Part shown: positions 1 to 64,000 of the stretch, in pieces | Layout of the letters: every line of letters starts with the position of its first letter | Position numbering within the stretch: position 1 is the stretch's first letter | Assembly (NCBI RefSeq): GCF_002117935.1 | Contig: NZ_BDJE01000017.1 | Coordinates: 62,001-126,000 of the forward strand | Origin: Nocardioides sp. PD653-B2 | GTDB lineage: Bacteria; Actinomycetota; Actinomycetes; Propionibacteriales; Nocardioidaceae | DNA: 64,000 nt | Reading direction: 5' to 3' | Made by a program: the position numbers and the translations under genes | Notes under the pieces: model-generated | The model's input: only the letters and a program-made list of their open reading frames with translations | The model's database searches: none | Told to the model about the DNA's origin: nothing

Positions 1-1429
1 CGCAGGCGTTGGGGCAGCCGTTCACGTTGACCGTGATCGGGGTGTCGAGCTCGGGGAAGCGCTTCTCGAGCTCGCCGACCAGCAGGCGGGCGCGCTCCTT
101 GGTGTCGACGATCGCGAGCTTGCAGAACTCGATGCCGGTGCAGGCCATCGTGTTGCGTCGCCAGTTGGACGGCCGGGCGGACAGGCCCAGCTCGTCGAGA
201 CGGTCGACGAGCGCGTCGACGACGGCGGGCTCGACGCCGACCAGGACGATCTTCTGGTACGGCGTGAGGCGGGCCCCGGCGACACCGAACTCCTCGATCA
301 GGTCGGCGAGCTGCACCAGGAGAGTGCCCGAGACCCGGCCGGCGGTGGGCGCGACGCCGACGTAGAGCTTGCCGTCCTTCTGCTCGTGCACGCCGATGTG
401 GTCGCGGTGCCCCACGGGCGACGGGGGCGAGTCGCAGGAGACGAGCTCGCGGTCGAGGTACTCGTTCTCGAGCACCTCGCGGAACTTCTCGATGCCCCAG
501 TCGGCCACCAGGAACTTCAGGCGAGCGCGGGAGCGCAGCCGGCGGTAGCCGTAGTCGCGGAAGATCGACGCGACGCCTTCCCAGGCGTCGGCCACCTCGT
601 CGAGCGGGATCCAGACGCCCATCTTCTGGGCGAGCATCGGGTTCGTGGACAGGCCGCCACCGACCCAGAGGTCGAACCCGGGGCCGTGCACGGGGTGCAC
701 GGTGCCGACGAAGGAGACGTCGTTCGTCTCGGGCGAGACGTCGTGGCTCGGGTGCCCGGTGAGCGCGGTCTTGAACTTCCGCGGGAAGTTCGCGAAGTCG
801 GGGTTGCCGATGTAGCGGCGCTTGATCTCCTCGAGCGCCGCGGTGCCGTCGATGATCTCGTCCTTCGCCACGCCGGCGACGGGGGAGCCCAGGAAGGGGC
901 GCGGCGAGTCGCCGCAGGCCTCCATGGTGTCGAGCCCGGCCGCCTCGAGCCGCTCCCAGATCGCCGGCACGTCCTCGATCCGGATCCAGTGGTACTGGAT
1001 GTTCTCCCGGTCGGTGACGTCGGCGGTGTCACGGGCGAAGTCGACCCCGATCGTGCCGAGCGCTCGGACGGCGTCGTGCGACAGCAGCGCGCCGTCGGAG
1101 CGGACCCGCATCATGAAGAACTCGTCGTCGAGCTCCTCCTCCTCGAGCATCGCGGTCTTGCCGCCGTCGAAGCCCGGGGCGCGCTGGGTGTAGAGACCCA
1201 TCCAGCGGAACCGGCCGCGCAGGTCCGCCGGGTCGATCGAGGCGAAGCCGCGCTTGGAGTAGGTGTAGAGGATCCGGTCGCGCACGTTGAGCGGGCTGTC
1301 GTCCTTCTTGGACTGCTCGTTCTTGTTCAGCGGCTCGGAGTAGCCGAGCGCCCACTGGCCCTCACCGCGCATGGTGCGCGGGATCTCGGTGCGGGTCGGT
1401 GCCTTGGCGGTGTAGCGCGGGTCGGTCAT
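1..1429 (-). CDS. sir: Ferredoxin-dependent sulfite reductase (3' end outside window)
   Basis: Reduces sulfite to sulfide with six electrons from ferredoxin, using siroheme and a [4Fe-4S] cluster in the cytoplasm. The 476 visible codons end in the middle of the second cluster motif. Cluster cysteines are C430 and C436 in CTGIEFC, and C472 and C476 in NGCPNAC, the paired C-x5-C / C-x3-C signature of the nitrite/sulfite reductase family. The same family includes nitrite reductases. The Cys-type leader peptide just upstream favours the sulfite enzyme. The ATG start begins MTDPRYTAK. The C-terminus lies beyond position 1. Confidence 0.93.
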   Translation of the reverse strand, partial: MTDPRYTAKAPTRTEIPRTMRGEGQWALGYSEPLNKNEQSKKDDSPLNVRDRILYTYSKRGFASIDPADLRGRFRWMGLYTQRAPGFDGGKTAMLEEEELDDEFFMMRVRSDGALLSHDAVRALGTIGVDFARDTADVTDRENIQYHWIRIEDVPAIWERLEAAGLDTMEACGDSPRPFLGSPVAGVAKDEIIDGTAALEEIKRRYIGNPDFANFPRKFKTALTGHPSHDVSPETNDVSFVGTVHPVHGPGFDLWVGGGLSTNPMLAQKMGVWIPLDEVADAWEGVASIFRDYGYRRLRSRARLKFLVADWGIEKFREVLENEYLDRELVSCDSPPSPVGHRDHIGVHEQKDGKLYVGVAPTAGRVSGTLLVQLADLIEEFGVAGARLTPYQKIVLVGVEPAVVDALVDRLDELGLSARPSNWRRNTMACTGIEFCKLAIVDTKERARLLVGELEKRFPELDTPITVNVNGCPNAC

Positions 1430-1472
1430 GGGAGAGGCTTTTCCTTGACGGGGGTGGCGCTCGGGGCTCCAT

Positions 1473-1506
1473 CCGGCAAGGACCACGTCGTCGGGGTCCG
1501 GGCCGG
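1473..1506 (-). promoter_or_regulatory. Hairpin between leader peptide and sulfite reductase
   Basis: CCGG at 1473-1476 pairs with CCGG at 1503-1506, and GGACC at 1480-1484 pairs with GGTCC at 1495-1499. The stem sits 33 nt downstream of the leader-peptide stop and 44 nt upstream of the reductase start. It is a candidate attenuator or ribosome-access switch. No U-tract is evident, so a classical terminator is not shown. Confidence 0.4.
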
Positions 1507-1539
1507 AGAGCCAGCGGCGCGATGGGCGGCTGGTCAGGC

Positions 1540-1635
1540 TCAGTACGTCAGGGAGGGCCGACACATCATGCTGCGGGTACGACCGAAGTCCACGTGGCGT
1601 CGCACCACGAGGTAGGTCGTCGCAGCAGTGATCAT
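1540..1635 (-). CDS. Cys-responsive leader peptide (31 aa)
   Basis: Short ORF beginning MITAATTYLVVRRHVD and ending in ...SMMCRPSLTY. It has the LVxRRHVDxxRxxSxxC pattern of the actinobacterial putative leader peptides that precede sulfur and cysteine genes. The stop codon is about 110 nt before the reductase start, on the same strand. The family is thought to sense Cys-tRNA supply by stalling at the Cys codon near its end. Here the single Cys is residue 25. No Shine-Dalgarno is apparent. The ORF is shorter than routine gene-calling limits. Confidence 0.8.
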   Translation of the reverse strand: MITAATTYLVVRRHVDFGRTRSMMCRPSLTY

Positions 1636-1813
1636 GTCAAGGAGTCTCAGGGAGCGGACGCCGATCCGACAAGGTGAAATCTCATGTGGTGGGACGGCGA
1701 TCCACGATATGAGACGTTCGGCCGGGTCTGCGGCGTCAGATCGACCGGCGTGCGACCCACGTCACACCGGCCGACCCGGCGCGGAGCCGCTCGCGGGCGT
1801 CCGGACCCGCCAC

Positions 1814-1819
1814 TACGCT
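1814..1819 (+). promoter_or_regulatory. -10 element (TACGCT) of leaderless glyA
   Basis: TACGCT ends 7 nt before the glyA ATG, the spacing expected when transcription starts at the initiation codon. No Shine-Dalgarno lies in between. No -35 element is obvious. Confidence 0.55.
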
Positions 1820-1826
1820 GGCGGCC

Positions 1827-3275
1827 ATGACCGACGCCCGCCTCAGTTCCCTCACCAGCAGCGCCTACCAGCAGGCCCTCGAGGTGATCGCCTCGGTCGA
1901 GCCGCGGGTCGCCGACGCCACCCGTCAGGAGCTGGCCGACCAGCGCGCCTCGCTCAAGCTGATCGCCAGCGAGAACTACGCCTCGCCCGCCGTGCTCCTC
2001 ACGATGGGCACCTGGTTCAGCGACAAGTACGCCGAGGGCACGGTCGGGCACCGCTTCTACGCCGGCTGCCAGAACGTCGACACCGTCGAGTCCCTGGCTG
2101 CCGAGCACGCGCGCGAGCTGTTCGGCGCGCCGTACGCCTACGCCCAGCCGCACTCCGGCATCGACGCCAACCTGGTCGCGTTCTGGTCGATCCTCGCCCA
2201 CCGGGTCGAGACCCCGGCGCTGGCGAAGCTCGGCGCGAAGAACGTGAACGAGCTGACCGACACCGACTGGGAGACGCTGCGCCACGAGCTCGGCAACCAG
2301 CGCCTCCTCGGCATGTCGCTCGACGCCGGCGGCCACCTCACCCACGGCTTCCGCCCCAACATCAGCGGCAAGATGTTCCACCAGCAGCAGTACGGCACCG
2401 ACCCCGAGACCGGGCTGCTCGACTACGACGTCGTGCGTGCCAAGGCGAAGGAGTTCAAGCCGCTGATCCTGGTCGCGGGCTACTCGGCCTACCCCCGCCG
2501 GGTGAACTTCGCGAAGATGCGCGAGATCGCCGACGAGGTCGGCGCCACCCTGATGGTCGACATGGCCCACTTCGCGGGCCTGGTCGCGGGCAAGGTCTTC
2601 ACCGGCGAGGAGAACCCGGTGCCCTACGCCCACGTCACGACCACCACGACCCACAAGTCGCTCCGTGGCCCCCGCGGTGGCCTGGTCCTGGCCCAGGAGG
2701 AGTACGCCGCCGACGTCGACCGCGGCTGCCCGATGGTGCTCGGTGGCCCGCTCTCGCACGTGATGGCCGCCAAGGCCGTGGCACTCGCCGAGGCCCGTCA
2801 GCCGGCGTTCCAGACCTACGCGCAGGCCATCGCCGACAACGCCAAGTCGCTCGCCGACGGGTTCCTGTCGCGCGGTGCGAAGCTCGTGACCGGCGGCACC
2901 GACAACCACATTGTGCTGCTCGACGTCTCGGGGTTCGGCCTCACCGGCCGCCAGGCCGAGTCCGCCCTGCTCGACGCCGGCATCGTCACCAACCGCAACT
3001 CGGTGCCGCAGGACCCGAACGGCGCCTGGTACACCTCCGGCATCCGGCTCGGCACGCCCGCGCTGACCACCCGGGGCTTCGGGCACGACGAGTTCGACAA
3101 CGTCGCCGAGCTGATGGTGCACGTCCTCCAGAACACCCGGCCCGGCACGACGAAGGCGGGCGAGCCGTCGAAGGCGTCGTACACGCTCGCGGACGGCATC
3201 GCCGACAAGGTCAAGGACGCATCGGCGGAGATGCTCGACAAGCACCCGCTCTACCCAGGCCTGAGCCTCGTGTAG
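1827..3275 (+). CDS. glyA: Serine hydroxymethyltransferase
   Basis: PLP enzyme that interconverts serine and glycine while loading one-carbon units onto tetrahydrofolate. The 482 aa contain the family hallmarks LIASENYAS near the N-terminus, [13 protein letters not shown] with the cofactor-binding Asp and His, and [15 protein letters not shown] with the Schiff-base lysine at K277. It is longer than the usual ~420-aa bacterial enzyme because of an insertion around residues 125-190 ([13 protein letters not shown] through [16 protein letters not shown]), a variant seen in actinobacteria. The start is set by the leaderless -10 spacing. It stands alone, with a symporter 80 bp downstream. Confidence 0.95.
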
Positions 3276-3355
3276 CGAAGCTCCCGCACGTGGCCTTCGA
3301 CCTGGCCTGAGCATCTCCGCGGTTTGCCGCCGGTCGACTCGGGTAGGCGTGGCGC

Positions 3356-4717
3356 ATGGCACAGACCGAGACGACCGCGCCCGCAGCCGAGCAGCCACCC
3401 AAGAACCGCACCCACTGGCTCTACCTGGCGGTGATCGCGGCGGTGGTCCTCGGCATCCTGGTCGGGCTGGTGTTCCCGGACTTCGCGGTGAAGCTCAAGC
3501 CGCTCGGTGACGGGTTCGTCGGGTTGATCACGATGATGATCCAGCCGGTGATCTTCTGCACGATCATCCTGGGCGTCGGCTCCGTGGCCAGTGCGGCCAA
3601 GGTCGGCAAGGTCGGCGCCCTGGCGTTGGGCTACTTCATCGTGATGTCGACGTTCGCGCTCACCATCGGGCTGGTCGTCGGGAACATCATCAAGCCCGGC
3701 TCCGGCCTGGACCTGAACGACGACGTCGCAGCCGCCGGAGCCGAGCAGGCTGAGGCCGGCCACGGGAGCACGACGGACTTCCTGCTCGGGATCATCCCGG
3801 ACTCCTTCTTCTCGTCGCTGACCTCGGGCGACGTCCTGCAGACCCTGCTCGTCGCGCTGCTGGTCGGGTTCGCGCTCCAGCAGATGGGCTCGACCGCCGC
3901 GCCGATCCTGACCGTCGTGGAGTACGCCCAGAAGCTGGTCTTCCGGGTGCTCGCGATGATCATGTGGGCGGCGCCGATCGGTGCCTTCGGTGCGATGTCC
4001 GCCGTCGTCGGCGAGACCGGGTTCGACGCGCTCAAGAGCCTGGCGCTGCTGATGGTCGCCTTCTACATCACCTGCGCGGTGTTCGTGTTCGGGGTGCTCG
4101 GGACCGTGCTGAAGGTCGCGACCGGCGTCAACATCTTCGCGCTCTTCAAGTACCTCGCCCGCGAGTTCCTGCTGATCCTCGCGACGTCCTCCTCCGAGTC
4201 CGCCCTGCCGCGGCTGATCGCGAAGATGGAGCACGTCGGCGTCGACAAGACGACCGTCGGCATCGTGGTCCCGACCGGCTACTCGTTCAACCTCGACGGC
4301 ACCGCGATCTACCTGACGATGGCGACGCTCTTCATCGCGGAGGCGATGGGCGAGCCGCTTCACATCGGCGAGCAGATCTCGCTGCTGGTGTTCATGGTGA
4401 TCGCGTCGAAGGGTGCCGCCGGAGTCACCGGCGCCGGCCTGGCGACGCTGGCCGGGGGCCTGCAGTCCCACCGCCCGGACCTGGTCGGCGGCGTCGGTCT
4501 GATCGTGGGCATCGACCGGTTCATGTCCGAGGCGCGGGCGCTGACGAACTTCGCCGGCAACTCGGTCGCCACCGTCCTGATCGGCACCTGGACCGATGGC
4601 GTGAACCGCGAGCGCCTCGACCGGGTGCTCGCCGGCGAGCTGCCGTTCGACGAGCGCACCATGGTCGACGCCGACGAGCCGGCCCCCGAGGAGCGGACGC
4701 CCGAGACGGTCGCGTGA
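3356..4717 (+). CDS. Dicarboxylate/amino acid:cation symporter (DAACS family)
   Basis: Inner-membrane secondary transporter, 453 aa. It has a short cytoplasmic N-terminus, then hydrophobic segments from residue ~20 (WLYLAVIAAVVLGILVGLVF). The family's ligand-binding signatures are visible: a serine-rich hairpin (ATSSSESALPRL) and the FNLDGTAIYLTMATLFIAEAM segment, followed by the second re-entrant loop (SKGAAGVTGAG). Members take up C4-dicarboxylates, glutamate or aspartate with Na+ or H+. The exact substrate cannot be read from sequence. The C-terminus is a short acidic tail. It converges with the acyl-CoA dehydrogenase gene, 9 bp away. Confidence 0.9.
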   Translation: MAQTETTAPAAEQPPKNRTHWLYLAVIAAVVLGILVGLVFPDFAVKLKPLGDGFVGLITMMIQPVIFCTIILGVGSVASAAKVGKVGALALGYFIVMSTFALTIGLVVGNIIKPGSGLDLNDDVAAAGAEQAEAGHGSTTDFLLGIIPDSFFSSLTSGDVLQTLLVALLVGFALQQMGSTAAPILTVVEYAQKLVFRVLAMIMWAAPIGAFGAMSAVVGETGFDALKSLALLMVAFYITCAVFVFGVLGTVLKVATGVNIFALFKYLAREFLLILATSSSESALPRLIAKMEHVGVDKTTVGIVVPTGYSFNLDGTAIYLTMATLFIAEAMGEPLHIGEQISLLVFMVIASKGAAGVTGAGLATLAGGLQSHRPDLVGGVGLIVGIDRFMSEARALTNFAGNSVATVLIGTWTDGVNRERLDRVLAGELPFDERTMVDADEPAPEERTPETVA

Positions 4718-4726
4718 CCGTCGCCA

Positions 4727-6370
4727 TCACACCACCGGCGTCGTGCGCTCCACGATCGCGCGCAGGTCGCCGCCGTCGAGGGCTCCGAACACCCCGTCGT
4801 ACGACGTGCCGAGCCGGGAGGCGCAGAAGACGTCGGCGACCTCCGGGGGAGCGAAGCGCACCAGCAGCGCACCCTGGAGGCAGGCCGCCATCCGCCCGGC
4901 CAGCCGCCGGGCGTTGACCTCGAGCGTTGCGGGGTCGCCCATCAGCGAGCCGATCAGGGCCAGCGTGTCCTCGATCGCCCGGTCGAGGCGGGCGTCGCCG
5001 CCGCGGGCCCGGCCGACCTCGGTGATCCAGGCGTCGAGCACCTCGGGTTCGCGGCCCAGGGCGCGCAGCACGTCGAGCGCGTTGACGTTGCCCGAGCCCT
5101 CCCAGACGGAGTTCAGCGGCGCCTCGCGGTAGAGCAGCGGCAGGCCGGACTCCTCGACGTACCCGTTGCCGCCCAGGCACTCGAGCGCCTCGGCGACCAT
5201 GAACGGGGTGCGCTTGCAGACCCAGAACTTCGCGAGCGGCAGTGCGATCCGGCGCAGCGCGGCCTCGTGCGGGTCGTGCCGCGCGTCGACCGCCGCGGCG
5301 AGCCGCAGCGCCAGCGCGGTCGCGGCCTCGGTCTCGACCGCGAGGTCGGCCAGCACGTTCTGCATCAACGGCTTGTCGCTGAGCAGCCCGCCGAAGGCCG
5401 AGCGATGGGCGGCGTGCCAGGACGCCTCGGAGACGGCGCGCCGCATCAGCGCGGTCGAGCCGAGCACGCAGTCGAGCCGGGTGGCGGCGACCATCTCGAT
5501 GATCGTGCGCACGCCGCGGCCCTCGTCGCCGAGACGCTGGGCGACGGTGCCGTCGAACTCGAGCTCCGACGAGGCGTTCGACCGGTTGCCGAGCTTGTCC
5601 TTGAGTCGTACGACGTCGAGCTGGTTGCGGGTGCCGTCGGGCAGCACCCGCGGCACCACGAAGCAGGTCACCCCGCCTTCGGCCTGGGCGAGCACCAGGA
5701 ACATGTCGTTCATCGGCGCGGAGGTGAACCACTTGTGGCCGTGGAGGGTGTACTCGCCGTCGCTCGACGTCGGCCGGGCCTCGGTCACGTTGGCGCGGAC
5801 GTCGGAGCCGCCCTGCTTCTCGGTCATGCCCATCCCGGCCAGCGCGCCCCGCTTGGACGCGGGCGTCCGCAGGCCCGGGTCGTACGTCGTGGAGGCCAGC
5901 AGCGGCGTCCACTCCTTGGCGATCGCGTCGTCGACCCGCAGCGCGGGGATGGAGGCGTAGGTCATCGAGATCGGGCAGCCGTGCCCCGGCTCCGTGTGGG
6001 ACCAGGCCATGAAGCCCGCGGCCCGGCGTACGTGCGCGTGGGGGGAGTCCTGCTCCCACGGCGTCGCGGCCAGCCCGTGGCCGACCGCTCGCTCCATCAG
6101 CCAGTGCCACGACGGGTGGAACTCGACCTCGTCGATCCGGTTGCCGTAGCGGTCGTACGGCGTGAGGTGCGGGTGGTGCTCGTTGGCGAGCATCCCGTGC
6201 TCGCGGGCCTCCGCGGTGCCGGCCTCGGCGCCCAGCGCGAGCAGGTCGTCGACGACCTCGGCCGACGCGTGGCGGGTCACGCCCTCGACGAGCGCGAGAT
6301 CCGCCGTGACGACGTTGTGACCTGCCAGGAGGGGGGCTTGGTTCGTGGCTACCCGGATGTCGGAACGCAT
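4727..6370 (-). CDS. Acyl-CoA dehydrogenase, AidB-like
   Basis: FAD-dependent flavoprotein of 547 aa, longer than the ~380-aa core family and close to the AidB-type subgroup. Motifs: GMGMTEKQGGSDV (FAD and substrate loop), HGHKWFTSAPMND, and ECLGGNGYVEESGLPLLYREAPLNSVWEGSGN near the C-terminal third, typical of AidB. E. coli AidB is a DNA-binding alkylation-response protein with weak dehydrogenase activity. Whether this one acts on acyl-CoAs is open. The reading frame stays open far upstream to about 8506, but the real start is ATG at 6370 (MRSDIRVATNQ), placed by the -10 element 6 nt upstream. Divergent from the YihY gene, with only 18 bp between starts. Confidence 0.9.
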   Translation of the reverse strand: MRSDIRVATNQAPLLAGHNVVTADLALVEGVTRHASAEVVDDLLALGAEAGTAEAREHGMLANEHHPHLTPYDRYGNRIDEVEFHPSWHWLMERAVGHGLAATPWEQDSPHAHVRRAAGFMAWSHTEPGHGCPISMTYASIPALRVDDAIAKEWTPLLASTTYDPGLRTPASKRGALAGMGMTEKQGGSDVRANVTEARPTSSDGEYTLHGHKWFTSAPMNDMFLVLAQAEGGVTCFVVPRVLPDGTRNQLDVVRLKDKLGNRSNASSELEFDGTVAQRLGDEGRGVRTIIEMVAATRLDCVLGSTALMRRAVSEASWHAAHRSAFGGLLSDKPLMQNVLADLAVETEAATALALRLAAAVDARHDPHEAALRRIALPLAKFWVCKRTPFMVAEALECLGGNGYVEESGLPLLYREAPLNSVWEGSGNVNALDVLRALGREPEVLDAWITEVGRARGGDARLDRAIEDTLALIGSLMGDPATLEVNARRLAGRMAACLQGALLVRFAPPEVADVFCASRLGTSYDGVFGALDGGDLRAIVERTTPVV

Positions 6371-6388
6371 GTGGTTACGGTAGTTGCT
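6371..6388. promoter_or_regulatory. Bidirectional leaderless promoter with symmetric -10
   Basis: The whole 18-bp gap between two divergent ATGs contains TTACGGTAG. Read rightwards, TACGGT (6376-6381) ends 7 nt before the ATG at 6389. Read leftwards, TACCGT (6382-6377) ends 6 nt before the ATG at 6370. The two -10 hexamers overlap by five bases, so the two polymerase complexes must compete. Any -35 contacts would lie inside the opposite coding region. Confidence 0.7.
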
Positions 6389-7372
6389 ATGGCCGAGGCG
6401 GAGAGTGCGGAGAGCCGGGAAGGGCCCTCCGCGGCCCCCCCGGTCGTGCTCTGGCTGCGCCACGCCCGCGCCGAGCTCTGGAGGGTGATCGTCACGACCG
6501 TGGCGTCCTGCCTGAAGTACCGCGTCACCGGGCTGGCGGCCGAGGCCGCGTTCTTCGCGGTGCTGTCGGTGCCGCCCCTGATCTTCGCGATGGCGGGCGC
6601 GATCGGCTTCGTGTCCGACCAGTTCACCGCCGCCCAGGTGGACGACGTGCGCAACGCCGTCATCGACCTGTCCCAGCGGGCACTCACCGACGGCGCCGTG
6701 AACCGGATCATCGTGCCGACCATCGACGATGTCCTGAAGGGCGGCCGGTTCGACATCATCTCGCTCGGCTTCGTGCTGGCCCTGTGGTCCGGGTCGCGCG
6801 CCCTCAACGTCTTCGTCGACACCATCACGATCATGCACGGGCTCGGCGGCCACCGCGGGATCGTCAAGACCCGGGCGCTGTCGTTCCTCCTCTACGTGCT
6901 GGCGATGGTCACAGGCGTCGTCTCGATCCCGCTCGTGGTCGCAGGCCCGGCGCTGGTCGGGGACTGGCTGCCGGAGCGCGCCGACTTCCTCATGCACTTC
7001 TACTGGCCGGCCGTGATCGTGATCTGCATCTGCTTCCTCGCGACGCTCTATCACGTGTCGGTGCCGGTGCGGACGAACTGGAGCTTCAACCTGCCCGGCG
7101 CGACGTTCTCGCTGGCCTGCTGGGTGCTCGGGTCCTACCTGCTGCGCTGGTTCCTCACCATCACCGCCACCGACTCCCGCTCCATCTACGGCCCGCTGGC
7201 CGCACCGATCGCGGTGCTGCTGTGGCTCTACCTGGTCTCCATCGCGGTGCTGATCGGGGCCGCCGTGAACGCCGCCTTCGACACCGTCTTCCCGCAGAAG
7301 ACGACGATGCTGGCGAGACTCGAGCTCATGCAACGGCTGCGCCGCATCGGTTCCCGGGAGCCGACGGACTAG
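6389..7372 (+). CDS. YihY/virulence factor BrkB family membrane protein
   Basis: Polytopic inner-membrane protein of 327 aa. After a cytoplasmic N-terminus it shows about six hydrophobic segments (FFAVLSVPPLIFAMAGAIGF, a stretch around FLLYVLAMVTGVVSIPLVV, VIVICICFLATLYHVSV, CWVLGSYLLRWFL, LLWLYLVSIAVLIGAAVNAAF). It carries the conserved WSGSRAL and NWSFNLPGA segments and a SIYGPLAAPI motif. The family has no firmly established biochemical role (BrkB/YihY, once mislabelled RNase BN). The frame is open upstream from 5267 but the start is ATG 6389, from the shared promoter. The K+ channel gene follows after 9 bp. Confidence 0.9.
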   Translation: MAEAESAESREGPSAAPPVVLWLRHARAELWRVIVTTVASCLKYRVTGLAAEAAFFAVLSVPPLIFAMAGAIGFVSDQFTAAQVDDVRNAVIDLSQRALTDGAVNRIIVPTIDDVLKGGRFDIISLGFVLALWSGSRALNVFVDTITIMHGLGGHRGIVKTRALSFLLYVLAMVTGVVSIPLVVAGPALVGDWLPERADFLMHFYWPAVIVICICFLATLYHVSVPVRTNWSFNLPGATFSLACWVLGSYLLRWFLTITATDSRSIYGPLAAPIAVLLWLYLVSIAVLIGAAVNAAFDTVFPQKTTMLARLELMQRLRRIGSREPTD

Positions 7373-7381
7373 ATTGCCAGC

Positions 7382-8479
7382 GTGCCGGACGACTCCAGCG
7401 ACATCACCCAGGGCCGCAGCCGCGGCAATGTCTCGCTCCCCGACCGGATCGTGTCTCCGTGGTGGGCGCTCGGACGCCGCCTGCTGCTGGCGATCGCGAT
7501 CCTGGCCGGCACCGTCGCCCTCGTCTACCTCGACCGCGGCAGCTACGCCGACAACAACGACCCGTCCGGCAAGGTCGGGTTCATCGACTCGATCTACTAC
7601 ACGACCGTCACGCTCAGCACGACCGGGTACGGCGACATCGCGCCGGTCGCCCCGCACGCCCGGCTGATCAACGCGTTCGTCGTCACCCCGCTCCGCATCG
7701 CCTTCCTGGTGCTGTTGATCGGGACCACCCTCGAGGTGCTCGCCTCGCAGGGCCGCGAGATGTTCCGCATCGCCCGTTGGAGGAAGCGCATGGGAGCCCA
7801 CGTCGTCGTGGTCGGCTACGGCACGAAAGGCCGGGCCGCCGTCGACACCCTCGTGAACAACGGCCAGGACCGCGAGTCGATCGTGGTCGTCGACCCGGGT
7901 GCCGAGGCCCTGCAGGAGGCGCACGCCGACGGCCTCGCGGTCGTCACCGGAGACGCGACCCGCCGCGACGTGCTGCGTCGGGCCGGCGTCAAGGAGGCGA
8001 GCCAGGTCATCATCACGACCAACCGCGACGACTCCAACATCCTCGCGACGCTGACCACCCGGCAGCTCAACCCCGACGTCTGGATCGTCGCCGCGGTGCG
8101 GGAGCAGGAGAACGTCGCGCTGATGCGCCAGTCGGGCGCCAACTCCGTGATCACCTCCTCCGACGCGGTCGGGCGGCTGCTCGGGCTCTCGTCGCTGTCG
8201 CCCACGCTGGGGTCGGTGATGGAGGACCTCCTGACGTACGGCGAGGGCCTCGAGGTCGCCGAGCGCGACCTGATGGTCTCCGAGGTCGGCAAGCAGCCGC
8301 AGTCGCTGCCCGACCAGGTCATCTCGGTCGTGCGGGACGAGAAGGTCTACCGCTACTTCGACCCGGTGGTCACCCAGCTCGCCCGCGGCGACCGGCTGAT
8401 CGTCGTACGTCCTGCCAAGGAGCTGCCGTGGGCACCGCGGCCGGGCACGCACGACGAGGACTTCGCCACCGACGACTGA
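7382..8479 (+). CDS. Two-TM potassium channel with RCK/TrkA-N domain
   Basis: 365 aa. A first TM helix (RLLLAIAILAGTVALVYL) precedes the pore loop, with the K+ selectivity filter STTGYGD in VTLSTTGYGDIAP, and a second TM (AFLVLLIGTTLEVLAS). A cytoplasmic Rossmann RCK/TrkA-N domain (VVVVGYGTKGRAAVDTLV, then VVDPG and TGDATRRDVLRRAG) and a TrkA-C-like end (YFDPVVTQLARGDRLIVV) follow. The RCK domain gates such channels with NAD(H), nucleotides or divalent ions. The start is GTG. The TAG stop of the upstream gene is part of a TAGATT element (7370-7375) that ends 6 nt before the GTG, so this gene probably also has its own leaderless transcript. Confidence 0.92.
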   Translation: MPDDSSDITQGRSRGNVSLPDRIVSPWWALGRRLLLAIAILAGTVALVYLDRGSYADNNDPSGKVGFIDSIYYTTVTLSTTGYGDIAPVAPHARLINAFVVTPLRIAFLVLLIGTTLEVLASQGREMFRIARWRKRMGAHVVVVGYGTKGRAAVDTLVNNGQDRESIVVVDPGAEALQEAHADGLAVVTGDATRRDVLRRAGVKEASQVIITTNRDDSNILATLTTRQLNPDVWIVAAVREQENVALMRQSGANSVITSSDAVGRLLGLSSLSPTLGSVMEDLLTYGEGLEVAERDLMVSEVGKQPQSLPDQVISVVRDEKVYRYFDPVVTQLARGDRLIVVRPAKELPWAPRPGTHDEDFATDD

Positions 8480-8553
8480 TCTCGCGACTGGTGAGTCGCC
8501 ACCCACACGGCCCTCGATACGGCTAGCCTGCAGATCACACAGGTGGGGGCCTA

Positions 8554-10569
8554 GTGGGGGTGGAGATGCCGGGCGACCGGAAGCAGCAGCATGCGCTGGT
8601 GAACCCTGGGACAGCCGTTGGGCTGGCCGGGGTCATCGTCGTGCTCGCGGTGCTCTCGTCCCTTCCGGCGGGTGAGGCCCCGGGCTACGTCGACGTCTAC
8701 CCGGCCGGCGGCCTCCCGATCCTGTGGCTGCTCGTGCGCGGCGCCCGCGTCGTCAGCGTCGACACGGCTGTGCTGGCTGTGGTCCTCTTTGGCAGCAACC
8801 TGCTGGCCGGCTCGGACCCCGACGTCGCTGGGACGTTCGCGGTCGCGAACATCCTCCAGACCGTGCTCGCCGTGCTGCTGCTGCGGCGCTGGTGCCCGCA
8901 GATGTGGGGCTGTGGGGGAGCGGAGCCCCTGGACCGGCCGCGGGTGCTGGCCAGGTACGGCGCCGCGCTGGTGCTGGCCACGGCGGTCGGTTCGGCTGTG
9001 GCCATGACCGGTGTGGTCGCGGTCGAGGCCCACTCGACGTCCCTGGCCGGCCTGCTCTGGTTCGGGCGCAACCTCTGCAGCGCGCTGATCGTCGTCACCC
9101 TCGGTCTTCTGCTCGGCCAGCGGGCGTCCGCACCCCGACCCCGGCCGCGCCTGCTCGGTGACGCGGGCGTCGTCGAGCTGGTCGCGGCGACGGCGTTCAC
9201 CGTCGGGATGTACGCCGTGGCCTTCTCCTTCGACGACCTGCCGCTGGCCTTCCCGCTCCTGGCCGCCACGGTGTGGTTCGGGCTGCGGTTCTCCACGGTG
9301 CTGAGCGGCGCCCACTCGTTCCTGGTCGGTGTCGTCACGATGACCCTGACCGTCATGGACATCGGCCCGTTCGCCGCCGTCGAGCGACTCGACCTGGGCT
9401 ATCTCCTGGCCGAGTTCTACGTCGCCACGATCGTGATCACCGGCCTCGGCCTCTCGACCGGGCGCGACGAGCGACACGCGCTCGCGGCCGAGCTGCGCCG
9501 TACGGAGGAGGACGCGGTCTACCAGGCGAGCATCCGCGACGCCGTGATCGGGTCGATCAACGAGGGTCTGCTCGTCGTCGACGAGTCGGGCGAGCTGCTG
9601 GTCCACAACGACGCCGCCGCCCGCATGCTGGGCGCGGCGGAGGGGCCACTGACCACGGAGTCGCGCCTCGTGCTGACCACGTGGTGGGCCGACGGCTTCC
9701 AGATGGGCGACGAGGACAAGCCGACCGTCCGCGCCCTCCGGGGCGAGGCGGTCCATGACGCCGAGGTGGTCGTCCAGGTCGCCGACGTGGGCGACCGGGT
9801 GCTGAACGTGTCCGCGATCCCGCTGCCGCGTGACGTGGTCCGGGGCCGGGCTCGGGCGCTGGTGCTCTTCCGCGACGTCACCACCGAGCTCGCCCACCGC
9901 GAGGAGCTCGCGGCGTTCGCCGGCGTCGTCGCCCACGACCTCCGCAACCCGCTCGCGGCCATCGACGGCTGGACGGAGATGATCGCCGACGAGCTGGACG
10001 CCGGGGCGCTGGACGCCCAGCTCGCCCAGGAGTTCGTGTCCCGGGTGCGATCGTCGTCGCGGCGGATGCGCGAGCTGATCAAGGACCTGCTCGCCCACGC
10101 CACCAGCAGTCAGCGCGACTTGGAGCTGAGTCGGGTGGACGTCACCCAGCTGGTCGAGGAGATCGCGGCCGCGCGGCACGCCGAGGGCTTCGTCAGCTGC
10201 TCGCCGATCCCTCTGGTGTCGGCTGACGGCGTGCTCGTGCGCCAGGTCCTCGACAACCTGATCGGCAACGCGCTCAAGTATGTCGCGCCCGGGGTGGAGC
10301 CCAAGGTCACCGTGCACGGGTGCCAGACCCTGCCGAACCTCGTGACCATCCAGATCGCCGACAACGGCATCGGGATCCCCGCAGGAGAGCGGGAGAAGAT
10401 CTTCGAAGAGTTCCACCGCGCCCACTACCGCGACTACGAAGGCAGCGGCCTCGGGCTCTCGATCGTGCGACGGATCATCACCCGGCACGACGGCACGATC
10501 ATGGCCCGCGCGAATCCCGCCGGTCAGGGCTCGGTCTTCGAGTTCACGCTCCCGTCGTACACCGACTGA
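8554..10569 (+). CDS. Membrane sensor histidine kinase (MASE1-like, PAS, HisKA, HATPase)
   Basis: 671 aa. The N-terminal ~310 residues hold about eight hydrophobic helices resembling the MASE1 sensor (YPAGGLPILWLLVRG, ATVWFGLRFS). A PAS domain follows (~325-440, AVIGSINEGLLVVDESGELLVHND). The dimerisation/phosphoacceptor helix has H461 in VVAHDLRNPLAAIDGW. The ATPase has N-box NLIGNALKYV, G1 ADNGIGIP and G2 GSGLGLSIVRR. No response regulator is adjacent, so it is an orphan kinase. Two in-frame GTGs (8554, 8560) and an ATG (8566) follow a G-rich AGGTGGGG. The first is used here but the start is uncertain by four codons. It converges with the STAS gene, 3 bp away. Confidence 0.9.
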   Translation: MGVEMPGDRKQQHALVNPGTAVGLAGVIVVLAVLSSLPAGEAPGYVDVYPAGGLPILWLLVRGARVVSVDTAVLAVVLFGSNLLAGSDPDVAGTFAVANILQTVLAVLLLRRWCPQMWGCGGAEPLDRPRVLARYGAALVLATAVGSAVAMTGVVAVEAHSTSLAGLLWFGRNLCSALIVVTLGLLLGQRASAPRPRPRLLGDAGVVELVAATAFTVGMYAVAFSFDDLPLAFPLLAATVWFGLRFSTVLSGAHSFLVGVVTMTLTVMDIGPFAAVERLDLGYLLAEFYVATIVITGLGLSTGRDERHALAAELRRTEEDAVYQASIRDAVIGSINEGLLVVDESGELLVHNDAAARMLGAAEGPLTTESRLVLTTWWADGFQMGDEDKPTVRALRGEAVHDAEVVVQVADVGDRVLNVSAIPLPRDVVRGRARALVLFRDVTTELAHREELAAFAGVVAHDLRNPLAAIDGWTEMIADELDAGALDAQLAQEFVSRVRSSSRRMRELIKDLLAHATSSQRDLELSRVDVTQLVEEIAAARHAEGFVSCSPIPLVSADGVLVRQVLDNLIGNALKYVAPGVEPKVTVHGCQTLPNLVTIQIADNGIGIPAGEREKIFEEFHRAHYRDYEGSGLGLSIVRRIITRHDGTIMARANPAGQGSVFEFTLPSYTD

Positions 10570-10572
10570 CGG

Positions 10573-10902
10573 TCACAGGACGGCGACCCGCTCCGGTCCG
10601 AGGTCGAAGAGGACGTCCAGGCCGGTCATCGAGCACAGCCACCGGAACTGCCGGCTCGTCTCGATGAATCCCATCGTCGCACTGTCTGCCTCGAGCGCGG
10701 CCACCGTACGGGCCAGGACGCCGAGGGCCGAGGCGTCCACGAAGGACACGGCGCCGACGTCGACCACGACGCGAGGACAACCGCTGTCGCGGATCGCTCG
10801 GAGCTCGCGCGACATGGTCCGGGCGGAGAAGATGTCCAGCTCACCGTGCGCGGTGAGCGTGATGGTCGGGGGACGGACTGAGGTGTTCAAGGTGAATTCC
10901 AC
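10573..10902 (-). CDS. STAS-domain anti-anti-sigma factor-like protein
   Basis: 109-aa single-domain STAS protein. The typical fold is visible: LTAHGELDIFSA, then VVVDVGAVSFVDASALGVLART with the phosphorylatable serine/threonine region (VDASALG), then a C-terminal amphipathic half. Such proteins bind a partner anti-sigma kinase and release a sigma factor when dephosphorylated. No partner kinase or sigma gene is adjacent, although the neighbouring histidine kinase gene converges on it. Confidence 0.85.
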   Translation of the reverse strand: MEFTLNTSVRPPTITLTAHGELDIFSARTMSRELRAIRDSGCPRVVVDVGAVSFVDASALGVLARTVAALEADSATMGFIETSRQFRWLCSMTGLDVLFDLGPERVAVL

Positions 10903-10983
10903 GTTGCTTCGACGGTACGTCCGAAGTCGGGCCGCCGGTACACCCGATCGGGTCAGTCCTCACGGGAGCGCTCGGCCGTGGTT

Positions 10984-11121
10984 TCAGCGGCGTTTGTGCT
11001 GGTAGACGAGGATCGCGACGACGACGACCCCGATGACGACGACGAGGGTCTGTGCGGCGGTCAGGCCGAGCAGGAAGTGTCCGCCGCCCGGAGGGCGCCG
11101 GATCCGCACCGCGTCGACCAT
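10984..11121 (-). CDS. Small single-pass membrane protein (45 aa)
   Basis: Starts MVDAVRIRRPPGGGHFLLGL and ends with one hydrophobic helix (TLVVVIGVVVVAILVY) and a basic tail QHKRR. TACGGT ends 6 nt upstream of the ATG, the leaderless spacing used by several neighbours, which favours this start over an upstream one at 11166. Function unknown. The basic C-terminal end suggests a cytoplasmic tail. Confidence 0.6.
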   Translation of the reverse strand: MVDAVRIRRPPGGGHFLLGLTAAQTLVVVIGVVVVAILVYQHKRR

Positions 11122-11277
11122 GCCCCGACCGTACGCCGGACGACCTGAACCTCCAGATTCTCTCAAGCCTGCACCTTCTCGCAGCCGACCTGCCTACAGT
11201 CGTCGTGGACAAGGGAGCTGGCCCGAGGTCGTCGCTGCCCCCGGGCCAACTTCCTGTCCATCCAGGTCGGGGAGCCC

Positions 11278-11538
11278 TCAGCGGGAGAGATCGAGCCCGC
11301 GGTAGAGGTGCAGCTCGTCGCGGATCCGGTACGGCACCGGTCGACCGGCCGAGGCCAGCGCCGCGGCGTACGTCTCGAGCGCGGCCAGCAGGTCGCGCCG
11401 GGCGTCGATCGTCGAGGTGTGCCGCTTCATCGGGGCCGCCCGTTGGAGATCCAGGCGTGACCGGGCCTCGTGCACGTGCCGCAGCAACCCGTCGAGGTGC
11501 TGCTGGGACGGTTGGTCGGCTGGAGCGGGGTGAGCCAC
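11278..11538 (-). CDS. Hypothetical protein (86 aa)
   Basis: Helical, Arg-rich small protein that starts MAHPAPADQPSQQHLDGLL and ends with RPVPYRIRDELHLYRGLDLSR. The segment DARRDLLAALETYAAALASAGRPVP is amphipathic. No domain recognised. Coding is supported by a clean high-GC frame without stops and actinobacterial codon use. Confidence 0.6.
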   Translation of the reverse strand: MAHPAPADQPSQQHLDGLLRHVHEARSRLDLQRAAPMKRHTSTIDARRDLLAALETYAAALASAGRPVPYRIRDELHLYRGLDLSR

Positions 11539-11712
11539 GGGTCACGCCTTCGGAGACCGTCACACGCCGTGTCCGAGTGGGCGCGGCCCGGGCGGGTTCC
11601 GACCACCGTAACCCGTCCAGGTGTCCAACTGGACCAATCCCTCGGGCCCGGACGAGTAGGTTGGAGGCAATCACCTGCCGAGCCGGGCTCCTTCCCGGGC
11701 GACGACACCACG

Positions 11713-11844
11713 ATGATGGTGCTGCAGCTGGCTTCGGGGCGCCGCCTGCGACTGCTCGTCGTGCAGGGCGACACCGAACCGGTGGCCGCGCAGGCCGCGA
11801 TGGACGCGGCCGCGGCGGGGCAGGCGACCTCCGCGTCCGCCTGA
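11713..11844 (+). CDS. Possible small protein (43 aa)
   Basis: ATGATG start, then MVLQLASGRRLRLLVVQGD and an Ala-rich tail. No Shine-Dalgarno is seen. A TAGGTT element lies about 50 nt upstream (11659-11664). The stretch 11539-11712 holds no other supportable gene. Function unknown, and it could be spurious. Confidence 0.35.
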   Translation: MMVLQLASGRRLRLLVVQGDTEPVAAQAAMDAAAAGQATSASA

Positions 11845-11847
11845 GCC

Positions 11848-12078
11848 CTACGCCTCGGCGCTCCAGTGGAGCAGGAACCGTCCGACCCGAGGCTTCGGCG
11901 CGGCGGGGAGCCGCGACACGTCGACTCCGCAGCCCTGCCGGCACTCGCCCGACTCGGCCCGCCAGTCCGTCGCCGTCTGCGCGCCCGGTGGCCCGGAGCC
12001 GCGGTAGGTCACCAGCAGCGAGGTCTCACCGCACGACGGACAGTCGTCGAGCTGGTACCTGAAGAACTGGATCCCCAC
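11848..12078 (-). CDS. Small Cys-rich (zinc-ribbon-like) protein
   Basis: 76 aa beginning MGIQFFRYQLDDCPSCGE. Two cysteine pairs (CPSC near the N-terminus, CRQGC in the middle) could form one zinc knuckle. The rest is unstructured-looking and Pro-rich. No family recognised. It is oriented with the downstream minus-strand small genes but separated from them. Confidence 0.55.
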   Translation of the reverse strand: MGIQFFRYQLDDCPSCGETSLLVTYRGSGPPGAQTATDWRAESGECRQGCGVDVSRLPAAPKPRVGRFLLHWSAEA

Positions 12079-12147
12079 GGGTGGGCGGTACCCGCGACCC
12101 CACGCGGCACACGCTCCGGGCCCAGGTGGTTTGGTCCAGTACCTCCA

Positions 12148-12159
12148 GTTTCGCGAAAC
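12148..12159. promoter_or_regulatory. 12-bp perfect palindrome GTTTCGCGAAAC
   Basis: Lies in the 205-bp gap between the Cys-rich small gene and the BLUF gene. It is about 38 bp upstream of a TAGATT (12197-12202), which is itself followed by a terminator-like stem. It could be a dimeric regulator site. No regulator is assigned. Confidence 0.3.
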
Positions 12160-12208
12160 CTGCGGCGAAATCCGGTCAGCAGGCCGCCCGGCGTCCTAGA
12201 TTCATCTC

Positions 12209-12242
12209 GACCCCGCTGGTGACCCGAGACGCCAGCGGGGTC
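12209..12242. terminator. Terminator-like stem-loop
   Basis: GACCCCGCTGG (12209-12219) pairs perfectly with CCAGCGGGGTC (12232-12242) around a 12-nt loop. It is 41 nt beyond the stop codon of the BLUF gene and would end that minus-strand transcript. The plus-strand side continues ACTTCATTT, which could also serve a short plus transcript. Confidence 0.65.
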
Positions 12243-12283
12243 ACTTCATTTCCGTGCGCTCGGCACGAGGGTGAGACCCGCCG

Positions 12284-12766
12284 TCACCGCATGTTCTCCT
12301 TGAAGAGCCGCAGCAACTGGTACGCCGAGCCGGCTGCGTCTCCGAGGTCACGTCCGGACGGCTGCTGGAGGAACGAGGTGAAGCCGTCAATCTCGCGGAT
12401 CTCTTCGTGGCTGGCGTGGCGGAACCCCATCGTCCAGTCGGGGAAGGCCCGCGCGTCGATGCGCTCTCGCAGCAGCGTGAACACCCCGCGGTGTCGCGGG
12501 TCGCGGACGATCGACGCGAAGGTGCTGTCGACGGCCTCGTCGGGCCCCTCGAGGGTCTGGATGATGTTGCCCCCGCTGTAGAGGAGCATCCCGGTCAGAC
12601 CGAGTGCCTCGTTCTTCGGCCGGATCGTCGCGAGCATCTCGCCCAGGCGATGGACGTCGAGGTGTTCGCTGGCTGAGCTGACGTAGGTGAGGGACAGCAA
12701 GGTATCGAGCTCCGAGAGATAGACGCCGGGAGCGATCAGGTTACCTGCGTCTTTACCTTCGGGCAT
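12284..12766 (-). CDS. BLUF-domain blue-light sensor
   Basis: 160-aa protein consisting essentially of one flavin-binding BLUF domain. The photocycle residues are recognisable: Tyr28 in SLTYVSSA, Asn52 in KNEALGLTGMLLY, and Gln70 in NIIQTLEG. DWTMGF matches the conserved Trp/Met strand. Compared with typical BLUF proteins (Tyr near residue 8) it has about 20 extra N-terminal residues. No output domain is fused, so it would signal by protein-protein contact. No EAL or GGDEF partner is nearby. Confidence 0.88.
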   Translation of the reverse strand: MPEGKDAGNLIAPGVYLSELDTLLSLTYVSSASEHLDVHRLGEMLATIRPKNEALGLTGMLLYSGGNIIQTLEGPDEAVDSTFASIVRDPRHRGVFTLLRERIDARAFPDWTMGFRHASHEEIREIDGFTSFLQQPSGRDLGDAAGSAYQLLRLFKENMR

Positions 12767-13125
12767 GCGTGCTCCGCCCCGTTCCTGGCTACTGCGCTGT
12801 CAGCCGTCGCGTCGGGGTGATCTGTCACCACGGCGCGGCGCTCTCATGTCCACGCGGTTCGCGCGCATCCCGAAGTCGGAAGAACTCCTCGACGCCGCTC
12901 AGCCCACCCATTTCAAGGCGTTGCGGTCGGACGTGAACTCGTTGATGCGTTGGCCGATGCACTCCTCGGCGATGCCGGACGTCCGTGTCCAGCTCGCCTC
13001 GCCTCAGCAAAGGTTGGTATAAGGCGCGGCAACTCGAGGCGATGAAGGCAACGCGCTATAAGGATTGGGCCGGCGGCTGTCCGCCGGGAATGAAGAGATG
13101 TCTCTAGCCCCTCGAGGAGGTTGAA
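12767..13125. other. Intergenic stretch with a possible gene fragment
   Basis: No intact gene is supportable here. On the minus strand a ~35-codon stop-bounded segment ending at 12899 reads SGIAEECIGQRINEFTSD and looks coding, but it lacks a start and is probably debris. TATAAGG occurs twice (near 13019 and 13060). The left edge of the accessory zone lies about here. CTCGAGGAGGTTGAA before 13126 is the ribosome binding site of the next gene. Confidence 0.3.
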
Positions 13126-13596
13126 GTGCCTGCCAGCGTCGCGTTTCTTTCAGACCGCCTGACATCGGATCACAAGGCCGCCCTGCACCGTGCTCAGATC
13201 CTGATGGAGAACGACAAGGCGTGGACGGACTGGCTCGTCGATGCGGGCGTGCGTGGTGGACCTCTGCGTTCGATCATCCTGACGGTTGACGATCGAGAGA
13301 AGGTCCAGCGCTCGGTCCGTGGCGATGGCTTCAGCTACAAGGTCGACGCCGGCCGGATCGTTGACGCCGACCAGCGAGGCCAAGTCGTATCCGAGTGGCT
13401 GGCGATCCACGGCGAGATGTTCGACTACTGGGCCGAGAAGAAGGTGACGACACCGCACCCGCCGCTGCCCGATCCTGACGCCCAGTTGCCGGCAGAGGTT
13501 GAGGAGAGGCTCGCTGCGATGCGAGCCGACCAGATGCTCGAGGCGACGCACGATGACTATCTCGCCGAGCTCATAGACCAGGACGAGGAAGACTAA
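13126..13596 (+). CDS. Hypothetical protein (156 aa)
   Basis: Unrecognised soluble, acidic protein with GTG start preceded by GGAGG at 5-nt spacing. The first half reads MPASVAFLSDRLTSDHKAAL, and the C-terminus is strongly acidic (LAELIDQDEED). No domain identified. Lower GC than the flanking core genes, consistent with acquired DNA. It converges with the small minus-strand gene 3 bp away. Confidence 0.6.
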   Translation: MPASVAFLSDRLTSDHKAALHRAQILMENDKAWTDWLVDAGVRGGPLRSIILTVDDREKVQRSVRGDGFSYKVDAGRIVDADQRGQVVSEWLAIHGEMFDYWAEKKVTTPHPPLPDPDAQLPAEVEERLAAMRADQMLEATHDDYLAELIDQDEED

Positions 13597-13599
13597 GGG

Positions 13600-13782
13600 T
13601 CATTCCTCCAGTTGCAGGAGGATGACGGCGCTCCCGTCACCCTGAAGGGCGATCGATTGGTTGACCACCTTCGCGTGCCGTAGTTCTTGCTCAAAGATTG
13701 GCGAGAATGCGACGTCACGCTGGCCGCCACCTTGGGGGAGGCGGTCCTCAAGCACGTGGAGCATGACCAGTCGGAGTGCCAT
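13600..13782 (-). CDS. Hypothetical protein (60 aa), coupled to Cys-rich gene
   Basis: Starts MALRLVMLHVLEDRLPQGGG and ends VILLQLEE. Its ATG is only 6 nt after the stop of the Cys-rich gene upstream, which suggests co-translation. No family recognised. Confidence 0.5.
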   Translation of the reverse strand: MALRLVMLHVLEDRLPQGGGQRDVAFSPIFEQELRHAKVVNQSIALQGDGSAVILLQLEE

Positions 13783-13788
13783 GGCGGG

Positions 13789-14001
13789 CTAGCTCGTGTG
13801 GCACGCCGGCACGCAATGAGCGCAGCCGTCGACGTCCGTGTAGTAGCCCCTCGCAGCTTGGACTGCTGGTTGGCAGTTCGCGTGGTAGCCGAGGTCCTGG
13901 CGATTCGTTGAGGTGGGCAAGCAGCCCTTGGTTGAAGCGAGGTCGTGGACCTCGTGGTCTCCGTTTGACTGGGCGTTCTTGTTCACGCAGTAGTTGGGCA
14001 T
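13789..14001 (-). CDS. Small Cys/His-rich protein, MPNYCVNKNAQ family
   Basis: 70 aa beginning MPNYCVNKNAQSNGDHEVHD. Six cysteines occur in order: C5, one near the middle (GCLP), NCQPAV, then CAHC and ACHTS at the end. The YxVNxNAQxxGxHEVH start and the C-terminal CxxCxxxCHT end recur in a widespread actinobacterial small-protein family of unknown function that is common on mobile DNA. AAGGAGG lies 9 nt before the ATG. It looks like a metal-binding or disulphide-rich mini-protein. Confidence 0.75.
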   Translation of the reverse strand: MPNYCVNKNAQSNGDHEVHDLASTKGCLPTSTNRQDLGYHANCQPAVQAARGYYTDVDGCAHCVPACHTS

Positions 14002-14089
14002 TGGGATCGCCTCCTTGGCGGAGCACGCTAGACCCGTGTGACGCCAGTCACAACAGCAACAAGTCCCCTCCGCCGCTCTTCCCACTCTG

Positions 14090-14206
14090 GTGTCGAAGAC
14101 GACCCGCTTCCACTCGAGCATGGGGCCGCTGGTGATCCGGGCGCACGGTGACGGTGAGCTGCCGTGGGAGATCTCGACTGGATACGTCGGCCTGACGTCG
14201 CCCTGA
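14090..14206 (+). CDS. Possible micro-ORF (38 aa)
   Basis: GTG-started frame reading VSKTTRFHSSMGPLVIRAHG and ending YVGLTSP. The composition looks coding-like, but there is no Shine-Dalgarno and no family match known to me. It lies in the 381-bp gap between the Cys-rich gene and the toxin-antitoxin promoter. It may be a fragment. Confidence 0.25.
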   Translation: MSKTTRFHSSMGPLVIRAHGDGELPWEISTGYVGLTSP

Positions 14207-14328
14207 CGCATCCGCCGGTCACGTCGACCCATACTGGTCGGGGAGCGGGCACGTCCGTGCGATCCAGTCGGAGGCTCCCATCGGCCAGGTTAGAACATGC
14301 GTTCGAACGATTTGCCGGCAAGAGGTAT

Positions 14329-14366
14329 ATACGAACAGAACGAAAGGCATTACAATACTTTCGTAT
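14329..14366 (+). promoter_or_regulatory. Promoter/operator of the HTH-PIN toxin-antitoxin pair
   Basis: A good -10, TACAAT (14351-14356), lies inside nested inverted repeats. ATACGAA (14329-14335) mirrors TTCGTAT (14360-14366), and CGAAAG (14341-14346) mirrors CTTTCG (14358-14363). An autoregulatory antitoxin binding here would cover the promoter. AAGGAGGAGG (14369-14378) is the ribosome binding site. Confidence 0.6.
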
Positions 14367-14382
14367 CTAAGGAGGAGGCTGG

Positions 14383-14913
14383 ATGGTTGCCAAGGCGTTG
14401 GAACAGCACACGTACTTGCCCGAGGACAGGGCGGCTGAGGTGTTGAGCTTCCTTGATGCTCATGAGGCTGCTCGTGGAGCTAAGCCGTCCCCGCGCTACC
14501 TGCTTGCGGGTGCGGACGAGCACGACAGCATCGAGATCCCGGCTGGAATCCACGCGATATTGCGGCAGGTAGTGGCAGCGATGGAAGCTGGGAAAGCGGT
14601 CACGATTGCGCCCCAGAATCAACTACTGACTACACAGCAGGCGGCCGACATTCTCGGGGTCAGCCGCCCGACGGTGGTCAAGCTCATCGACGAAAGGATC
14701 TTGCCGGCGGATACGCCTGGCAAGCGTCGTCGGATGATCAAGCTTGACGACTTGCTCGAATATCGAGCCAAGCGGCGCGAGGACCAGTATCGGGCAATCC
14801 TGGAAACGGCGGTCGACTATGACGAGCCCGACGAAGATCCGGCCGTCATGACAGAACGTCTTCGGCGCGTGCGCGCAGAAGTCGCCGCCGAGCGGACTCA
14901 GGATCACATTTAG
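14383..14913 (+). CDS. HTH (excisionase-type) antitoxin of a PIN toxin-antitoxin pair
   Basis: 176 aa. The N-terminal half (~1-85) is helical. An excisionase/MerR-like HTH spans ~88-130 (LLTTQQAADILGVSRPTVVKLID, then a wing LPADTPGKRRRMIKLDDLLEY). The C-terminus is charged and probably wraps the toxin. This layout is the usual antitoxin partner of actinobacterial PIN-domain toxins, and the PIN gene starts 18 nt downstream. It likely represses its own operon via the inverted repeats upstream. Confidence 0.85.
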   Translation: MVAKALEQHTYLPEDRAAEVLSFLDAHEAARGAKPSPRYLLAGADEHDSIEIPAGIHAILRQVVAAMEAGKAVTIAPQNQLLTTQQAADILGVSRPTVVKLIDERILPADTPGKRRRMIKLDDLLEYRAKRREDQYRAILETAVDYDEPDEDPAVMTERLRRVRAEVAAERTQDHI

Positions 14914-14931
14914 GTCTGCGAGGATGGCGGC

Positions 14932-15504
14932 GTGTTTGCCGCCATCCTCGATACGAGCGTGCTCTGGCCGAACCTTCAGCGCGATTTCCTGCTGTCGATG
15001 GCGGTTGAGGGCCTCTATAGGCCGCTTTGGAGCGATGCAATTCTGGAGGAACTTCAGCGACACGAGGCTATTAAGTTAATGGATCGCGGGACGAGCCAGG
15101 ATGAAGCGACCGCCCGAGCAGCGAACCTCATCGAACTGATGCGTACTAACTTTGATGATGCGCTTGTACATGGGTGGGAAGGCCTAGTTGGCTCATACGG
15201 CCTGCCAGACCCTGATGACGAGCACGTGGTGGCGGCTGCGGTGGTCGGAGGGGCGGGCGCAATAGTCACGACAAACCTGAAGGACTTTCCCTCAGGAAAG
15301 GTCCCATTGGACATCCAGGTACTCGGGGCTGCGGAGTTCGCCGCGAACACTGCCGACGTTGACCCGGCTCGCGCAGCCGCGACCCTCCGGACGCTTTCCG
15401 ACCGGCACCTGAGGCCGCCCAGAACACCTCACGAGCTGTTGAAGACGCTGGCCGATCGCTACGGCATGGATGAGGTGGCCGAGATCATCGAGCCGATGTT
15501 GTGA
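14932..15504 (+). CDS. PIN-domain ribonuclease toxin
   Basis: 190-aa VapC-like toxin. Acidic metal-binding residues of the PIN fold are visible at D7 (AILDTSVLWPN), in the LWSDAILEEL helix, and in LPDPDDEHVVAAAVVGGAG followed by IVTTNLKDF. PIN toxins cleave tRNA or rRNA when the antitoxin decays. GTG start, 18 nt after the antitoxin stop. The C-terminal ~50 residues (RTPHELLKTLADRYGMDEV) exceed the minimal PIN domain, as in this subfamily. Appears intact. Confidence 0.85.
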   Translation: MFAAILDTSVLWPNLQRDFLLSMAVEGLYRPLWSDAILEELQRHEAIKLMDRGTSQDEATARAANLIELMRTNFDDALVHGWEGLVGSYGLPDPDDEHVVAAAVVGGAGAIVTTNLKDFPSGKVPLDIQVLGAAEFAANTADVDPARAAATLRTLSDRHLRPPRTPHELLKTLADRYGMDEVAEIIEPML

Positions 15505-15517
15505 CGCTTCGAAGCGA

Positions 15518-16348
15518 TCACCTTGGCTCCGGAGAGTTCTCGTTCGTCAGCCCGCCTTTCGGCATCTGAAGTATGGTCCGCGTCTCGCCGGCCCGGTGCG
15601 CGTTCCATGCCCGGATCGTCATAGCAAGGCCCTCGGTCTCGTTGATCCGGCCCCCGCGCACGCGTAGCCGGGTGATCCGGCCTCGGAGCTGTGCGATCGG
15701 GTCGCTGCTCGCGATGCCGTCGCCGTCCGACACGCGCATGAGGAACCAGCTCGCGTCTTCGGCGTCGAGCTTCGCGAACAGGAAGTGGCACAGCCCGTAG
15801 ACCGACGCCGGCAACGACTCCCGCGACGCCAGCCGGGACGCCAGGTCCGCGGACGGGCGGATCTCGGGGTTCTGCTCGAGGAAGGCGTTCATCTCGAGCG
15901 GGGTCGGTCGTATGGCGCCAGTGTTGGTGCGCATCCCGCGTTCCCACATCACCGCACGCCGGGCGACCGCGGCCAGGATGCTGGTGTTGTCCTCACCTTG
16001 GAGCTTGAGCGCGTCGGAGTACTACCTCTTCGCGCCGGCATCCACGGTCGGCATGACGTCAGGGGAGAGGCCGCGAACCACGACCATCGGCACCGTGGCG
16101 CCGGACATGATGATCGCTTTCAAGCGGTGCTGACCGTCGAACAGGTGACCGTCGGCCGAGAACTTCACCGTCTCCCCATTGAGAGCCCAGCGCTCGGCTG
16201 ACATGTCCCGGGTGTACCCGTCGACCACAGAGCGGCGCAGGTTTCGGTTGTTCGGGTTTTTCGACAGCCAAGACTCAGCGAGCTCAGGGGAGACCTCAAC
16301 GATCTCCACGGTCGGCGCAGGTCTCGTTCGAGATTTAACTTCTTTCAC
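15518..16348 (-). pseudogene. ParB/sulfiredoxin-like mobile-element protein with in-frame amber
   Basis: A single frame of ~276 codons is interrupted only by TAG at 16022-16024 (after ...TVDAGAKR, before YSDALKLQGEDN). The N-terminal part contains FDGQHRLKAIIMSGATVP, the G-x-H-R-L motif of ParB/sulfiredoxin-like folds. The C-terminal part continues with MWERGMRTNTGAIRPTP. The frame on both sides is identical, so the lesion is one nonsense codon, not an indel. Read conventionally it yields a 108-aa truncated protein. Such proteins are common in actinobacterial phages and ICEs. GTG start. Confidence 0.65.
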
Positions 16349-16504
16349 GGGTTGCTCTCTCTGGGCTGGGGCATCTTTCAGTAGACGCCGCGGTGAGGTG
16401 GGCCCCCGTACTTCCTTGCCGCGGTGTTGACCAAGTCAGCCCGCCTTGGATCGGCGGGCTGCACGGTGGGGAGCGGCCGGGGTTCAACGGGACTTCGTTG
16501 TCGA

Positions 16505-16969
16505 TCAATGGTTCGGCTCCTCTGGTGCGACGGTGCGGAGGAACTCCGCAGCAGCCTCACGTCGGCTCAGGTGATGACCGTGGTTCTCGTGGGCAACGGC
16601 CTGGATCCGCCGTTCGACCTCAGAGGGTGCTTCGTCCTCGACGTCGGCCACGTGCCAGGCGCATCGATAGGCCAACGAGTGCAGTGGAAGCCCAACTCCA
16701 TGGCCTCCCAAAGGCTGAACTCGCCTCCCAGATGAGGCTCGATGCTGAGCGTTGGTGCCGCCCTGGTGCCGCCCTGGTGGCGTCGAGGGGCGTCCCGTCG
16801 GGTTCGGTCGACACACTCAGGATCACGGACATGTCTCCGACCGTCTCCCTGCGCCAGTGATGAACGGCGACAGGGGTCTGCTGGTGATCGATGTCGTGCC
16901 CGCCGTCGGCCTCTGCCAGTCGGCACCACTCGGGCAGGCGATCGCGAGCGGGGCAGTGGTGGTGCTCAT
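16505..16969 (-). pseudogene. Decayed CPxWC-type (DUF6907-like) gene with three frameshifts
   Basis: AGGAGG at 7-nt spacing precedes ATG 16969 (MSTTTAPLAIACP). One base appears lost just after ACP: restoring a G gives the CPEWC motif and the frame EWCRLAEADGGHDIDHQQ... running into MSVILSVSTEPDGTPLDATR. There an 11-bp tandem duplication (GGGCGGCACCA twice) shifts the frame. Removing one copy continues as APTLSIEPHLGGEFSLWEAM. A third, 2-nt shift near GFH joins to HSLAYRCAWHVADVEDE and the end at TVAPEEPNH. DUF6907-type proteins occur on actinobacterial mobile elements. Function unknown. Confidence 0.6.
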
Positions 16970-17112
16970 GCTCGGACCTCCTGGCACGAGCCTGGCGGAC
17001 GACGTTCGTGTGTGTCGCTCAGGCGAATGTGCGGTGCTCATACGGGGTCTCCCGGTCCCGGAGCCTCCGCCGTCCATTGGACACATATTGGACACGCGCC
17101 CTGAATGCAGAA

Positions 17113-17146
17113 GGCCCCTGATCTGCGATTCCGCAGGTCAGGGGCC
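17113..17146. terminator. Strong stem-loop just outside the left attachment site
   Basis: GGCCCCTGATCTGCG (17113-17127) pairs with CGCAGGTCAGGGGCC (17132-17146), with one G-T pair and a 4-nt ATTC loop. It lies 9 bp outside the att repeat. It could be the transcription terminator once located behind the tRNA gene, or the end of an older neighbouring element. 16970-17356 contains no gene. Confidence 0.6.
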
Positions 17147-17154
17147 ATGTCTTG

Positions 17155-17178
17155 CTGGTGGGCGATACTGGGTTTGAA
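17155..17178. repeat. Left attachment site (24-bp copy of tRNA-Val 3' end)
   Basis: Identical over 24 bp to 42482-42505, starting CTGGTGGGCGATACTGGG. Only this 3' fragment of the tRNA is present here, so the functional tRNA gene is kept at the other end. A partial 12-bp copy, GGCGATACTGGG, also occurs at 17335-17346, just before the integrase start. Confidence 0.88.
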
Positions 17179-17356
17179 TTGTTGAGAGACGGGTCTTCGC
17201 GGCTCTCGCTCCTGACGCCTGATCTAGCGTAAACTCGCAGGTCAGAGGCGGTTTTCGAGGTCTGACAGACGTGGTCAGACGAGGTCGTATTTGGACGTCT
17301 ATATTCCCCGAGATCCCCCTCTTGTTCCCCGAAAGGCGATACTGGGAGGACACAAG

Positions 17357-18514
17357 ATGTCTCGGGCGAAGGTGCGCACCCGGCGAGGTTTCGGGCGCAT
17401 CGAGAGGCGTGACAACGGCCGCTACCGGGCGGCCTACACGGGTCCCGACGGGCGCCTCTATCGAGCACCGGTGACCTTCGACGCGAAGGACGACGCGGTC
17501 GCCTGGCTGTCTGCCCGGCGGGCCGAGATCCAGATGGAGGTCTGGGCTCCGGAGGTCGCCGCGCGGGGCGCTCGGCGGCGGGAGGTGCCGACGTTTCGCG
17601 CCTACGCCGATCTGTGGCTGGAGACTCGCAAGACCAAGGGCCGCGAGCTGAGACCGACGACCCGCCGGCAGTACCGGATGCTTCTGGACAAGTTCATCCT
17701 GCCGACCTTCGGCGACGAGCGGATCGACCGGATCTCGAATGCGGACGTCAACGCTTGGTACGACGCCCTCGCGCCCGGCCGCGAGACCATCCGAGCCCAG
17801 TCCTACAGCCTGCTGCGCACCATCTTCGCCAGCGCGGCCTCGGAGCGGCCGCACCCGTGGATCCCCTACAACCCGGCGCATATCCGCGGTGCCGGGAGCA
17901 CCAAACGCGCCCACCAGGTGCAGCCGGCGAGTCTGGACGAGCTGCGGATCATCGTCGAGGCGCTTCCTGACCGCTACAAGCTGATGGCGCTGCTGGCGGC
18001 TTGGTGCGCGATGCGGTTCGGCGAGCTGGCCGAGCTGCGCCGCGGCGACATCGACCTGCGGACCAGCCGCGTGAAGATCCGCCGAGGAGTGGTGCGGGTC
18101 GACGGTGAGTTCATCGTCGGGCCGCCGAAGAGTGACGCGGGGAGCCGCGACGTGGCGATCCCGCCGCACCTGGTGCCCCTGGTCAAGGACCATCTGAAGA
18201 AGTTCACGGCTCCCGGCAGGGACGCGTTGCTCTTCCCTGCGTCTGCGGACGAGAACCTGCACATGGCGCCCTCGACGCTCTACAAGGTCTACTACCCGGC
18301 TCGGAAGGCCGCCCGCCGCGAGGACCTCCGCTGGCACGACCTCCGCCACACCGGCGCTGTGCTGGCCGCGCAGACCGGCGCGACGCTCGCTGAGCTGATG
18401 GGTCGGCTCGGTCACTCGACGCCAGGGGCGGCCATGCGCTACCAGCACGCGGCTGCGGATCGTGACGCCGAGATCGCCAAGAGGCTCTCTGAACTCGCCA
18501 GATCGAAGACATGA
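17357..18514 (+). CDS. int: Tyrosine recombinase/integrase
   Basis: 385 aa. It has an N-terminal arm-binding region (RGFGRIERRDNGRYRAAY), a core-binding SAM-like domain (~75-165, FRAYADLWLETRKTKGRELRP), and a catalytic domain with the R-H-R-Y set: Arg in WCAMRFGELAELRRGDID, HDLRHTGAVLA (His and Arg), LGHSTPGAAMRYQHA with the nucleophile Tyr. The frame opens at 17291, but ATG 17357 is preceded by GGGAGG at suitable spacing and gives the normal MSRAKVR N-terminus. It sits just inside the left att site, with xis at the opposite end, so the two genes would be adjacent across attP in the circular form. Confidence 0.95.
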   Translation: MSRAKVRTRRGFGRIERRDNGRYRAAYTGPDGRLYRAPVTFDAKDDAVAWLSARRAEIQMEVWAPEVAARGARRREVPTFRAYADLWLETRKTKGRELRPTTRRQYRMLLDKFILPTFGDERIDRISNADVNAWYDALAPGRETIRAQSYSLLRTIFASAASERPHPWIPYNPAHIRGAGSTKRAHQVQPASLDELRIIVEALPDRYKLMALLAAWCAMRFGELAELRRGDIDLRTSRVKIRRGVVRVDGEFIVGPPKSDAGSRDVAIPPHLVPLVKDHLKKFTAPGRDALLFPASADENLHMAPSTLYKVYYPARKAARREDLRWHDLRHTGAVLAAQTGATLAELMGRLGHSTPGAAMRYQHAAADRDAEIAKRLSELARSKT

Positions 18515-18543
18515 GTGTCGGTGCGTCTTCGTACTCTTCAGAC

Positions 18544-19254
18544 ATGACGACGGTTTCAGACGACGATATCCGCCACCTGCCGTTGCCTGACCTCGCTCTG
18601 CGCCTCTTGGGTTCGCTCAGCCGCGAGCAGGCCAACTTCAACAACCTGATTCAAGGCTTCAAGCAGCGAGGCGGGTACGGCTCGCCGCAGCCTGGGGACC
18701 TGGACGGGCTATTGGCACGGCTCGCGGACGCGTGGGCCTGGCTCCAGGCACACGGGCTGATCGGACCGTCGGCGCAGAACCCGACCGGGGACTGGCGGCG
18801 TATTACGGCGATGGGCCAGGAGGTCGTCGATGATCCGAACGCCGTCGAGAAGGTGTGGGCAGCGGAGCGCCTCGCCGGCGACCTACACCCCGCGTTGTCC
18901 TCAGCCCGCTCCAACTTCGCCTTGGGTGACTACGAGACGGCGTCGTTCGCTGCGATGAAGTCCGTCGAAGTCGAGGTGCGCCGCGTGGCGAAGTTGCCGA
19001 ACGAGTTGCTAGGTGTCCCCCTCATGAGGAAGGCGTTTAGCCCCAAGGACGGCATTCTCCGCGATCCCGAGGCGGAGGGTGGTGAGCAGCAGGCTACGGC
19101 TGACCTGTTTGCCGGGGCGATCGGCGCCTATAAGAACCCGGCGAGCCATCGCACGGTCAACTTCGACGACCCGACTGAGGCTGCTGAGGTCATCCAGTTG
19201 GCCGACCTTCTCCTCCGGATTGTCCAGCGCGCTGAAGCGCGGTTGGCGCAGTAG
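18544..19254 (+). CDS. TIGR02391 family protein
   Basis: 236 aa. The N-terminal part is helical (LPDLALRLLGSLSREQANFNN). The C-terminal domain has the family signature ending GAIGAYKNPASHRTV, followed by a long terminal helix. Family members sit on islands and near restriction or abortive-infection genes. The molecular role is unknown, although the NPxSH motif resembles Abi-C/HEPN-like proteins. ATG 18544 is favoured because TACTCT ends 6 nt upstream. An alternative ATG (18511) overlaps the integrase stop. Confidence 0.8.
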   Translation: MTTVSDDDIRHLPLPDLALRLLGSLSREQANFNNLIQGFKQRGGYGSPQPGDLDGLLARLADAWAWLQAHGLIGPSAQNPTGDWRRITAMGQEVVDDPNAVEKVWAAERLAGDLHPALSSARSNFALGDYETASFAAMKSVEVEVRRVAKLPNELLGVPLMRKAFSPKDGILRDPEAEGGEQQATADLFAGAIGAYKNPASHRTVNFDDPTEAAEVIQLADLLLRIVQRAEARLAQ

Positions 19255-19324
19255 CGGGCCTCGCCCTCCGGTATGTTCGGTGTTCGGTATTGACCGAACA
19301 CCGAATGCCTGACACTCTGGACCC

Positions 19325-20317
19325 GTGGATACCGAGGAGCTCGTCATCGACGCTTTCCGGCAGTTGGGGATTGAAGCCCGACTGCTCGTCGGCGCGCCCG
19401 CGGGCGGGGATCTCGCGCTGGGCCTGACGGGCTTCAACGCGCAGTTGGCGCTGAAGCGTCGGTCTCTCGTCACCGACGCGACCGTGAGCCAGCTCCTCGA
19501 AGAGGTTGACGGCGGCACACTGTTGGTCGTGGCGGACCGGGTGACTGAGTCGGCCCGCAATCTGCTGACTTCTCACCACGCTGGCTACCTCGATCTCCGT
19601 GGCCGCCTAGCGTTGCGCACGGGACACATCCTCATTGACGCCGAAGTCGAACCGATCAAGGAGCGCGCCGAGCGAGTCGATGCCCTCAGCGGCAAGGCTG
19701 GCCTGGAAGTCGCGGTGGCGTTGCTCCTGGAGCCCGAGAAGGGTGCATCGGTTCGGGAGCTCGCCCGAGCGCTCGGCCGGTCAGCCAGCACGGTCTCCGA
19801 GGTGTTGAAGGCGCTGCGTCGGCAAGGACTTGTCGACGAGAGCAACCGAGTCATCGGAACCGACCTCTTCTGGCAAGTTGCGGATCGATGGTCGACACCT
19901 CAGACCTACGTCGCGCAACTGCCTGACCCTCGCGACCCGAGCGCGAAGGCGTTGGGTCTGGGCCTGGACGACGAGGTCGGCTGGTCGACGGTCGGGTCGG
20001 TGCCGGCATCCGTGTACGGCGCGCCCGTGGTGGCGCGGGAGGACCAGGTGGTCGAGTTCTACGTCCCCGACGCGGCGACTGTTCGTCGGGCGGTGACGCT
20101 CCTCGGCGCCGCCCCCACAGCTGCGTCGGCAAAGGCATCGATTCGCGTGGCGCCGGTCCCCGCCGTCCTATCGCATCGCGAGACGCCGAAGGTGCGGGGA
20201 ATCAAGTGGCCAGTGGCTCACCCGCTGTTCGTGGCGCTTGATCTGGCGCAGGACCAGGGGCGTGGACGCGAGATCCTCGACGCCTGGACGCCGACGGAGG
20301 GCACTCGTGTCTGGTAG
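19325..20317 (+). CDS. HTH regulator, AbiEi-like antitoxin
   Basis: 330 aa. The N-terminal ~120 residues form a restriction-fold-like region (GTLLVVADRVTESARNLL, YLDLRGRLALRTGHILID). A winged HTH is at ~130-180 (ASVRELARALGRSASTVSEV, LKALRRQGLVDE). A C-terminal domain follows. Its end overlaps the start of a nucleotidyltransferase gene by 11 bp, the AbiE-type (type IV) toxin-antitoxin arrangement in which AbiEi represses the operon and antagonises AbiEii. GTG start shortly after a strong palindromic TTCGGTGTTCGGTATTGACCG region at 19276-19296. Confidence 0.7.
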   Translation: MDTEELVIDAFRQLGIEARLLVGAPAGGDLALGLTGFNAQLALKRRSLVTDATVSQLLEEVDGGTLLVVADRVTESARNLLTSHHAGYLDLRGRLALRTGHILIDAEVEPIKERAERVDALSGKAGLEVAVALLLEPEKGASVRELARALGRSASTVSEVLKALRRQGLVDESNRVIGTDLFWQVADRWSTPQTYVAQLPDPRDPSAKALGLGLDDEVGWSTVGSVPASVYGAPVVAREDQVVEFYVPDAATVRRAVTLLGAAPTAASAKASIRVAPVPAVLSHRETPKVRGIKWPVAHPLFVALDLAQDQGRGREILDAWTPTEGTRVW

Positions 20318-21045
20318 GCGAGTCTCGTTCGTCGGTGATGCCATGACGGCTGTGGTCCAAGCGATCGACGAGGTTCACACGCTGATCGGCGCACCTCCGG
20401 TCGTCGTCGGCGGTGTCGCGGTGATGTGTCGGCTCTCTACGCCGTACCGGGCGACCACGGACCTCGACGTCGTCGCCGGCGCCGCAGTTGCAGATCCTTC
20501 GTGCTGCGGCAGGGGCCACGCCGGTCGAACCAGCAGCCGTGCTGTTGCCGACGCCCTTCGGTGACGTCAAGATCGACGTTCTCGAAGTCCGGCAGATCGA
20601 ACTGGACGAGCCAAGTGACGATCCCGGCGATCGTCTGCATGCGTCGGCACACGCGTGGGCGAACGACATCGCCACGGACGTCATGATCGAGGTTGTGCGT
20701 CTCAACGGCGATCCCGTCGAGGTGACCACGAAGGTTGCCGAGCCCGGTCCTCTGATCGCTATGAAGATCCAGGCGGTGATGAACCGCTCGGTCGACAAGC
20801 AGGGCACGGACCTGCGCGACATCGTGCGGCTCGCGCTCGACCCTGAATCTCGCCCGGCCGCGATGAGCCAGATCGGCACAGTTGACGGTGCCCTCGCGCG
20901 TGACATCGCGATCCACGTCGACCTCTGGCTGGTCCGCAGGAAGGACCAAGCTCTGCGCTGGATCCGAGGCACCGGCGATCAGGACGTCACGATGGACGAC
21001 CTCGACCTGGTCGCCGAGCTGCTTCTCGCGGCATGCGAGCGATAG
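20307..21045 (+). pseudogene. AbiEii-like nucleotidyltransferase toxin, frameshifted
   Basis: GTG 20307 opens inside the upstream antitoxin gene. The first 56 codons contain the nucleotidyltransferase signature VVVGGVAVMCRLSTPYRATT followed by DLDVV, with both acidic metal ligands. The frame then shifts near 20475, and the rest of the protein continues one frame over as APQLQILRAAAGATPVEP... GDVKIDVLEV ... LIAMKIQAVMNRSVDKQGTD to a stop at 21045. A net loss or gain of one or two bases would restore ~245 aa. As written, the toxin is inactive. Confidence 0.65.
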
Positions 21046-21057
21046 GTAGCTGTCAGT

Positions 21058-21726
21058 TCACTGGAAGGCCGACGGCGTCACCTTGTCGACTGGCTCGCCG
21101 ACGAGGTCTGCCCAGGCCTGCATCGTGCCCGAGAGTGCGATCGCTGCGCCTGACTGGACGGCGTGGCTGCCCTGCTTGGTGATGAGCGCCTCCAGTGCGC
21201 TGTGGGCTCGTCCGCGCCGGGCGAGGTCGAGGATGTCGCGGGCCGCGCGCTCGCCGTACCAGTGGCCCTGGGGGAGCCGGGCCTTCGCGCCGATGCCTGC
21301 TGGGGCGTCGGGATGATTGCCGGTCAGGATGGTGTCGAGCAGGTCGAGGGCAACGCCGATGGTGCCGGCGACGGTGGCCTGCGACCCGTCGGGCGACTCG
21401 GGTACGGCGGTCGCGAGGATGGCTCCGGCGAGGTCGGACTGGTCGTCGGCGATCGCCTCGACGAACAGCCGCAGCGTTGTGAGCGCGAGCGATCGTGCTT
21501 CTCCGACGGGCGTGAACAGCTCCATGTTGCGACGCTCGACGGCTCGGTCGAGGGCCGCCTGCAGAGTCTCCATGTCCGGGATGCTGTCCGGAGCGTCGAG
21601 ATCAATGCCGTCCGCGGCGAGGATCGGGGCGAACTCGCGCATCAGGTCGTCTGCCATGCCGGGCGTGTGCACGATCTCGGGACCGCTCCACGGCGGCTCG
21701 GGGGAGGGGCGGCGAGGGTCGACCAT
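21058..21726 (-). CDS. Hypothetical protein (222 aa)
   Basis: Begins MVDPRRPSPEPPWSGPEIVH. Helical throughout, e.g. SIPDMETLQAALDRAVERRN and ARDILDLARRGRAHSALEAL. No catalytic motif seen. The frame stays open further upstream but the N-terminal composition deteriorates, so ATG 21726 is chosen (MADDLMREF at ~30 is an alternative). It is divergent from the TIR cassette, with 140 bp between starts, and could be a regulator or immunity partner of that cassette, or unrelated. Confidence 0.6.
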   Translation of the reverse strand: MVDPRRPSPEPPWSGPEIVHTPGMADDLMREFAPILAADGIDLDAPDSIPDMETLQAALDRAVERRNMELFTPVGEARSLALTTLRLFVEAIADDQSDLAGAILATAVPESPDGSQATVAGTIGVALDLLDTILTGNHPDAPAGIGAKARLPQGHWYGERAARDILDLARRGRAHSALEALITKQGSHAVQSGAAIALSGTMQAWADLVGEPVDKVTPSAFQ

Positions 21727-21866
21727 GCTGACATCTTCACAGGTGGCGTAGGACGCGGGTTCGGAGGCTCGGACCGCGCTATACCGTCCCGCCCGGGGGT
21801 TGGCGCCGCTAGATTGCTGGTAGCAGTTGTCGGCATTGGCGCCGCCAGCAGACGGGAGCGGACTCG

Positions 21867-22463
21867 GTGACGACGAAGCAAGACATGCTCCGGCTCCAGA
21901 AGGTTGCGGAGTCGGCGGCGGCCCGAAAAGTCGACGCCACAAGGCACAAGTGCTTTGTGTCGTATCACGTCGATGACATGTCCGAGGTCGAGACGTTCAT
22001 CGACGACTTCGGTTCAGAGTTCATCGCGCGGTCGGTGGGCGTGACGGTTGAGGACGATTTCGTCGACAGTGATGACGAGGACTACATCAAGCGCCGCATC
22101 CGCGAGGAGTATCTGACGGACTCCACCGTGACCATCGTCCTCCTCGGAAAGTGCACCTGGTCGAGGAAGTTCGTCGACTGGGAGATTTCCTCCTCCCTGC
22201 GAAACGACACGGCCAACAAGCGCAGCGGCCTGCTTGTCTATCCGCTTCCGTCGATGAACAACTCGGCGACGCTTCCCGATCGGGTAAAGGACAACTGGGT
22301 GAAGGATGATGTAGCGGCTTCGTATGCGCGCTACTTGACCTACCCCACGTCTGCGTCGGTCGTTCGGTCGAGCATCGAGAGCTGTTTCAACGATCGGACC
22401 TCGAAGGGTGACCTCGTCGACAACAGTCGGGCACTCAAGAAGGCGAACTCCACCTGCTCGTGA
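21867..22463 (+). CDS. TIR-like (MTH538/ThsB-type) protein 1
   Basis: 198 aa. A helix precedes the Rossmann-like TIR core (~28-135): KCFVSYHVDDMSEVETFIDD, then VGVTVEDDFVDSDDEDYIKR, TVTIVLLGKCTWSRKFVDWEI. The Glu of DWEI occupies the position of the catalytic glutamate of TIR NADases. This subclass includes ThsB of Thoeris, which makes a cyclic ADP-ribose-like signal after phage sensing. Starts GTG. First of four same-strand genes, with 40 bp to the next. Frame intact. Confidence 0.75.
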   Translation: MTTKQDMLRLQKVAESAAARKVDATRHKCFVSYHVDDMSEVETFIDDFGSEFIARSVGVTVEDDFVDSDDEDYIKRRIREEYLTDSTVTIVLLGKCTWSRKFVDWEISSSLRNDTANKRSGLLVYPLPSMNNSATLPDRVKDNWVKDDVAASYARYLTYPTSASVVRSSIESCFNDRTSKGDLVDNSRALKKANSTCS

Positions 22464-22503
22464 GCCTATCGGCTCGGGATGCTGGCAGACGTTGGGAGCG
22501 CAA

Positions 22504-23652
22504 GTGACGGTGACTTACCAGGTTCAGGTGTTGCACGTCGATCGCCCGAACTGGCTCGCCGAACTTCGCCAAGCGGTTGCTGTCGAGCTCAGCGATCTCG
22601 GCGTGCACAAGTCGCTCTCGGTGAACGTCACTGAAGACCTGCTGCCTGGCGACGCGCCGGCCGTGGCCGTAGTACTCGTCGGGCCAACAGCGAAGGACAG
22701 CGGCGTTCTGGCCAGCGGAGTTCGAAGAGCGCGTGAGGATGGGCTTGTAATCCTTCCGGTCGTCGACGACTTGGCAACGTTCCATGCGCAGGTGCCTGAG
22801 TCACTGTCCCAATTCAATGGTTTCGAGTGGTCCGGCCAGGAACCCGAGCGCAGGCTCGCGCGCGTCGTGCTTGAGCAGCTCGACATCGAGGAGCGCGACC
22901 GGCGCGTGTTCATCAGCCACAAGAGAAGCGATGGTCTGGCTGCCGCTGAGCAGCTCCACGATGAGCTCACGCATGTTCGCTTCAGCCCATTCATTGACCG
23001 CTTCGGAGTACCACCGGGTGGAGACGTCCAAGGCCGCATTGCTGACGCGCTCGAGCGATTTGCGTTCCTGCTCCTGCTCGAGACGCCCGAGGCCCACCTC
23101 TCGGACTGGGTGTTCGACGAAGTTGACTACGCTCTCGCTCATGCGATGGGTCTCCTGATCCTCCAGTGGCCCGGAGAGCCGACTCCGATACCCGGGAGCG
23201 TCGGAATCCCGCGGCTGAAGCTAGACCCCACCGATATTCAGAGCAACGCGCACAACTATGACGTTCTCACGCCAGATGCCGTGGATCGGATCATTCGCGA
23301 GGTCGAGGCGGCCCACGCCCACGGAATCGTTAGGCGGCGCCGCATGCTCCTGCGGAGTGTCCAGGAGGCAGCCGAGGGTCGCGGTGCGACTTGTACCGCG
23401 CTCAAGGACTGGACTTTGGAGATCAGCGGTCCTCGGGGGCGGGCGATCGTCGCGGTATCGCCGCGCCTGCCTGAGTCTGAGGACTTGCACCGGCTCGATG
23501 ACACTCGAGATCGAATCGACCCGTACGCGGATGCGGTCTTGGTGCACGCTGCTCGACGTCTTGACGAACCCAGACGGCGGCACCTTGAGTGGGTTAAGGG
23601 AGAGCGCAGACTGGAGTTGCTTCCAGAGAATGCGATCGGGGGTGAGTGGTGA
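22504..23652 (+). CDS. TIR-domain protein with a TIR-like N-terminal half
   Basis: 382 aa. Residues ~135-250 are a canonical TIR domain: RRVFISHKRSDGLAAAEQLH, then FSPFIDRFGVPPGGDVQGRI, and LSDWVFDEVDYALAHAMGL with the candidate catalytic Glu in FDEVD. The N-terminal ~125 residues (VAVVLVGPTAKDSGVLASG, LVILPVVDD) look like a degenerate second TIR-type fold. The C-terminal ~100 residues are unassigned. GTG 22504 with GGGAG 5 nt upstream. The stop overlaps the next gene's start, indicating coupling. Confidence 0.75.
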   Translation: MTVTYQVQVLHVDRPNWLAELRQAVAVELSDLGVHKSLSVNVTEDLLPGDAPAVAVVLVGPTAKDSGVLASGVRRAREDGLVILPVVDDLATFHAQVPESLSQFNGFEWSGQEPERRLARVVLEQLDIEERDRRVFISHKRSDGLAAAEQLHDELTHVRFSPFIDRFGVPPGGDVQGRIADALERFAFLLLLETPEAHLSDWVFDEVDYALAHAMGLLILQWPGEPTPIPGSVGIPRLKLDPTDIQSNAHNYDVLTPDAVDRIIREVEAAHAHGIVRRRRMLLRSVQEAAEGRGATCTALKDWTLEISGPRGRAIVAVSPRLPESEDLHRLDDTRDRIDPYADAVLVHAARRLDEPRRRHLEWVKGERRLELLPENAIGGEW

Positions 23653-24299
23653 TCCAGCAGGCAGAGCAGGGTCCGTTGGAAGGCAGGTCGGTCTTCGTCT
23701 CTGCGAGCATTCCGGACCCCAACCGGTGGGATGGCGACTTCGATGCACTTGAGATCACCGATGCCGTCGTCGCCGTGGCTCGCGCCGTTCTGGAGCAAGG
23801 TGGGCGACTGGTTACAGCTGCCCACCCGACTATTGCGCCTCTGCTCCTCTATGTCGCAGCTGAGCAGGCGACGGCGAATGTGGCTCGTGTGGTGATCTAC
23901 CAATCCGCAGTATTCGACCCGATCCTGCCGGAAGCGACCCTGCGGTTTGAGGCCGACGGCGTCGGCTCGGTCATTCGCACTGCTGCGGTCGGAGACGAGC
24001 CGCCGGACCCGACACGTGCGCCGCAGAGCCTTGCACTGATGCGACGTCAGATGCTGACCGATGAAGCTCCTATCGCTGCAGTCTTCGTCGGCGGCATGGC
24101 TGGCATACCCGATGAGCACCAGCTTTTTGAAGACCTTCGTGAGAGTGCTCCGACCTACGCACTTGGGCACCCGGGCGGCGCCGCAAGGACCCTAGTTGGG
24201 TCGTCACCGGAAGAGCTACGTGAAGAACTGGCAGATGGCGACATCTATCCAGCGGTGGCTCGGCGAATTCTCGACGACCTCGTTGGTCGGCTGGCTTAG
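23646..24299 (+). CDS. Stand-alone SLOG-domain protein (cluster 3 type)
   Basis: 217 aa formed by one Rossmann-like SLOG domain: SVFVSASIPDPNRWDGDF, EITDAVVAVARAVLEQGGRL, TAAHPTIAPLLLYVA, VVIYQSAVF and AAVFVGGMAGIPDEHQLFED. SLOG domains bind nucleotide-derived ligands, and in Thoeris ThsA a SLOG domain senses the TIR-made signal. Here no SIR2 or other effector is fused. Starts GTG, overlapping the upstream stop by 7 nt (GTG 23649 also possible). Confidence 0.75.
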   Translation: MVIQQAEQGPLEGRSVFVSASIPDPNRWDGDFDALEITDAVVAVARAVLEQGGRLVTAAHPTIAPLLLYVAAEQATANVARVVIYQSAVFDPILPEATLRFEADGVGSVIRTAAVGDEPPDPTRAPQSLALMRRQMLTDEAPIAAVFVGGMAGIPDEHQLFEDLRESAPTYALGHPGGAARTLVGSSPEELREELADGDIYPAVARRILDDLVGRLA

Positions 24300-24330
24300 C
24301 AGCAGAAACCCGCGGACAGGAGAACGAACG

Positions 24331-24827
24331 ATGGCTCGGAACGTCTTCTACAGCTTTCACTACAAGCCCGACAACTGGAGGGCGTCGCAGGTCCGCAATG
24401 CGGGGGTTCTCGAGGGGAACCGGCCGTGCTCGGACAACGACTGGGAGTCGGTGACGAAGGGCGGCGACGCCGCTATCAAGAAGTGGATCGATGGTCAGAT
24501 GTCGGGGCGCAGCTGCGGCGTCGTACTCATCGGGTCGGGCACTGCCGGCCGCAAGTGGATCAATTACGAGATCGAGAAGGCGTGGAACGACGGTAAAGGG
24601 GTAGTAGGCGTCTACGTACATCGCCTTCTGGATTCGAGCAAGACGCAGACGACCAAGGGCGCCAATCCTTCGACTCGTTCACGCTCGGCGGGGGCACGAA
24701 GAAGTTGTCCTCGGTCGTGAAGGCGTATGACCCGCCCTTCTCGGCAAGCACCTCCGTGTACGACCACATCAAGTCGAACCTGGCTGATTGGGTCGAGGAG
24801 GCAATTCGTATTCGGAGCGCTCAGTAG
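24331..24827 (+). pseudogene. TIR-like (MTH538/ThsB-type) protein 2, frameshifted C-terminus
   Basis: AGGAG at 8-nt spacing precedes ATG 24331 (MARNVFYSFHYKPDNWRAS). The core motifs are present: NDWESVTKGGDAAIKKWID, SCGVVLIGSGTAGRKWINYE with the candidate catalytic Glu, and VVGVYVHRL. After KGANP at ~24669 one base appears missing. Restoring it continues as FDSFTLGGGTKKLSSVVKAY to DWVEEAIRIRSAQ and a stop at 24827. As written the protein ends at 24720 with an unrelated Arg/Ser-rich tail (129 aa). The domain core may still fold. Confidence 0.65.
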
Positions 24828-24858
24828 AAGGCTGTGCGGGGGACCCGGCGAAGGCCAC

Positions 24859-25497
24859 TCAGAGCAGCCGCCGGATCTCGTCAGCGGTGAGCCCGCGGCT
24901 AGCCAGTCCGCGGATCAGGCGTTCTCGGGCACCTCGGCTGACCGGCTTCCCATGGCGTTCCTGCCATCTCGCGCGTTCCTCAGCGAGCCAGCCCATGCCG
25001 GCGTCGAGCACGAGTGGCTGCCACTCGGTGCGCAGCTCCGCCGGCAGGCGCGGTGCAAGGTCAACCCAAGCGTCGACCAGGAGGGCGCCGTCGAGGTGGT
25101 TGAAGAGCTGCTCTTCGTCGCCGTGGGTCAGCAGCCACGCGTAAGCCTCGACGCGGCCCTTGCGGTTCAGCACGTCGGACGTGAGGAGAGTTCGGTCGGC
25201 ACCGCGGACATCGATCGGGGCGAAGCAGGCGGGTGGGTCGACGCGCCAGAGCTGGTCCGGCACCAGATATGTGCCGCCGCGTTCGCCGTGGACCTCGCGG
25301 AAAGTCACCCGCGGCTGGAGGCCGAGGTCGAAGCCGAGGGAGTGGAGGATGCGCTCGGCCACGGCGAGCGTCGGTGACTTGGTGCCCCGCTCGTACGCCG
25401 AGAGCGTGGGCTGGGACGTCCCGGAGCGGCGCGCGACGGCTTCCTGGGTCAGCTCGCGGGCGACGCGGGCGACCTCCAGCAGCGAGCGGCGGTCCAC
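24859..25497 (-). CDS. XRE-family HTH regulator
   Basis: 212 aa. The N-terminal HTH spans ~8-60 (RVARELTQEAVARRSGTSQP, TLSAYERGTKSPTL). The C-terminal ~140 residues are unassigned. GTG 25497 is preferred because TATGTT ends 6 nt upstream. ATG 25533 would add 12 residues. It is divergent from the 316-aa gene and near the relaxase, so it may control transfer or excision genes of the element. Confidence 0.75.
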   Translation of the reverse strand: MDRRSLLEVARVARELTQEAVARRSGTSQPTLSAYERGTKSPTLAVAERILHSLGFDLGLQPRVTFREVHGERGGTYLVPDQLWRVDPPACFAPIDVRGADRTLLTSDVLNRKGRVEAYAWLLTHGDEEQLFNHLDGALLVDAWVDLAPRLPAELRTEWQPLVLDAGMGWLAEERARWQERHGKPVSRGARERLIRGLASRGLTADEIRRLL

Positions 25498-25595
25498 AAC
25501 CAGAACATATCCAAAAGGATCTGGCGCGCCCATAGGGCGACGATGGCCTGCACACCTGTCCTCCAAAGGCACCCACTGATCTGAAGGAGTGCGAG

Positions 25596-26546
25596 ATGAG
25601 CGTGGCTGACTACTTCGGACTCGACGACCCCGAGTCCGCACTGATGACCGAAGCGCGGGCCGGGTGGGTCCGGTGGTGCGGCGAGGACCCCGACCTCGCG
25701 GTCGTCGACGACCTGACCGACCTCCGGGCCTGGACCTGGCGGGCGGAGCGCGAGGCGAAGGGTCGCGTTTTCGGTCGCCTGGCCGAGGTTGCGCAGACCG
25801 AGGATGCGGCGCGGGCTGCGCTGGTCTGGCTGCTGCTACCGGGCGCGATCAACCTGGCCGACGGGTTGCGCGACTTGACCGCGGACATCGACGGTCTCGT
25901 CGCCGGCCAGCTCTGGATCGAGGTTTCCCGCAGCCACCTGCACTCGCCGTACGGGCTGGCGAAGGCGGTCCTCAACAGCACTCGGCGTGCGGTGCTGGCC
26001 GAGCTGGGAGTCGGCAGCCACGGGAGGCAGCGCGACCGGGCGTGGAGCCAGAGGGTCCTGCTGGACCGGTTCGAGGAGCAGGCGGTGCAGGCCGAGCCCG
26101 AGGGCGTCGACCCGTACGACGAGCTGGTCGAGGTACTCGACGCGGCGCTGCGCGACAACGCAGTCGGGGGCATCGACATCTGGCTCCTGCACGAGCTGGC
26201 GGTCGCCGCCCACGCCGCGGGCGCGCCGATGCGCCGCGGGCGGTGCGGACTGACGTCGCCCGCTTTGGTCGACGAGATCGCTCGTCGGCGTCCAGAGGCG
26301 GCCCGCACGCTGCGGCGCTGGCTTGGCAGCGCGGTGGACCAGCTCGCGGCGTACGTCGACTCCTGGCAGGACGACGCCCGGCTCGCGCAGTGGCGCATCG
26401 ACCACCCGCACCGGCTGCCCACCGAGAGGGAGCAGATCGAGACCGAGCGGGTCTACGACGAGTACCTCACAAGCCGAGGCGAGGGCCCTGACTGGGAGCC
26501 GATCGGGACGGACGGGGTTCCGCTGGTGCTGCGCGCCTCGGCTTGA
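25596..26546 (+). CDS. Hypothetical element protein (316 aa)
   Basis: Begins MSVADYFGLDDPESALMTEA with GGAG upstream of the ATG. Middle part (ARAALVWLLLPGAINLADGL, LKAVLNST-like helices) faintly recalls region-2/4 helices of sigma-like proteins often found next to actinobacterial relaxases, but this is weak. Its last 80 bp overlap the end of the relaxase gene on the other strand. No function assigned. Confidence 0.6.
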   Translation: MSVADYFGLDDPESALMTEARAGWVRWCGEDPDLAVVDDLTDLRAWTWRAEREAKGRVFGRLAEVAQTEDAARAALVWLLLPGAINLADGLRDLTADIDGLVAGQLWIEVSRSHLHSPYGLAKAVLNSTRRAVLAELGVGSHGRQRDRAWSQRVLLDRFEEQAVQAEPEGVDPYDELVEVLDAALRDNAVGGIDIWLLHELAVAAHAAGAPMRRGRCGLTSPALVDEIARRRPEAARTLRRWLGSAVDQLAAYVDSWQDDARLAQWRIDHPHRLPTEREQIETERVYDEYLTSRGEGPDWEPIGTDGVPLVLRASA

Positions 26547-29500
26547 GCTGGTTGCGGATCCGGTAGGCCAGTGCGGCGGTCGGGTGGTCGTCGGGCAGCG
26601 GCTTGCGAGCGGCGGCACGGGAAAGCAGCCGCTCGGCGTCGTGCCCGGTCCGCTGCAGGCGGTCGAGCTCGCGCGCCAGCTGCAGGGTCTGGTCGTCGCT
26701 GCGGCCGACGTACCCGACGATCTTCGCCTCCCAGGCGCGGACGATGTCGGTGTAGCGCTGGTTGATCTGGTTAGTGAGGTTGCGGTGGTACGCCGCAGGC
26801 GCATCGGCGTCCGGTGGCGGGCCGGCGAGTCGGCGGTCGTCGTCAGGGACGCCCTGGGCCGCCCTCCACAGAGCGACCTCGTCGTAGAGCGCGCCGTCGA
26901 GGACGTCGGCGTACCTCTGGGCCCACGTCGGCAGGGTGTCCCGCGGCTGCGCGCGGACGCCGTCGGCCAGGGTGCTCACCCGCTGGGCACGGGCCTCGAG
27001 GTACGGGCCCCAGGTCTCGTGCCACGCGACGTCGGCCGGGATTCCGGGGAGCCAGGGGAGTGGACCGGCGTCGGCGGCGTCCAGCGCGTCTTCCCAGCCC
27101 GAGCCGAGCACCCGCTGGGCGCCGAGGGCCACGGCGTCGGCGTACCGGACGACGGCGTCGTGCAGCTGCGCCTCGACCCGCGCGGCAGTGGCGGCGGTGG
27201 AGGTGGCGGAGACGGCGGCGCCGTCGCGGGCGAGGATGCCTTCGAGCATCTCGGTGGCGGTGAGCTGGTCGCCGTGGCCGGGCAGGGCGAGCTGGTGCGG
27301 GTCGGTGGGGGCGGCGAGCACGACGTGGGCGTGGTTCTCGCGGCGGCCGCGGGTGAGCATCGTGTAGAGCAGCTGCCGGGACTCCTCGCCGGTGACGATG
27401 CCGTGCATCGCGTCCGCGGTGAGGCCCTGGGCGGTGTGCACGGTGCTGGCGTAGCCGAGGTCGACGTGCGCGGCGACGTACTCCGCGGGCAGCATCGTCG
27501 TCAGGCCCGAGGTGGTATGCCGCACGGACAGGCTGCCGTCACGGATGCCGGTGACGGTCCAGCGGTCGCCGTTCTTGACCCAGTCGGTGCCGCTGACGCC
27601 GAGGCGGCGGTCGTTGTGGCGGGTGATGATCGTGTCGCCGACCGACGCCTGGTTGCCGTCGCGCAGCGGCACCTCTGTGCGCGGCTTCATCCCGGTCAGG
27701 CGTACGGCGCGGGCGCGGGCGTTGAGCTCGGCGACGAGGTCGCGGGTGGGGGCAAGCATGAGGCAGTCACGACCGCCGGCAGTCTCACGGATCCAGGAGT
27801 CGAAGACGGCCTCGACGCAGGTCTCGGTGTCGCCGACGTGGACGCGGTCGTGGTCGAGGTAGTACCCGAAGGCGGCGGGGTCGCCCTCACGCAAGTCGAG
27901 GGAGGCGGCTGCCTCGGCGGGGTCGGCGAACCGGACGACCTCGTCGAGCCGGTCAGCGCCGTGGTGGTGGGCGATGTCGCGGAGCACGCCGCCGGCGCCG
28001 ATCGCGGCGAGCTGCTGGTCGTCGCCGATCAGCCGGACGGTGGCGCCGCGGTCCAGGCAGTAGCCGACGACCCGGTCGAGGGTGAGGGTGTCGGCCATCC
28101 CGGCCTCGTCGATGACGATCAGGGTCTGCGGCCCGATGCCGGCGGCCCAGCCCTCGAACCGACCCGTGGTGATCTGGTGGTCGAGCTTGGCCAGGGTCTC
28201 GCTGAAGATCTCTGCCGCGTCGGAGAGAACCGCGGCCGCGGCAGCCGAGGGCGTGAGCCCGATCGCGTCGTACCCGCGGTCGATCCACACCTGCGCGAGC
28301 ACCTTCATCGCGGTGGTCTTGCCCGACCCGGCGGGTGCGAGCGCGAGCCGGACGCGGCGGTCGCTGCTGGCCATCGCCAGCACCAGGTCGCGCTGGCCGT
28401 GGTTGAGCCGGTCGCCCTCGACCGCGGCCGCGCGGATGGTGATCTCGACCTCCTCGGGATCGAACGAGAACGCACCGTTCATTCCGGCCGCCGCGACCAG
28501 GCGCTCCTCGGCTTCGAGGATGCGGGCGCTGGTGAAGTGGTCGCGGCCGGTGTGGCGGTAGACGCTGGTGCCGTCCGAGCGCCGCAGCGCATCGGGCTCG
28601 GCGATCGGATCGCGGTCGGGGGTCAGGTTGACGAAGCGTGCCTCGGCGGCGTCGACGACCCACTGCACGACTTCGCTGACCCGCTCGGGAGGTACGGCGA
28701 CGTCGCGCACCTGGCGCTGCGCCTCGGCGTACACGTGCCAGGACTGCCACGTTGCCTGATGCGACTCGAGCTCGCTCAGCACGCGCTGCGCCGTCGTGTT
28801 CACCCAGTCCGCCGACACCTCCTGCGGCTCGGGACCGCTCGGGTGCAGCCCGGCGCGAATCATTGCGCCGAGCCTCGCCGGGCCAAGGAGGTCCGTGGCC
28901 TGCCGAAGCCACGCGTCGCGCTGCTCGGACTCCGACCGCGGCTCGTGCTTGGCCCGGCGAGTCTCCAGGTTCGCCTGTTGCGCCAGCGCGACGGCCTCGA
29001 CCGGCGTCGGTGGCCGCCCCTGCGCGCGGGTGAAGTCGCGGGCCAGCTCGCGCTGGCGCTTGGTGATGTCGGCTCGACGTGTCGACCAGAGCCGACACAG
29101 GCTCGGGTCGACCCCGACGATCTCGCGCACCGGCCGCTTGCCGCCCGGCAGCACCGGTCGAGCCTCGAAGCGGACGCCGAGGAGCGCGTGCAGGTGGTGC
29201 TCCAGCGCGGTGTTGTAGGTCTCCGAGGCGGCTACGACGTGCTGGTGCAGCACCCGGCCATAGATCGAGAGCCACTTGCCCTCGCGGGTCTGCACCTTGT
29301 TGGCGACGGCGACGTGGGTGTGCAGGTCGGGGTCGCCTGCGCGGGAGTCGCGGTGGGTGAAGGCGGTCGCGATCAGCCCGCGGGTCTCGACCTGCCGAGC
29401 GCCGTTCGCGCCCTCGCGGGTGAAGATCACCTCGCGCTCGAGGTAGGCGAGCGCGTCGGCGACCCCAGCGCCGTGAGCCTGCTCGATCAGCTTGGCGACC

Positions 29501-30087
29501 TCGGGCGGGGCGACCGCCCAGAGCGTCGAGACCGACTTCACCGGGCTGAACGTCAGGTCGTACCCTGCGACCGCGGTCTGCCGTGGCCGTGAGTAGCGAG
29601 CCAGCGCAGCCGACAGCTCCCGCTCCGAGGCAGGTTCCCGATCGTGCTCCCGGACGAACCACTCCCGCGCGACCTCCGACTTCATCCGGGCGATCACCTC
29701 GCTGGGCGGACGACCTCCGTCGGAGGTTGCGCGCTCCGCGGTGGTTAAGCCTGTCGAAACCTCGTCGACCCGCCGCTGCACCTCGGCGTTGAACCCGTCG
29801 ACGCCCTCGGTCCCGTAGACCTTGTACGGCCATCCGAGCGACTCGCCCGTCAACGGATGTGACGCGGAGCCGAACAGGTGCTTCATCTGTTCGGTGGTGA
29901 CCACGTCTCCGGCCTCGAGCCCGTCGACCCCGACCAGCCCGGAGCCGACCCAGCGGCCGGGCACCTCGCCCTTTGCCGCGTAGTAGTCGGCCAGGGGAGT
30001 GGCGCCCTTCTCCGTCGAGTCGAGCGCAGCGACTTGGTCCGTGAGGTACTCGTAGCCCGATCCAGTCGACAGTTTGTGCAGGGTCAT
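26467..30087 (-). CDS. MobF-family conjugative relaxase/helicase (TraA-like)
   Basis: 1206 aa. The N-terminal HUH relaxase domain has the catalytic Tyr region (STGSGYEYLTDQ) and the metal-binding triad H245, H256, H258 in THRDSRAGDPDLHTHV. A RecD-like helicase follows, with Walker A APAGSGKTT (about residue 600) and Walker B VIDEAGMADT, then helicase motifs to YTMLTRGRRENHAHVVL. The enzyme nicks oriT, stays bound to the 5' end and unwinds the strand for transfer. The frame allows a TTG at 30099, but ATG 30087 gives the usual MTLHKLS start. A REP-like repeat is embedded in frame at ~110-116. The C-terminus is Pro/Arg-rich. Confidence 0.93.
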   Translation of the reverse strand: MTLHKLSTGSGYEYLTDQVAALDSTEKGATPLADYYAAKGEVPGRWVGSGLVGVDGLEAGDVVTTEQMKHLFGSASHPLTGESLGWPYKVYGTEGVDGFNAEVQRRVDEVSTGLTTAERATSDGGRPPSEVIARMKSEVAREWFVREHDREPASERELSAALARYSRPRQTAVAGYDLTFSPVKSVSTLWAVAPPEVAKLIEQAHGAGVADALAYLEREVIFTREGANGARQVETRGLIATAFTHRDSRAGDPDLHTHVAVANKVQTREGKWLSIYGRVLHQHVVAASETYNTALEHHLHALLGVRFEARPVLPGGKRPVREIVGVDPSLCRLWSTRRADITKRQRELARDFTRAQGRPPTPVEAVALAQQANLETRRAKHEPRSESEQRDAWLRQATDLLGPARLGAMIRAGLHPSGPEPQEVSADWVNTTAQRVLSELESHQATWQSWHVYAEAQRQVRDVAVPPERVSEVVQWVVDAAEARFVNLTPDRDPIAEPDALRRSDGTSVYRHTGRDHFTSARILEAEERLVAAAGMNGAFSFDPEEVEITIRAAAVEGDRLNHGQRDLVLAMASSDRRVRLALAPAGSGKTTAMKVLAQVWIDRGYDAIGLTPSAAAAAVLSDAAEIFSETLAKLDHQITTGRFEGWAAGIGPQTLIVIDEAGMADTLTLDRVVGYCLDRGATVRLIGDDQQLAAIGAGGVLRDIAHHHGADRLDEVVRFADPAEAAASLDLREGDPAAFGYYLDHDRVHVGDTETCVEAVFDSWIRETAGGRDCLMLAPTRDLVAELNARARAVRLTGMKPRTEVPLRDGNQASVGDTIITRHNDRRLGVSGTDWVKNGDRWTVTGIRDGSLSVRHTTSGLTTMLPAEYVAAHVDLGYASTVHTAQGLTADAMHGIVTGEESRQLLYTMLTRGRRENHAHVVLAAPTDPHQLALPGHGDQLTATEMLEGILARDGAAVSATSTAATAARVEAQLHDAVVRYADAVALGAQRVLGSGWEDALDAADAGPLPWLPGIPADVAWHETWGPYLEARAQRVSTLADGVRAQPRDTLPTWAQRYADVLDGALYDEVALWRAAQGVPDDDRRLAGPPPDADAPAAYHRNLTNQINQRYTDIVRAWEAKIVGYVGRSDDQTLQLARELDRLQRTGHDAERLLSRAAARKPLPDDHPTAALAYRIRNQLKPRRAAPAEPRPSRSAPSQGPRLGL
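29740..29760 (-). repeat. REP-like element inside the relaxase gene
   Basis: GGTGGTTAAGCCTGTCGAAA (plus strand) matches the dispersed Nocardioides-type intergenic repeat with a GTTTCGACAGGCTNAACCACC core. Here it is translated as VSTGLTT in the relaxase, between the N-terminal Tyr region and the His triad. Confidence 0.55.
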
Positions 30088-30232
30088 CACGATCCCCAAG
30101 GCCGCGGGCGCGCCGCGAGTGGCCAGGACGGGCGGACCAATGAAAGAGGTGTGTGGGCCGAGAAGGGCGGGAATCGAGAGGCGGAGGAACGTCAGGAATC
30201 GGAGGCAGGGTAAGAAGAGCCACGAGGGCCGC

Positions 30233-30277
30233 GGAAGGGCAGGAAGGGCAGGATGGGCAGGAAGGGCAGGAAGGGCG
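30233..30277. repeat. Five 9-bp tandem repeats upstream of the relaxase
   Basis: Units of GGAAGGGCA (x2), GGATGGGCA, GGAAGGGCA and GGAAGGGCG follow one another without gaps. They lie 145-190 bp upstream of the relaxase start in the 208-bp non-coding gap, the usual place for an oriT. They could be iterons for a relaxosome protein or a simple minisatellite. Confidence 0.7.
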
Positions 30278-30295
30278 GATTGAGAGAGTCGCCCA

Positions 30296-32188
30296 TCACC
30301 AGGCGGACTCGGGGAGGGTCCAGATCGATGCGGGTCGGTCAGGATCCATGGTGATCTCGAGATGCTCCAGGAGGCGGATGCGAAGGCTTCCGCGAAGGCG
30401 CGCTTCGTCGATTCTCGACCGCTCCTCCCGGCCGACGATGTCGTTCATCTCTTCCGGTGGAAGCTCGCTGACCCCGACGATGACAGCGAGCTCTTCGTCC
30501 GCCTCGTCGCCGTCGACGCGCGTGGCTGGCGGGAGGAGTCGCACCGTTGGGACACCGGCGGGCGACAGTAGTGCGACGTACGGCGAACGGTCGTCATACA
30601 CGCGCAGGACTGGGCCAGCCGTAAAGGGTTCGGACGACGTGTCGTTGATGCCCATCGGTCGGCCGGTCAGGATCGAATGAGCCTGGTAGCTGTTGGTCAC
30701 CACGACCGGGTCGGAGACTGAGCCACCGGCAATGGCCGCCTCCAAGTCAGCAGCCAAGGAGTCAAACGTCGTTTCGGAGGAACCCGCTAGGTCGGCTACA
30801 ACCAGGTCGAGGATCCGGTCCTCCTCGCCGCGGACGATCCCGCGAACAAGATCGTCGGCGAGGCGTTCCGGCTCAGCTACCACCCGAGTCTCGGCGAAGT
30901 ACCAGCGTGGTATGAGGGTGTCGAGGCCGAAGTTCGTCTGGACTGGTTCGGCAGCTGAATCGGGCGCGGTCAGAAGCGCTTTGGTGAGCGACTCCTTCCG
31001 CGCCGCGGCAAGCTTCTCGTGTACCGCGGTTCTGAATGCCGCGACGCGATCCGGATCGACGGGGAGACGCGCGTAACTCTCCTCTAGGAGCGCGTCGCCT
31101 TGATCCACGACGTCGCTGAGATGCTCCTTCAGGCGATCGAAGTGGTTCTCAGGGACGCCGAGGGTGGCGCGCGCGCCGGCGAAGCCCCCCTTTTCCCACG
31201 AGTCAATGACGGTCATGAGGCGCCGCGCAGCATCGACCTCTTCGTCGCTGGATGGATCGATCGGTTGCCATGTCAGGCGAGGGCCAGCAACGAGCATCAG
31301 TGCCAAAGCCATGTAGGTCCCGATCTGAATCACGCCGCCGCTCATCGGTCCGCGTTCATTCAACTCCCACCAATGGATGCCGAGCTCGTTCTCCAATTCG
31401 TCGGACGCACGGAGCATCAGGACGAACGCTTCGTCGTGTTCGAACGCGTTCGCGATCTGAGAGCAAACGGTCTTGAACGACTCATCTTGGTTGCCGTGAT
31501 CGAAGCGATAGAGGACCCATGCATAAAGAGCGAGGAGTCCTGCCCCCGTGACGGGGCCGAGGCTCGAGCCGGGTGAGGTACTGCCGTGCAGGAAGTACTT
31601 GATTGCGACTCGCGCGGCCTCGGGGTCACCCGATTCGATGGCACTCTTTACTACTCGCAAGAATGTCCGGGTGTAGATGACGTCGGCCCCGCGAACGACT
31701 TCCTGGTCGAGGCGGCCAAGGTGGAGGTAGAAGCTCCCGAACTCGGACAGTCGGAGCAGGAGGGCATCTTGACGCGCTGTGGTGTCTGGGCTTGGCGCGG
31801 CCAGCTCCTGGCTCCACGCTGACTCGAACAACGTGAGGATCATGCCAAGCGCATTGAGCACTCCTCGCTCAGCGCAGGCGACTGCCACCCGCCGCACCCA
31901 CGAGAGAACGTCGACCCAGAGAAGGCGAGACGTACTTGCGCTGACGCTGTCGACAACTCCATGCAAGTCGCGGACGATCTGTTCCCACTCGCGGCCCAGT
32001 GGGAGGTTTGGGCCGGCACCGGTCGCTGTGGCTGTCTGAAGACCGAGTTGTTCATCGAGGATGGTTTCGATCAGGTTTTGGTAGACGTCGAGTCCATCTT
32101 GAACGACGCCCATCTCGCGGCGCTCGATCGCCATGACGACGTTGTCTCTGAGGGCTGCCAGAGAGGACTCGAAGGCAGAGCGCGTCAT
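30296..32188 (-). CDS. Unknown protein (630 aa) at the end of the restriction operon
   Basis: Large soluble, mostly helical protein beginning MTRSAFESSLAALRDNVVMA. No known motif recognised. A C-terminal part (VLRVYDDRSPYVALLSPAGV) looks beta-rich. Its ATG overlaps the upstream membrane-protein stop by 4 bp (ATGA), and that gene in turn overlaps hsdR, so it is translated as the last member of the type I restriction operon. It could be an effector or a regulator of the restriction system. Confidence 0.75.
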   Translation of the reverse strand: MTRSAFESSLAALRDNVVMAIERREMGVVQDGLDVYQNLIETILDEQLGLQTATATGAGPNLPLGREWEQIVRDLHGVVDSVSASTSRLLWVDVLSWVRRVAVACAERGVLNALGMILTLFESAWSQELAAPSPDTTARQDALLLRLSEFGSFYLHLGRLDQEVVRGADVIYTRTFLRVVKSAIESGDPEAARVAIKYFLHGSTSPGSSLGPVTGAGLLALYAWVLYRFDHGNQDESFKTVCSQIANAFEHDEAFVLMLRASDELENELGIHWWELNERGPMSGGVIQIGTYMALALMLVAGPRLTWQPIDPSSDEEVDAARRLMTVIDSWEKGGFAGARATLGVPENHFDRLKEHLSDVVDQGDALLEESYARLPVDPDRVAAFRTAVHEKLAAARKESLTKALLTAPDSAAEPVQTNFGLDTLIPRWYFAETRVVAEPERLADDLVRGIVRGEEDRILDLVVADLAGSSETTFDSLAADLEAAIAGGSVSDPVVVTNSYQAHSILTGRPMGINDTSSEPFTAGPVLRVYDDRSPYVALLSPAGVPTVRLLPPATRVDGDEADEELAVIVGVSELPPEEMNDIVGREERSRIDEARLRGSLRIRLLEHLEITMDPDRPASIWTLPESAW

Positions 32189-33198
32189 GGCTGCCCCTCC
32201 CAGCGAAGCGCCTTGGTGAGACGGCTCCGCAACTTGGCGAGGTCGCCCGAATACGACTCGGCATTCTTCAGGACGAATATCTCGTGTCCCGCATCGATGG
32301 AGGACCCGATCGAGGCCATGATGCGTAGTTCTGGCGGGGTCCCTGTCGAAGGTTCTCCAGGCGCGTTGGTGGCTGCGGCGGCGGTGAAGGCGCTGGCATC
32401 TTCGTCGGCGATGTCCTTGACGATGTCGGTCAGGAGGTCAATGTCGACGTCCACCAGTGTGCCCGCTCGATCCGCTGCGACGAGGACAGTTCCGTCAACG
32501 GTCGCGGTGCTGCTCCAGCGCCACTCACGGGGAGCAACAGCGTGGAGTCGGGCCTCTGCCGCCGCGCGCGTGTGGGCTTCGCGCATGCTCTTCTTGAGGT
32601 CGTCGACGAGTGCCTTCTCGCCAAGGCGAAGGGCCTCACCTGGATTGGCGTAGACCTTGCCGACGCGTGCATAGGACCAACCGATCCAGAGGATTGTCAG
32701 AGCGACGACCGCCACCTCGACAACGGCAGACTCCGGTTGATCAAGGAAGAGCGATGCAGCTCCGACCTGGATGGCGCCGACAATCGAGAAGGCCAGGACA
32801 GGTCGAAACTGGCTCTCCTGAAACAAGACTTGGCGCACCCCGCGCGACGTGACGACAGGCTCCGACGTCAGCTGCATGAGGACCGCGAGGCCGGCGAAGG
32901 CGATGGAAGCGAATCCAGCCAAGACCTGCCAGGCCGTGCTGATGACTGCCGAGGGGTCTTCAACTTTGAAGGCATTAGCGTGCGGGAACAAGGTTACGGC
33001 ACCAGTCGTCCAGGCGAGCGCAAACGCAGCCGCTTGCACGAGGCTGCTCCATGCGAACGGTCGTCGATCCCAAGAGTCGCGCCCAACGTCGATGGCCGTC
33101 CTGATGCGTCCAGTCTTCGGCGAGTGCCGCGCTATCTCCCATCGAACTTGCTCAAGTAGCCACCGCGAATTCGATCCGTGATTGCTTCGCCGCCTCAC
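32185..33198 (-). CDS. Membrane protein coupled to hsdR (337 aa)
   Basis: Two hydrophobic hairpins: around residues 50-115 (SLVQAAAFALAWTTGAVTLF, VLAGFASIAFAGLAVLMQL) and 130-180 (VLAFSIVGAIQVGAASLFL, VVALTILWIGWSY). A ~150-residue cytoplasmic C-terminal domain follows. GTG start overlaps the hsdR stop (GTGA), and its stop overlaps the next gene's ATG. Family not recognised. The tight coupling to a restriction subunit suggests a membrane-associated defence component. Confidence 0.75.
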   Translation of the reverse strand: MRRRSNHGSNSRWLLEQVRWEIARHSPKTGRIRTAIDVGRDSWDRRPFAWSSLVQAAAFALAWTTGAVTLFPHANAFKVEDPSAVISTAWQVLAGFASIAFAGLAVLMQLTSEPVVTSRGVRQVLFQESQFRPVLAFSIVGAIQVGAASLFLDQPESAVVEVAVVALTILWIGWSYARVGKVYANPGEALRLGEKALVDDLKKSMREAHTRAAAEARLHAVAPREWRWSSTATVDGTVLVAADRAGTLVDVDIDLLTDIVKDIADEDASAFTAAAATNAPGEPSTGTPPELRIMASIGSSIDAGHEIFVLKNAESYSGDLAKLRSRLTKALRWEGQP

Positions 33199-36100
33199 GC
33201 GACTTCCTCGGGAACGGCGGTGCGTTTGATTCGCTGGAGCGTGTCGACGATGACCTCGACATCAGCATCGGGGAAGAAGTAGTCGGGGCCGGTGGGCGCG
33301 TGGTCTGTGTAGGGGGATTCGAAGAGGCGGGCCGGCTCCATGACCCCGTTCTTGGTGAGCTCGTCGATGATGAGGTTCACGAAGCGCACCTGGTCGGCGG
33401 AGAACTTGGTGCTGTCGAGGTAGTTCTCGAAGGCCTCGAGTGCCGCGGACCGATCGAGGCCGACGAGGCTGCGGACGAAGATGCCGAGGCCGCCGCCCTG
33501 CTCGGTGGCCCAAGCGATGTCGACGTGCTGGCCGCCGGAGGCGACGAGCATCTGCTCCAGCTCGGTGAGGTCGTCCGCCGTGAGCTGCTTGTTGCGGCGA
33601 AGGCGCTGAAGGGCGAGGTTGTCGAGGTGTTCGCGCAGGTAGGCCTCTGCCTTGGCGCGGAAGCGCTCGAAGTTCGTGCCGGGCGTGACTCTGGGTAGGA
33701 CGACTTCGATGCCCTCGCCGAGGATGTCCTCAAAGTCGGTGTAGACGGGGTTGCGCGACGTCTTCTCGATGAAGCGGGCAAGGCCGCGCAGCTTGCGGCG
33801 CGCTTCCTCGAGCATGGACAGGGTGACGTCGATCCACCATTCGTCGCCGGCGACCGACTCCAGCAGCACCGCCTGCTCGGCGACACTTGGGATAGTTGTC
33901 TTGCCGAGCAGCGCGGAGGCGATGCGCTGCACGGTCTCACGCAGTCGTTCGGCGAGGACAGCGTCGCCGTCGAGCTGGGCGAGCTGGCGACGCAGGATGA
34001 GCAGGTCGAAGCGCTTGGCGTCCTCATCCTCGTCATGAACCGACGACGGAAGTCCGGCGAGCGCGAGCAGTGGCTCGGTATCCTCCGCCGCGATCGACCC
34101 CCAGGCGCCGGTGTCGGCGTACTTCTCGACTGCCTTGCGGTGCGGGCGGACAACGAAGTTGTCGAGGTTCATCCCGGCAACGACTTCGTGCAACGTCGAG
34201 GCGGTCGAGGTCCGCAGGTCGGGCTCGGTGTCACCCAGCCCGATCACCAACCCGAGGCGCGCCTCGAAGAGACGCTGAGACAGCGACTTCTGGATCTGAC
34301 CCTGCGAGCCGGGGAGATCCTGGCTGAAGTACTCGAGATTGCCGCAGAAGTCGAAGACGAGGAAGTCCTCCTTGTCCTCGTCGGGGCCGAACAGATCTGG
34401 GCACAGGCGAGTGCCGCGGCCGATCATCTGCCAGAACTTCGACTTCGAGCGGACCATCTTGAAGAAGACGAGGTTGACGACTTCGGGGACGTCGATGCCG
34501 GTGTCGAGCATGTCGACGCTGATCGCGATGTGCGGCGCCTTGTCCTTGATCGAGAAGTCGTCGATCAGTGACTGCGCGTACGGCGTGCCATGGGTGATCA
34601 CGCGGGCGAAGTGGCCGGCTAGCTCGGGATAGGCGAGATTGAAGCGTTTCTCGATGAACTCGGCGTGCTTCTGGCTCTTGGCGAAGACGATCGTCTTGCC
34701 CAGTCGGTCGGCGCCGGCCACCTTGTAGCCCTGGATCATCAGCGATTCGAGGACCTTGTCGACCGTGTCCTCGTTGAAGAGGAACCGGTTGAGGTCCTCG
34801 GCGTCGACCTCTTCGGGCGGACCGTCCTCGCCCCAGTCGAGGGCGTCCCACTGGTCCTTCTCTTCCTCGGTGAGGTCGTCGTACTTGATGCCCGACCGCA
34901 GGAACTGGGTGCCGACGCTGATGCCCTTCGGTGGCACGAGGTAGCTGGACTCGACGGCCTCGTCGAGGGAGTAGTTGTCAGTGGGCACGCCGTCTTCGAG
35001 ATGGAACAGTCGGTAGGTGTTGTGGTCGACCTCGTCCTTCGGCGTCGCCGTCAGGCCGACGAGCAGCGCGTCGAAGTAGTCGAAGATCGCGCCGTACTTG
35101 GCGTAGACGGAGCGGTGGGCCTCGTCGATGACGATGAGATCGAAGTAGCCCGGCCCGAATCGACGGAGGCCGCCGTCGACCTCATTGATGAGGTTCATCA
35201 TCGTCGGGTACGTCGAGACGTAGACGCGACCCTCGATGGCCTTCTCGGTCACGAGGTTCACGGTCGTCGAGCCGGGCAGGTGCTCCTTGAATGCGTTCGC
35301 CGCCTGGCGCACCAAGGCTGTGCGGTCAGCGAGGAACAGCACACGCTTGACCCAGTTCGCCTTCTGGAGCAGGTCGACCAGAGCGATGGTGGTGCGGGTC
35401 TTGCCTGACCCGGTGGCCATAACAAGGAGGGCCTCGCGCTGCTTGCGGTCGAACGCATCGCCCACGGCCTTGATTGCTCGCACTTGGTAGGGCCGGCCGG
35501 CGATGTCGGTGTTCACCTGCGCAGACGACAACGCGAGCTTGGTCTGGCGGCGCTGGATCAGCAGCTCCAGCTCGTCGCGGGTGTAGAACCCCTGGGTCTG
35601 CCGCGGCGGATAGCCGCCGGCGTCGTCCCAGATCCGGTGTTCGTAGCCGTTGGTGTAGAAGATCACTGGTCGTCGGCCGAACTGCTTCTCCAGGCAGTCG
35701 GCGTAGAGCTTGGCTTGCTGCTGGCCGACCTCGGGTGACTTGGAGGTGCGCTTGGCCTCGACCACCGCCAGTGGCAGAGCATCGGCGCCCCACAGGACGT
35801 AGTCGACGAATCCCTTGCCCTCGGCGTTGGGCATGCCGTTGACGGGGTACTCGCGGTCGCGCTCTTCATCCAGCGTCCACCCGGCCTCGTGCAGCAGGAC
35901 GTCGATGAACAGATCGCGGGCGGCGGCTTCGTCGTAGTCGCGCGTGTCGGGCGCGGCAGCTGCCTGGGCGGCTGCGATCTGAGTCTTCAGCTCGGCGATC
36001 TCCGCCTCGTGGGCGGCCAGTCGCTCGTCCTTCTCGGCGAGCTCGCGGGCGTGGGCCTCGTCCTGCTCCTTGAACTTCGCAGCGAGGCGGGCAACCTCCT

Positions 36101-36554
36101 CGCGCGACAGCGGCGCGGCTTTGGCTGCGTGGGCCGGGTCGAACTGGGCCTGTAGCGGCACCACCTTCGGCGCAGGGGAGTGATGGTACGACGTCCACAC
36201 GACGACGTTGAACAGCTCGCGCAGCACCGCGAGCGACACATCGGGACGGATCTGCCGGTTCTCGTGGACGGCCGTATTGGCGATGCGACGGATCGCGGTC
36301 AGCTTCTGCGTGATGCCCTGCGGCACCTTGGCCTTGAACGCAGCGTCGTTGATCTTCGCCGCGAGGTCGTCGCGGTAGGGGATGGGCAGCGAGAGGACGT
36401 CGTAGAGATAGCCGACGAGCTCCTCGACCACCCGGCGGCTGTAGAAGCACGCGGAGCGAGGGTCCGACGCGAGGTACGACTCAGCCCGGGCGCAGTCGTC
36501 GTGCAGTGACGGCAGCGTCTGGCGGACGAAGTCGAAGTTACCCACGGAGTGCAT
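33195..36554 (-). CDS. hsdR: Type I restriction endonuclease subunit R (EcoEI-like)
   Basis: 1119 aa. An N-terminal DUF4145-like domain (~1-120, CARAESYLASDPRSACFYSR) is followed by a coiled coil (~165-205), then the nuclease domain with VDYVLWGADALPLAVVEAKR (D-x(n)-E-x-K). The SF2 translocase has Walker A VMATGSGKTRT, DEAH in VIDEAHRSVY, VGLTATP and IGRGTRLCPDL. A C-terminal EcoEI_R_C-type region follows. It cleaves DNA at collision sites after ATP-driven translocation when the HsdS target is unmethylated. 36 bp after hsdM2, overlapping the next gene by 4 bp. Complete. Confidence 0.93.
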   Translation of the reverse strand: MHSVGNFDFVRQTLPSLHDDCARAESYLASDPRSACFYSRRVVEELVGYLYDVLSLPIPYRDDLAAKINDAAFKAKVPQGITQKLTAIRRIANTAVHENRQIRPDVSLAVLRELFNVVVWTSYHHSPAPKVVPLQAQFDPAHAAKAAPLSREEVARLAAKFKEQDEAHARELAEKDERLAAHEAEIAELKTQIAAAQAAAAPDTRDYDEAAARDLFIDVLLHEAGWTLDEERDREYPVNGMPNAEGKGFVDYVLWGADALPLAVVEAKRTSKSPEVGQQQAKLYADCLEKQFGRRPVIFYTNGYEHRIWDDAGGYPPRQTQGFYTRDELELLIQRRQTKLALSSAQVNTDIAGRPYQVRAIKAVGDAFDRKQREALLVMATGSGKTRTTIALVDLLQKANWVKRVLFLADRTALVRQAANAFKEHLPGSTTVNLVTEKAIEGRVYVSTYPTMMNLINEVDGGLRRFGPGYFDLIVIDEAHRSVYAKYGAIFDYFDALLVGLTATPKDEVDHNTYRLFHLEDGVPTDNYSLDEAVESSYLVPPKGISVGTQFLRSGIKYDDLTEEEKDQWDALDWGEDGPPEEVDAEDLNRFLFNEDTVDKVLESLMIQGYKVAGADRLGKTIVFAKSQKHAEFIEKRFNLAYPELAGHFARVITHGTPYAQSLIDDFSIKDKAPHIAISVDMLDTGIDVPEVVNLVFFKMVRSKSKFWQMIGRGTRLCPDLFGPDEDKEDFLVFDFCGNLEYFSQDLPGSQGQIQKSLSQRLFEARLGLVIGLGDTEPDLRTSTASTLHEVVAGMNLDNFVVRPHRKAVEKYADTGAWGSIAAEDTEPLLALAGLPSSVHDEDEDAKRFDLLILRRQLAQLDGDAVLAERLRETVQRIASALLGKTTIPSVAEQAVLLESVAGDEWWIDVTLSMLEEARRKLRGLARFIEKTSRNPVYTDFEDILGEGIEVVLPRVTPGTNFERFRAKAEAYLREHLDNLALQRLRRNKQLTADDLTELEQMLVASGGQHVDIAWATEQGGGLGIFVRSLVGLDRSAALEAFENYLDSTKFSADQVRFVNLIIDELTKNGVMEPARLFESPYTDHAPTGPDYFFPDADVEVIVDTLQRIKRTAVPEEVA

Positions 36555-36590
36555 CCTGCCGAATCGGAGTAGGCGCGTGTTGGAAAGCCT

Positions 36591-38036
36591 TCACCCGAGC
36601 AGGTCCTCCAGTTCAGTGACGCCCCTTTCGATCTCGGCATTGAGGGCCTTGATGTCTGCAAGGATTTCTCTGGGTGGGCGCGTGGACCCGGTGTCCTCGG
36701 GGGTCTCTTGATACCGGCTCGGCGTGAGCAGATAGTCGTTGGCGGCGATCTCGTCGCGCGGCACAAAGAAGCTCTGGTCGGAGCGCTTCCGCGACAACTC
36801 AGGGCTGGCCGGATCCTCCCGGGTCTTCCAGCGAGCGAGGACGTCATGGAGGTCATTCGCAGCCACGGGCGTGCGCTTCTTGTCGAGAGACCGACCGTCG
36901 GCGCGAAGGTCGTAGAACCACACGCGGTCGGTACCGCCGACCCCTGTCTTGGTGAAGACCAGGATCGCGGTCTGGGTCGCCGAGAATGGTTCGTAGGCGG
37001 CGGGCGGCACCTTGATGACGGCATCGAGTTTGTGGTCGTCGACGAGGGCCTTACGCAGGGCCAGTTGGGCCTTGTGAGTTCCGAACAGCACCCCTTCGGG
37101 AACGATCACTGTGGCTCGGCCACCGAGTTGCAGAAGGCTGAGCACTCGGCCGACGAACAAAGGCGCCTTTGTCGTCGATTTCACGTCCCTGTGCAGGTCC
37201 TTGTCGAGGGCCGACTTCTCGACCGACCCATTGAACGGGGGGTTGGTCAGCACAAGCGAGTACCGACCAACATCATCATCCGGCATGGCCGCCAGCGAGT
37301 CGCGGCGGCGAACGTCGGGGGTGTCGATGCCGTGGAGAAGCAGGTTCATGGTGGACATGCGCGCGAAGGCCGGGTCGTTGTCGAACCCGTGCAACAAGCC
37401 GTGCTGGAAGTGCTTGCGAGTTGTGTCGTCCAGGAGAAGCTCCGGGTTCGTCTCGCGGAGGTAGTTGGCGGCGTACACGAGGAAACCACCTGACCCACTC
37501 GCGGGGTCGGCGATCAGATCGCCGGGTTGCGGATCGACCAGCCTGACCATCAGGTCGACCAGGTGCCGTGGCGTGGGGAAGCCCCCGCTGCTGTTCTTGG
37601 TGGTGATCTTCGAGATCAGGTACTCGTAGACGGCTCCATTGGCCGCCGGAGACGAGTACGGCACCTTGTCGATGAGATCGACCATCCGGCTGAGTGCACT
37701 TGGCGAAGGAATCGTGAACACGACGTCGGTGAAGGTCCCGCCGCGCTCGCGGAGGAAGTGAATGACCGTGGTCTCGAACAGCCCGAACATCCTGCTCGCC
37801 TCAAGGTTCTTCAGCCTCGACCAGCGGAGTTCCTCGGTCTCCGCGTCGAAGATTGGGTTCTCGATCGGCCTACCGATGACGTTGGCCTTCTTCTCGGCGG
37901 CGGTGTGGATGACGTCGAGTCGTCGAACTGCCAGGAGCAAGGTCGCTTGGGCGACGATGTCGTAACCGTCCTCAGTCCCGACCTCCTCGAAGGCATCCCA
38001 AAGTTCGTCGATCACCTGCTTGAAGTCAGTGGCCAT
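36591..38036 (-). CDS. Second type I DNA methyltransferase subunit M (divergent)
   Basis: 481 aa beginning MATDFKQVIDELWDAFEEVG. SAM-binding motif DPASGSGGFLVYAAN and catalytic motif LVLTNPPFNGS identify an N6-adenine methyltransferase. The HsdM N-terminal helical domain and the C-terminal REILADIKALNAEIERGVTELEDLL helix, which packs on HsdS, are present. It differs clearly from the other M subunit at 40476-41972, so it is not a recent copy. No second HsdS accompanies it. It lies between an hsdR fragment and the complete hsdR. Confidence 0.88.
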   Translation of the reverse strand: MATDFKQVIDELWDAFEEVGTEDGYDIVAQATLLLAVRRLDVIHTAAEKKANVIGRPIENPIFDAETEELRWSRLKNLEASRMFGLFETTVIHFLRERGGTFTDVVFTIPSPSALSRMVDLIDKVPYSSPAANGAVYEYLISKITTKNSSGGFPTPRHLVDLMVRLVDPQPGDLIADPASGSGGFLVYAANYLRETNPELLLDDTTRKHFQHGLLHGFDNDPAFARMSTMNLLLHGIDTPDVRRRDSLAAMPDDDVGRYSLVLTNPPFNGSVEKSALDKDLHRDVKSTTKAPLFVGRVLSLLQLGGRATVIVPEGVLFGTHKAQLALRKALVDDHKLDAVIKVPPAAYEPFSATQTAILVFTKTGVGGTDRVWFYDLRADGRSLDKKRTPVAANDLHDVLARWKTREDPASPELSRKRSDQSFFVPRDEIAANDYLLTPSRYQETPEDTGSTRPPREILADIKALNAEIERGVTELEDLLG

Positions 38037-38118
38037 CCATGACTCCTGCTGTCTGCGCCGACTTGAAGGAATCCAGGGTGTGTAAGTCCACTCGCCGTAC
38101 CGGGCCTCGGCAAGGGCG

Positions 38119-38208
38119 TGAGCGAGGATGAGGCGAGAGGTACGACTCGGCCCGGGCGTTGTCGCCGTGTAGAAACGGCAGCGCCTGGCGGACAGAGGAC
38201 TTCCCCAT
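38119..38208 (-). pseudogene. Truncated duplicate of the hsdR 5' end
   Basis: ATG 38208 opens 9 nt after the nuclease stop and reads SVRQALPFLHGDNARAESYL, matching the hsdR start at 36554 (FVRQTLPSLHDDCARAESYL) over about 30 codons. DNA-level similarity (e.g. GCCTGGCGGAC, GAGGTACGACTC) stops after HPRS. It marks where the ancestral hsdR began before hsdM2 and a complete hsdR came to lie downstream. Confidence 0.7.
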
Positions 38209-38217
38209 GTCTGACGA

Positions 38218-39309
38218 CTACTCGCCGTCGTCGTCGATGTCGAAGCGGTTCGCAAGCCGCTCCAGGGTGAATTCCTGACGGAGCTTGCACGAGGTGTTGG
38301 GGTTGTAGAACAAGCCCGGCTCACTGTAGGCCTCGGCCAGGGGGACGGCAGCCAGCCATCTGACGGGGAGTACCCATTCGGAGATGTCGTCTGTCTCCGT
38401 CTGGCCGGGCTCGATGTGCTGGTAGTTGCCCCGGAGTTTCTCCTGGGCCAGGGGTGTCCACTCGCCCTCATGCAGGACGAGTGCGGCATCGAATCGCTTG
38501 GCATCCGCGAGAGTCACCCCAACTCCCACATAGCCACTCCCCGGCACGTAGACATTGACCCGGTGGCCGACGGGGATCGTGCGCAACGTCCCTGACGAGC
38601 GCGCTGATCCTCCAGCGGACACGAATCCGAGCTCCAATCCGTCTTGCCAGTCGCGGCCGTGGGTGGCGAAGTTGACGTACCAGTCAAGTCCGTTCCAGGC
38701 GGCGCGCTTGCTCTTCTTGCCTCCCGTGGTCGCGGTCGGTGTCTCGTCGTCCGACGCCGTAAGCCAGGAGCGGGCGAGGTAGCGACGCCCGTCGTCCTCG
38801 AGATAGGAGAAGAAGACCGCGTTGACCGGGACACCGAAGTCGCGAAGGTAGTTGACGATCCGCTCCGAGCTGGCGTCGAGCTCGGCAGCCACGATGGTGA
38901 GGCTGAGGTCACCGTTGAGCTCGTCGGGCGGCGCGCTTCCGAAGACGTCCTCGAACGCGGCCTCGAATGGCTGGTCGAGGTGCTTGGTTGCGATGTCGAT
39001 GATGTCGTCGCGCGACAGTGTCGAGGCCCAGGAGCCGTAGTCGAGCACCTGGGCGACGACCTCTCGTGGAGTCTTGTCGCGCTTGAGCTCCAACAGGTGC
39101 AGGTTTCCGTCGGCGTCGATCGCCAGCAGGTCGAGACGTGGACCGTACGGCGTGATCACCTCGCTGCCGATGACCAGCAAGCGCTCGCCGAGCAGTGACG
39201 GGTCGCGTTTCAGGAACTCGTGCAGGTCCTTCTCTGCGGGGAGTACGGACGCCGTCAGCGGCTTCGGCTCATCGCCGTCGATGCGCCACATCCTCATTTC
39301 AACCGGCAT
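38218..39309 (-). CDS. PD-(D/E)XK nuclease-like protein of the restriction operon
   Basis: 363 aa. The N-terminal half carries a NucS/DUF91-like nuclease core: RLDLLAIDADGNLHLLELKR gives D60 and E74-x-K76. The C-terminal half contains a region around AWNGLDWYVNFATHGRDW of unknown role, with a Cys-free end. Starts 3 bp after the hsdS stop, inside the type I operon. It may be a supplementary restriction nuclease or a protein limiting self-damage. Confidence 0.8.
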   Translation of the reverse strand: MPVEMRMWRIDGDEPKPLTASVLPAEKDLHEFLKRDPSLLGERLLVIGSEVITPYGPRLDLLAIDADGNLHLLELKRDKTPREVVAQVLDYGSWASTLSRDDIIDIATKHLDQPFEAAFEDVFGSAPPDELNGDLSLTIVAAELDASSERIVNYLRDFGVPVNAVFFSYLEDDGRRYLARSWLTASDDETPTATTGGKKSKRAAWNGLDWYVNFATHGRDWQDGLELGFVSAGGSARSSGTLRTIPVGHRVNVYVPGSGYVGVGVTLADAKRFDAALVLHEGEWTPLAQEKLRGNYQHIEPGQTETDDISEWVLPVRWLAAVPLAEAYSEPGLFYNPNTSCKLRQEFTLERLANRFDIDDDGE

Positions 39310-39312
39310 CGG

Positions 39313-40479
39313 TCACAGCTCCCCTCGGAATGCGCGGGACTGGAGGGAGGCGAACAGGTGTGCATCCTCGGATGCCGCGTATTCAACCCGTGCCCGCTGG
39401 TCCTGTATGAGTTCGATTCGCGTGGCGAACTTGCGCTGCAGCGACAGTGGTGGAACCTCCAGGGGAAGCTTCGCCAGCCGCGCTTTCGAGATGTTCGGCA
39501 TGCTCGACGCCGAGCCACTCGAAAGGTCACGAACGGCCGGGCGCTTCTGCGGGTTCATCATCAATGCCTGGAAATAGCGCCTGTCGAGTCGATCCGCGTC
39601 GAGGTGCAGTCGGAAGATGAGATCAGGCAGGAGGAGGCGGGGACGCACCGCGTCGACAAGTGCAACTGCTCCGACCAACTCGCGCGTGTTCTTGCGAGTC
39701 ATCAGGACATCACCACTGTGAACCTCGGTTGAGGCCATGCCGCCCACGTGGCCGGAGTACGCCTTGTTCTCTCCGGCCTGAAAGCGCCCATAGGTGACGG
39801 CACCGAGCTTCAGCACCCCCCACTCGTCGGGTTCCGCAGGCCGCGCATGGCAGTTCGGGCTCGTGCCGTTGTCGACCTTCGGCACGAGTTCTCCGAACGG
39901 GACCATTTCCCAGCGGCCTTCGCGCAAGCTGCCGAACATGTCGTGGAAGACCGACTGGGTGAGGGCATCTAGGTGCGTGAGAACTTGGCGGCGCTTGGTG
40001 CGGAGGGCGTCGGCGTGGTCGAGAATCGCGGCGATGCGGCGCTGCTCGGAGACTGGGGGCAGATGTAGGTCGTATCGGAGGAGTTGCTCGCGGTTGAGCT
40101 TCGGAATGTTTGCGCGGTTCGACAAGGACGTCGCGTAGTCGAGGAAGTCTTGGCTGCGGAGTACGTAAGCGACGTACTCGGGGGTGGCGAGATTGCGGTC
40201 GACATCGAGCGCGTACATGTCCGCACTACAAACCCCCGCGAGGTCGACGAGGGCTACCTTGTTCAGGTTGGGACGAATCTTCGAGTACAAGACGTCGCCT
40301 GCCTCGAATCGATACTTGCCGCTGGTTACGCCGTCCTCGCGAGCGGTCCGATATCCAAGTAGACGTCCGGAGCCCTTCTCGATGGAGTCGGGCGCGATAT
40401 GGGGCAGGTGGGCGAACTCCGGACGAGTTGGATCAACAAGCGATGACCGAACAGTGCAGACATCGCCGAGCGTGGTCAC
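39313..40479 (-). CDS. hsdS: Type I restriction specificity subunit S
   Basis: 388 aa with two target-recognition domains and two conserved spacer helices. TRD1 covers ~1-150 and ends with LPPVSEQRRIAAILDHADAL. TRD2 covers ~190-345 (WEMVPFGELVPKVDNGTSPN) and ends with VPPLSLQRKFATRIELIQDQ. Each TRD reads half of a bipartite DNA target. The target cannot be deduced by eye. ATG overlaps the hsdM1 stop by 4 bp. Confidence 0.92.
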   Translation of the reverse strand: MTTLGDVCTVRSSLVDPTRPEFAHLPHIAPDSIEKGSGRLLGYRTAREDGVTSGKYRFEAGDVLYSKIRPNLNKVALVDLAGVCSADMYALDVDRNLATPEYVAYVLRSQDFLDYATSLSNRANIPKLNREQLLRYDLHLPPVSEQRRIAAILDHADALRTKRRQVLTHLDALTQSVFHDMFGSLREGRWEMVPFGELVPKVDNGTSPNCHARPAEPDEWGVLKLGAVTYGRFQAGENKAYSGHVGGMASTEVHSGDVLMTRKNTRELVGAVALVDAVRPRLLLPDLIFRLHLDADRLDRRYFQALMMNPQKRPAVRDLSSGSASSMPNISKARLAKLPLEVPPLSLQRKFATRIELIQDQRARVEYAASEDAHLFASLQSRAFRGEL

Positions 40480-41972
40480 GAGAGCATCGCCTTCAGCTCG
40501 GCGAGGCCTTTGGCGATCTCCTCTTCCAGAGCCTCGATGTCGGCAACGATCTCCAGCGGGGCTCGGTGCTCGATCTCGTCGTGAACGATCTCTTTGTAGC
40601 GGTTCAGCGAGAGGTCGTAGCCCTGGATGACGATGTCGCTCTTGGACACGAGGAAGGACTGCTCGGTGCGGGCTCGGTTTTTCTCCCCGTCGCGGTGCTG
40701 CCAGCGAGTGAGCACATCGGGGAGGTCGTTGGCCTCGACCGGGTTGCGCTTGTCGTCGAGCGAGAAGCCGTCGGCGCGGACATCGTAGAACCAGACGTCG
40801 TCGGTCCCGCCCGAGTTCGTCTTGGTGAAGAACAGGATCGCGGTCGAGACGCCGGCGTACGGACGGAAGACACCGGACGGCAGCTTCACGACGGCGTCAA
40901 GCTTCTGGTCCTCCACCAGAGTCTTGCGAAGCGCCTTGTGCGCCGTACTCGAACCGAACAGCACGCCATCAGGGACGATCACCGCTGCGCGGCCGCCGGG
41001 CTTAAGGATCTTCAGGAACAGCGCGAGGAAGAGCAACTCGGTCTTCTTCGTCTTCACGATCCGCTGGAGGTCCTTGGCGGTGGCCTCGTAGTCCAGCGAT
41101 CCCGCGAACGGCGGGTTGGCGAGGATGAGGGTGTACTTGTCCGCGTCGCCGGCGGCTCCCTCGGAGAGGGAGTCGCGATAGCGGATGTCAGGGGACTCGA
41201 TGCCGTGCAGCAGCATGTTCATGCTGCCGATGCGCAGCATGGTGGAGTCGAAGTCGTAGCCGTGGAACATCGACTGGTGGAAGTGCTTGCGCTGCAATGA
41301 GTCGAGCAGAGCTTCGGCGTGGGTCTCACGGACGTACTCGCTCGCGGCGACGAGGAAGCCGCCCGTGCCGCACGCCGGGTCGCAGATCTCGTCGGACGGC
41401 TGTGGCGCGGTCATCTTGACCATGAGCTCGATGATGTGGCGCGGCGTGCGGAACTGACCGTTGACGCCGGCGGACGCGATCTTGGAGAGCAGGTACTCGT
41501 ACAGGTCGCCATTGGTGTCGCGGTCCGCCATCGGGATGTCATCGAGCATGTCGACGACCTTCGACAGCAGCGCCGGGGTCGGGATGGTGAAGCGGGCGTC
41601 CTTCATGTGCTCGCTGTAGGTGGTGCCGTCACCCAGGGCGCGAAGCAACGGGAACACCTCTTCAGCGATGGTCTTGTGCATCACCTCGGGCGACGTGTTC
41701 TTGAACTGGCCCCACCGAAGGTGTGCCTGACCAGGCAGGAACACTGGGCTCTCGACCTCGGTCTTCGTGACGCGGGCCTTCGTCTCGGCCAGCGTTTGGA
41801 TGTCATCGAGGCGGCGGATGAACAGCAGGTAGGTGATCTGCTCGATGACCTCCAGGGGGTTGCTGATGCCGCCAGACCAGAAGGCGTCCCAGACGCGGTC
41901 GATCTTGCTCTTCAGCTCACCCGTGATCACTGGCGCAACTCTAGTGAGCGCACGGCGTTCAGACCGGGACAT
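40476..41972 (-). CDS. hsdM: Type I DNA methyltransferase subunit M (first)
   Basis: 498 aa. N-terminal HsdM helical domain (IDRVWDAFWSGGISNPLEVI), SAM motif DPACGTGGFLVAASEYV, catalytic LILANPPFAGS, and the C-terminal HsdS-binding helix (EIVADIEALEEEIAKGLAEL). The open frame starts upstream, but ATG 41972 follows AGGAGG at 6-nt spacing. First gene of the restriction operon, divergent from xis, with 164 bp between starts. Confidence 0.93.
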   Translation of the reverse strand: MSRSERRALTRVAPVITGELKSKIDRVWDAFWSGGISNPLEVIEQITYLLFIRRLDDIQTLAETKARVTKTEVESPVFLPGQAHLRWGQFKNTSPEVMHKTIAEEVFPLLRALGDGTTYSEHMKDARFTIPTPALLSKVVDMLDDIPMADRDTNGDLYEYLLSKIASAGVNGQFRTPRHIIELMVKMTAPQPSDEICDPACGTGGFLVAASEYVRETHAEALLDSLQRKHFHQSMFHGYDFDSTMLRIGSMNMLLHGIESPDIRYRDSLSEGAAGDADKYTLILANPPFAGSLDYEATAKDLQRIVKTKKTELLFLALFLKILKPGGRAAVIVPDGVLFGSSTAHKALRKTLVEDQKLDAVVKLPSGVFRPYAGVSTAILFFTKTNSGGTDDVWFYDVRADGFSLDDKRNPVEANDLPDVLTRWQHRDGEKNRARTEQSFLVSKSDIVIQGYDLSLNRYKEIVHDEIEHRAPLEIVADIEALEEEIAKGLAELKAMLS

Positions 41973-42136
41973 TGGCCACCTCCTGCCGCCCGGGATCTCC
42001 AGGCAGAGCCCTGCAGGATGGCTGTTGCCACCGACACAAGTGGTCATGTTGCACACGCTGATGGCCACTCGCTGCCGCGCGTCGGCCTTGGGGAACGAGG
42101 GCGGCCAGACGGGCCGCCACCGACCCAGGAGTCCCC

Positions 42137-42343
42137 ATGGCTGCCACCATCACTCGCAAGCTCGTGTCCCTCACCGATGCGGCCGACGTCCTCGCCGTCT
42201 CGACGAAGACCGTCCGTCGCTACATCGCCGACGGGCATCTCGAGGCCGTGCGTCTCGGGCGCAAGACGCTGCGGATCAAGCTCGACTCGATCGACAGGTT
42301 CATCGATGCGCGGCCGGTCGGCGGCTGGAGGCGCGCGGGATGA
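42137..42343 (+). CDS. xis: Excisionase (MerR/Xis-type HTH)
   Basis: 68 aa with one winged HTH: VSLTDAADVLAVSTKTVRRY, wing LEAVRLGRKTLRIKLDSIDR. AGGAG precedes the ATG. It lies 138 bp from the right attachment site and is transcribed toward it, while int lies just inside the left site and is transcribed away from it. In the excised circle the order would therefore be xis-attP-int on one strand. Confidence 0.82.
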   Translation: MAATITRKLVSLTDAADVLAVSTKTVRRYIADGHLEAVRLGRKTLRIKLDSIDRFIDARPVGGWRRAG

Positions 42344-42345
42344 GT

Positions 42346-42383
42346 GGTTTGGAGGCTCGCTTCGCTCGCACCTCAACCACCGG
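42346..42383. repeat. REP-like palindromic element
   Basis: GGTTTGGAGG (42346-42355) and CCTCAACC (42371-42378) form an imperfect stem around the loop CTCGCTTCGCTCGCA. The sequence is the dispersed Nocardioides-type repeat. It starts 2 nt after the xis stop and may act as a terminator. Confidence 0.6.
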
Positions 42384-42481
42384 GGAGCGATCAGACGCGG
42401 TCAGAAAGGCCGGTTCGTTGTTCCCCGAATGTTCCCCGAATTGGAGAGAGACCCTCGAAAGGGCCTCTGACCTGCGGTTAT

Positions 42482-42505
42482 CTGGTGGGCGATACTGGGT
42501 TTGAA
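42482..42505. repeat. Right attachment site (in tRNA-Val)
   Basis: 24-bp repeat shared with 17155-17178. It covers the T-arm 3' strand, acceptor strand, discriminator and CCA of tRNA-Val on the minus strand. Just inside lie GTTCCCCGAA repeats (42420-42440) and GCCTCTGACCTGCG (42463-42476), which mirrors CGCAGGTCAGAGGC at 17237-17250 inside the left end. These are candidate integrase arm sites. Confidence 0.88.
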
Positions 42506-42557
42506 CCAGTGACCTCTTCCGTGTCAAGGAAGCGCGCTACCACTGCGCCAATCGCCC
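42483..42557 (-). tRNA. tRNA-Val(GAC), with encoded CCA
   Basis: Cloverleaf: acceptor GGGCGAT/ATCGCCC, anticodon arm CTTCC-TTGACAC-GGAAG with anticodon GAC, T-arm CTGGTTCAAACCCAG. The 3' end reads ACCCA-CCA type: discriminator A followed by genomically encoded CCA, unlike the other three tRNAs here. Integration target of the mobile element. Confidence 0.93.
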
Positions 42558-42587
42558 GTGCCGCCCGCACTATATGCCGGGCGATCG

Positions 42588-42658
42588 AGGTGGAGACGGG
42601 ATTTGAACCCGTGTAGACGGATTTGCAGTCCGTTGCCTCGCCTCTCGGCCACTCCACC
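42588..42658 (-). tRNA. tRNA-Cys(GCA)
   Basis: Acceptor GGTGGAG/CTCCACC, anticodon arm ACGGA-CTGCAAA-TCCGT with anticodon GCA, T-arm CGGGTTCAAATCCCG, discriminator U. CCA not encoded. Confidence 0.93.
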
Positions 42659-42691
42659 ATTGGAGGCCAAACCGTGAGAGAGACCTCTCCG

Positions 42692-42764
42692 AGCGGACAA
42701 CGAGACTCGAACTCGCGACCTCAACCTTGGCAAGGTTGCGCTCTACCAACTGAGCTATGTCCGC
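42692..42764 (-). tRNA. tRNA-Gly(GCC)
   Basis: Acceptor GCGGACA/TGTCCGC, anticodon arm CAACC-TTGCCAA-GGTTG with anticodon GCC, D-arm AGCTCAGTTGGTAGAGC, discriminator U. CCA not encoded. Order on the minus strand is Gly-Cys-Val, probably one transcript. Confidence 0.93.
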
Positions 42765-42894
42765 CTGCGCTCCGACCGGTCTCCCGGTCGGCTGCGTGAG
42801 AACAGTAGCCGATGCCCCAGACCATGCAAAATCCGCCCCGGCGTCGCGCGTTGCCGGTCGGCGGGCCCTCGCCGAGCCCTCCTAGAGTGGCCGC

Positions 42895-43716
42895 ATGCGT
42901 GCCTGGGTCAACGGGGAACTCCTGTCCGATGCGACCGCTGCGGCGGTCTCCGTGACCGACCACGGGCTGACCGTGGGCGACGGTGTCTTCGAGGCGATCA
43001 AGGTCGTCGACGGGCAGCCGTTCGCCTTCACGCGGCACCTCGAGCGGCTCCACAGGTCGGCGCGCGGGTTGGCGCTGCCGGAGGTCGACGAGGACGCCGT
43101 ACGGCGCGGGGTGGCGGCCGTGCTCGCGGGTGCGGACCTCCCGCTCGGCCGGATCCGCATCACCTACACCGGAGGCCCGGCGCCCCTGGGGTCGGGCCGC
43201 GGCGATGCCCCGCCGACCCTGATCGTGGTGGCCGACGCGATGCAGGCATGGCCGGCCGCCACGGCGGTCGCGACCGTGCCCTGGCCGCGCAACGAGCGCG
43301 GCGCGCTGGCCGGCCTCAAGACCACGTCGTACGCCGAGAACGTCATCGCCCTGGCCGCCGTCCGGGAGCGCGGCGCGAGCGAGGCGATCTTCGCCAACCT
43401 CGCCGGCCACCTCTGCGAGGGCACCGGCTCCAACGTCTTCTACGTGGTAGACGGCGAGCTGCGCACGCCCACCGTGGCGAGCGGCTGCCTGGCCGGGGTC
43501 ACCCGCGCGCTGATCCTGGAGTGGTACGGAGGTCGCGAGGTCGACGAGCCGGTCGAGGTCGTCGAGCAGGCGAGCGAGGTGTTCTTGGCCTCCACGACCC
43601 GCGACGCGCAGGCCGTGTCCCGGTGGAACGACCTCGAGCTCCCTGCGCCGGGCCCGGTCACGACCGAGGTGCGCGAACTGTGGCGCGCGCGGGAGCCGGA
43701 GCTACTGGGTCTGTGA
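42895..43716 (+). CDS. pabC: Class IV PLP enzyme, aminodeoxychorismate lyase-like
   Basis: 273 aa of the branched-chain aminotransferase / aminodeoxychorismate lyase fold. MRAWVNGELLSDATAAAVSV is the typical lyase-like N-terminus. The PLP lysine is in LAGLKTTSYAENV, with EGTGSNVF downstream. PabC releases pyruvate from 4-amino-4-deoxychorismate to make p-aminobenzoate for folate. D-amino acid aminotransferase activity cannot be excluded. TAGAGT ends 6 nt before the ATG (leaderless). Its end overlaps the convergent SsgA-family gene by 15 bp. Confidence 0.82.
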   Translation: MRAWVNGELLSDATAAAVSVTDHGLTVGDGVFEAIKVVDGQPFAFTRHLERLHRSARGLALPEVDEDAVRRGVAAVLAGADLPLGRIRITYTGGPAPLGSGRGDAPPTLIVVADAMQAWPAATAVATVPWPRNERGALAGLKTTSYAENVIALAAVRERGASEAIFANLAGHLCEGTGSNVFYVVDGELRTPTVASGCLAGVTRALILEWYGGREVDEPVEVVEQASEVFLASTTRDAQAVSRWNDLELPAPGPVTTEVRELWRAREPELLGL

Positions 43717-44133
43717 GTCGCCCGTGATCGCCGCGACCATCTGGTCGAGGTCGATCCGCTCGGTGCCGAGCGGGACGACCGCGAGCGTCCGGGTGAGGAA
43801 GCGGTAGAGCTCGTTGGTGAGCAGCTGCGTGACCAGGCGGCCGTCGGGGGAGCAGAGCTCCATCACGACCGCGGCGCGGCCGTTCTCGTCGATGCTCGGC
43901 CAGAGCTGGATGTCGCCCTCGCCGGCCGGGTCGGTCATGCCCTGGAGGAGCAGGTCGCGGCCCACGGCCCAGCGCACCTCGTCCCGCGGGCCCCGGAAGG
44001 TGATCCAGACGGCCCACGGGTCGGACGGGTCGTAGCCGAAGGACGCAGGGAGGTCGAGGCTGCGCCCGTACGCGTCGAGGCACTGGAGGACGACCTCCTG
44101 TGAGAGGGCGCGCGACATGGGCTGCTGGGTCAC
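43702..44133 (-). CDS. SsgA-family sporulation/cell-division regulator-like protein
   Basis: 143 aa with the SsgA-like core: SFGYDPSDPWAVWITF, VRWAVGRDLLLQGMTDPAGE, GDIQLWPSIDE and a FLTRTLAVVPLGTERIDLD end. In streptomycetes these proteins recruit FtsZ and cell-wall enzymes to division sites. Non-sporulating actinobacteria keep one or two homologues. GTG 44133 is used here, and ATG 44118 is an alternative. Confidence 0.87.
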   Translation of the reverse strand: MTQQPMSRALSQEVVLQCLDAYGRSLDLPASFGYDPSDPWAVWITFRGPRDEVRWAVGRDLLLQGMTDPAGEGDIQLWPSIDENGRAAVVMELCSPDGRLVTQLLTNELYRFLTRTLAVVPLGTERIDLDQMVAAITGDSQTQ

Positions 44134-44260
44134 GGTGGGGAGACGGACGGACGGCGGATTCGTGACGCGATCCGGACCTGAAACCGCCGAATGTGATCGG
44201 CCCGCGTCGGTAGGCTAGAGTCTCCGACCGCACCGCCCCTCACGGGACGGAGCACGTCTC

Positions 44261-44332
44261 GGGCGATTGGCGCAGTGGTAGCGCGCTTCGTTCACACCGA
44301 AGAGGTCACTGGTTCGAACCCAGTATCGCCCA
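44261..44332 (+). tRNA. tRNA-Val(CAC)
   Basis: Acceptor GGGCGAT/ATCGCCC, anticodon arm CTTCG-TTCACAC-CGAAG with anticodon CAC, T-arm CTGGTTCGAACCCAG. The sequence after the discriminator is CCG, so CCA is not encoded. Nearly identical to the other tRNA-Val except for the anticodon arm and T-loop. TAGAGT at 44216-44221 is a candidate -10. Confidence 0.93.
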
Positions 44333-44336
44333 CCGA

Positions 44337-44396
44337 GATTCTCCGAGCCCGGGAAAGATTCTCCGAGCCCGGGAAGGATTCTTCGAGTCCGGGAAA
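44337..44396 (+). repeat. Three tandem 20-bp repeats behind tRNA-Val
   Basis: Units begin GATTCTCCGAGCCCGGGAA. Units 1 and 2 differ only in the last base, and unit 3 has two T-for-C changes. They start 4 nt after the tRNA 3' end and fill the gap before the terminator stem. They may arise from slippage and could affect tRNA 3' processing. Confidence 0.85.
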
Positions 44397-44414
44397 CCGG
44401 AGCGCGGCACGCCC

Positions 44415-44450
44415 GGACCCACCGATACGATCGGTGGGTCCTTTCCTTTC
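44415..44450 (+). terminator. Intrinsic terminator between tRNA-Val and thrS
   Basis: GGACCCACCGAT (44415-44426) pairs perfectly with ATCGGTGGGTCC (44430-44441) around ACG, followed by TTTCCTTTC. Ends the tRNA transcript or attenuates read-through into thrS. Confidence 0.8.
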
Positions 44451-44466
44451 TGTCCTAGGAGCTCCT

Positions 44467-46455
44467 GTGTCCGACCTCAAGATCGTCCTCGTCCACGCCG
44501 ACGCGCGTGAGGACCGGACGGTCACGACGGGCACCAAGGCCTGGGAGCTCTTCGCCGACGACACCGCCGTGATCGCGGCGCGCGTGAACGGCGACTTGAA
44601 GGACCTGGCCTACGAGCTCGCCGACGGCGACGAGGTCGGGGGAGTGGCGATCGACAGCAAGGACGGCCACGACATCCTGCGGCACTCGACCGCACACGTG
44701 ATGGCGCAGGCGGTGCAGCAGCTCTTCCCGGAGGCGAAGCTCGGCATCGGGCCGCCGGTGGAGAACGGCTTCTACTACGACTTCGACGTCGAGACCCCGT
44801 TCGTGCCCGAGGACCTCGCCAAGATCGAGACCGCGATGCGCAAGATCATCAAGGAGGGCCAGCGCTTCGAGCGCCGGGTCACCTCCGACCACGACGCGAT
44901 CGCCGAGCTGAAGGACGAGCCGTACAAGATCGAGCTGATCGGGCTCAAGGGCGCCGGCAAGTCCGACGACGCCGCCGAGGGCGCGAACGTCGAGGTCGGC
45001 GCCGGCGAGCTCACGATCTACGACAACGTCCGCCGCAACGGCGACGTCGCGTGGAGCGACCTGTGCCGCGGTCCGCACCTGCCGACCACCAAGCGGATCC
45101 CGGCGTTCAAGCTGATGCGCAGCGCCGCGGCGTACTGGCGCGGCGACGAGAAGAACAAGCAGCTCCAGCGCATCTACGGCACCGCCTGGGAGTCCAAGGA
45201 GGCGCTCGAGGAGCACCTGCACCGGATCGAGGAGGCCGAGCGCCGCGACCACCGCAAGCTCGGCCGCGACCTCGACCTCTTCAGCTTCCCCGACGAGATC
45301 GGCTCCGGCCTCGCGGTCTTCCACCCCAAGGGTGGCGTGATCAAGCGCGAGATGGAGGACTACGTCCGCCAGCGGCACATCGAGGAGGGCTTCCAGTACG
45401 TCGGGACCCCCCACATCAGCAAGGAGGGGCTGTTCCACACCTCCGGGCACCTGCCGTACTACGCCGACACGATGTTCCCGCCGATGGAGTTCGAGGGCGC
45501 GAACTACTACCTCAAGGCCATGAACTGCCCGATGCACAACCTGATCTTCAAGTCGCGCGGGCGCTCCTACCGTGAGCTCCCGCTGCGGCTCTTCGAGTTC
45601 GGGTCGGTCTACCGCTACGAGAAGTCCGGCGTCGTGCACGGCCTCACCCGCGTGCGGGGCCTGACCCAGGACGACTCCCACTCCTACGTCACCCCGGAGC
45701 AGGCGCCCGCTGAGGTCCAGCACCTGCTCGACTTCGTGCTCGGCCTGCTGCGCGACTTCGGCATCGACGACTTCTATCTGGAGCTGTCCACCCGCGACGA
45801 CTCGAAGCCCGACAAGTTCGTCGGCACCGAGGACGACTGGGCGACCGCGACCAAGGTCCTCGAGGACGTCGCGATCGCCTCCGGGCTCGACCTGGTGCCC
45901 GACCCGGGCGGCGCAGCGTTCTACGGCCCGAAGATCTCCGTCCAGGCGCGCGACGCGATCGGCCGCACCTGGCAGATGTCGACGATCCAGTACGACTTCA
46001 ACCAGCCCAAGGGCTTCGAGCTCGCCTACCAGGCCGCCGACGGCAGCCGTCAGCAGCCCGTGATGATCCACTCCGCCAAGTTCGGGTCCCTCGAGCGGTT
46101 CTTCGGGGTGCTCGTCGAGCACTACGCCGGCGCCTTCCCGCCCTGGCTCGCGCCCGTGCAGGTGCAGGCGATCCCGGTCGCGGACGCGTTCTCCGACTAC
46201 CTCCACGAGGTGGCGAAGAAGATGCGCATCCAGGGCCTGCGGGTCGAGGTCGACGACTCCGACGACCGGATGCAGAAGAAGATCCGCAACGCGCAGCTGC
46301 AGAAGGTGCCGTTCATGATGATCGCCGGCAACGACGACGTCGAGGCGGGCGCGGTGTCCTTCCGCTACCGCGACGGCCGCCAGGACAACGGCGTGCCGAT
46401 CGACGAGGCGATCCAGCGGGTGCGTGACGCGGTGGCGTCGCGCGAGCAGGTCTGA
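44467..46455 (+). CDS. thrS: Threonyl-tRNA synthetase
   Basis: 662 aa class II synthetase. It has a TGS domain, an editing domain ([12 protein letters not shown] near 80, plus a later CRGPHLP), a catalytic core with [10 protein letters not shown] and the motif-2 [16 protein letters not shown], and an anticodon-binding domain at the C-terminus. Ligates Thr to tRNA-Thr and hydrolyses Ser-tRNA-Thr. GTG start after TAGGAG. The frame is open into the tRNA, but the upstream part is not coding. Confidence 0.96.
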
Positions 46456-46466
46456 GCGTTCGAGCG

Positions 46467-47432
46467 GTGCGGGGACCAGCAGCCGCGCTGCTGGTCCTCG
46501 TCCTCTCGGCCGGGGTGCTGAGCGGCTGCTCCTCGCCGAGCAGTGAGGGAGGGGCGCCGACGGCGACCCTCCCGACCTCGCCGCGGCCGACGTCGGTCGT
46601 CGCGCCGACAGCTGATCCGGAGACCGCGCGCCTCCAGGCGCTCGCACAGCTGGCCGAGCAGGCGGCCGCCCGGATCCCCCGGCCGCGACCGGCTGCGCCG
46701 CGCCCGGCCGGTGCGGTCCTCGGCGCCGACATCAGCTGGCCCCAGTGCCCGAAGGGTCTCGGGATCCCCGAGCGCCGGACCCTGGGCAGCCCGCTCCCGC
46801 TGCCCGCCGCGGAGTACGTCGTGATCGGCCTGACCAACGGCCCGGGCTTCACCACGAACCCGTGCCTGACCGATCAGGTGGCGTGGGTCCGCGAGCGGCG
46901 CCTCTTGGCCGCGGCGTACGCCGTCGTCAGCTATCCCGACGCCGCAGCCGTCGCCGAGCACGGTGGTGTCGGGCCCTACGACGGTCGCAACGATCTCGGC
47001 GCGCTGGCCAACACGGGCTACCAGCAGGCGCTGGCCAACGTCGGCGCGATGCGGGCCGCGGGTCTCGGCAGTCCGATCATCTGGGTGGACGTCGAGCCGG
47101 TCCCCGACTTCGCGTGGAGCAGCGACCTGGTGGCGAACGGCGCCGTGGTGGAAGGCGCTGCACGGGCGTACGCCGACGCCGGCTACCGGGTGGGCATCTA
47201 CTCCACGCCGTACCTCTGGTCGGAGACCGTCGGCGACCTCGCCCTCGGCCTCCCGGAGTGGCGCGCGGCCGGCCAGACGTCGCGCACGGAGGCACTCGCT
47301 CGGTGCGGGTCCGACTGGGTGATCCAGGGAGGTCGGGCGATCCTCGGGCAATGGGTGGAGCAGGGGCGGGACCAGAACGTCACCTGCCCCGGCGTCGAGG
47401 CACACCTGGGACGCTGGTTCTTCCAGTACTGA
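46467..47432 (+). CDS. Lipoprotein with DUF1906-like glycoside-hydrolase fold
   Basis: 321 aa. Lipoprotein signal with lipobox LSAGVLSGC (C at ~21), a Pro/Ala-rich linker, then a TIM-barrel-like domain (GADISWPQCPKGLG ... IIWVDVEPVPDFAW ... VGIYSTPYLW ... WVIQGG). The WVDVEP and GIYS strands recall GH25-like or DUF1906 proteins, which suggests a wall-associated hydrolase or binding protein at the outer face of the membrane. GTG start 11 nt after thrS. Confidence 0.75.
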   Translation: MRGPAAALLVLVLSAGVLSGCSSPSSEGGAPTATLPTSPRPTSVVAPTADPETARLQALAQLAEQAAARIPRPRPAAPRPAGAVLGADISWPQCPKGLGIPERRTLGSPLPLPAAEYVVIGLTNGPGFTTNPCLTDQVAWVRERRLLAAAYAVVSYPDAAAVAEHGGVGPYDGRNDLGALANTGYQQALANVGAMRAAGLGSPIIWVDVEPVPDFAWSSDLVANGAVVEGAARAYADAGYRVGIYSTPYLWSETVGDLALGLPEWRAAGQTSRTEALARCGSDWVIQGGRAILGQWVEQGRDQNVTCPGVEAHLGRWFFQY

Positions 47433-47915
47433 TCAGCCGACGGCCTTGACGTACCTGCGGCACGGCGAGACGTACGTCGTGCCGTCCGCGGTCACCTCGT
47501 AGGGCAGGTCGTCGTCGTTGCGCCAGCCGCGCTTCTCGTAGAACGCCCGGGCCCGGGCGTTGCCGATCGCGACCGCCAGCCAGGCCACGTCGTACCCGGC
47601 GGCCGCGACCTGCCGCTCGGCCTCGTCGAGCAGCAACGACGCGACACCCCGGCCGTGTCGGGACGGGTCGACGAAGACCTGCTCGACCTCGTCGCGGTCG
47701 ACCATGATGAAGCCGACCACCTCGTCGCCCAGCACGGCCACCGTCGTGTCGTCGACGCGGGCCGGGGTGCGCTCGTGGAAGGACTCGAGCGTGCGGGCCG
47801 CGGTGAGTCCGTTGGGGACGTGGCCCGGGTGCGAGGTGTGCCAGGCGGCGTGCCAGATGTCGGCGACGCGGGCCATGTCCTCCGCGGTCGCGGGACGCAG
47901 GGTCGGATCGGTCAC
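47433..47915 (-). CDS. GNAT-family N-acetyltransferase
   Basis: 160 aa. GNAT motif A around VEQVFVDPSRHGRGVASLLL with the acetyl-CoA loop RHGRGVA, preceded by VVGFIMVDRDE, and motif B NARARAFYEKRGWR. Substrate unknown. GTG start with TAGGGT 6 nt upstream, sharing a palindromic -10 with the divergent HIT gene. Confidence 0.88.
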   Translation of the reverse strand: MTDPTLRPATAEDMARVADIWHAAWHTSHPGHVPNGLTAARTLESFHERTPARVDDTTVAVLGDEVVGFIMVDRDEVEQVFVDPSRHGRGVASLLLDEAERQVAAAGYDVAWLAVAIGNARARAFYEKRGWRNDDDLPYEVTADGTTYVSPCRRYVKAVG

Positions 47916-47938
47916 CAGCTCACCCTAGGGTTGCTCCC
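47916..47938. promoter_or_regulatory. Second bidirectional leaderless promoter (ACCCTAGGGT)
   Basis: The 10-bp palindrome at 47922-47931 gives TAGGGT on both strands. Rightward it ends 7 nt before ATG 47939, and leftward it ends 6 nt before GTG 47915. The gap holds nothing else. Same design as 6371-6388 with a different hexamer. Confidence 0.7.
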
Positions 47939-48469
47939 ATGAGTGATCCGGCCGGGCAGGTGCGTGACGGTTTCGAGGGCTTCGACCGGCTCTGGACCCC
48001 GCACCGGATGGCGTACGTCGCGCCGAGCCTTCCCGAGGCAGACGACGACTGTCCCTTCTGTGCGATGGCGGACCTGCAGGTCGAGCAGAGCCTGGTGGTC
48101 CACCGCGGCGCCACCTGCTTCGCCGTGCTCAACCTCCACCCCTACAACCCCGGCCACCTGATGGTGCTCCCGCACCGGCACGTCGCCGAGCTCGAGGACC
48201 TCACCGACGAGGAGGCCACCGAGCTGATGACGACCACGCAGCAGGCGGTGCGGGTGCTCCGGGCGGTCAGCGGCCCGCACGCCTTCAACGTCGGCCTCAA
48301 CCTCGGGGGAGTGGCGGGCGGCTCGCTGTCGCAGCACCTGCACCAGCACGTCGTGCCGCGCTGGTCCGGCGACGCGAACTTCATCACCGTCCTCGGCGGC
48401 ACCAAGACCCTGCCGCAGCTCCTGTCCGACACCCGCGCGCTGCTGGCCGCCGCGTGGCCGACGGCGTGA
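47939..48469 (+). CDS. HIT-family hydrolase/phosphorylase
   Basis: 176 aa. DDDCPFCAM zinc-type Cys pair near residue 38, NLHPYNPGHLMVLPHRH, and the HIT active site HLHQHVVPRW (H-x-H-x-H). The form matches the actinobacterial Ap4A phosphorylase-type HIT proteins, which act on dinucleoside polyphosphates. The exact substrate is inferred only. Confidence 0.88.
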   Translation: MSDPAGQVRDGFEGFDRLWTPHRMAYVAPSLPEADDDCPFCAMADLQVEQSLVVHRGATCFAVLNLHPYNPGHLMVLPHRHVAELEDLTDEEATELMTTTQQAVRVLRAVSGPHAFNVGLNLGGVAGGSLSQHLHQHVVPRWSGDANFITVLGGTKTLPQLLSDTRALLAAAWPTA

Positions 48470-49230
48470 GCGACGCCGAGCTCGCCGCCCGCCTCGTGCG
48501 CGAGGCCGGGACCCTCGCCCGCAGGATGCGCGACGGTGACCTCGACGTCGGTACGAAGACCTCGATCTCCGACGTCGTGACGGCCGCCGACCACGCCGCC
48601 GAGCAGCTGGTCGCCGACCTGCTCGCCGCCGAGCGTCCCGACGACGGCATCCTCGGCGAGGAGGGTGCGAGCCGGGCCGGGGCGAGCGGCCGCACCTGGG
48701 TGATCGACCCGGTCGACGGCACCTACAACTTCGTCGCCGGCCTGGACTGGTGGTGCTCCGCCATCGCGCTCACCGACGGCGACGAGCTGGTGCTCGGCGC
48801 GGTCCACCACCCGGCGACCGGCCGGACCTTCGTGGGCGGGCCCGCAGTGCCCTCGACGGTCGACGGCCGGCGGCTGCCCCCGGTCGTCGACCGGCCGCTG
48901 GGCGAGTCGTGCGTGGCGACCTACCTCCACCCGCCCTTCTACGCGGGCGAGGTCGGGGCCGCCTTCGTCCGGGCGATCGGGGGAGCAGCGACGCTGCGGA
49001 CACTCGGCTCCGGGTCGATGGACGCCGTGGCCGTCGCCGAGGGCCGGCTGCACGTGCTGTTCCAGCACACCGTGCCGCCCTGGGACGAGCTGCCCGGTGC
49101 CGCGATCATCCACGGGGCCGGGGGCGTGACGCGGCACGTCGAGGCTGCGGGCAAGGACTGGTACGTCGCGGGCGCGCCGACCGCCGTCGCCGAGGTCTGC
49201 GCGGCGCTCGTCGGTCAGAGCAGCGCGTAG
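48466..49230 (+). CDS. Inositol monophosphatase-family phosphatase
   Basis: 254 aa Mg2+-dependent phosphatase. Metal site 1 is GILGEEG and WVIDPVDGTYNF, and site 2 is GSGSMDAVAVAEG, with WDELPGAAII. Could act on inositol-1-phosphate, histidinol phosphate or similar. GTG 48466 overlaps the HIT stop (GTGA) and is preferred over GTG 48454. Ends overlapping the convergent AlaDH-like gene by 16 bp. Confidence 0.87.
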   Translation: MSDAELAARLVREAGTLARRMRDGDLDVGTKTSISDVVTAADHAAEQLVADLLAAERPDDGILGEEGASRAGASGRTWVIDPVDGTYNFVAGLDWWCSAIALTDGDELVLGAVHHPATGRTFVGGPAVPSTVDGRRLPPVVDRPLGESCVATYLHPPFYAGEVGAAFVRAIGGAATLRTLGSGSMDAVAVAEGRLHVLFQHTVPPWDELPGAAIIHGAGGVTRHVEAAGKDWYVAGAPTAVAEVCAALVGQSSA

Positions 49231-50357
49231 GGCGGCTCGGCCGACCTTCCCTGGAAGGCGAGGATGCGCGGGTTGACGACGCGGCCGTCGCGGATCTCGA
49301 TGGCGTGCGTGAGGGTCTCGTCGGCGTCCCACGAGTCCGGGCCGTCGAGCACCGGACGGATGAACGGGATCAACGCGTTGCTGTTGTCCCAGGTCGCGGA
49401 GTTCCAGAGGTACGACGGGCTGTGGTCGACCGCGTAGTAGAGGACGTGGTTGCCGACCTCGAACGTCGGGTCGTCGAACGTCGTCGGTCGCGCCCAGCTG
49501 AAGCCCATGTCGAGGTCGCAGGACACGTCGACGATCAGGCTGCCGGGCCGGAACGCCGCGAGGTCCTCGGTCCGCAGGTAGGTGAGCGGCTTGGCGGTGT
49601 CCTGGAGCGTGCAGTTGACGATGATGTCGTTCTCGGCGAGGTAGGCGGCCAACGGCTCGCGACCCCGCTCGGTGATGACGTGGCTCTGGTGCTCGCCGTC
49701 GGGCTCGTGGTCGAACTGGCGGATCCGCACCGAGTGGATCGGAGAGCCGACGGCGGTCACGCCCCGGTTGGTGAGCACCGCGACCTCGTGCACCCCGTGC
49801 GCGTTGAGGGCCGTGACGGCCCCGCGGGCCGTGGCGCCGAAGCCGATCACGATCGCCGTCAGCCGGCGGCCGTAGTCACCGGTGATCCCCGCCAGCTCCA
49901 TGGCGTGCAGCACCGAGCAGTAGCCGGCGATCTCGTTGTTCTTGTGGAAGACGTGCAGCCCGACGGCGCCGTCGTGGGTCCAGTGGTTCATCGCCTCGAA
50001 GGCGATCAGGGTCAGCTCCTGGTCGATCGCCATCTGGGTGAGCTCGGTGTCCTGGACGCAGTGCGGCCAGCCCCAGAGCACCTGACCGGGCCCGAGCGCG
50101 GCGATGTCGGAGTGCTGGGGCTTGGGGAGCAGCACCACGGCGGAGTCCGCCAGGATCTCCTCGCGCGCGGCGAACCCGGCGACGTACGGCGCCAGCGAGT
50201 CGTCGGAGGCGCCGAAGCGCTCGCCGTAGCCGTGCTCGAGCGTGATCCGGGCACGCAGGTCGGCCGCCAGGCCCGCGATGTGCTCCGGGTGGATCGGGAG
50301 CCGGTGCTCGTTCTCCTTGGCGGAGGTCCCCACGACACCGAGCTCCAGGAGCGTCAC
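49215..50357 (-). CDS. AlaDH/PNT-family oxidoreductase, carboxyethylornithine synthase-like
   Basis: 380 aa. N-terminal AlaDH/PNT substrate domain (VVGTSAKENEHRLPIHPEHI), Rossmann NAD(P) domain with IVIGFGATARGAVTALNAHG, and a C-terminal catalytic closure. The ENEHR start and VDVSCDLDMGFSWARPTTF resemble N5-(carboxyethyl)ornithine synthase more than alanine dehydrogenase. GTG start overlaps the stop of the small basic gene (GTGA). Confidence 0.75.
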   Translation of the reverse strand: MTLLELGVVGTSAKENEHRLPIHPEHIAGLAADLRARITLEHGYGERFGASDDSLAPYVAGFAAREEILADSAVVLLPKPQHSDIAALGPGQVLWGWPHCVQDTELTQMAIDQELTLIAFEAMNHWTHDGAVGLHVFHKNNEIAGYCSVLHAMELAGITGDYGRRLTAIVIGFGATARGAVTALNAHGVHEVAVLTNRGVTAVGSPIHSVRIRQFDHEPDGEHQSHVITERGREPLAAYLAENDIIVNCTLQDTAKPLTYLRTEDLAAFRPGSLIVDVSCDLDMGFSWARPTTFDDPTFEVGNHVLYYAVDHSPSYLWNSATWDNSNALIPFIRPVLDGPDSWDADETLTHAIEIRDGRVVNPRILAFQGRSAEPPYALL

Positions 50358-50488
50358 TTCTTCTTCGTCGGGTGGATCTTGTCCGAGAAGGTGTCCGCCG
50401 ATCCCTTGTCGCGCTTCTCCGCGCGCTTCTCCTTGATGGACTTGCCGGTCTTCTTGGTCATGGCCTGCCGCGGCGACTTGTCGCTCAT
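50354..50488 (-). CDS. Small basic protein (44 aa)
   Basis: Begins MSDKSPRQAMTKKTGKSIKE and ends KIHPTKKK. Lys/Arg-rich throughout and probably disordered or nucleic-acid binding. Similar tiny Lys-rich proteins are common in actinobacteria. Its stop overlaps the start of the AlaDH-like gene by 4 bp, so the two are co-translated. Confidence 0.7.
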   Translation of the reverse strand: MSDKSPRQAMTKKTGKSIKEKRAEKRDKGSADTFSDKIHPTKKK

Positions 50489-50581
50489 GGGGGATCTCTC
50501 TGAGAGGAAGCCTGAACGGCTCCGTATCCCGACAGTACGCCCCCGTGCGGCGACGTCGGTCGCCGCACGGGGACGGTCTGG

Positions 50582-51763
50582 TCAGCCCCGGACGCCGTAC
50601 AGGTGCTCGAGCGCCAGCTGGTCGAGCTTCTCGAAGCCCATGCCCCGCTGGGCGGCGGCCTCGGGGTCGAACGCCTCGGCGCGCAGGTCGGCGAGCGACT
50701 CGCCCGCGGCCAGCGTGGCCACGCCGAGCTGGTCGACCCGGGCCTCCTCGAGCGCCTGCTGCACCTCGGGGTCGGCGCGGAACGCGCGGACCTTCTCCCG
50801 CAGGATCAGGTAGTTGCGCATGCACGCCTCCGCCGAGACCCAGACGCCGTCCATGTCCTCGGTCCGCGGCGGCTTGTAGTCGAAGTGGCGGGGGCCTTCG
50901 TAGCCGCCGTTCTCCACGATGTCGACGGTCCAGAAGGCGCCGCGGGCGTTGCCGGCGCCGAAGCGCAGGTCCTGGTCGTAGCGGGGACCGTGCTGGCCGT
51001 TGAGGTCGATGTGGAAGAGCTTGCCGTGCCACAGCGCCTGGGCGAGACCGTGCGCGTAGTTGAGCGACGCCATCTCCTCGTGGCCGACCTCGGGGTTGAG
51101 GCCCACCAGCTCGGGGTGGTCGAGCTCGTTGATGAACGCGAGGGCGTGGCCGATGGTCGGGAGCAGGATGTCGCCGCGCGGCTCGTTGGGCTTGGGCTCG
51201 ATCGCGAAGCGGATGTCGTAGCCCTGCTCGAGCACGTAGGCGCCCAGGGTGTTGAAGGCCTCGGCATAGCGGTCGAGGGCGCTCTTGACGTCCTTGGCGG
51301 CACCGGACTCGGCGCCCTCACGGCCACCCCAGGCCACGAAGAGCTTGGCGCCCAGCTCGGCAGCCAGGTCGATCTGGTCGGCCGCCTTGCGGATCGCGAA
51401 CCGGCGTACGTCGCGGTCGTTGTTGGTGAAACCGCCGTCCCGGAAGACCGGGTGGGAGAAGAGGTTGGTCGTCACCATCGGCACCACCAGGCCCGTCTCC
51501 TCGAGTGCCTTGCGGAACGGTGCGAGGTGCCTCTCCTTGCTCGCCGCATCGGCGTCGAACGGGAACACGTCGTTGTCGTGGAACGTGATCCCGTAGGCGC
51601 CCAGGTCGCTCAGTCGGTGGATCGCCTCTGCCGGGTCGAGTACGGGGCGCACTGCGCCACCGAAGACGTCGACGCCCTGCCAGCCCACGGTCCACAGGCC
51701 GAACGAGAACTGGTCCTCGCGGGTCGGGGTGAAGGCTGCCGGATCGGTGTTGCTCTGGCTCAT
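50582..51763 (-). CDS. xylA: Xylose isomerase
   Basis: 393 aa TIM-barrel enzyme converting D-xylose to D-xylulose, with two divalent metals. Signature [11 protein letters not shown] (catalytic His), [32 protein letters not shown] and [19 protein letters not shown] with the metal ligands. Group I (actinobacterial) length. No xylulokinase gene is visible in this window. Divergent from the xylose ABC genes across a 183-bp operator region. Confidence 0.95.
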
Positions 51764-51812
51764 CAGGTCCTCGTCTCCATCACAATTCGGTCACGCTCAC
51801 GCGTGAACACAC

Positions 51813-51837
51813 TTGGTTTGAACGTGCAACAAAACGC
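51813..51837. promoter_or_regulatory. Probable repressor site on the xylA side
   Basis: TTGGTTTGAACGTGCAACAAAACGC carries TTTG-N6-CAA half-sites that resemble the perfect palindrome at 51875-51897 more loosely. It lies 50-75 bp upstream of the xylA start, where a promoter is expected. A 10-bp palindrome TCACGCGTGA is at 51797-51806. Confidence 0.45.
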
Positions 51838-51874
51838 GCTCTCAGATGCTCTTGCCGGGCTCGGGCAACCGTGA

Positions 51875-51897
51875 GTATGTTGTGCCGCACAACATAC
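51875..51897. promoter_or_regulatory. Perfect palindromic operator of the xylose locus
   Basis: GTATGTTGTG-CCG-CACAACATAC, a perfect 10-bp inverted repeat centred 61 bp upstream of the xylF ATG. Its size and the ROK repressor gene at the end of the operon make it the likely XylR operator. A second inverted repeat, CCGTGATG/CATCACGG (51899-51921), follows directly. Confidence 0.75.
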
Positions 51898-51946
51898 CCC
51901 GTGATGGTCGTCACATCACGGTGTCCAAGCCATGGAGGTCGAGGAA

Positions 51947-53065
51947 ATGGTCAGGAACAAGGGTGCGCGTCTCGCGTCCCTCGCCGCAGTGGGAGTGCTC
52001 GCGTTCGGAGCACTCGCCGCGTGCGGGAGCAGTGACAGCGACGGGGGCAGTGCCACCGGTGGGACAGACAGCAGCAGTGGGGGGGCCTCGGGCAAGGTCG
52101 GGGTGATCCTCCCCGACTCGAAGTCGTCGGTGCGTTGGGAGACGCAGGACCGCCCGAACCTGGAGGCCGCGTTCAAGGCCGCGGGCCTGGAGTCGATCAT
52201 CCAGAACGCCGAGGGTTCGCCCGACGCGTTCGGTCAGCTCTGCGACCAGATGATCACCGAGGGCGTCGACGTCCTCATCGAGACCGACCTCGACCCGGAC
52301 TCGGGCAAGGCGTGCATCGACAAGGCGAAGAACGCCGGCATCGCCGTCATCGACTACGACCGGCTCACCCTGGGCGGCGGCGCGGACTACTACGTGTCCT
52401 TCGACAACGTGAAGGTCGGCGAGCTCCAGGGCCAGGGCCTCATCGACGGCCTCCAGGCCGCCGGCACCAAGTCGGGGAACATCGCCTTCATCAACGGCGC
52501 CGCGACCGACAACAACGCGACGCTCTTCAAGCAGGGCTACGAGCAGGTCATCAAGGACGACGGCAGCTACACCGTCGTCGGCGACCAGACCGGCGACTGG
52601 GACCCGGACACCGCAGGCAAGGTCTTCGACCAGTTCTACGCTGCCCACCCGGACCTCGTCGGTCTCATCACCGCGAACGACGGCATGGCGGGCGGCGTGA
52701 TCGCCCGTGAGAAGGCCGCCGGCGTCGAGGGCACGATCCCGGTGACCGGCCAGGACGCGACCGCGGAGGGCCTCGCCAACGTCCTGCAGGGCTACCAGTT
52801 CGGCACCGTGTTCAAGGACACCTCGCTCGAGGCGAAGGCTGCCTCGGACCTGGCGATCGCGATCATCAACGGCGACGACCCCTCGTCGATCGCGACCGGC
52901 TCGGTCAGCGACACGGAGCTCGGCGTCGACGTCCCGTCGGTGCTCGCCACCCCGGTCTGGATCACCGCCGACACCGTCAAGGACGTCGTCGCTGCCGGCC
53001 AGGCGGACGCTGCGGACATCTGCAAGGGCATCGAGGACCTGTGCTCGAAGTACGGAGTCAGCTGA
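51947..53065 (+). CDS. xylF: Xylose ABC transporter substrate-binding lipoprotein
   Basis: 372 aa. Signal peptide with lipobox FGALAACGSS, a Ser/Gly-rich linker, then a periplasmic-binding-protein-1 fold (KVGVILPDSKSSVRWETQDR ... DYDRLTLGGGADYYVSFDN ... TANDGMAGGVIA ... VTGQDATAEGL), as in XylF-type binders. Lipid-anchored outside the membrane, it delivers the sugar to the permease. GGAGG precedes ATG 51947 at 9 nt. Xylose specificity is inferred from xylA and the ROK gene. Confidence 0.88.
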   Translation: MVRNKGARLASLAAVGVLAFGALAACGSSDSDGGSATGGTDSSSGGASGKVGVILPDSKSSVRWETQDRPNLEAAFKAAGLESIIQNAEGSPDAFGQLCDQMITEGVDVLIETDLDPDSGKACIDKAKNAGIAVIDYDRLTLGGGADYYVSFDNVKVGELQGQGLIDGLQAAGTKSGNIAFINGAATDNNATLFKQGYEQVIKDDGSYTVVGDQTGDWDPDTAGKVFDQFYAAHPDLVGLITANDGMAGGVIAREKAAGVEGTIPVTGQDATAEGLANVLQGYQFGTVFKDTSLEAKAASDLAIAIINGDDPSSIATGSVSDTELGVDVPSVLATPVWITADTVKDVVAAGQADAADICKGIEDLCSKYGVS

Positions 53066-53094
53066 CCGCAGAGGTCGCGTGACAGCTTGAAATG

Positions 53095-53124
53095 CGGGGG
53101 CCCGCCCATCTGGGCGGGCCCCCG
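53095..53124 (+). terminator. Intra-operon GC hairpin between xylF and xylG
   Basis: GGGGGCCCGCCC and GGGCGGGCCCCC pair perfectly around ATCT, with flanking GAAA/TTTC able to extend the stem. It lies 30 nt after the binding-protein stop and probably stabilises the abundant xylF mRNA while reducing read-through to the ATPase and permease genes. Confidence 0.8.
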
Positions 53125-53157
53125 TTTCACCATCAGCTCCCCCGGAAGGGCAAAGCA

Positions 53158-53916
53158 ATGTCGAGTGAAGAGCCGCTGCTGCAGCTACGCGGTGTTCAGA
53201 AGTCCTTCGGCGCCGTCGAGGTCCTGCGCGGCGTCGACCTGACGGTCCGACCGGGCCGCGTGACGGCGCTGGTCGGCGACAACGGCGCCGGCAAGAGCAC
53301 GTTGATCAAGGGAGTCGCCGGCATCTACCCGTTCGACGAGGGCGACTACACGTTCGAGGGCAACGCCGTCCACGTGAAGAGCCCGCGGGACTCGAACGCG
53401 CTGGGCATCGAGGTCGTCTACCAGGACCTCGCGCTGTGCGACAACCTCGACGTCGTCCACAACATGTTCCTCGGCCGTGAGGTCACCAAGCGCGGCATGG
53501 TGGACGAGGACTCCATGGAGGCCCGTGCCCGCGAGACGCTCGACGGCCTCTCGGTCCGCACGCTGAAGTCGGTGCGCACCCACGTCGCCGCCCTGTCGGG
53601 TGGCCAGCGCCAGACGGTCGCCATCGCGCGCGCCGTGCTGTGGAACTCCAAGGTCGTCATCCTCGACGAGCCGACGGCGGCCCTGGGGGTCGCGCAGACC
53701 GAGCAGGTCCTTCTGCTGGTGCGCCGGCTCGCCGAGCGCGGCCTCGGGGTCGTGCTGATCAGCCACAACCTGAACGACGTCTTCGAGGTCGCCGACGACA
53801 TCGCGGTCCTCTACCTCGGTCAGATGGTCGCCCAGGTCGACGCCGTCGACACCAGCCGGGAGCAGATCATCACGGCGATCACGACCGGCAAGCTGAACGA
53901 GGGAGATGCGGCATGA
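53158..53916 (+). CDS. xylG: Xylose ABC transporter ATP-binding protein
   Basis: 252 aa single-cassette ATPase. Walker A GDNGAGKST, Q-loop VVYQDLAL, signature LSGGQRQT, Walker B VVILDEPTAAL, switch His in LISHNLND. RbsA/XylG homologues in E. coli are double-cassette, whereas this half-size form is common in actinobacteria. GGAAGG before ATG 53158. Its stop overlaps the permease start (ATGA). Confidence 0.9.
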   Translation: MSSEEPLLQLRGVQKSFGAVEVLRGVDLTVRPGRVTALVGDNGAGKSTLIKGVAGIYPFDEGDYTFEGNAVHVKSPRDSNALGIEVVYQDLALCDNLDVVHNMFLGREVTKRGMVDEDSMEARARETLDGLSVRTLKSVRTHVAALSGGQRQTVAIARAVLWNSKVVILDEPTAALGVAQTEQVLLLVRRLAERGLGVVLISHNLNDVFEVADDIAVLYLGQMVAQVDAVDTSREQIITAITTGKLNEGDAA

Positions 53917-55163
53917 GCGCCGTCACCGAAGAGACCCAGGACGCGCACGGCAGGGACACGCTCGGCAGCCTCGCGCGCGACTACGTCGCCAAGCTCCGCG
54001 GGGGCGATGTCGGCTCGATGCCGGCCGTCCTCGGACTGGTCGTGCTCGTCATCGCCTTCTCGGTCCTGCGGCCGGAGACGTTCACCAAGGCGTTCAACTT
54101 CGGCAACCTGATCCAGCAGTCGGCCGGCGTCACGATCATCGCGATGGGACTCGTCTTCGTCCTGCTCCTCGGCGAGATCGACCTGTCGGCGGGCTACACC
54201 GCCGGCACGGCCGCGGCCGTGACCTCGGTCCTCCTCACCTCCCACGACTGGCCGGTCGCTGCGGCGATCCTGGTCGGGCTGCTGACCGGCACGGTGATCG
54301 GCTTCTTCATCGGAAACATGGTCGCCAGGCTCGGCATCCCGTCGTTCGTCGTCACGCTCGCGCTGTTCCTCGCCCTGCAGGGCGTGATGCTGACGATCAT
54401 CGGCGAGAAGGGGTCGATCGACTCCGGTGAGTTCATCGCGAAGCTCAACAGCGACAACCTCCCGGTCTGGCTGGGATGGGTCGTCGCGGTGGCGCTCGTG
54501 GCGACGTACGCCGCGCTCACGTTCGTGAGCAACAGGCGCCGCCGCCGCCACGGCCTGACGAGCGAGCCGAACCTCCTGTGGGCACTCAAGTCGGGCGGTC
54601 TCGCCGTGCTGACCTTCTTGGTCGTCTACTACCTGTCGATCGAGCGCAGCCCGAAGCCGAACATCAAGTCGATCACGGGCGTCCCGATCTCCCTCGTCAT
54701 CATCATCGGCCTCGCGATCGTGCTCACCGTGGTGTTGAGCCGGACCCGGTGGGGCAGTCACGTCTACGCCGTCGGTGGCAACGCCGAGGCGGCGCGCCGT
54801 GCGGGCATCAACGTCAAGCTGGTCCGGCTGAGCTGCTTCATGGTCTGCTCCACGGTCGCGGCGGTCGGCGGCCTGATGCTGGCGAGCTACAGCGGTGGCG
54901 TGAACAACGTCACCGGCGGCAACCAGACGCTGCTCTACGCCGTCGGTGCGGCGGTCATCGGTGGCACCAGCCTCTTCGGAGGCAAGGGCCGTATCGTCGA
55001 CGCCATCATCGGTGGCACCGTCGTCGCGACGATCGCCAACGGCATGGGCCTGATGAACCAGCCCGACAGCCGGAAGTACATCGTCACCGGTCTGGTGCTG
55101 CTGGTGGCGGCCAGCGTCGACGCGATCAGCCGTCGCCGAGCCGCAGCCACCGGACGAGTCTGA
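53913..55163 (+). CDS. xylH: Xylose ABC transporter permease
   Basis: 416 aa polytopic permease of the ribose/xylose class with about ten hydrophobic segments. It has the EIDLSAGYTAGT motif after TM3, a cytoplasmic loop with NRRRRRHGLTSEP, and the coupling motif YAVGGNAEAARRAGINVKLV. ATG overlaps the ATPase stop by 4 bp. The ROK repressor gene starts 11 nt downstream. Confidence 0.9.
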   Translation: MSAVTEETQDAHGRDTLGSLARDYVAKLRGGDVGSMPAVLGLVVLVIAFSVLRPETFTKAFNFGNLIQQSAGVTIIAMGLVFVLLLGEIDLSAGYTAGTAAAVTSVLLTSHDWPVAAAILVGLLTGTVIGFFIGNMVARLGIPSFVVTLALFLALQGVMLTIIGEKGSIDSGEFIAKLNSDNLPVWLGWVVAVALVATYAALTFVSNRRRRRHGLTSEPNLLWALKSGGLAVLTFLVVYYLSIERSPKPNIKSITGVPISLVIIIGLAIVLTVVLSRTRWGSHVYAVGGNAEAARRAGINVKLVRLSCFMVCSTVAAVGGLMLASYSGGVNNVTGGNQTLLYAVGAAVIGGTSLFGGKGRIVDAIIGGTVVATIANGMGLMNQPDSRKYIVTGLVLLVAASVDAISRRRAAATGRV

Positions 55164-55174
55164 CGGAGGAGCAC

Positions 55175-56362
55175 GTGCCCACCCCCACCGGCGTCGGCAC
55201 CGAGGAGCTTCGGCGCGCGAACCTGCGCGCGATCCTCCAGACGGTGCACACCCGAGGTCCCACGACCCGGGCCGTCCTGACCCGCGAGCTGGGGCTCAAC
55301 CGGAGCACCATCGGTGCGCTGACGTTCGAGCTGCAGAGCCTGGGCCTGGTGACGGAGCAGACATCGGCGGTGGGTGGGCGCTCCGGGCGCCCGTCCCACC
55401 TGGTGGTGCCGTGCCCCGACAACGTCGTGGTGGCCGTCGACGTGGGGGTCGACCGGGTCGCCGTGGCGCTGGTCGGCCTCGGGGGCGACGTCCTGGACCG
55501 TCGCGACCGGGGCCACCAGCGCGGCGAGCACGACGTCGCGCACGTGGTCGAGTCCGTGGCCCAGATGATCGAGGACTGCCTCGCTGCCGTGCCGTCCAAG
55601 CGGTGCCTCGGCATCGGCGTGGCGGTGCCCGGCGCGGTGCGCACCGGCGACGGCCTGGTGCGCTTCGCGCCCAACCTGGGCTGGGTCGAGGAGCCGTTCA
55701 CCGAGCTGCTGGCGAACCGCCTCGGGCGTCCGGTCTCGACCGGCAACGACGCCAACCTCGGCGTGCTCGCCGAGCACATCCGCGGCGTCGCGGTCGGTTA
55801 CTCCGACGTGGCGTACCTGAGTGCCAGCGTCGGCATCGGTGGCGGCTTCCTGGTCGGCGGGGTCCCGTTGACCGGCGCGCGCGGGTACGCCGGCGAGGTC
55901 GGTCACATGCAGGTCGACAGCCTCGGCCCGGAGTGCCGCTGCGGGTCGGTCGGCTGCTGGGAGATGAAGGTGGGCGAGAACGTCCTGCTGCGCCGCGCCG
56001 GGCGGCTCCCGGGCGGCGGCCCGCCGGCGATCGCCGAGGTGATCGCCTCGGCCCGGGACGGCGAGGCCCGCGCGGCCGCCGCCGTCGACGAGGTGGCGGA
56101 GTGGTGTGGCGTCGGCATCCGCGCCATCGTCAACCTCTTCAACCCCGAGATCGTCGTGCTCGGGGGAGTGCTGTCGCAGGTGTGGAGCGCCGCGTCGGAC
56201 CGCGTCGACGAGGCGCTGAGCCGCAGCACGCTGATCTCGCCGCGCAACGACGTCGAGATCCGCTCGGCCCGCCTCGAGGACGACTCGCCGCTCATCGGGG
56301 CGGCCGAGCTCGCGTTCGCGCCCGTCCTCGAGCACCCGCAGATGGTGCCGCAGGCGGTCTGA
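55175..56362 (+). CDS. xylR: ROK-family repressor, probable XylR
   Basis: 395 aa. N-terminal winged HTH (~15-65, TRAVLTRELGLNRSTIGALT). A ROK sugar-kinase-like domain follows, with VAVDVGVDRVAVALV (ATP-site-like), SVGIGGGFLVGG, the zinc motif CRCGSVGCWE, and EVGHMQVD. Binds operator DNA and releases on sugar binding. Last gene of the xylFGH operon. GTG start after GGAGGAG. Confidence 0.85.
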   Translation: MPTPTGVGTEELRRANLRAILQTVHTRGPTTRAVLTRELGLNRSTIGALTFELQSLGLVTEQTSAVGGRSGRPSHLVVPCPDNVVVAVDVGVDRVAVALVGLGGDVLDRRDRGHQRGEHDVAHVVESVAQMIEDCLAAVPSKRCLGIGVAVPGAVRTGDGLVRFAPNLGWVEEPFTELLANRLGRPVSTGNDANLGVLAEHIRGVAVGYSDVAYLSASVGIGGGFLVGGVPLTGARGYAGEVGHMQVDSLGPECRCGSVGCWEMKVGENVLLRRAGRLPGGGPPAIAEVIASARDGEARAAAAVDEVAEWCGVGIRAIVNLFNPEIVVLGGVLSQVWSAASDRVDEALSRSTLISPRNDVEIRSARLEDDSPLIGAAELAFAPVLEHPQMVPQAV

Positions 56363-56391
56363 GGCGGGATCACCGGTAGCCTGCTGCCGCC

Positions 56392-57021
56392 ATGATGGAA
56401 CGTTTCCGAGCCTTCTGGACGAAGGTCATCTCGCCCGTAGCCCACCTCCTCATCCGGATGGGTGTCAGCGCCGACGTCGTGACCCTCGTCGGCACGGTCG
56501 GGGTGAGCGCGGGCGCCCTCGTGTTCTTCCCGCAGGGCAAGCTGCTCACCGGGGTGCTGGTGATCACCGCCTTCGTCTTCAGCGACCTGCTCGACGGCTA
56601 CATGGCCCGGACCACGGGCAAGACGAGCAAGTTCGGCGCCTTCCTCGACTCCACGCTCGACCGGATCGGCGACGCCGCGATCTTCAGCGGGCTCGCGCTC
56701 TACTTCGCCTGGTCGGGCGACAGCCGCCTCTACCTGGTGCTCTGCCTGATCTGCCTCGTGATGGGCGCGGTGACGTCGTACGCCCGGGCCAAGGCCGAGG
56801 GGATGGGCTACCAGGCCAAGGTCGGCATCGCCGAGCGCGCCGACCGGCTGGTGGCGATCTTGGTGATGACCGGCCTCGGGGCGATCTTCGACCTCCCGAT
56901 CCTCATGTACATCGCGCTCTGGGCGCTTGCGATCGCCTCGACGGTCACGGTGGTGCAGCGGGTGTGGGTGGTCCGGAAGCAGGCGTTGGCCGAGGCCGCA
57001 CTACTCTTTCCCCATGACTGA
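56392..57021 (+). CDS. pgsA: CDP-alcohol phosphatidyltransferase (PgsA-like)
   Basis: 209 aa integral membrane enzyme with six hydrophobic segments. The family catalytic motif is [20 protein letters not shown] followed by LDSTLD (D-x2-D-G-x2-A-R-x8-G-x3-D-x3-D). In mycobacteria and relatives the equivalent enzyme makes phosphatidylinositol phosphate from CDP-diacylglycerol. A PgsA-type glycerol substrate is also possible. Ends overlapping pdxS by 8 bp. Confidence 0.85.
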
Positions 57022-57919
57022 CAGCACCCCCAGCGACACCAGCACCGGCACCACCCGAGTCAAGCGCGGCATGGCCGAGATGCTCAAGGGCGGGGTGATC
57101 ATGGACGTGGTCACCGCCGAGCAGGCGAAGATCGCGGAGGACGCCGGCGCGGTGGCCGTGATGGCCCTCGAGCGCGTGCCCGCCGACATCCGCGCCCAGG
57201 GCGGGGTCTCCCGGATGAGCGACCCCGACATGATCGACTCGATCATCGAGCAGGTGTCGATCCCGGTGATGGCCAAGGCCCGCATCGGCCACTTCGCCGA
57301 GGCGCAGGTCCTGCAGTCGCTGGGTGTCGACTACATCGACGAGTCCGAGGTGCTGACCCCGGCCGACTACGAGAACCACATCGACAAGTGGGCGTTCACG
57401 GTGCCGTTCGTGTGCGGTGCCACCAACCTGGGCGAGGCGCTGCGCCGGATCACCGAGGGCGCGGCGATGATCCGCTCCAAGGGCGAGGCCGGCACCGGTG
57501 ACGTGTCCAACGCGGTCACCCACATGCGCACCATCCGCAGGCAGATCCGCCGGCTCGCGTCGCTGGAGGGTGACGAGCTGTTCGTGGCGGCGAAGAAGCT
57601 GCAGGCGCCCTACGAGCTGGTCAAGGAGGTCGCCGAGAAGGGCAAGCTCCCCGTGGTGCTCTTCACCGCGGGTGGCATCGCGACCCCGGCCGACGCGGCG
57701 ATGATGATGCAGCTCGGCGCCGAGGGCGTGTTCGTGGGCTCGGGCATCTTCAAGTCCGGCAACCCGGTCCAGCGGGCCGAGGCGATCGTCAAGGCCACGA
57801 CGTTCCACGACGACCCCGACGTGGTCGCGAAGGTCTCGCGCGGTCTCGGCGAGGCGATGGTCGGCATCAACGTCGAGGACATCCCGCAGCCGCACCGGCT
57901 GGCCGAACGCGGCTGGTGA
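57014..57919 (+). CDS. pdxS: Pyridoxal 5'-phosphate synthase subunit PdxS
   Basis: 301 aa (beta/alpha)8 enzyme making PLP from ribose 5-phosphate, glyceraldehyde 3-phosphate and ammonia supplied by PdxT. Signatures [20 protein letters not shown], the lysine in [10 protein letters not shown], and the phosphate loop [16 protein letters not shown] ends 6 nt before the ATG, suggesting an independent leaderless transcript inside pgsA. pdxT lies 2.1 kb downstream, separated by an esterase and a divergent gene. Confidence 0.96.
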
Positions 57920-59442
57920 CGCGCGTCCTGGCGCGGTGGGCACCACCGGTCCTCGGATTGGTGCTGGTGCTCTCCTCCTGCCAGGACGACGCTCGACCGG
58001 TCGCGAACCCGTTCGTCGTCGAGACGGAGTACGGCGCCCTCCACGGGCTGACCGACGACGGCGCCATGGTCTGGCGGGGCATCCCGTACGCCGTGCCGCC
58101 CGTCGGTGGGCTGCGGTGGCGGCCGCCCGAGGCGCCCGCACCGTGGGACGGCGTCCGTGACGCCTCGGCGTACGGCCACTCCTGCCTGCAGGGTCGGTCG
58201 TCGGGATTCGTCCGGGCGCTGATCGGACCGATCGACGACGTCTCCGAGGACTGCCTCTACCTCAACGTCTCGCGACCCACCGGTGACGCCACGGGGTTGC
58301 CGGTGATGGTCTGGATCCACGGCGGTGGCTTCACCGGCGGGACGAGCAGCCTGTCGGTGTACAACTCGCCCGGCCTGGTGCGACACGGCGTCGTGCTGGT
58401 GACCTTGAACTACCGGCTCGGGCGGCTCGGGTTCTTCGCCCACCCGGCGCTCGATGACGGGTCGGGGGAGCGGCTCGCCAACTTCGGCCTGCTCGACCAG
58501 GTGCAGGCGCTGCGGTGGGTCCAGGAACATCGCGGCCTTCGGCGGCGACCCGGGGACGTGACGATCTTCGGGGAGTCCGCCGGCGGCATGTCGGTGAACG
58601 CGCTGATGGCCTCTCCGCGCGCTGACGGGCTCTTCCAGCGGGCGGTGTCGGAGTCCGGCCTCGGCCGTGAGCCGTCCCAGACGTTCGAGCAGGCGCAGGC
58701 CGAGGGTCAGCGCCAGGTCGCGTCGCTGGGGCTCGTCGACCCGGATGCCGCCGCGCTCCGTGCGCTGCCCGCCGACCAGGTCGCCGCCCTGCCGGTCGAC
58801 CTCCTCGGCGGCGGGGCACCGGTCCTGGACGACGTCCTCCCGTCGTCCGTGTCCGACACGTTCGAGGCAGGGGAAGAGGCGGACGTGCCGTACCTCGTCG
58901 GCAGCAACGACCTGGAGTTCCCGGACGCGTTCCTGGCCGGGGGCGCGGACCGTGCCGACGGCGTCCGCGACCGGATCCTCGGCGCCGACAGGGAGGCGGC
59001 CGTCGAGGCGTACGGCACCGAGGACGAGCTCGACCGCCACCTGGTGTCCGACGTCGTCTTCACCGAACCGGCGCGCCACCTGGCCGTCCTGCACGCGACC
59101 CGGGCGCCGACCTACCTCTACCGGTTCTCCGCCGTGGCTCCCGAGCTGGCGGCGACGGTCGGTGGTGCGCCGCACGCCATGGAGATCCCCTACGTCTTCG
59201 ACGCGACCTCCGGTCAGCGGTTCATGGTCGACGACGCCGCCGGCCTGGCGGCCACGATCAGCGGGTACTGGGTCGCCTTCGCCGCCACCGGGGACCCCAA
59301 CCACGACGGCGCGCCGACCTGGACCTCGACCGGGCCTGGGCGGTTGATGGAGCTCACCGGTGACGGTCCGCGGATGGTCGAGGTCGATCCGTGGAGCCCT
59401 CGGCTGGACCTCGTCGAGGCCGGCTACGACCGACGCTCCTAG
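57916..59442 (+). CDS. Type-B carboxylesterase lipoprotein (with compensated frameshift)
   Basis: 508 aa. Lipobox VLVLSSC at ~25, then an alpha/beta-hydrolase: HGGGFTGG oxyanion segment, EDCLYLNV, nucleophile elbow GESAGGMS, and a C-terminal catalytic His ([12 protein letters not shown]). Immediately before the elbow the usual [11 protein letters not shown] is replaced by [10 protein letters not shown]. Reading 2 bases earlier restores [10 protein letters not shown] 2-nt loss near 58525 and a 1-nt loss in the G-run near 58555 together keep the overall frame. Substrate unknown. GTG overlaps the pdxS stop (GTGA). Confidence 0.87.
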
Positions 59443-59470
59443 CCCGCGGCCGTGGCGCCTGGCCGGCGGG

Positions 59471-59938
59471 TCAGGGCTTGCTCGCGGCCACGTTCTGCGA
59501 CCAGAGCATGATGCACTGCGTGCGTCCGTTGCCGATGCAGTGGTAGAGCGCGTAGGTGCCGTCCTGGTGGACCGAGAACGGCCCGCCGGAGTCCGCCCCA
59601 CCGGTGCCCCCGGAGGTGTCGGCGCTGCCCTGGTTGAGGTCGACATTGATCGGCTTTCCGGTCGTGCCGCGGCACTGCTTGAAGATCTTGCGCTCGCCGT
59701 GGTCGCCGCTCGGACCGGAGATGTAGCGGATCTTGAACACCGTGCACTTGTGGTCGGCCAACCGGTCGGCGAGCTGGAAGTTCACGCCGCCGATGCGGCC
59801 TGCGGCCGATCCGAGCGGGAAGTCCCACCAGACCGAGCTGCCGTCGACCACGCTGCCGCCGATCCTGCTGCTTCCGAACTCGCAGTTGCGGTAGGCGCGG
59901 TGGTCGTGGTGCCCGGTGGCGGATACCAGCCAAACCAC
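59471..59938 (-). CDS. Hypothetical secreted-type protein, start uncertain
   Basis: About 155 aa with conserved-looking blocks WWDFPLGSAAGRIGG, DHKCTVFKIRYISGPSGDHG, KPINVDLNQGSADTSGGTGG and DGTYALYHCIGNGRTQCIML. The C-terminal part looks like a compact beta-sandwich with Cys pairs. No family recognised. GTG 59938 gives no proper signal peptide, and the frame remains open far upstream without a convincing start. It may have lost its original N-terminus or start in another frame. Confidence 0.55.
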   Translation of the reverse strand: MVWLVSATGHHDHRAYRNCEFGSSRIGGSVVDGSSVWWDFPLGSAAGRIGGVNFQLADRLADHKCTVFKIRYISGPSGDHGERKIFKQCRGTTGKPINVDLNQGSADTSGGTGGADSGGPFSVHQDGTYALYHCIGNGRTQCIMLWSQNVAASKP

Positions 59939-59995
59939 CGCGGCCGGTCCGGTCGTTGACGGCCCCGTCGCGAGGGAGCCATAGGATTCCGGACC

Positions 59996-60592
59996 GTGAC
60001 CTCCACCATCGGCGTCTTCGCCCTCCAGGGCGACGTCCGCGAGCACCTGCGGGTGCTCGGTGACCTGGGCGTCGACACGCTCGCCGTACGCCGGGTCTCC
60101 GAGCTCGACGCCTGCGACGGGCTGGTGGTCCCGGGCGGCGAGTCGACGACGATGGCCAAGCTGGCCCGCACGTTCGACCTGTTCGAGCCGATCCGGCAGC
60201 GGATCAAGGACGGGATGCCGGCGTTCGGCACCTGCGCCGGGATGATCATGCTCGCCGACCACATCGAGGACGGCACGCGTGACCAGGAGACCCTCGGGGG
60301 GCTCGACATCACCGTCCGGCGCAACGCCTTCGGCCGCCAGGTCGACTCCTTCGAGGGCGACATCGACTTCGCCGGCCTGGACGCCCCGGTGCACGCGGTC
60401 TTCATCCGCGCGCCCTGGGTCGAGTCCGTCGGCCCGGGCGTCGACGTGCTCGCCCGCGTGGAGCAGGGGGAGGCCGCAGGTAGGATCGTCGCGGTCCGAC
60501 AGGGTCCGCTGATGGCGACGTCGTTCCACCCCGAGGTGGGTGGCGACGCCCGGATCCACGGCCTGTTCGTGGACCTGGTGAAGCAGAGCTGA
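59996..60592 (+). CDS. pdxT: Pyridoxal 5'-phosphate synthase glutaminase subunit PdxT
   Basis: 198 aa class I glutamine amidotransferase supplying ammonia to PdxS. Signature [20 protein letters not shown], nucleophile Cys in [10 protein letters not shown], and the C-terminal His-Glu in [12 protein letters not shown] start with TAGGAT 8 nt upstream. 19 bp to yebC, likely one transcript. Confidence 0.95.
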
Positions 60593-60611
60593 GCGAGTAG
60601 AAGAGGGACTG

Positions 60612-61376
60612 ATGTCTGGCCACTCCAAGTGGGCGACCACGAAGCACAAGAAGGCGATCGTCGACGCCAAGCGCGGCAAGATGTTCGCCAAGCTGATCAA
60701 GAACATCGAGGTCGCGGCCCGGATGGGCGGCGGTGACCCGACCGGCAACCCCACCCTCTACGACGCCATCCAGAAGGCCAAGAAGTCGTCGGTCCCCAAC
60801 GACAACATCGACCGTGCGGTCAAGCGCGGCTCCGGCGCGGAGACGGGTGGCGCCGACTACCAGACGATCATGTACGAGGGCTACGGCCCGGCCGGTGTCG
60901 CGATGCTCATCGAGTGCCTCACCGACAACAAGAACCGCGCCGCGATGGAGGTCCGCACCGCCATGAGCCGCAACGGCGGCTCGCTGGCCGACCCCGGCTC
61001 GGTGTCGTTCCTCTTCAACCGCAAGGGCGTGGTGCTCGTCCCCGCCGAGCAGGAGGGCAAGACCGTCACCGAGGACGACGTCCTCGAGGCGACGCTCGAG
61101 GCCGGCGCCGACGCGGTCAACGACCTGGGCGACTCGTTCGAGGTCATCTCCGAGGCGAGCGACCTGGTCGCCGTGCGCACCGCGCTCCAGGCCGCCGGCA
61201 TCGACTACGACTCCGCCGACGCGTCGTTCGTCCCCGACATGCAGGTCGAGCTCGACAAGGAGGCGGCGGGCAAGATGTTCCGCCTGGTCGACGTGCTCGA
61301 GGACCTCGACGACGTGCAGAACATCTTCGCGAACTTCGACGTCTCCGACGAGATCATGGCCGAGATCGACGCGTAA
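60612..61376 (+). CDS. YebC/PmpR-family translation or transcription regulator
   Basis: 254 aa with the invariant start [20 protein letters not shown], middle domain ([13 protein letters not shown]) and acidic C-terminal domain. YebC-family proteins regulate transcription and, more recently shown, help ribosomes through proline stretches. Next to ruvCAB as in most actinobacteria. GAGGG before the ATG. Confidence 0.94.
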
Positions 61377-61406
61377 CGCAGCGAAGCTGCGGGCCGCGTC
61401 AGGCCG

Positions 61407-61462
61407 GGGTCGAGCAAGGCGCGCGACCGAGGGACGAGGTCGCGACCGCCGTGTCGAGACCC
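61407..61462. repeat. REP-like intergenic element
   Basis: GGGTCGAGCAAGGCGCGCGA at the left mirrors GTGTCGAGACCC at the right. The sequence, with CGAGGTCGCGACC inside, is the dispersed Nocardioides-type repeat. It lies between yebC and the ruvC promoter. Confidence 0.55.
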
Positions 61463-61536
61463 GGTGCGACGACAGACCGCCTCCATCCGGGCGTGTCGTC
61501 CGACCGGCGCAGAAGACATGCGGTTAGCGTTGCCTC

Positions 61537-61550
61537 CGAACACCTGTTCG
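61537..61550. promoter_or_regulatory. LexA (SOS) box upstream of ruvC
   Basis: CGAACACCTGTTCG matches the actinobacterial/Gram-positive SOS box CGAAC-N4-GTTCG exactly. It ends 19 nt before the ruvC ATG, so ruvCAB should be DNA-damage inducible. Confidence 0.85.
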
Positions 61551-61569
61551 GACGAAAGGCACTGACCAC

Positions 61570-62085
61570 ATGCGCGTGCTCGGCATCGACCCCGGCCTGA
61601 CCCGCTGTGGCATGGGCGTGGTCGAGGGCACGGTCGGCCGTCCGCTCACGCTCCTCGACGTCAACGTGCTGCGCACGTCGTCCGACCTCCCGGTGCCGGA
61701 GCGGCTGGTGACCATCGAGAAGGGCGTCGACGCCTGGCTCGACGAGTACCGGCCCGACGCCGTGGCGATCGAGCGGGTCTTCGCCCGCTCCGACGTCAGC
61801 ACCGTGATGGGCACCGCCCAGGCCAGCGGCATCGCCATGGTCTGCGCCGCACGGCGCGGACTGCCGGTCGCTCTGCACACCCCGAGCGAGGTCAAGGCCG
61901 CGGTGTCCGGCAACGGGCGCGCCGACAAGGCCCAGGTCGGCGCGATGGTGACCCGGATCCTGCGGCTCGACGCGCCGCCCAAGCCCGCCGACGCCGCCGA
62001 TGCGCTCGCGCTGGCCATCACCCACATCTGGCGCGGTGGCGCCCAGGCCCGCATCGAGGCGGCCGTGGCAAGGAGCAGACGATGA
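61570..62085 (+). CDS. ruvC: Holliday junction resolvase RuvC
   Basis: 171 aa RNase H-fold endonuclease cutting Holliday junctions. Acidic residues D7 (GIDPGLT), E in [10 protein letters not shown], and the C-terminal D-x2-D in [10 protein letters not shown]. Its stop overlaps the ruvA ATG (ATGA). Confidence 0.95.
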
Positions 62086-62678
62086 TCGCGTTCGTACGCG
62101 GCCGGGTGGCCGCAGTGACCCTGTCCAGCGCCGTCCTCGAGGTCGGCGGCGTGGGCCTCGAGCTCATGTGCACGCCCGGCACCCTCGCCACGCTGCGCAC
62201 CGGCGAGTCCGCCGTGCTGCCCACCAGCATGGTGGTGCGCGAGGACTCGCTGACGCTCTTCGGCTTCCTCGACGACGACGAGAAGCAGACCTTCGAGCTC
62301 GTGCAGACGGCCTCCGGGGTCGGGCCGAAGGTCGCCCAGGCGATGGTCGCCGTGCTCTCGCCCGACGACCTGCGCCGCGCGATCGCCTCCGACGACGTGA
62401 AGACGCTGACCCGCGTGCCCGGCATCGGCCAGAAGGGTGCCCAGCGGATCATCCTCGAGCTCAAGGACCGGATCGGCGCCCCCACCGGGGTCCGCAGCCC
62501 CGGCGCTCCCGTCGGCGAGGCGCCGTGGCGCGACCAGGTGCACCAGGGCCTGGTCGGCCTGGGCTGGCCGGTCCGTGACGCCGAGAAGGCCGTCGACGCC
62601 GTGGTGCCGCAGGCCGGCGACGTCCCCGACGTGGCGGCGCTGCTGCGCGCGGCCCTGCGCACCTTGAGCAGGACCTGA
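62082..62678 (+). CDS. ruvA: Holliday junction branch migration protein RuvA
   Basis: 198 aa. OB-fold N-terminal domain ([20 protein letters not shown]), two helix-hairpin-helix motifs ([26 protein letters not shown]), and domain III at the C-terminus that contacts RuvB. Confidence 0.95.
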
Positions 62679-62682
62679 GGCG

Positions 62683-63753
62683 ATGCCGTTCCACGAGGAC
62701 GACCTCGACGAGGCCGAGACCACCCACTTCCGATCGCTGACCGCGGCCGAGGCCGAGGGCGACGAGCGCGCCGTCGAGGCCGCACTGCGACCGCGCACCC
62801 TCGACGAGGTCGTCGGGCAGGTGCGGGTGCGCGACCAGCTCGGGCTGGTGCTCGAGGCAGCCCGTCGGCGCGGTCGCGCCCCCGACCACGTGCTGCTCTC
62901 CGGCCCTCCGGGGCTCGGCAAGACCACCCTGGCCATGATCATCGCCAGCGAGATGACGGCGCCGCTGCGGCTCACCAGCGGACCCGCCATCACCCACGCC
63001 GGCGACCTCGCGGCGATCCTGTCGGGGATGAACGAGGGGGACGTGCTCTTCGTCGACGAGATCCACCGGATGTCGCGCCCCGCCGAGGAGATGCTCTACA
63101 TGGCGATGGAGGACTTCCGAGTCGACGTCATCATCGGGAAGGGCCCGGGCGCGACGGCGATCCCGCTGGAGATCCCGCCGTTCACGCTCGTCGGCGCGAC
63201 CACCCGGGCCGGTCTCCTGCCGGGCCCGCTCCGCGACCGCTTCGGCTTCACCGCCCACCTCGAGTTCTACGAGGCACACGAGCTCGACCTGATCATCCAG
63301 CGCTCCGCGCGGCTGCTCGACGTCGAGGTGCACGACCACGGCACCGCCGAGATCGCGTCCCGGTCCCGCGGCACCCCCCGGATCGCCAACCGGTTGCTGC
63401 GCCGGGTCCGTGACTTCGCGCAGGTGCGCGCCGAGGGCGTCGTCACCCTCCCGGTGGCGCAGTCGGCGCTCGACCTCTACGAGGTCGACCAGCTCGGCCT
63501 CGACCGCCTGGACCGCGCCGTGCTCGACGCGCTCTGCCGGCGCTTCGGTGGCGGACCGGTCGGCATCTCGACCCTCGCGGTGGCCGTGGGGGAGGAGCGG
63601 GAGACCGTCGAGGAGGTGGCCGAGCCCTTCCTGGTCCGCAACGGCTTCCTGGCACGCACCCCGCGCGGCCGGGTGGCGACCCCCGCCGCCTGGCGGCACC
63701 TCGGGCTGACCCCGCCACCCGCCGAGCGCGAGGCGACCCTCTTCGAGGACTGA
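62683..63753 (+). CDS. ruvB: Holliday junction DNA helicase RuvB
   Basis: 356 aa AAA+ motor. Walker [14 protein letters not shown], Walker [10 protein letters not shown], arginine finger region GPLRDRFG, and a C-terminal winged helix ([20 protein letters not shown]). 4 bp after ruvA. Confidence 0.96.
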
Positions 63754-63876
63754 CAGCCGTCGGGGCGCCTCGCGCACCCGGATTCGTGGCCTACGACACC
63801 CCCACGGTTAGACTTGCCCGTCGGTCGGGCCCGGTGAGGCCCCGACGTTCCCTGACCACGCTCGAGAGGTTGTTTC

Positions 63877-64000
63877 GTGCTGGAGTTGCTGCCGCTTGTC
63901 GGCATCGCCCTGCTCTTCTGGCTGTTCATCATTCGGCCGGCCTCGCGGCGGCAGAAGGAACTCGGCCGCATGCAGTCGTCGTTGTCCGTAGGAGACGAGA
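63877..64000 (+). CDS. yajC: Preprotein translocase subunit YajC (5' part)
   Basis: First 41 codons visible. One N-terminal TM helix (LPLVGIALLFWLFIIRPASR) with the family's FIIRPxxRRQKE motif, then LGRMQSSLSVGDE leading into the cytoplasmic domain. Accessory subunit of the SecDF complex. GTG start with GAGAGG upstream. Continues beyond the window. TTAGACT at 63807-63813 is a candidate -10. Confidence 0.9.
   Translation, partial: MLELLPLVGIALLFWLFIIRPASRRQKELGRMQSSLSVGDE

What the first reader, a model, noticed from the sequence alone, without database searches (positions are those of the whole stretch)
36591..41972. Type I restriction operon with two different HsdM genes and a truncated hsdR relic between them
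On the minus strand the order is hsdM1-hsdS-nuclease-(30-codon hsdR 5' fragment)-hsdM2-complete hsdR. The fragment (SVRQALPFLHGDNARAESYL) matches the start of the intact hsdR and sits exactly where the ancestral hsdR would begin. This implies that an hsdM2-hsdR module, or hsdM2 alone with duplication of the hsdR start, was inserted into an ancestral M-S-nuclease-R operon. The two M subunits are strongly diverged, so M2 is imported, and there is only one S subunit.
Basis: seen in the sequence. Interest (0 to 1): 0.65.

Follow-up and report, generated by a model that had tools for sequence, protein, structure and literature searches.

The report
Type I restriction operon, two methyltransferases
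An actinobacterium carries a DNA restriction operon with two different methyltransferase genes and one targeting gene, apparently made when an extra methyltransferase gene slipped in at the start of the cutter gene and left a short duplicated scar; the same arrangement is kept in a second species, so the extra gene is probably a working part.

Summary
On the minus strand the order is hsdM1-hsdS-nuclease-(hsdR 5' relic)-hsdM2-hsdR, and the relic matches the intact hsdR start far above chance.

In 17 of 21 operons of this kind with the nuclease, hsdR follows it directly. One other genome, Nocardioides sp. T2.26MG-1, has the same two-M operon; its relic is a 38-bp exact repeat of its own hsdR start. 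M2 alone is the extra piece: each genome's R is closest to R of a different one-M operon.

M2 is under purifying selection (dN/dS 0.15), keeps motif I, NPPF and a full HsdM fold, but changes 37 of 131 family-conserved sites. The genome's only detected hsdS is in this operon. Best explanation: a second M subunit sharing S (M1M2S), as in PacII, but with NPPF instead of the m4C-type NPPY. That step is inferred.

"M2 is imported" is not shown. An independent case, a fic gene in Mycobacterium talmoniae, has the same kind of hsdR-start scar.

The parts
40476..41972 (-). hsdM1, 498 aa, canonical type I M subunit (DPACGTGG, NPPF, HsdM_N)
   Evidence: Pfam N6_Mtase 8e-67 and HsdM_N 3.5e-17; PADLOC MTase_I; 87-93% identical in the close one-M operons
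39313..40479 (-). hsdS, 388 aa; the only Methylase_S place found in this genome
   Evidence: Pfam Methylase_S; genome search; first TRD region 91-100% DNA-identical to L147, second 68-79% to L156
38218..39309 (-). Nuclease of PADLOC candidate family PDC-S11 (NucS_C-like); its C-terminal half is a swapped, hypervariable module
   Evidence: PDC-S11 2.3e-133; NucS_C 2e-4, below its cut-off; sliding identity; dN/dS 0.043 for aligned codons 1-185 against 0.436 for 196-330
38116..38208 (-). hsdR 5' relic, still starting with an ATG (38208) where hsdR starts in one-M operons; the ORF runs to 38026 and overlaps the M2 start
36591..38036 (-). hsdM2, 481 aa, diverged second M subunit (DPASGSGG, NPPF; changed pocket loop and motif-VIII region)
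   Evidence: Pfam N6_Mtase 4.8e-56; 86% orthologue in Nocardioides sp. T2.26MG-1; dN/dS 0.147; model pLDDT 85.6
33195..36554 (-). hsdR, 1119 aa (DUF4145, HSDR_N, ResIII, EcoEI_R_C); start moved three codons upstream, ATG-CAC-TCC-GTG-GGT
   Evidence: 86-95% identical to R of the close one-M operons

Best explanation
This is a type I restriction-modification operon into which a second, diverged hsdM gene (M2) was inserted exactly at the hsdR start, in the variable gene slot between hsdS and hsdR. The old start and first codons of hsdR stayed behind as a relic, and hsdR restarts downstream of M2 with three extra codons or from GTG. M2 is not a dead passenger: it is conserved as a full HsdM protein in a second Nocardioides operon. 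Most likely it is the second M subunit of an M1-M2-S methyltransferase: M1 docks on one half of S, M2 on the other through its C-terminal helix, each methylates one half-site, and R joins to cut DNA that lacks the marks. Both M proteins have NPPF, so both marks are predicted to be m6A, although the changed M2 pocket could alter its rate, its strand preference or its need for hemimethylated DNA. Shown: the anatomy, the scar, conservation and selection, and one detectable S in the genome. Inferred: M1M2S assembly and the activity of M2.
For: Same gene order in Nocardioides sp. T2.26MG-1: M1 91%, S 38%, nuclease 75%, M2 86%, R 90%. One-M operons with hsdR directly after the nuclease. M2 dN/dS 0.147 with dS 0.519, like M1 dS 0.527, so M2 is about as old in these operons as M1. 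Motif I and NPPF kept. Predicted full HsdM fold with C-terminal helix 455-480; best PDB matches are HsdM chains, among them a PacII chain (7vru_A, Z 32.6 over 456 residues, taken to be M1). One Methylase_S place in the window's genome and no third strong hsdM; a third, partial N6_Mtase match has E 1.1e-7. PacII is a solved precedent: M C-terminal tails bind the S coiled coil and M1 recruits M2 (PMC9613975, section 7).
Against: M2 differs at 37 of 131 columns that are at least 95% conserved in 97 other HsdM rows (39 for the second M2), including the pocket loop (NGQF to SGGF) and the PYAGVS stretch; the next most deviant row differs at 8. That could mean lost catalysis. S in the two-M operons shows no shared feature that sets it apart from one-M operons. 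M2 is rare: 2 of 215 genus genomes. The pocket segments 149-152 and 350-353 have pLDDT under 50. No complex was modelled.
Confidence: 0.5

Rival explanations
1. M2 forms its own (M2)2S methyltransferase with the shared S, in competition with (M1)2S, for instance with a different preference for hemimethylated or unmethylated sites.
For: M2 keeps both catalytic motifs and the C-terminal helix; one S is available to both M genes.
Against: Nothing in the sequence separates this from M1M2S. In PacII, M2 alone cannot bind S (PMC9613975).
Confidence: 0.2
2. M2 is a catalytically weak or dead M paralogue that docks on S and regulates the enzyme, for example by limiting restriction or altering the hemimethylation check.
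For: Many family-conserved positions around the pocket changed, and the two M2 proteins have the same new residue at 35 of these 37.
Against: Motif I and NPPF are intact, and low dN/dS runs through the catalytic region (0.120 for aligned codons 101-290).
Confidence: 0.2
3. M2 is what is left of a second type I operon that was fused in; its own S was deleted and it has no role with the present S.
For: Relic-M2-R order fits a tandem arrangement followed by deletion; M2 is about as far from M1 as from other actinobacterial HsdM.
Against: M2 stays intact and under purifying selection in two genomes, and the window's genome shows no other S that it could serve.
Confidence: 0.1

Closest known systems
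Non-canonical m6A/m4C type I systems (PacII M1M2S; PDB 7vru, 7vs4; PMC9613975)
   Same: Two different M genes with one S; M1 has NPPF; M2 is a complete HsdM with a C-terminal helix like the S-docking tail.
   Different: PacII-type M2 has NPPY and AAEF and makes m4C; here M2 has NPPF and SGGF. By sequence M2 is nearer to 5ybb (2e-41) than to the two PacII chains (7vru_A 2e-24, 7vru_B 7e-15). Here M2 lies beyond S and the nuclease, behind an hsdR scar.
Ordinary one-M operon M1-S-PDC-S11 nuclease-R of Nocardioides and relatives (e.g. L147, L148, L150, L156, L163)
   Same: M1 87-93% and R 86-95% identical in the close set; nuclease N-terminal half alike at DNA level.
   Different: No M2 and no relic; hsdR starts a few bases after the nuclease.
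Mycobacterium talmoniae operon M-S-hsdR relic-fic-R (L038)
   Same: A gene inserted at the hsdR start, leaving a duplicated hsdR 5' end.
   Different: The cargo is a Fic protein (PF02661), there is no nuclease gene, and the relic has small gaps against the intact R start.
Mycoplasma agalactiae hsd loci (PMC9465063)
   Same: Two hsdM genes in one hsd locus.
   Different: HsdM sequences there are described as highly conserved, with three hsdS genes (passages read); here the two M proteins are about 48% identical with one hsdS.

Membership tests
Type I restriction-modification system | hsdM with N6_Mtase domain, AdoMet motif I and NPP(Y/F) | tested here: met
   M1 and M2
Type I restriction-modification system | hsdS with target recognition domains | tested here: met
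   Methylase_S with two stretches; TRD-like swapped blocks
Type I restriction-modification system | hsdR with nuclease and SF2 helicase domains | tested here: met
   HSDR_N, ResIII, EcoEI_R_C
Type I restriction-modification system | Methylation and ATP-dependent restriction activity | not testable with these tools
   needs methylome and restriction assays
Non-canonical m6A/m4C type I (PacII-like M1M2S) | Two different M genes and one S | tested here: met
   single S place in the genome
Non-canonical m6A/m4C type I (PacII-like M1M2S) | M1 with NPPF | tested here: met
   NPPF in M1
Non-canonical m6A/m4C type I (PacII-like M1M2S) | M2 with NPPY and AAEF | tested here: not met
   M2 has NPPF and SGGF in both genomes; definition from PMC9613975 passages
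Non-canonical m6A/m4C type I (PacII-like M1M2S) | M1M2S heterotrimer and m4C on one strand | not testable with these tools
   no complex modelling or methylome

The most novel reading that the evidence does not exclude
A separately evolved class of heterodimeric type I methyltransferase (M1M2S) in which both subunits carry NPPF but M2 has a rebuilt base pocket, giving asymmetric methylation or a new target base. The M2 gene would act as a cassette that moves among type I operons by insertion at the hsdR start, with exact hsdR-start repeats that could also let it loop out again.
Probability: 0.2. Interest if true: 0.72.

Novelty: new variant of a known kind. Interest (0 to 1): 0.5.

Why it matters
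Type I systems with two different M subunits are described mainly as the m6A/m4C class. A system outside that class with two NPPF subunits and one S would be a second route to an asymmetric methyltransferase and could be tested directly by methylome sequencing of two Nocardioides strains. The hsdR-start scar, found again with a fic gene, shows where and how cargo genes can enter the slot between hsdS and hsdR.

Tried and rejected
Translational coupling. The relic ORF overlaps the M2 start in both genomes (stop ends at +11 in the window, +4 in L037), which suggested a leader cistron for M2. Shuffling the part downstream of the hsdR-like stretch gave the same outcome in 41% and 74% of 20000 trials, so chance explains it.

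Scar as a general mark of cargo; 78 operons with M before R, out of the window and 118 loci (the rest lacked a usable R start or order); 60 with a slot of at least 60 bases were compared with their own hsdR start, with 60 mononucleotide shuffles each. Clear hits: WIN, L037, L154 (same genome as L037) and L038. Marginal: L166 (30 against shuffle maximum 28), L042 (24 against 23); L159 scored 32 but its shuffles reached 40. One search dropped L154 and added L177-L192: 92 operons, 55 with more than 150 bp of extra sequence by a rough measure; 14 new slots compared, none clear (L189 32 against 27). A protein-level search gave the same three (E 1.6e-8, 1.1e-7, 4.8e-5), then L179 at 0.028. So the scar is recurrent but rare: 3 of 55.

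Relic against other hsdR starts. The window relic scores higher against the R start of L155 (92) and L143 (88) than against its own (84); the L037 relic scores 83 against the window's R and 78 against its own. The relics therefore do not say which R was duplicated.

M2 donor. Nothing listed over 51% identity except the window itself and T2.26MG-1 in 394 class, 215 genus and 391 order genomes (overlapping sets, long lists cut); plasmids best-ranked 46.9%, phages 44.2%, viral contigs none, genome-contig scan 138 relatives, best 80 kept, next after L037 at most 48%.

Import against duplication. Undecided. Quick and careful trees put M2 on stems of 2.1 and 3.2 changes per site. In the careful tree M2 lies outside the Nocardioides M1 rows (95/91 support), but grouping it with nine close M1 rows, a group named after seeing the first tree, is not rejected (p-AU 0.226).

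Literature. Seven searches of an open-access library; several lists were cut (10 of 41, 12 of 195, 12 of 314). I saw no two-M type I system with NPPF in both M; most subscription papers are not held. Read: PMC9613975 (outline, passages, section 7), PMC9465063, PMC3874165 and PMC10569733 (passages). The original m4C type I paper (recalled as Morgan et al. 2016) is not held. R-linked genes in Campylobacter hsd loci are recalled only and not used.

Full report
Observation. The minus strand carries hsdM1 (40476-41972), hsdS (39313-40479), a PDC-S11 nuclease (38218-39309), an hsdR-like fragment, hsdM2 (36591-38036) and hsdR (33195-36554). The fragment region matches the hsdR start with a local score of 84; 300 shuffles reached at most 37. 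The aligned part, 38193-38116, has 64 identical columns of 78. The fragment still begins with an ATG (38208), placed as the hsdR start is in one-M operons.

The ancestral operon. In 118 loci with M1-like genes, many from Nocardioides and relatives show M1-S-nuclease-R without M2; in the close set (L137, L141, L147, L148, L150, L156, L158, L162, L163) M1 is 87-93% and R 86-95% identical to the window's. Of 21 operons with the nuclease and a usable R start, 17 have the R match 4 to 16 bases after the nuclease match; the other four are the window, L037, L146 (a RusA-like gene) and L155 (broken nuclease).

The second two-M operon. The scan of one genome per species found one M2 relative above 48%: L037, Nocardioides sp. 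T2.26MG-1 (NZ_CATNLZ010000012.1). It has the same order: M1 91%, S 38%, nuclease 75%, M2 86%, R 90%. Its relic is a 38-bp exact copy of its own hsdR start, and the relic's short ORF ends on the M2 start. In the genus search 2 of 215 genomes have M2: the window's and G575, whose contig length equals that of the T2.26MG-1 contig. The window's genome is therefore placed in Nocardioides by inference.

How it formed. In both genomes hsdR after M2 starts as ATG-NNN-NNN-GTG-GGT-AAC behind a shared GATTCGGCAGG, whereas one-M operons of the close set start at ATG-GGN-AAC or a close variant. In the DNA tree the window's R groups with L147+L163 (100/100) and L037's R with L148 (100/99), not with each other. 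The M1 DNA tree is largely unresolved; in the protein tree window M1 is next to L150 (94/89) and L037 M1 next to L148 (100/90). M2 therefore did not travel with a fixed R. Sliding identities show a recombining operon: the window's first TRD region is 91-100% identical to L147, its nuclease C-terminal half 81-88% to L150, and R from about base 1200 on 89-98% to L147; L037's nuclease C-terminal half is 91-98% identical to L148. The first 150 bases of R do not decide whether the M2 unit brought a piece of R. dS between the two operons is 0.527 for M1, 0.519 for M2 and 0.625 for R, so M2 has been in these operons about as long as their M1 genes have been apart. I infer one insertion followed by recombination with one-M operons; two insertions are not excluded, and the relics do not tell which R was duplicated.

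A second case of the scar. Comparing each hsdR start with its own S-to-R slot (60 slots; 14 more) gave one further clear hit: L038, Mycobacterium talmoniae. There an hsdR-start relic follows hsdS directly, then a Fic gene (8401-9693; PF02661 8.5e-19), then intact hsdR from a GTG. The slot is a general cargo site: 55 of 92 operons hold more than 150 bp of extra sequence there by a rough measure. Of ten cargo proteins from eight operons scanned, nine matched Pfam: Mrr, HTH plus nucleotidyltransferase, HepT-like, RNase_T, Fic (two), DUF4357, Schlafen-like and RusA.

What M2 is. M2 is 48-49% identical to M1 and at most 51% identical to any other listed protein except its 86% partner. It keeps DPASGSGGF and NPPF but differs at 37 of 131 columns conserved in 97 other HsdM; the next most deviant row differs at 8. 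At 35 of the 37 the two M2 proteins have the same residue. M2 dN/dS is 0.147, M1 0.108, so M2 is kept for a function. AlphaFold gives a whole HsdM (pLDDT 85.6, pTM 0.81) with a C-terminal helix 455-480; the two segments under pLDDT 50 are the pocket loop 149-152 and 350-353. The best structural matches are HsdM chains: 2okc Z 37.8, 5ybb 35.1, PacII chain A 32.6 over 456 residues.

How it probably works. The window's genome (99.96% complete) has one detectable Methylase_S place, in this operon, and two strong N6_Mtase genes, both here; a third match is partial (E 1.1e-7). If M2 has a partner, it is this S. The precedent is PacII: M C-terminal tails form a four-helix bundle with S, M1 binds first and recruits M2 (PMC9613975). 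PacII-type M2 has NPPY and AAEF; ours has NPPF and SGGF, so it fails that membership test, though it may work alike. I put about one half on M1M2S, with rivals (M2)2S, a regulatory M2, and a remnant without function.

Verdict. A real, comparatively supported variant of a known kind. The scar and the conserved second M are established from sequence; the enzyme model is inferred and directly testable.

Noticed in passing
17156-42505: A 23-bp direct repeat of the tRNA-Val(gac) 3' end at 17156 and 42483 bounds a stretch of about 25 kb that ends with the hsd operon: probably an integrated element.
   Followed up: partly
26467-30099 (-): TrwC-type relaxase-helicase (1210 aa) inside that element, suggesting that it can be mobilised.
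   Followed up: partly
22408-24299 (+): Overlapping TIR gene (PADLOC ThsB) and SLOG cluster3 gene, a Thoeris-like pair.
   Followed up: no
38218-38750 (-): The C-terminal half of the PDC-S11 nuclease is exchanged between operons like a TRD (dN/dS 0.44 against 0.04 for the N-terminal half): possibly a swappable recognition domain.
   Followed up: partly
L038:8163-9693: Mycobacterium talmoniae operon with an hsdR-start relic in front of a fic gene and intact hsdR.
   Followed up: yes
L037:14839-17103: KAP-family NTPase, PADLOC PifA-like, directly behind hsdR in T2.26MG-1; the operon there lies next to an ORF (4708-6114) with a sub-threshold phage-integrase match.
   Followed up: no
30296-33198 (-): Two genes directly behind hsdR (337 and 630 aa; the first overlaps hsdR by 4 bases) without any Pfam, NCBIfam or PADLOC match at the thresholds used.
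   Followed up: no
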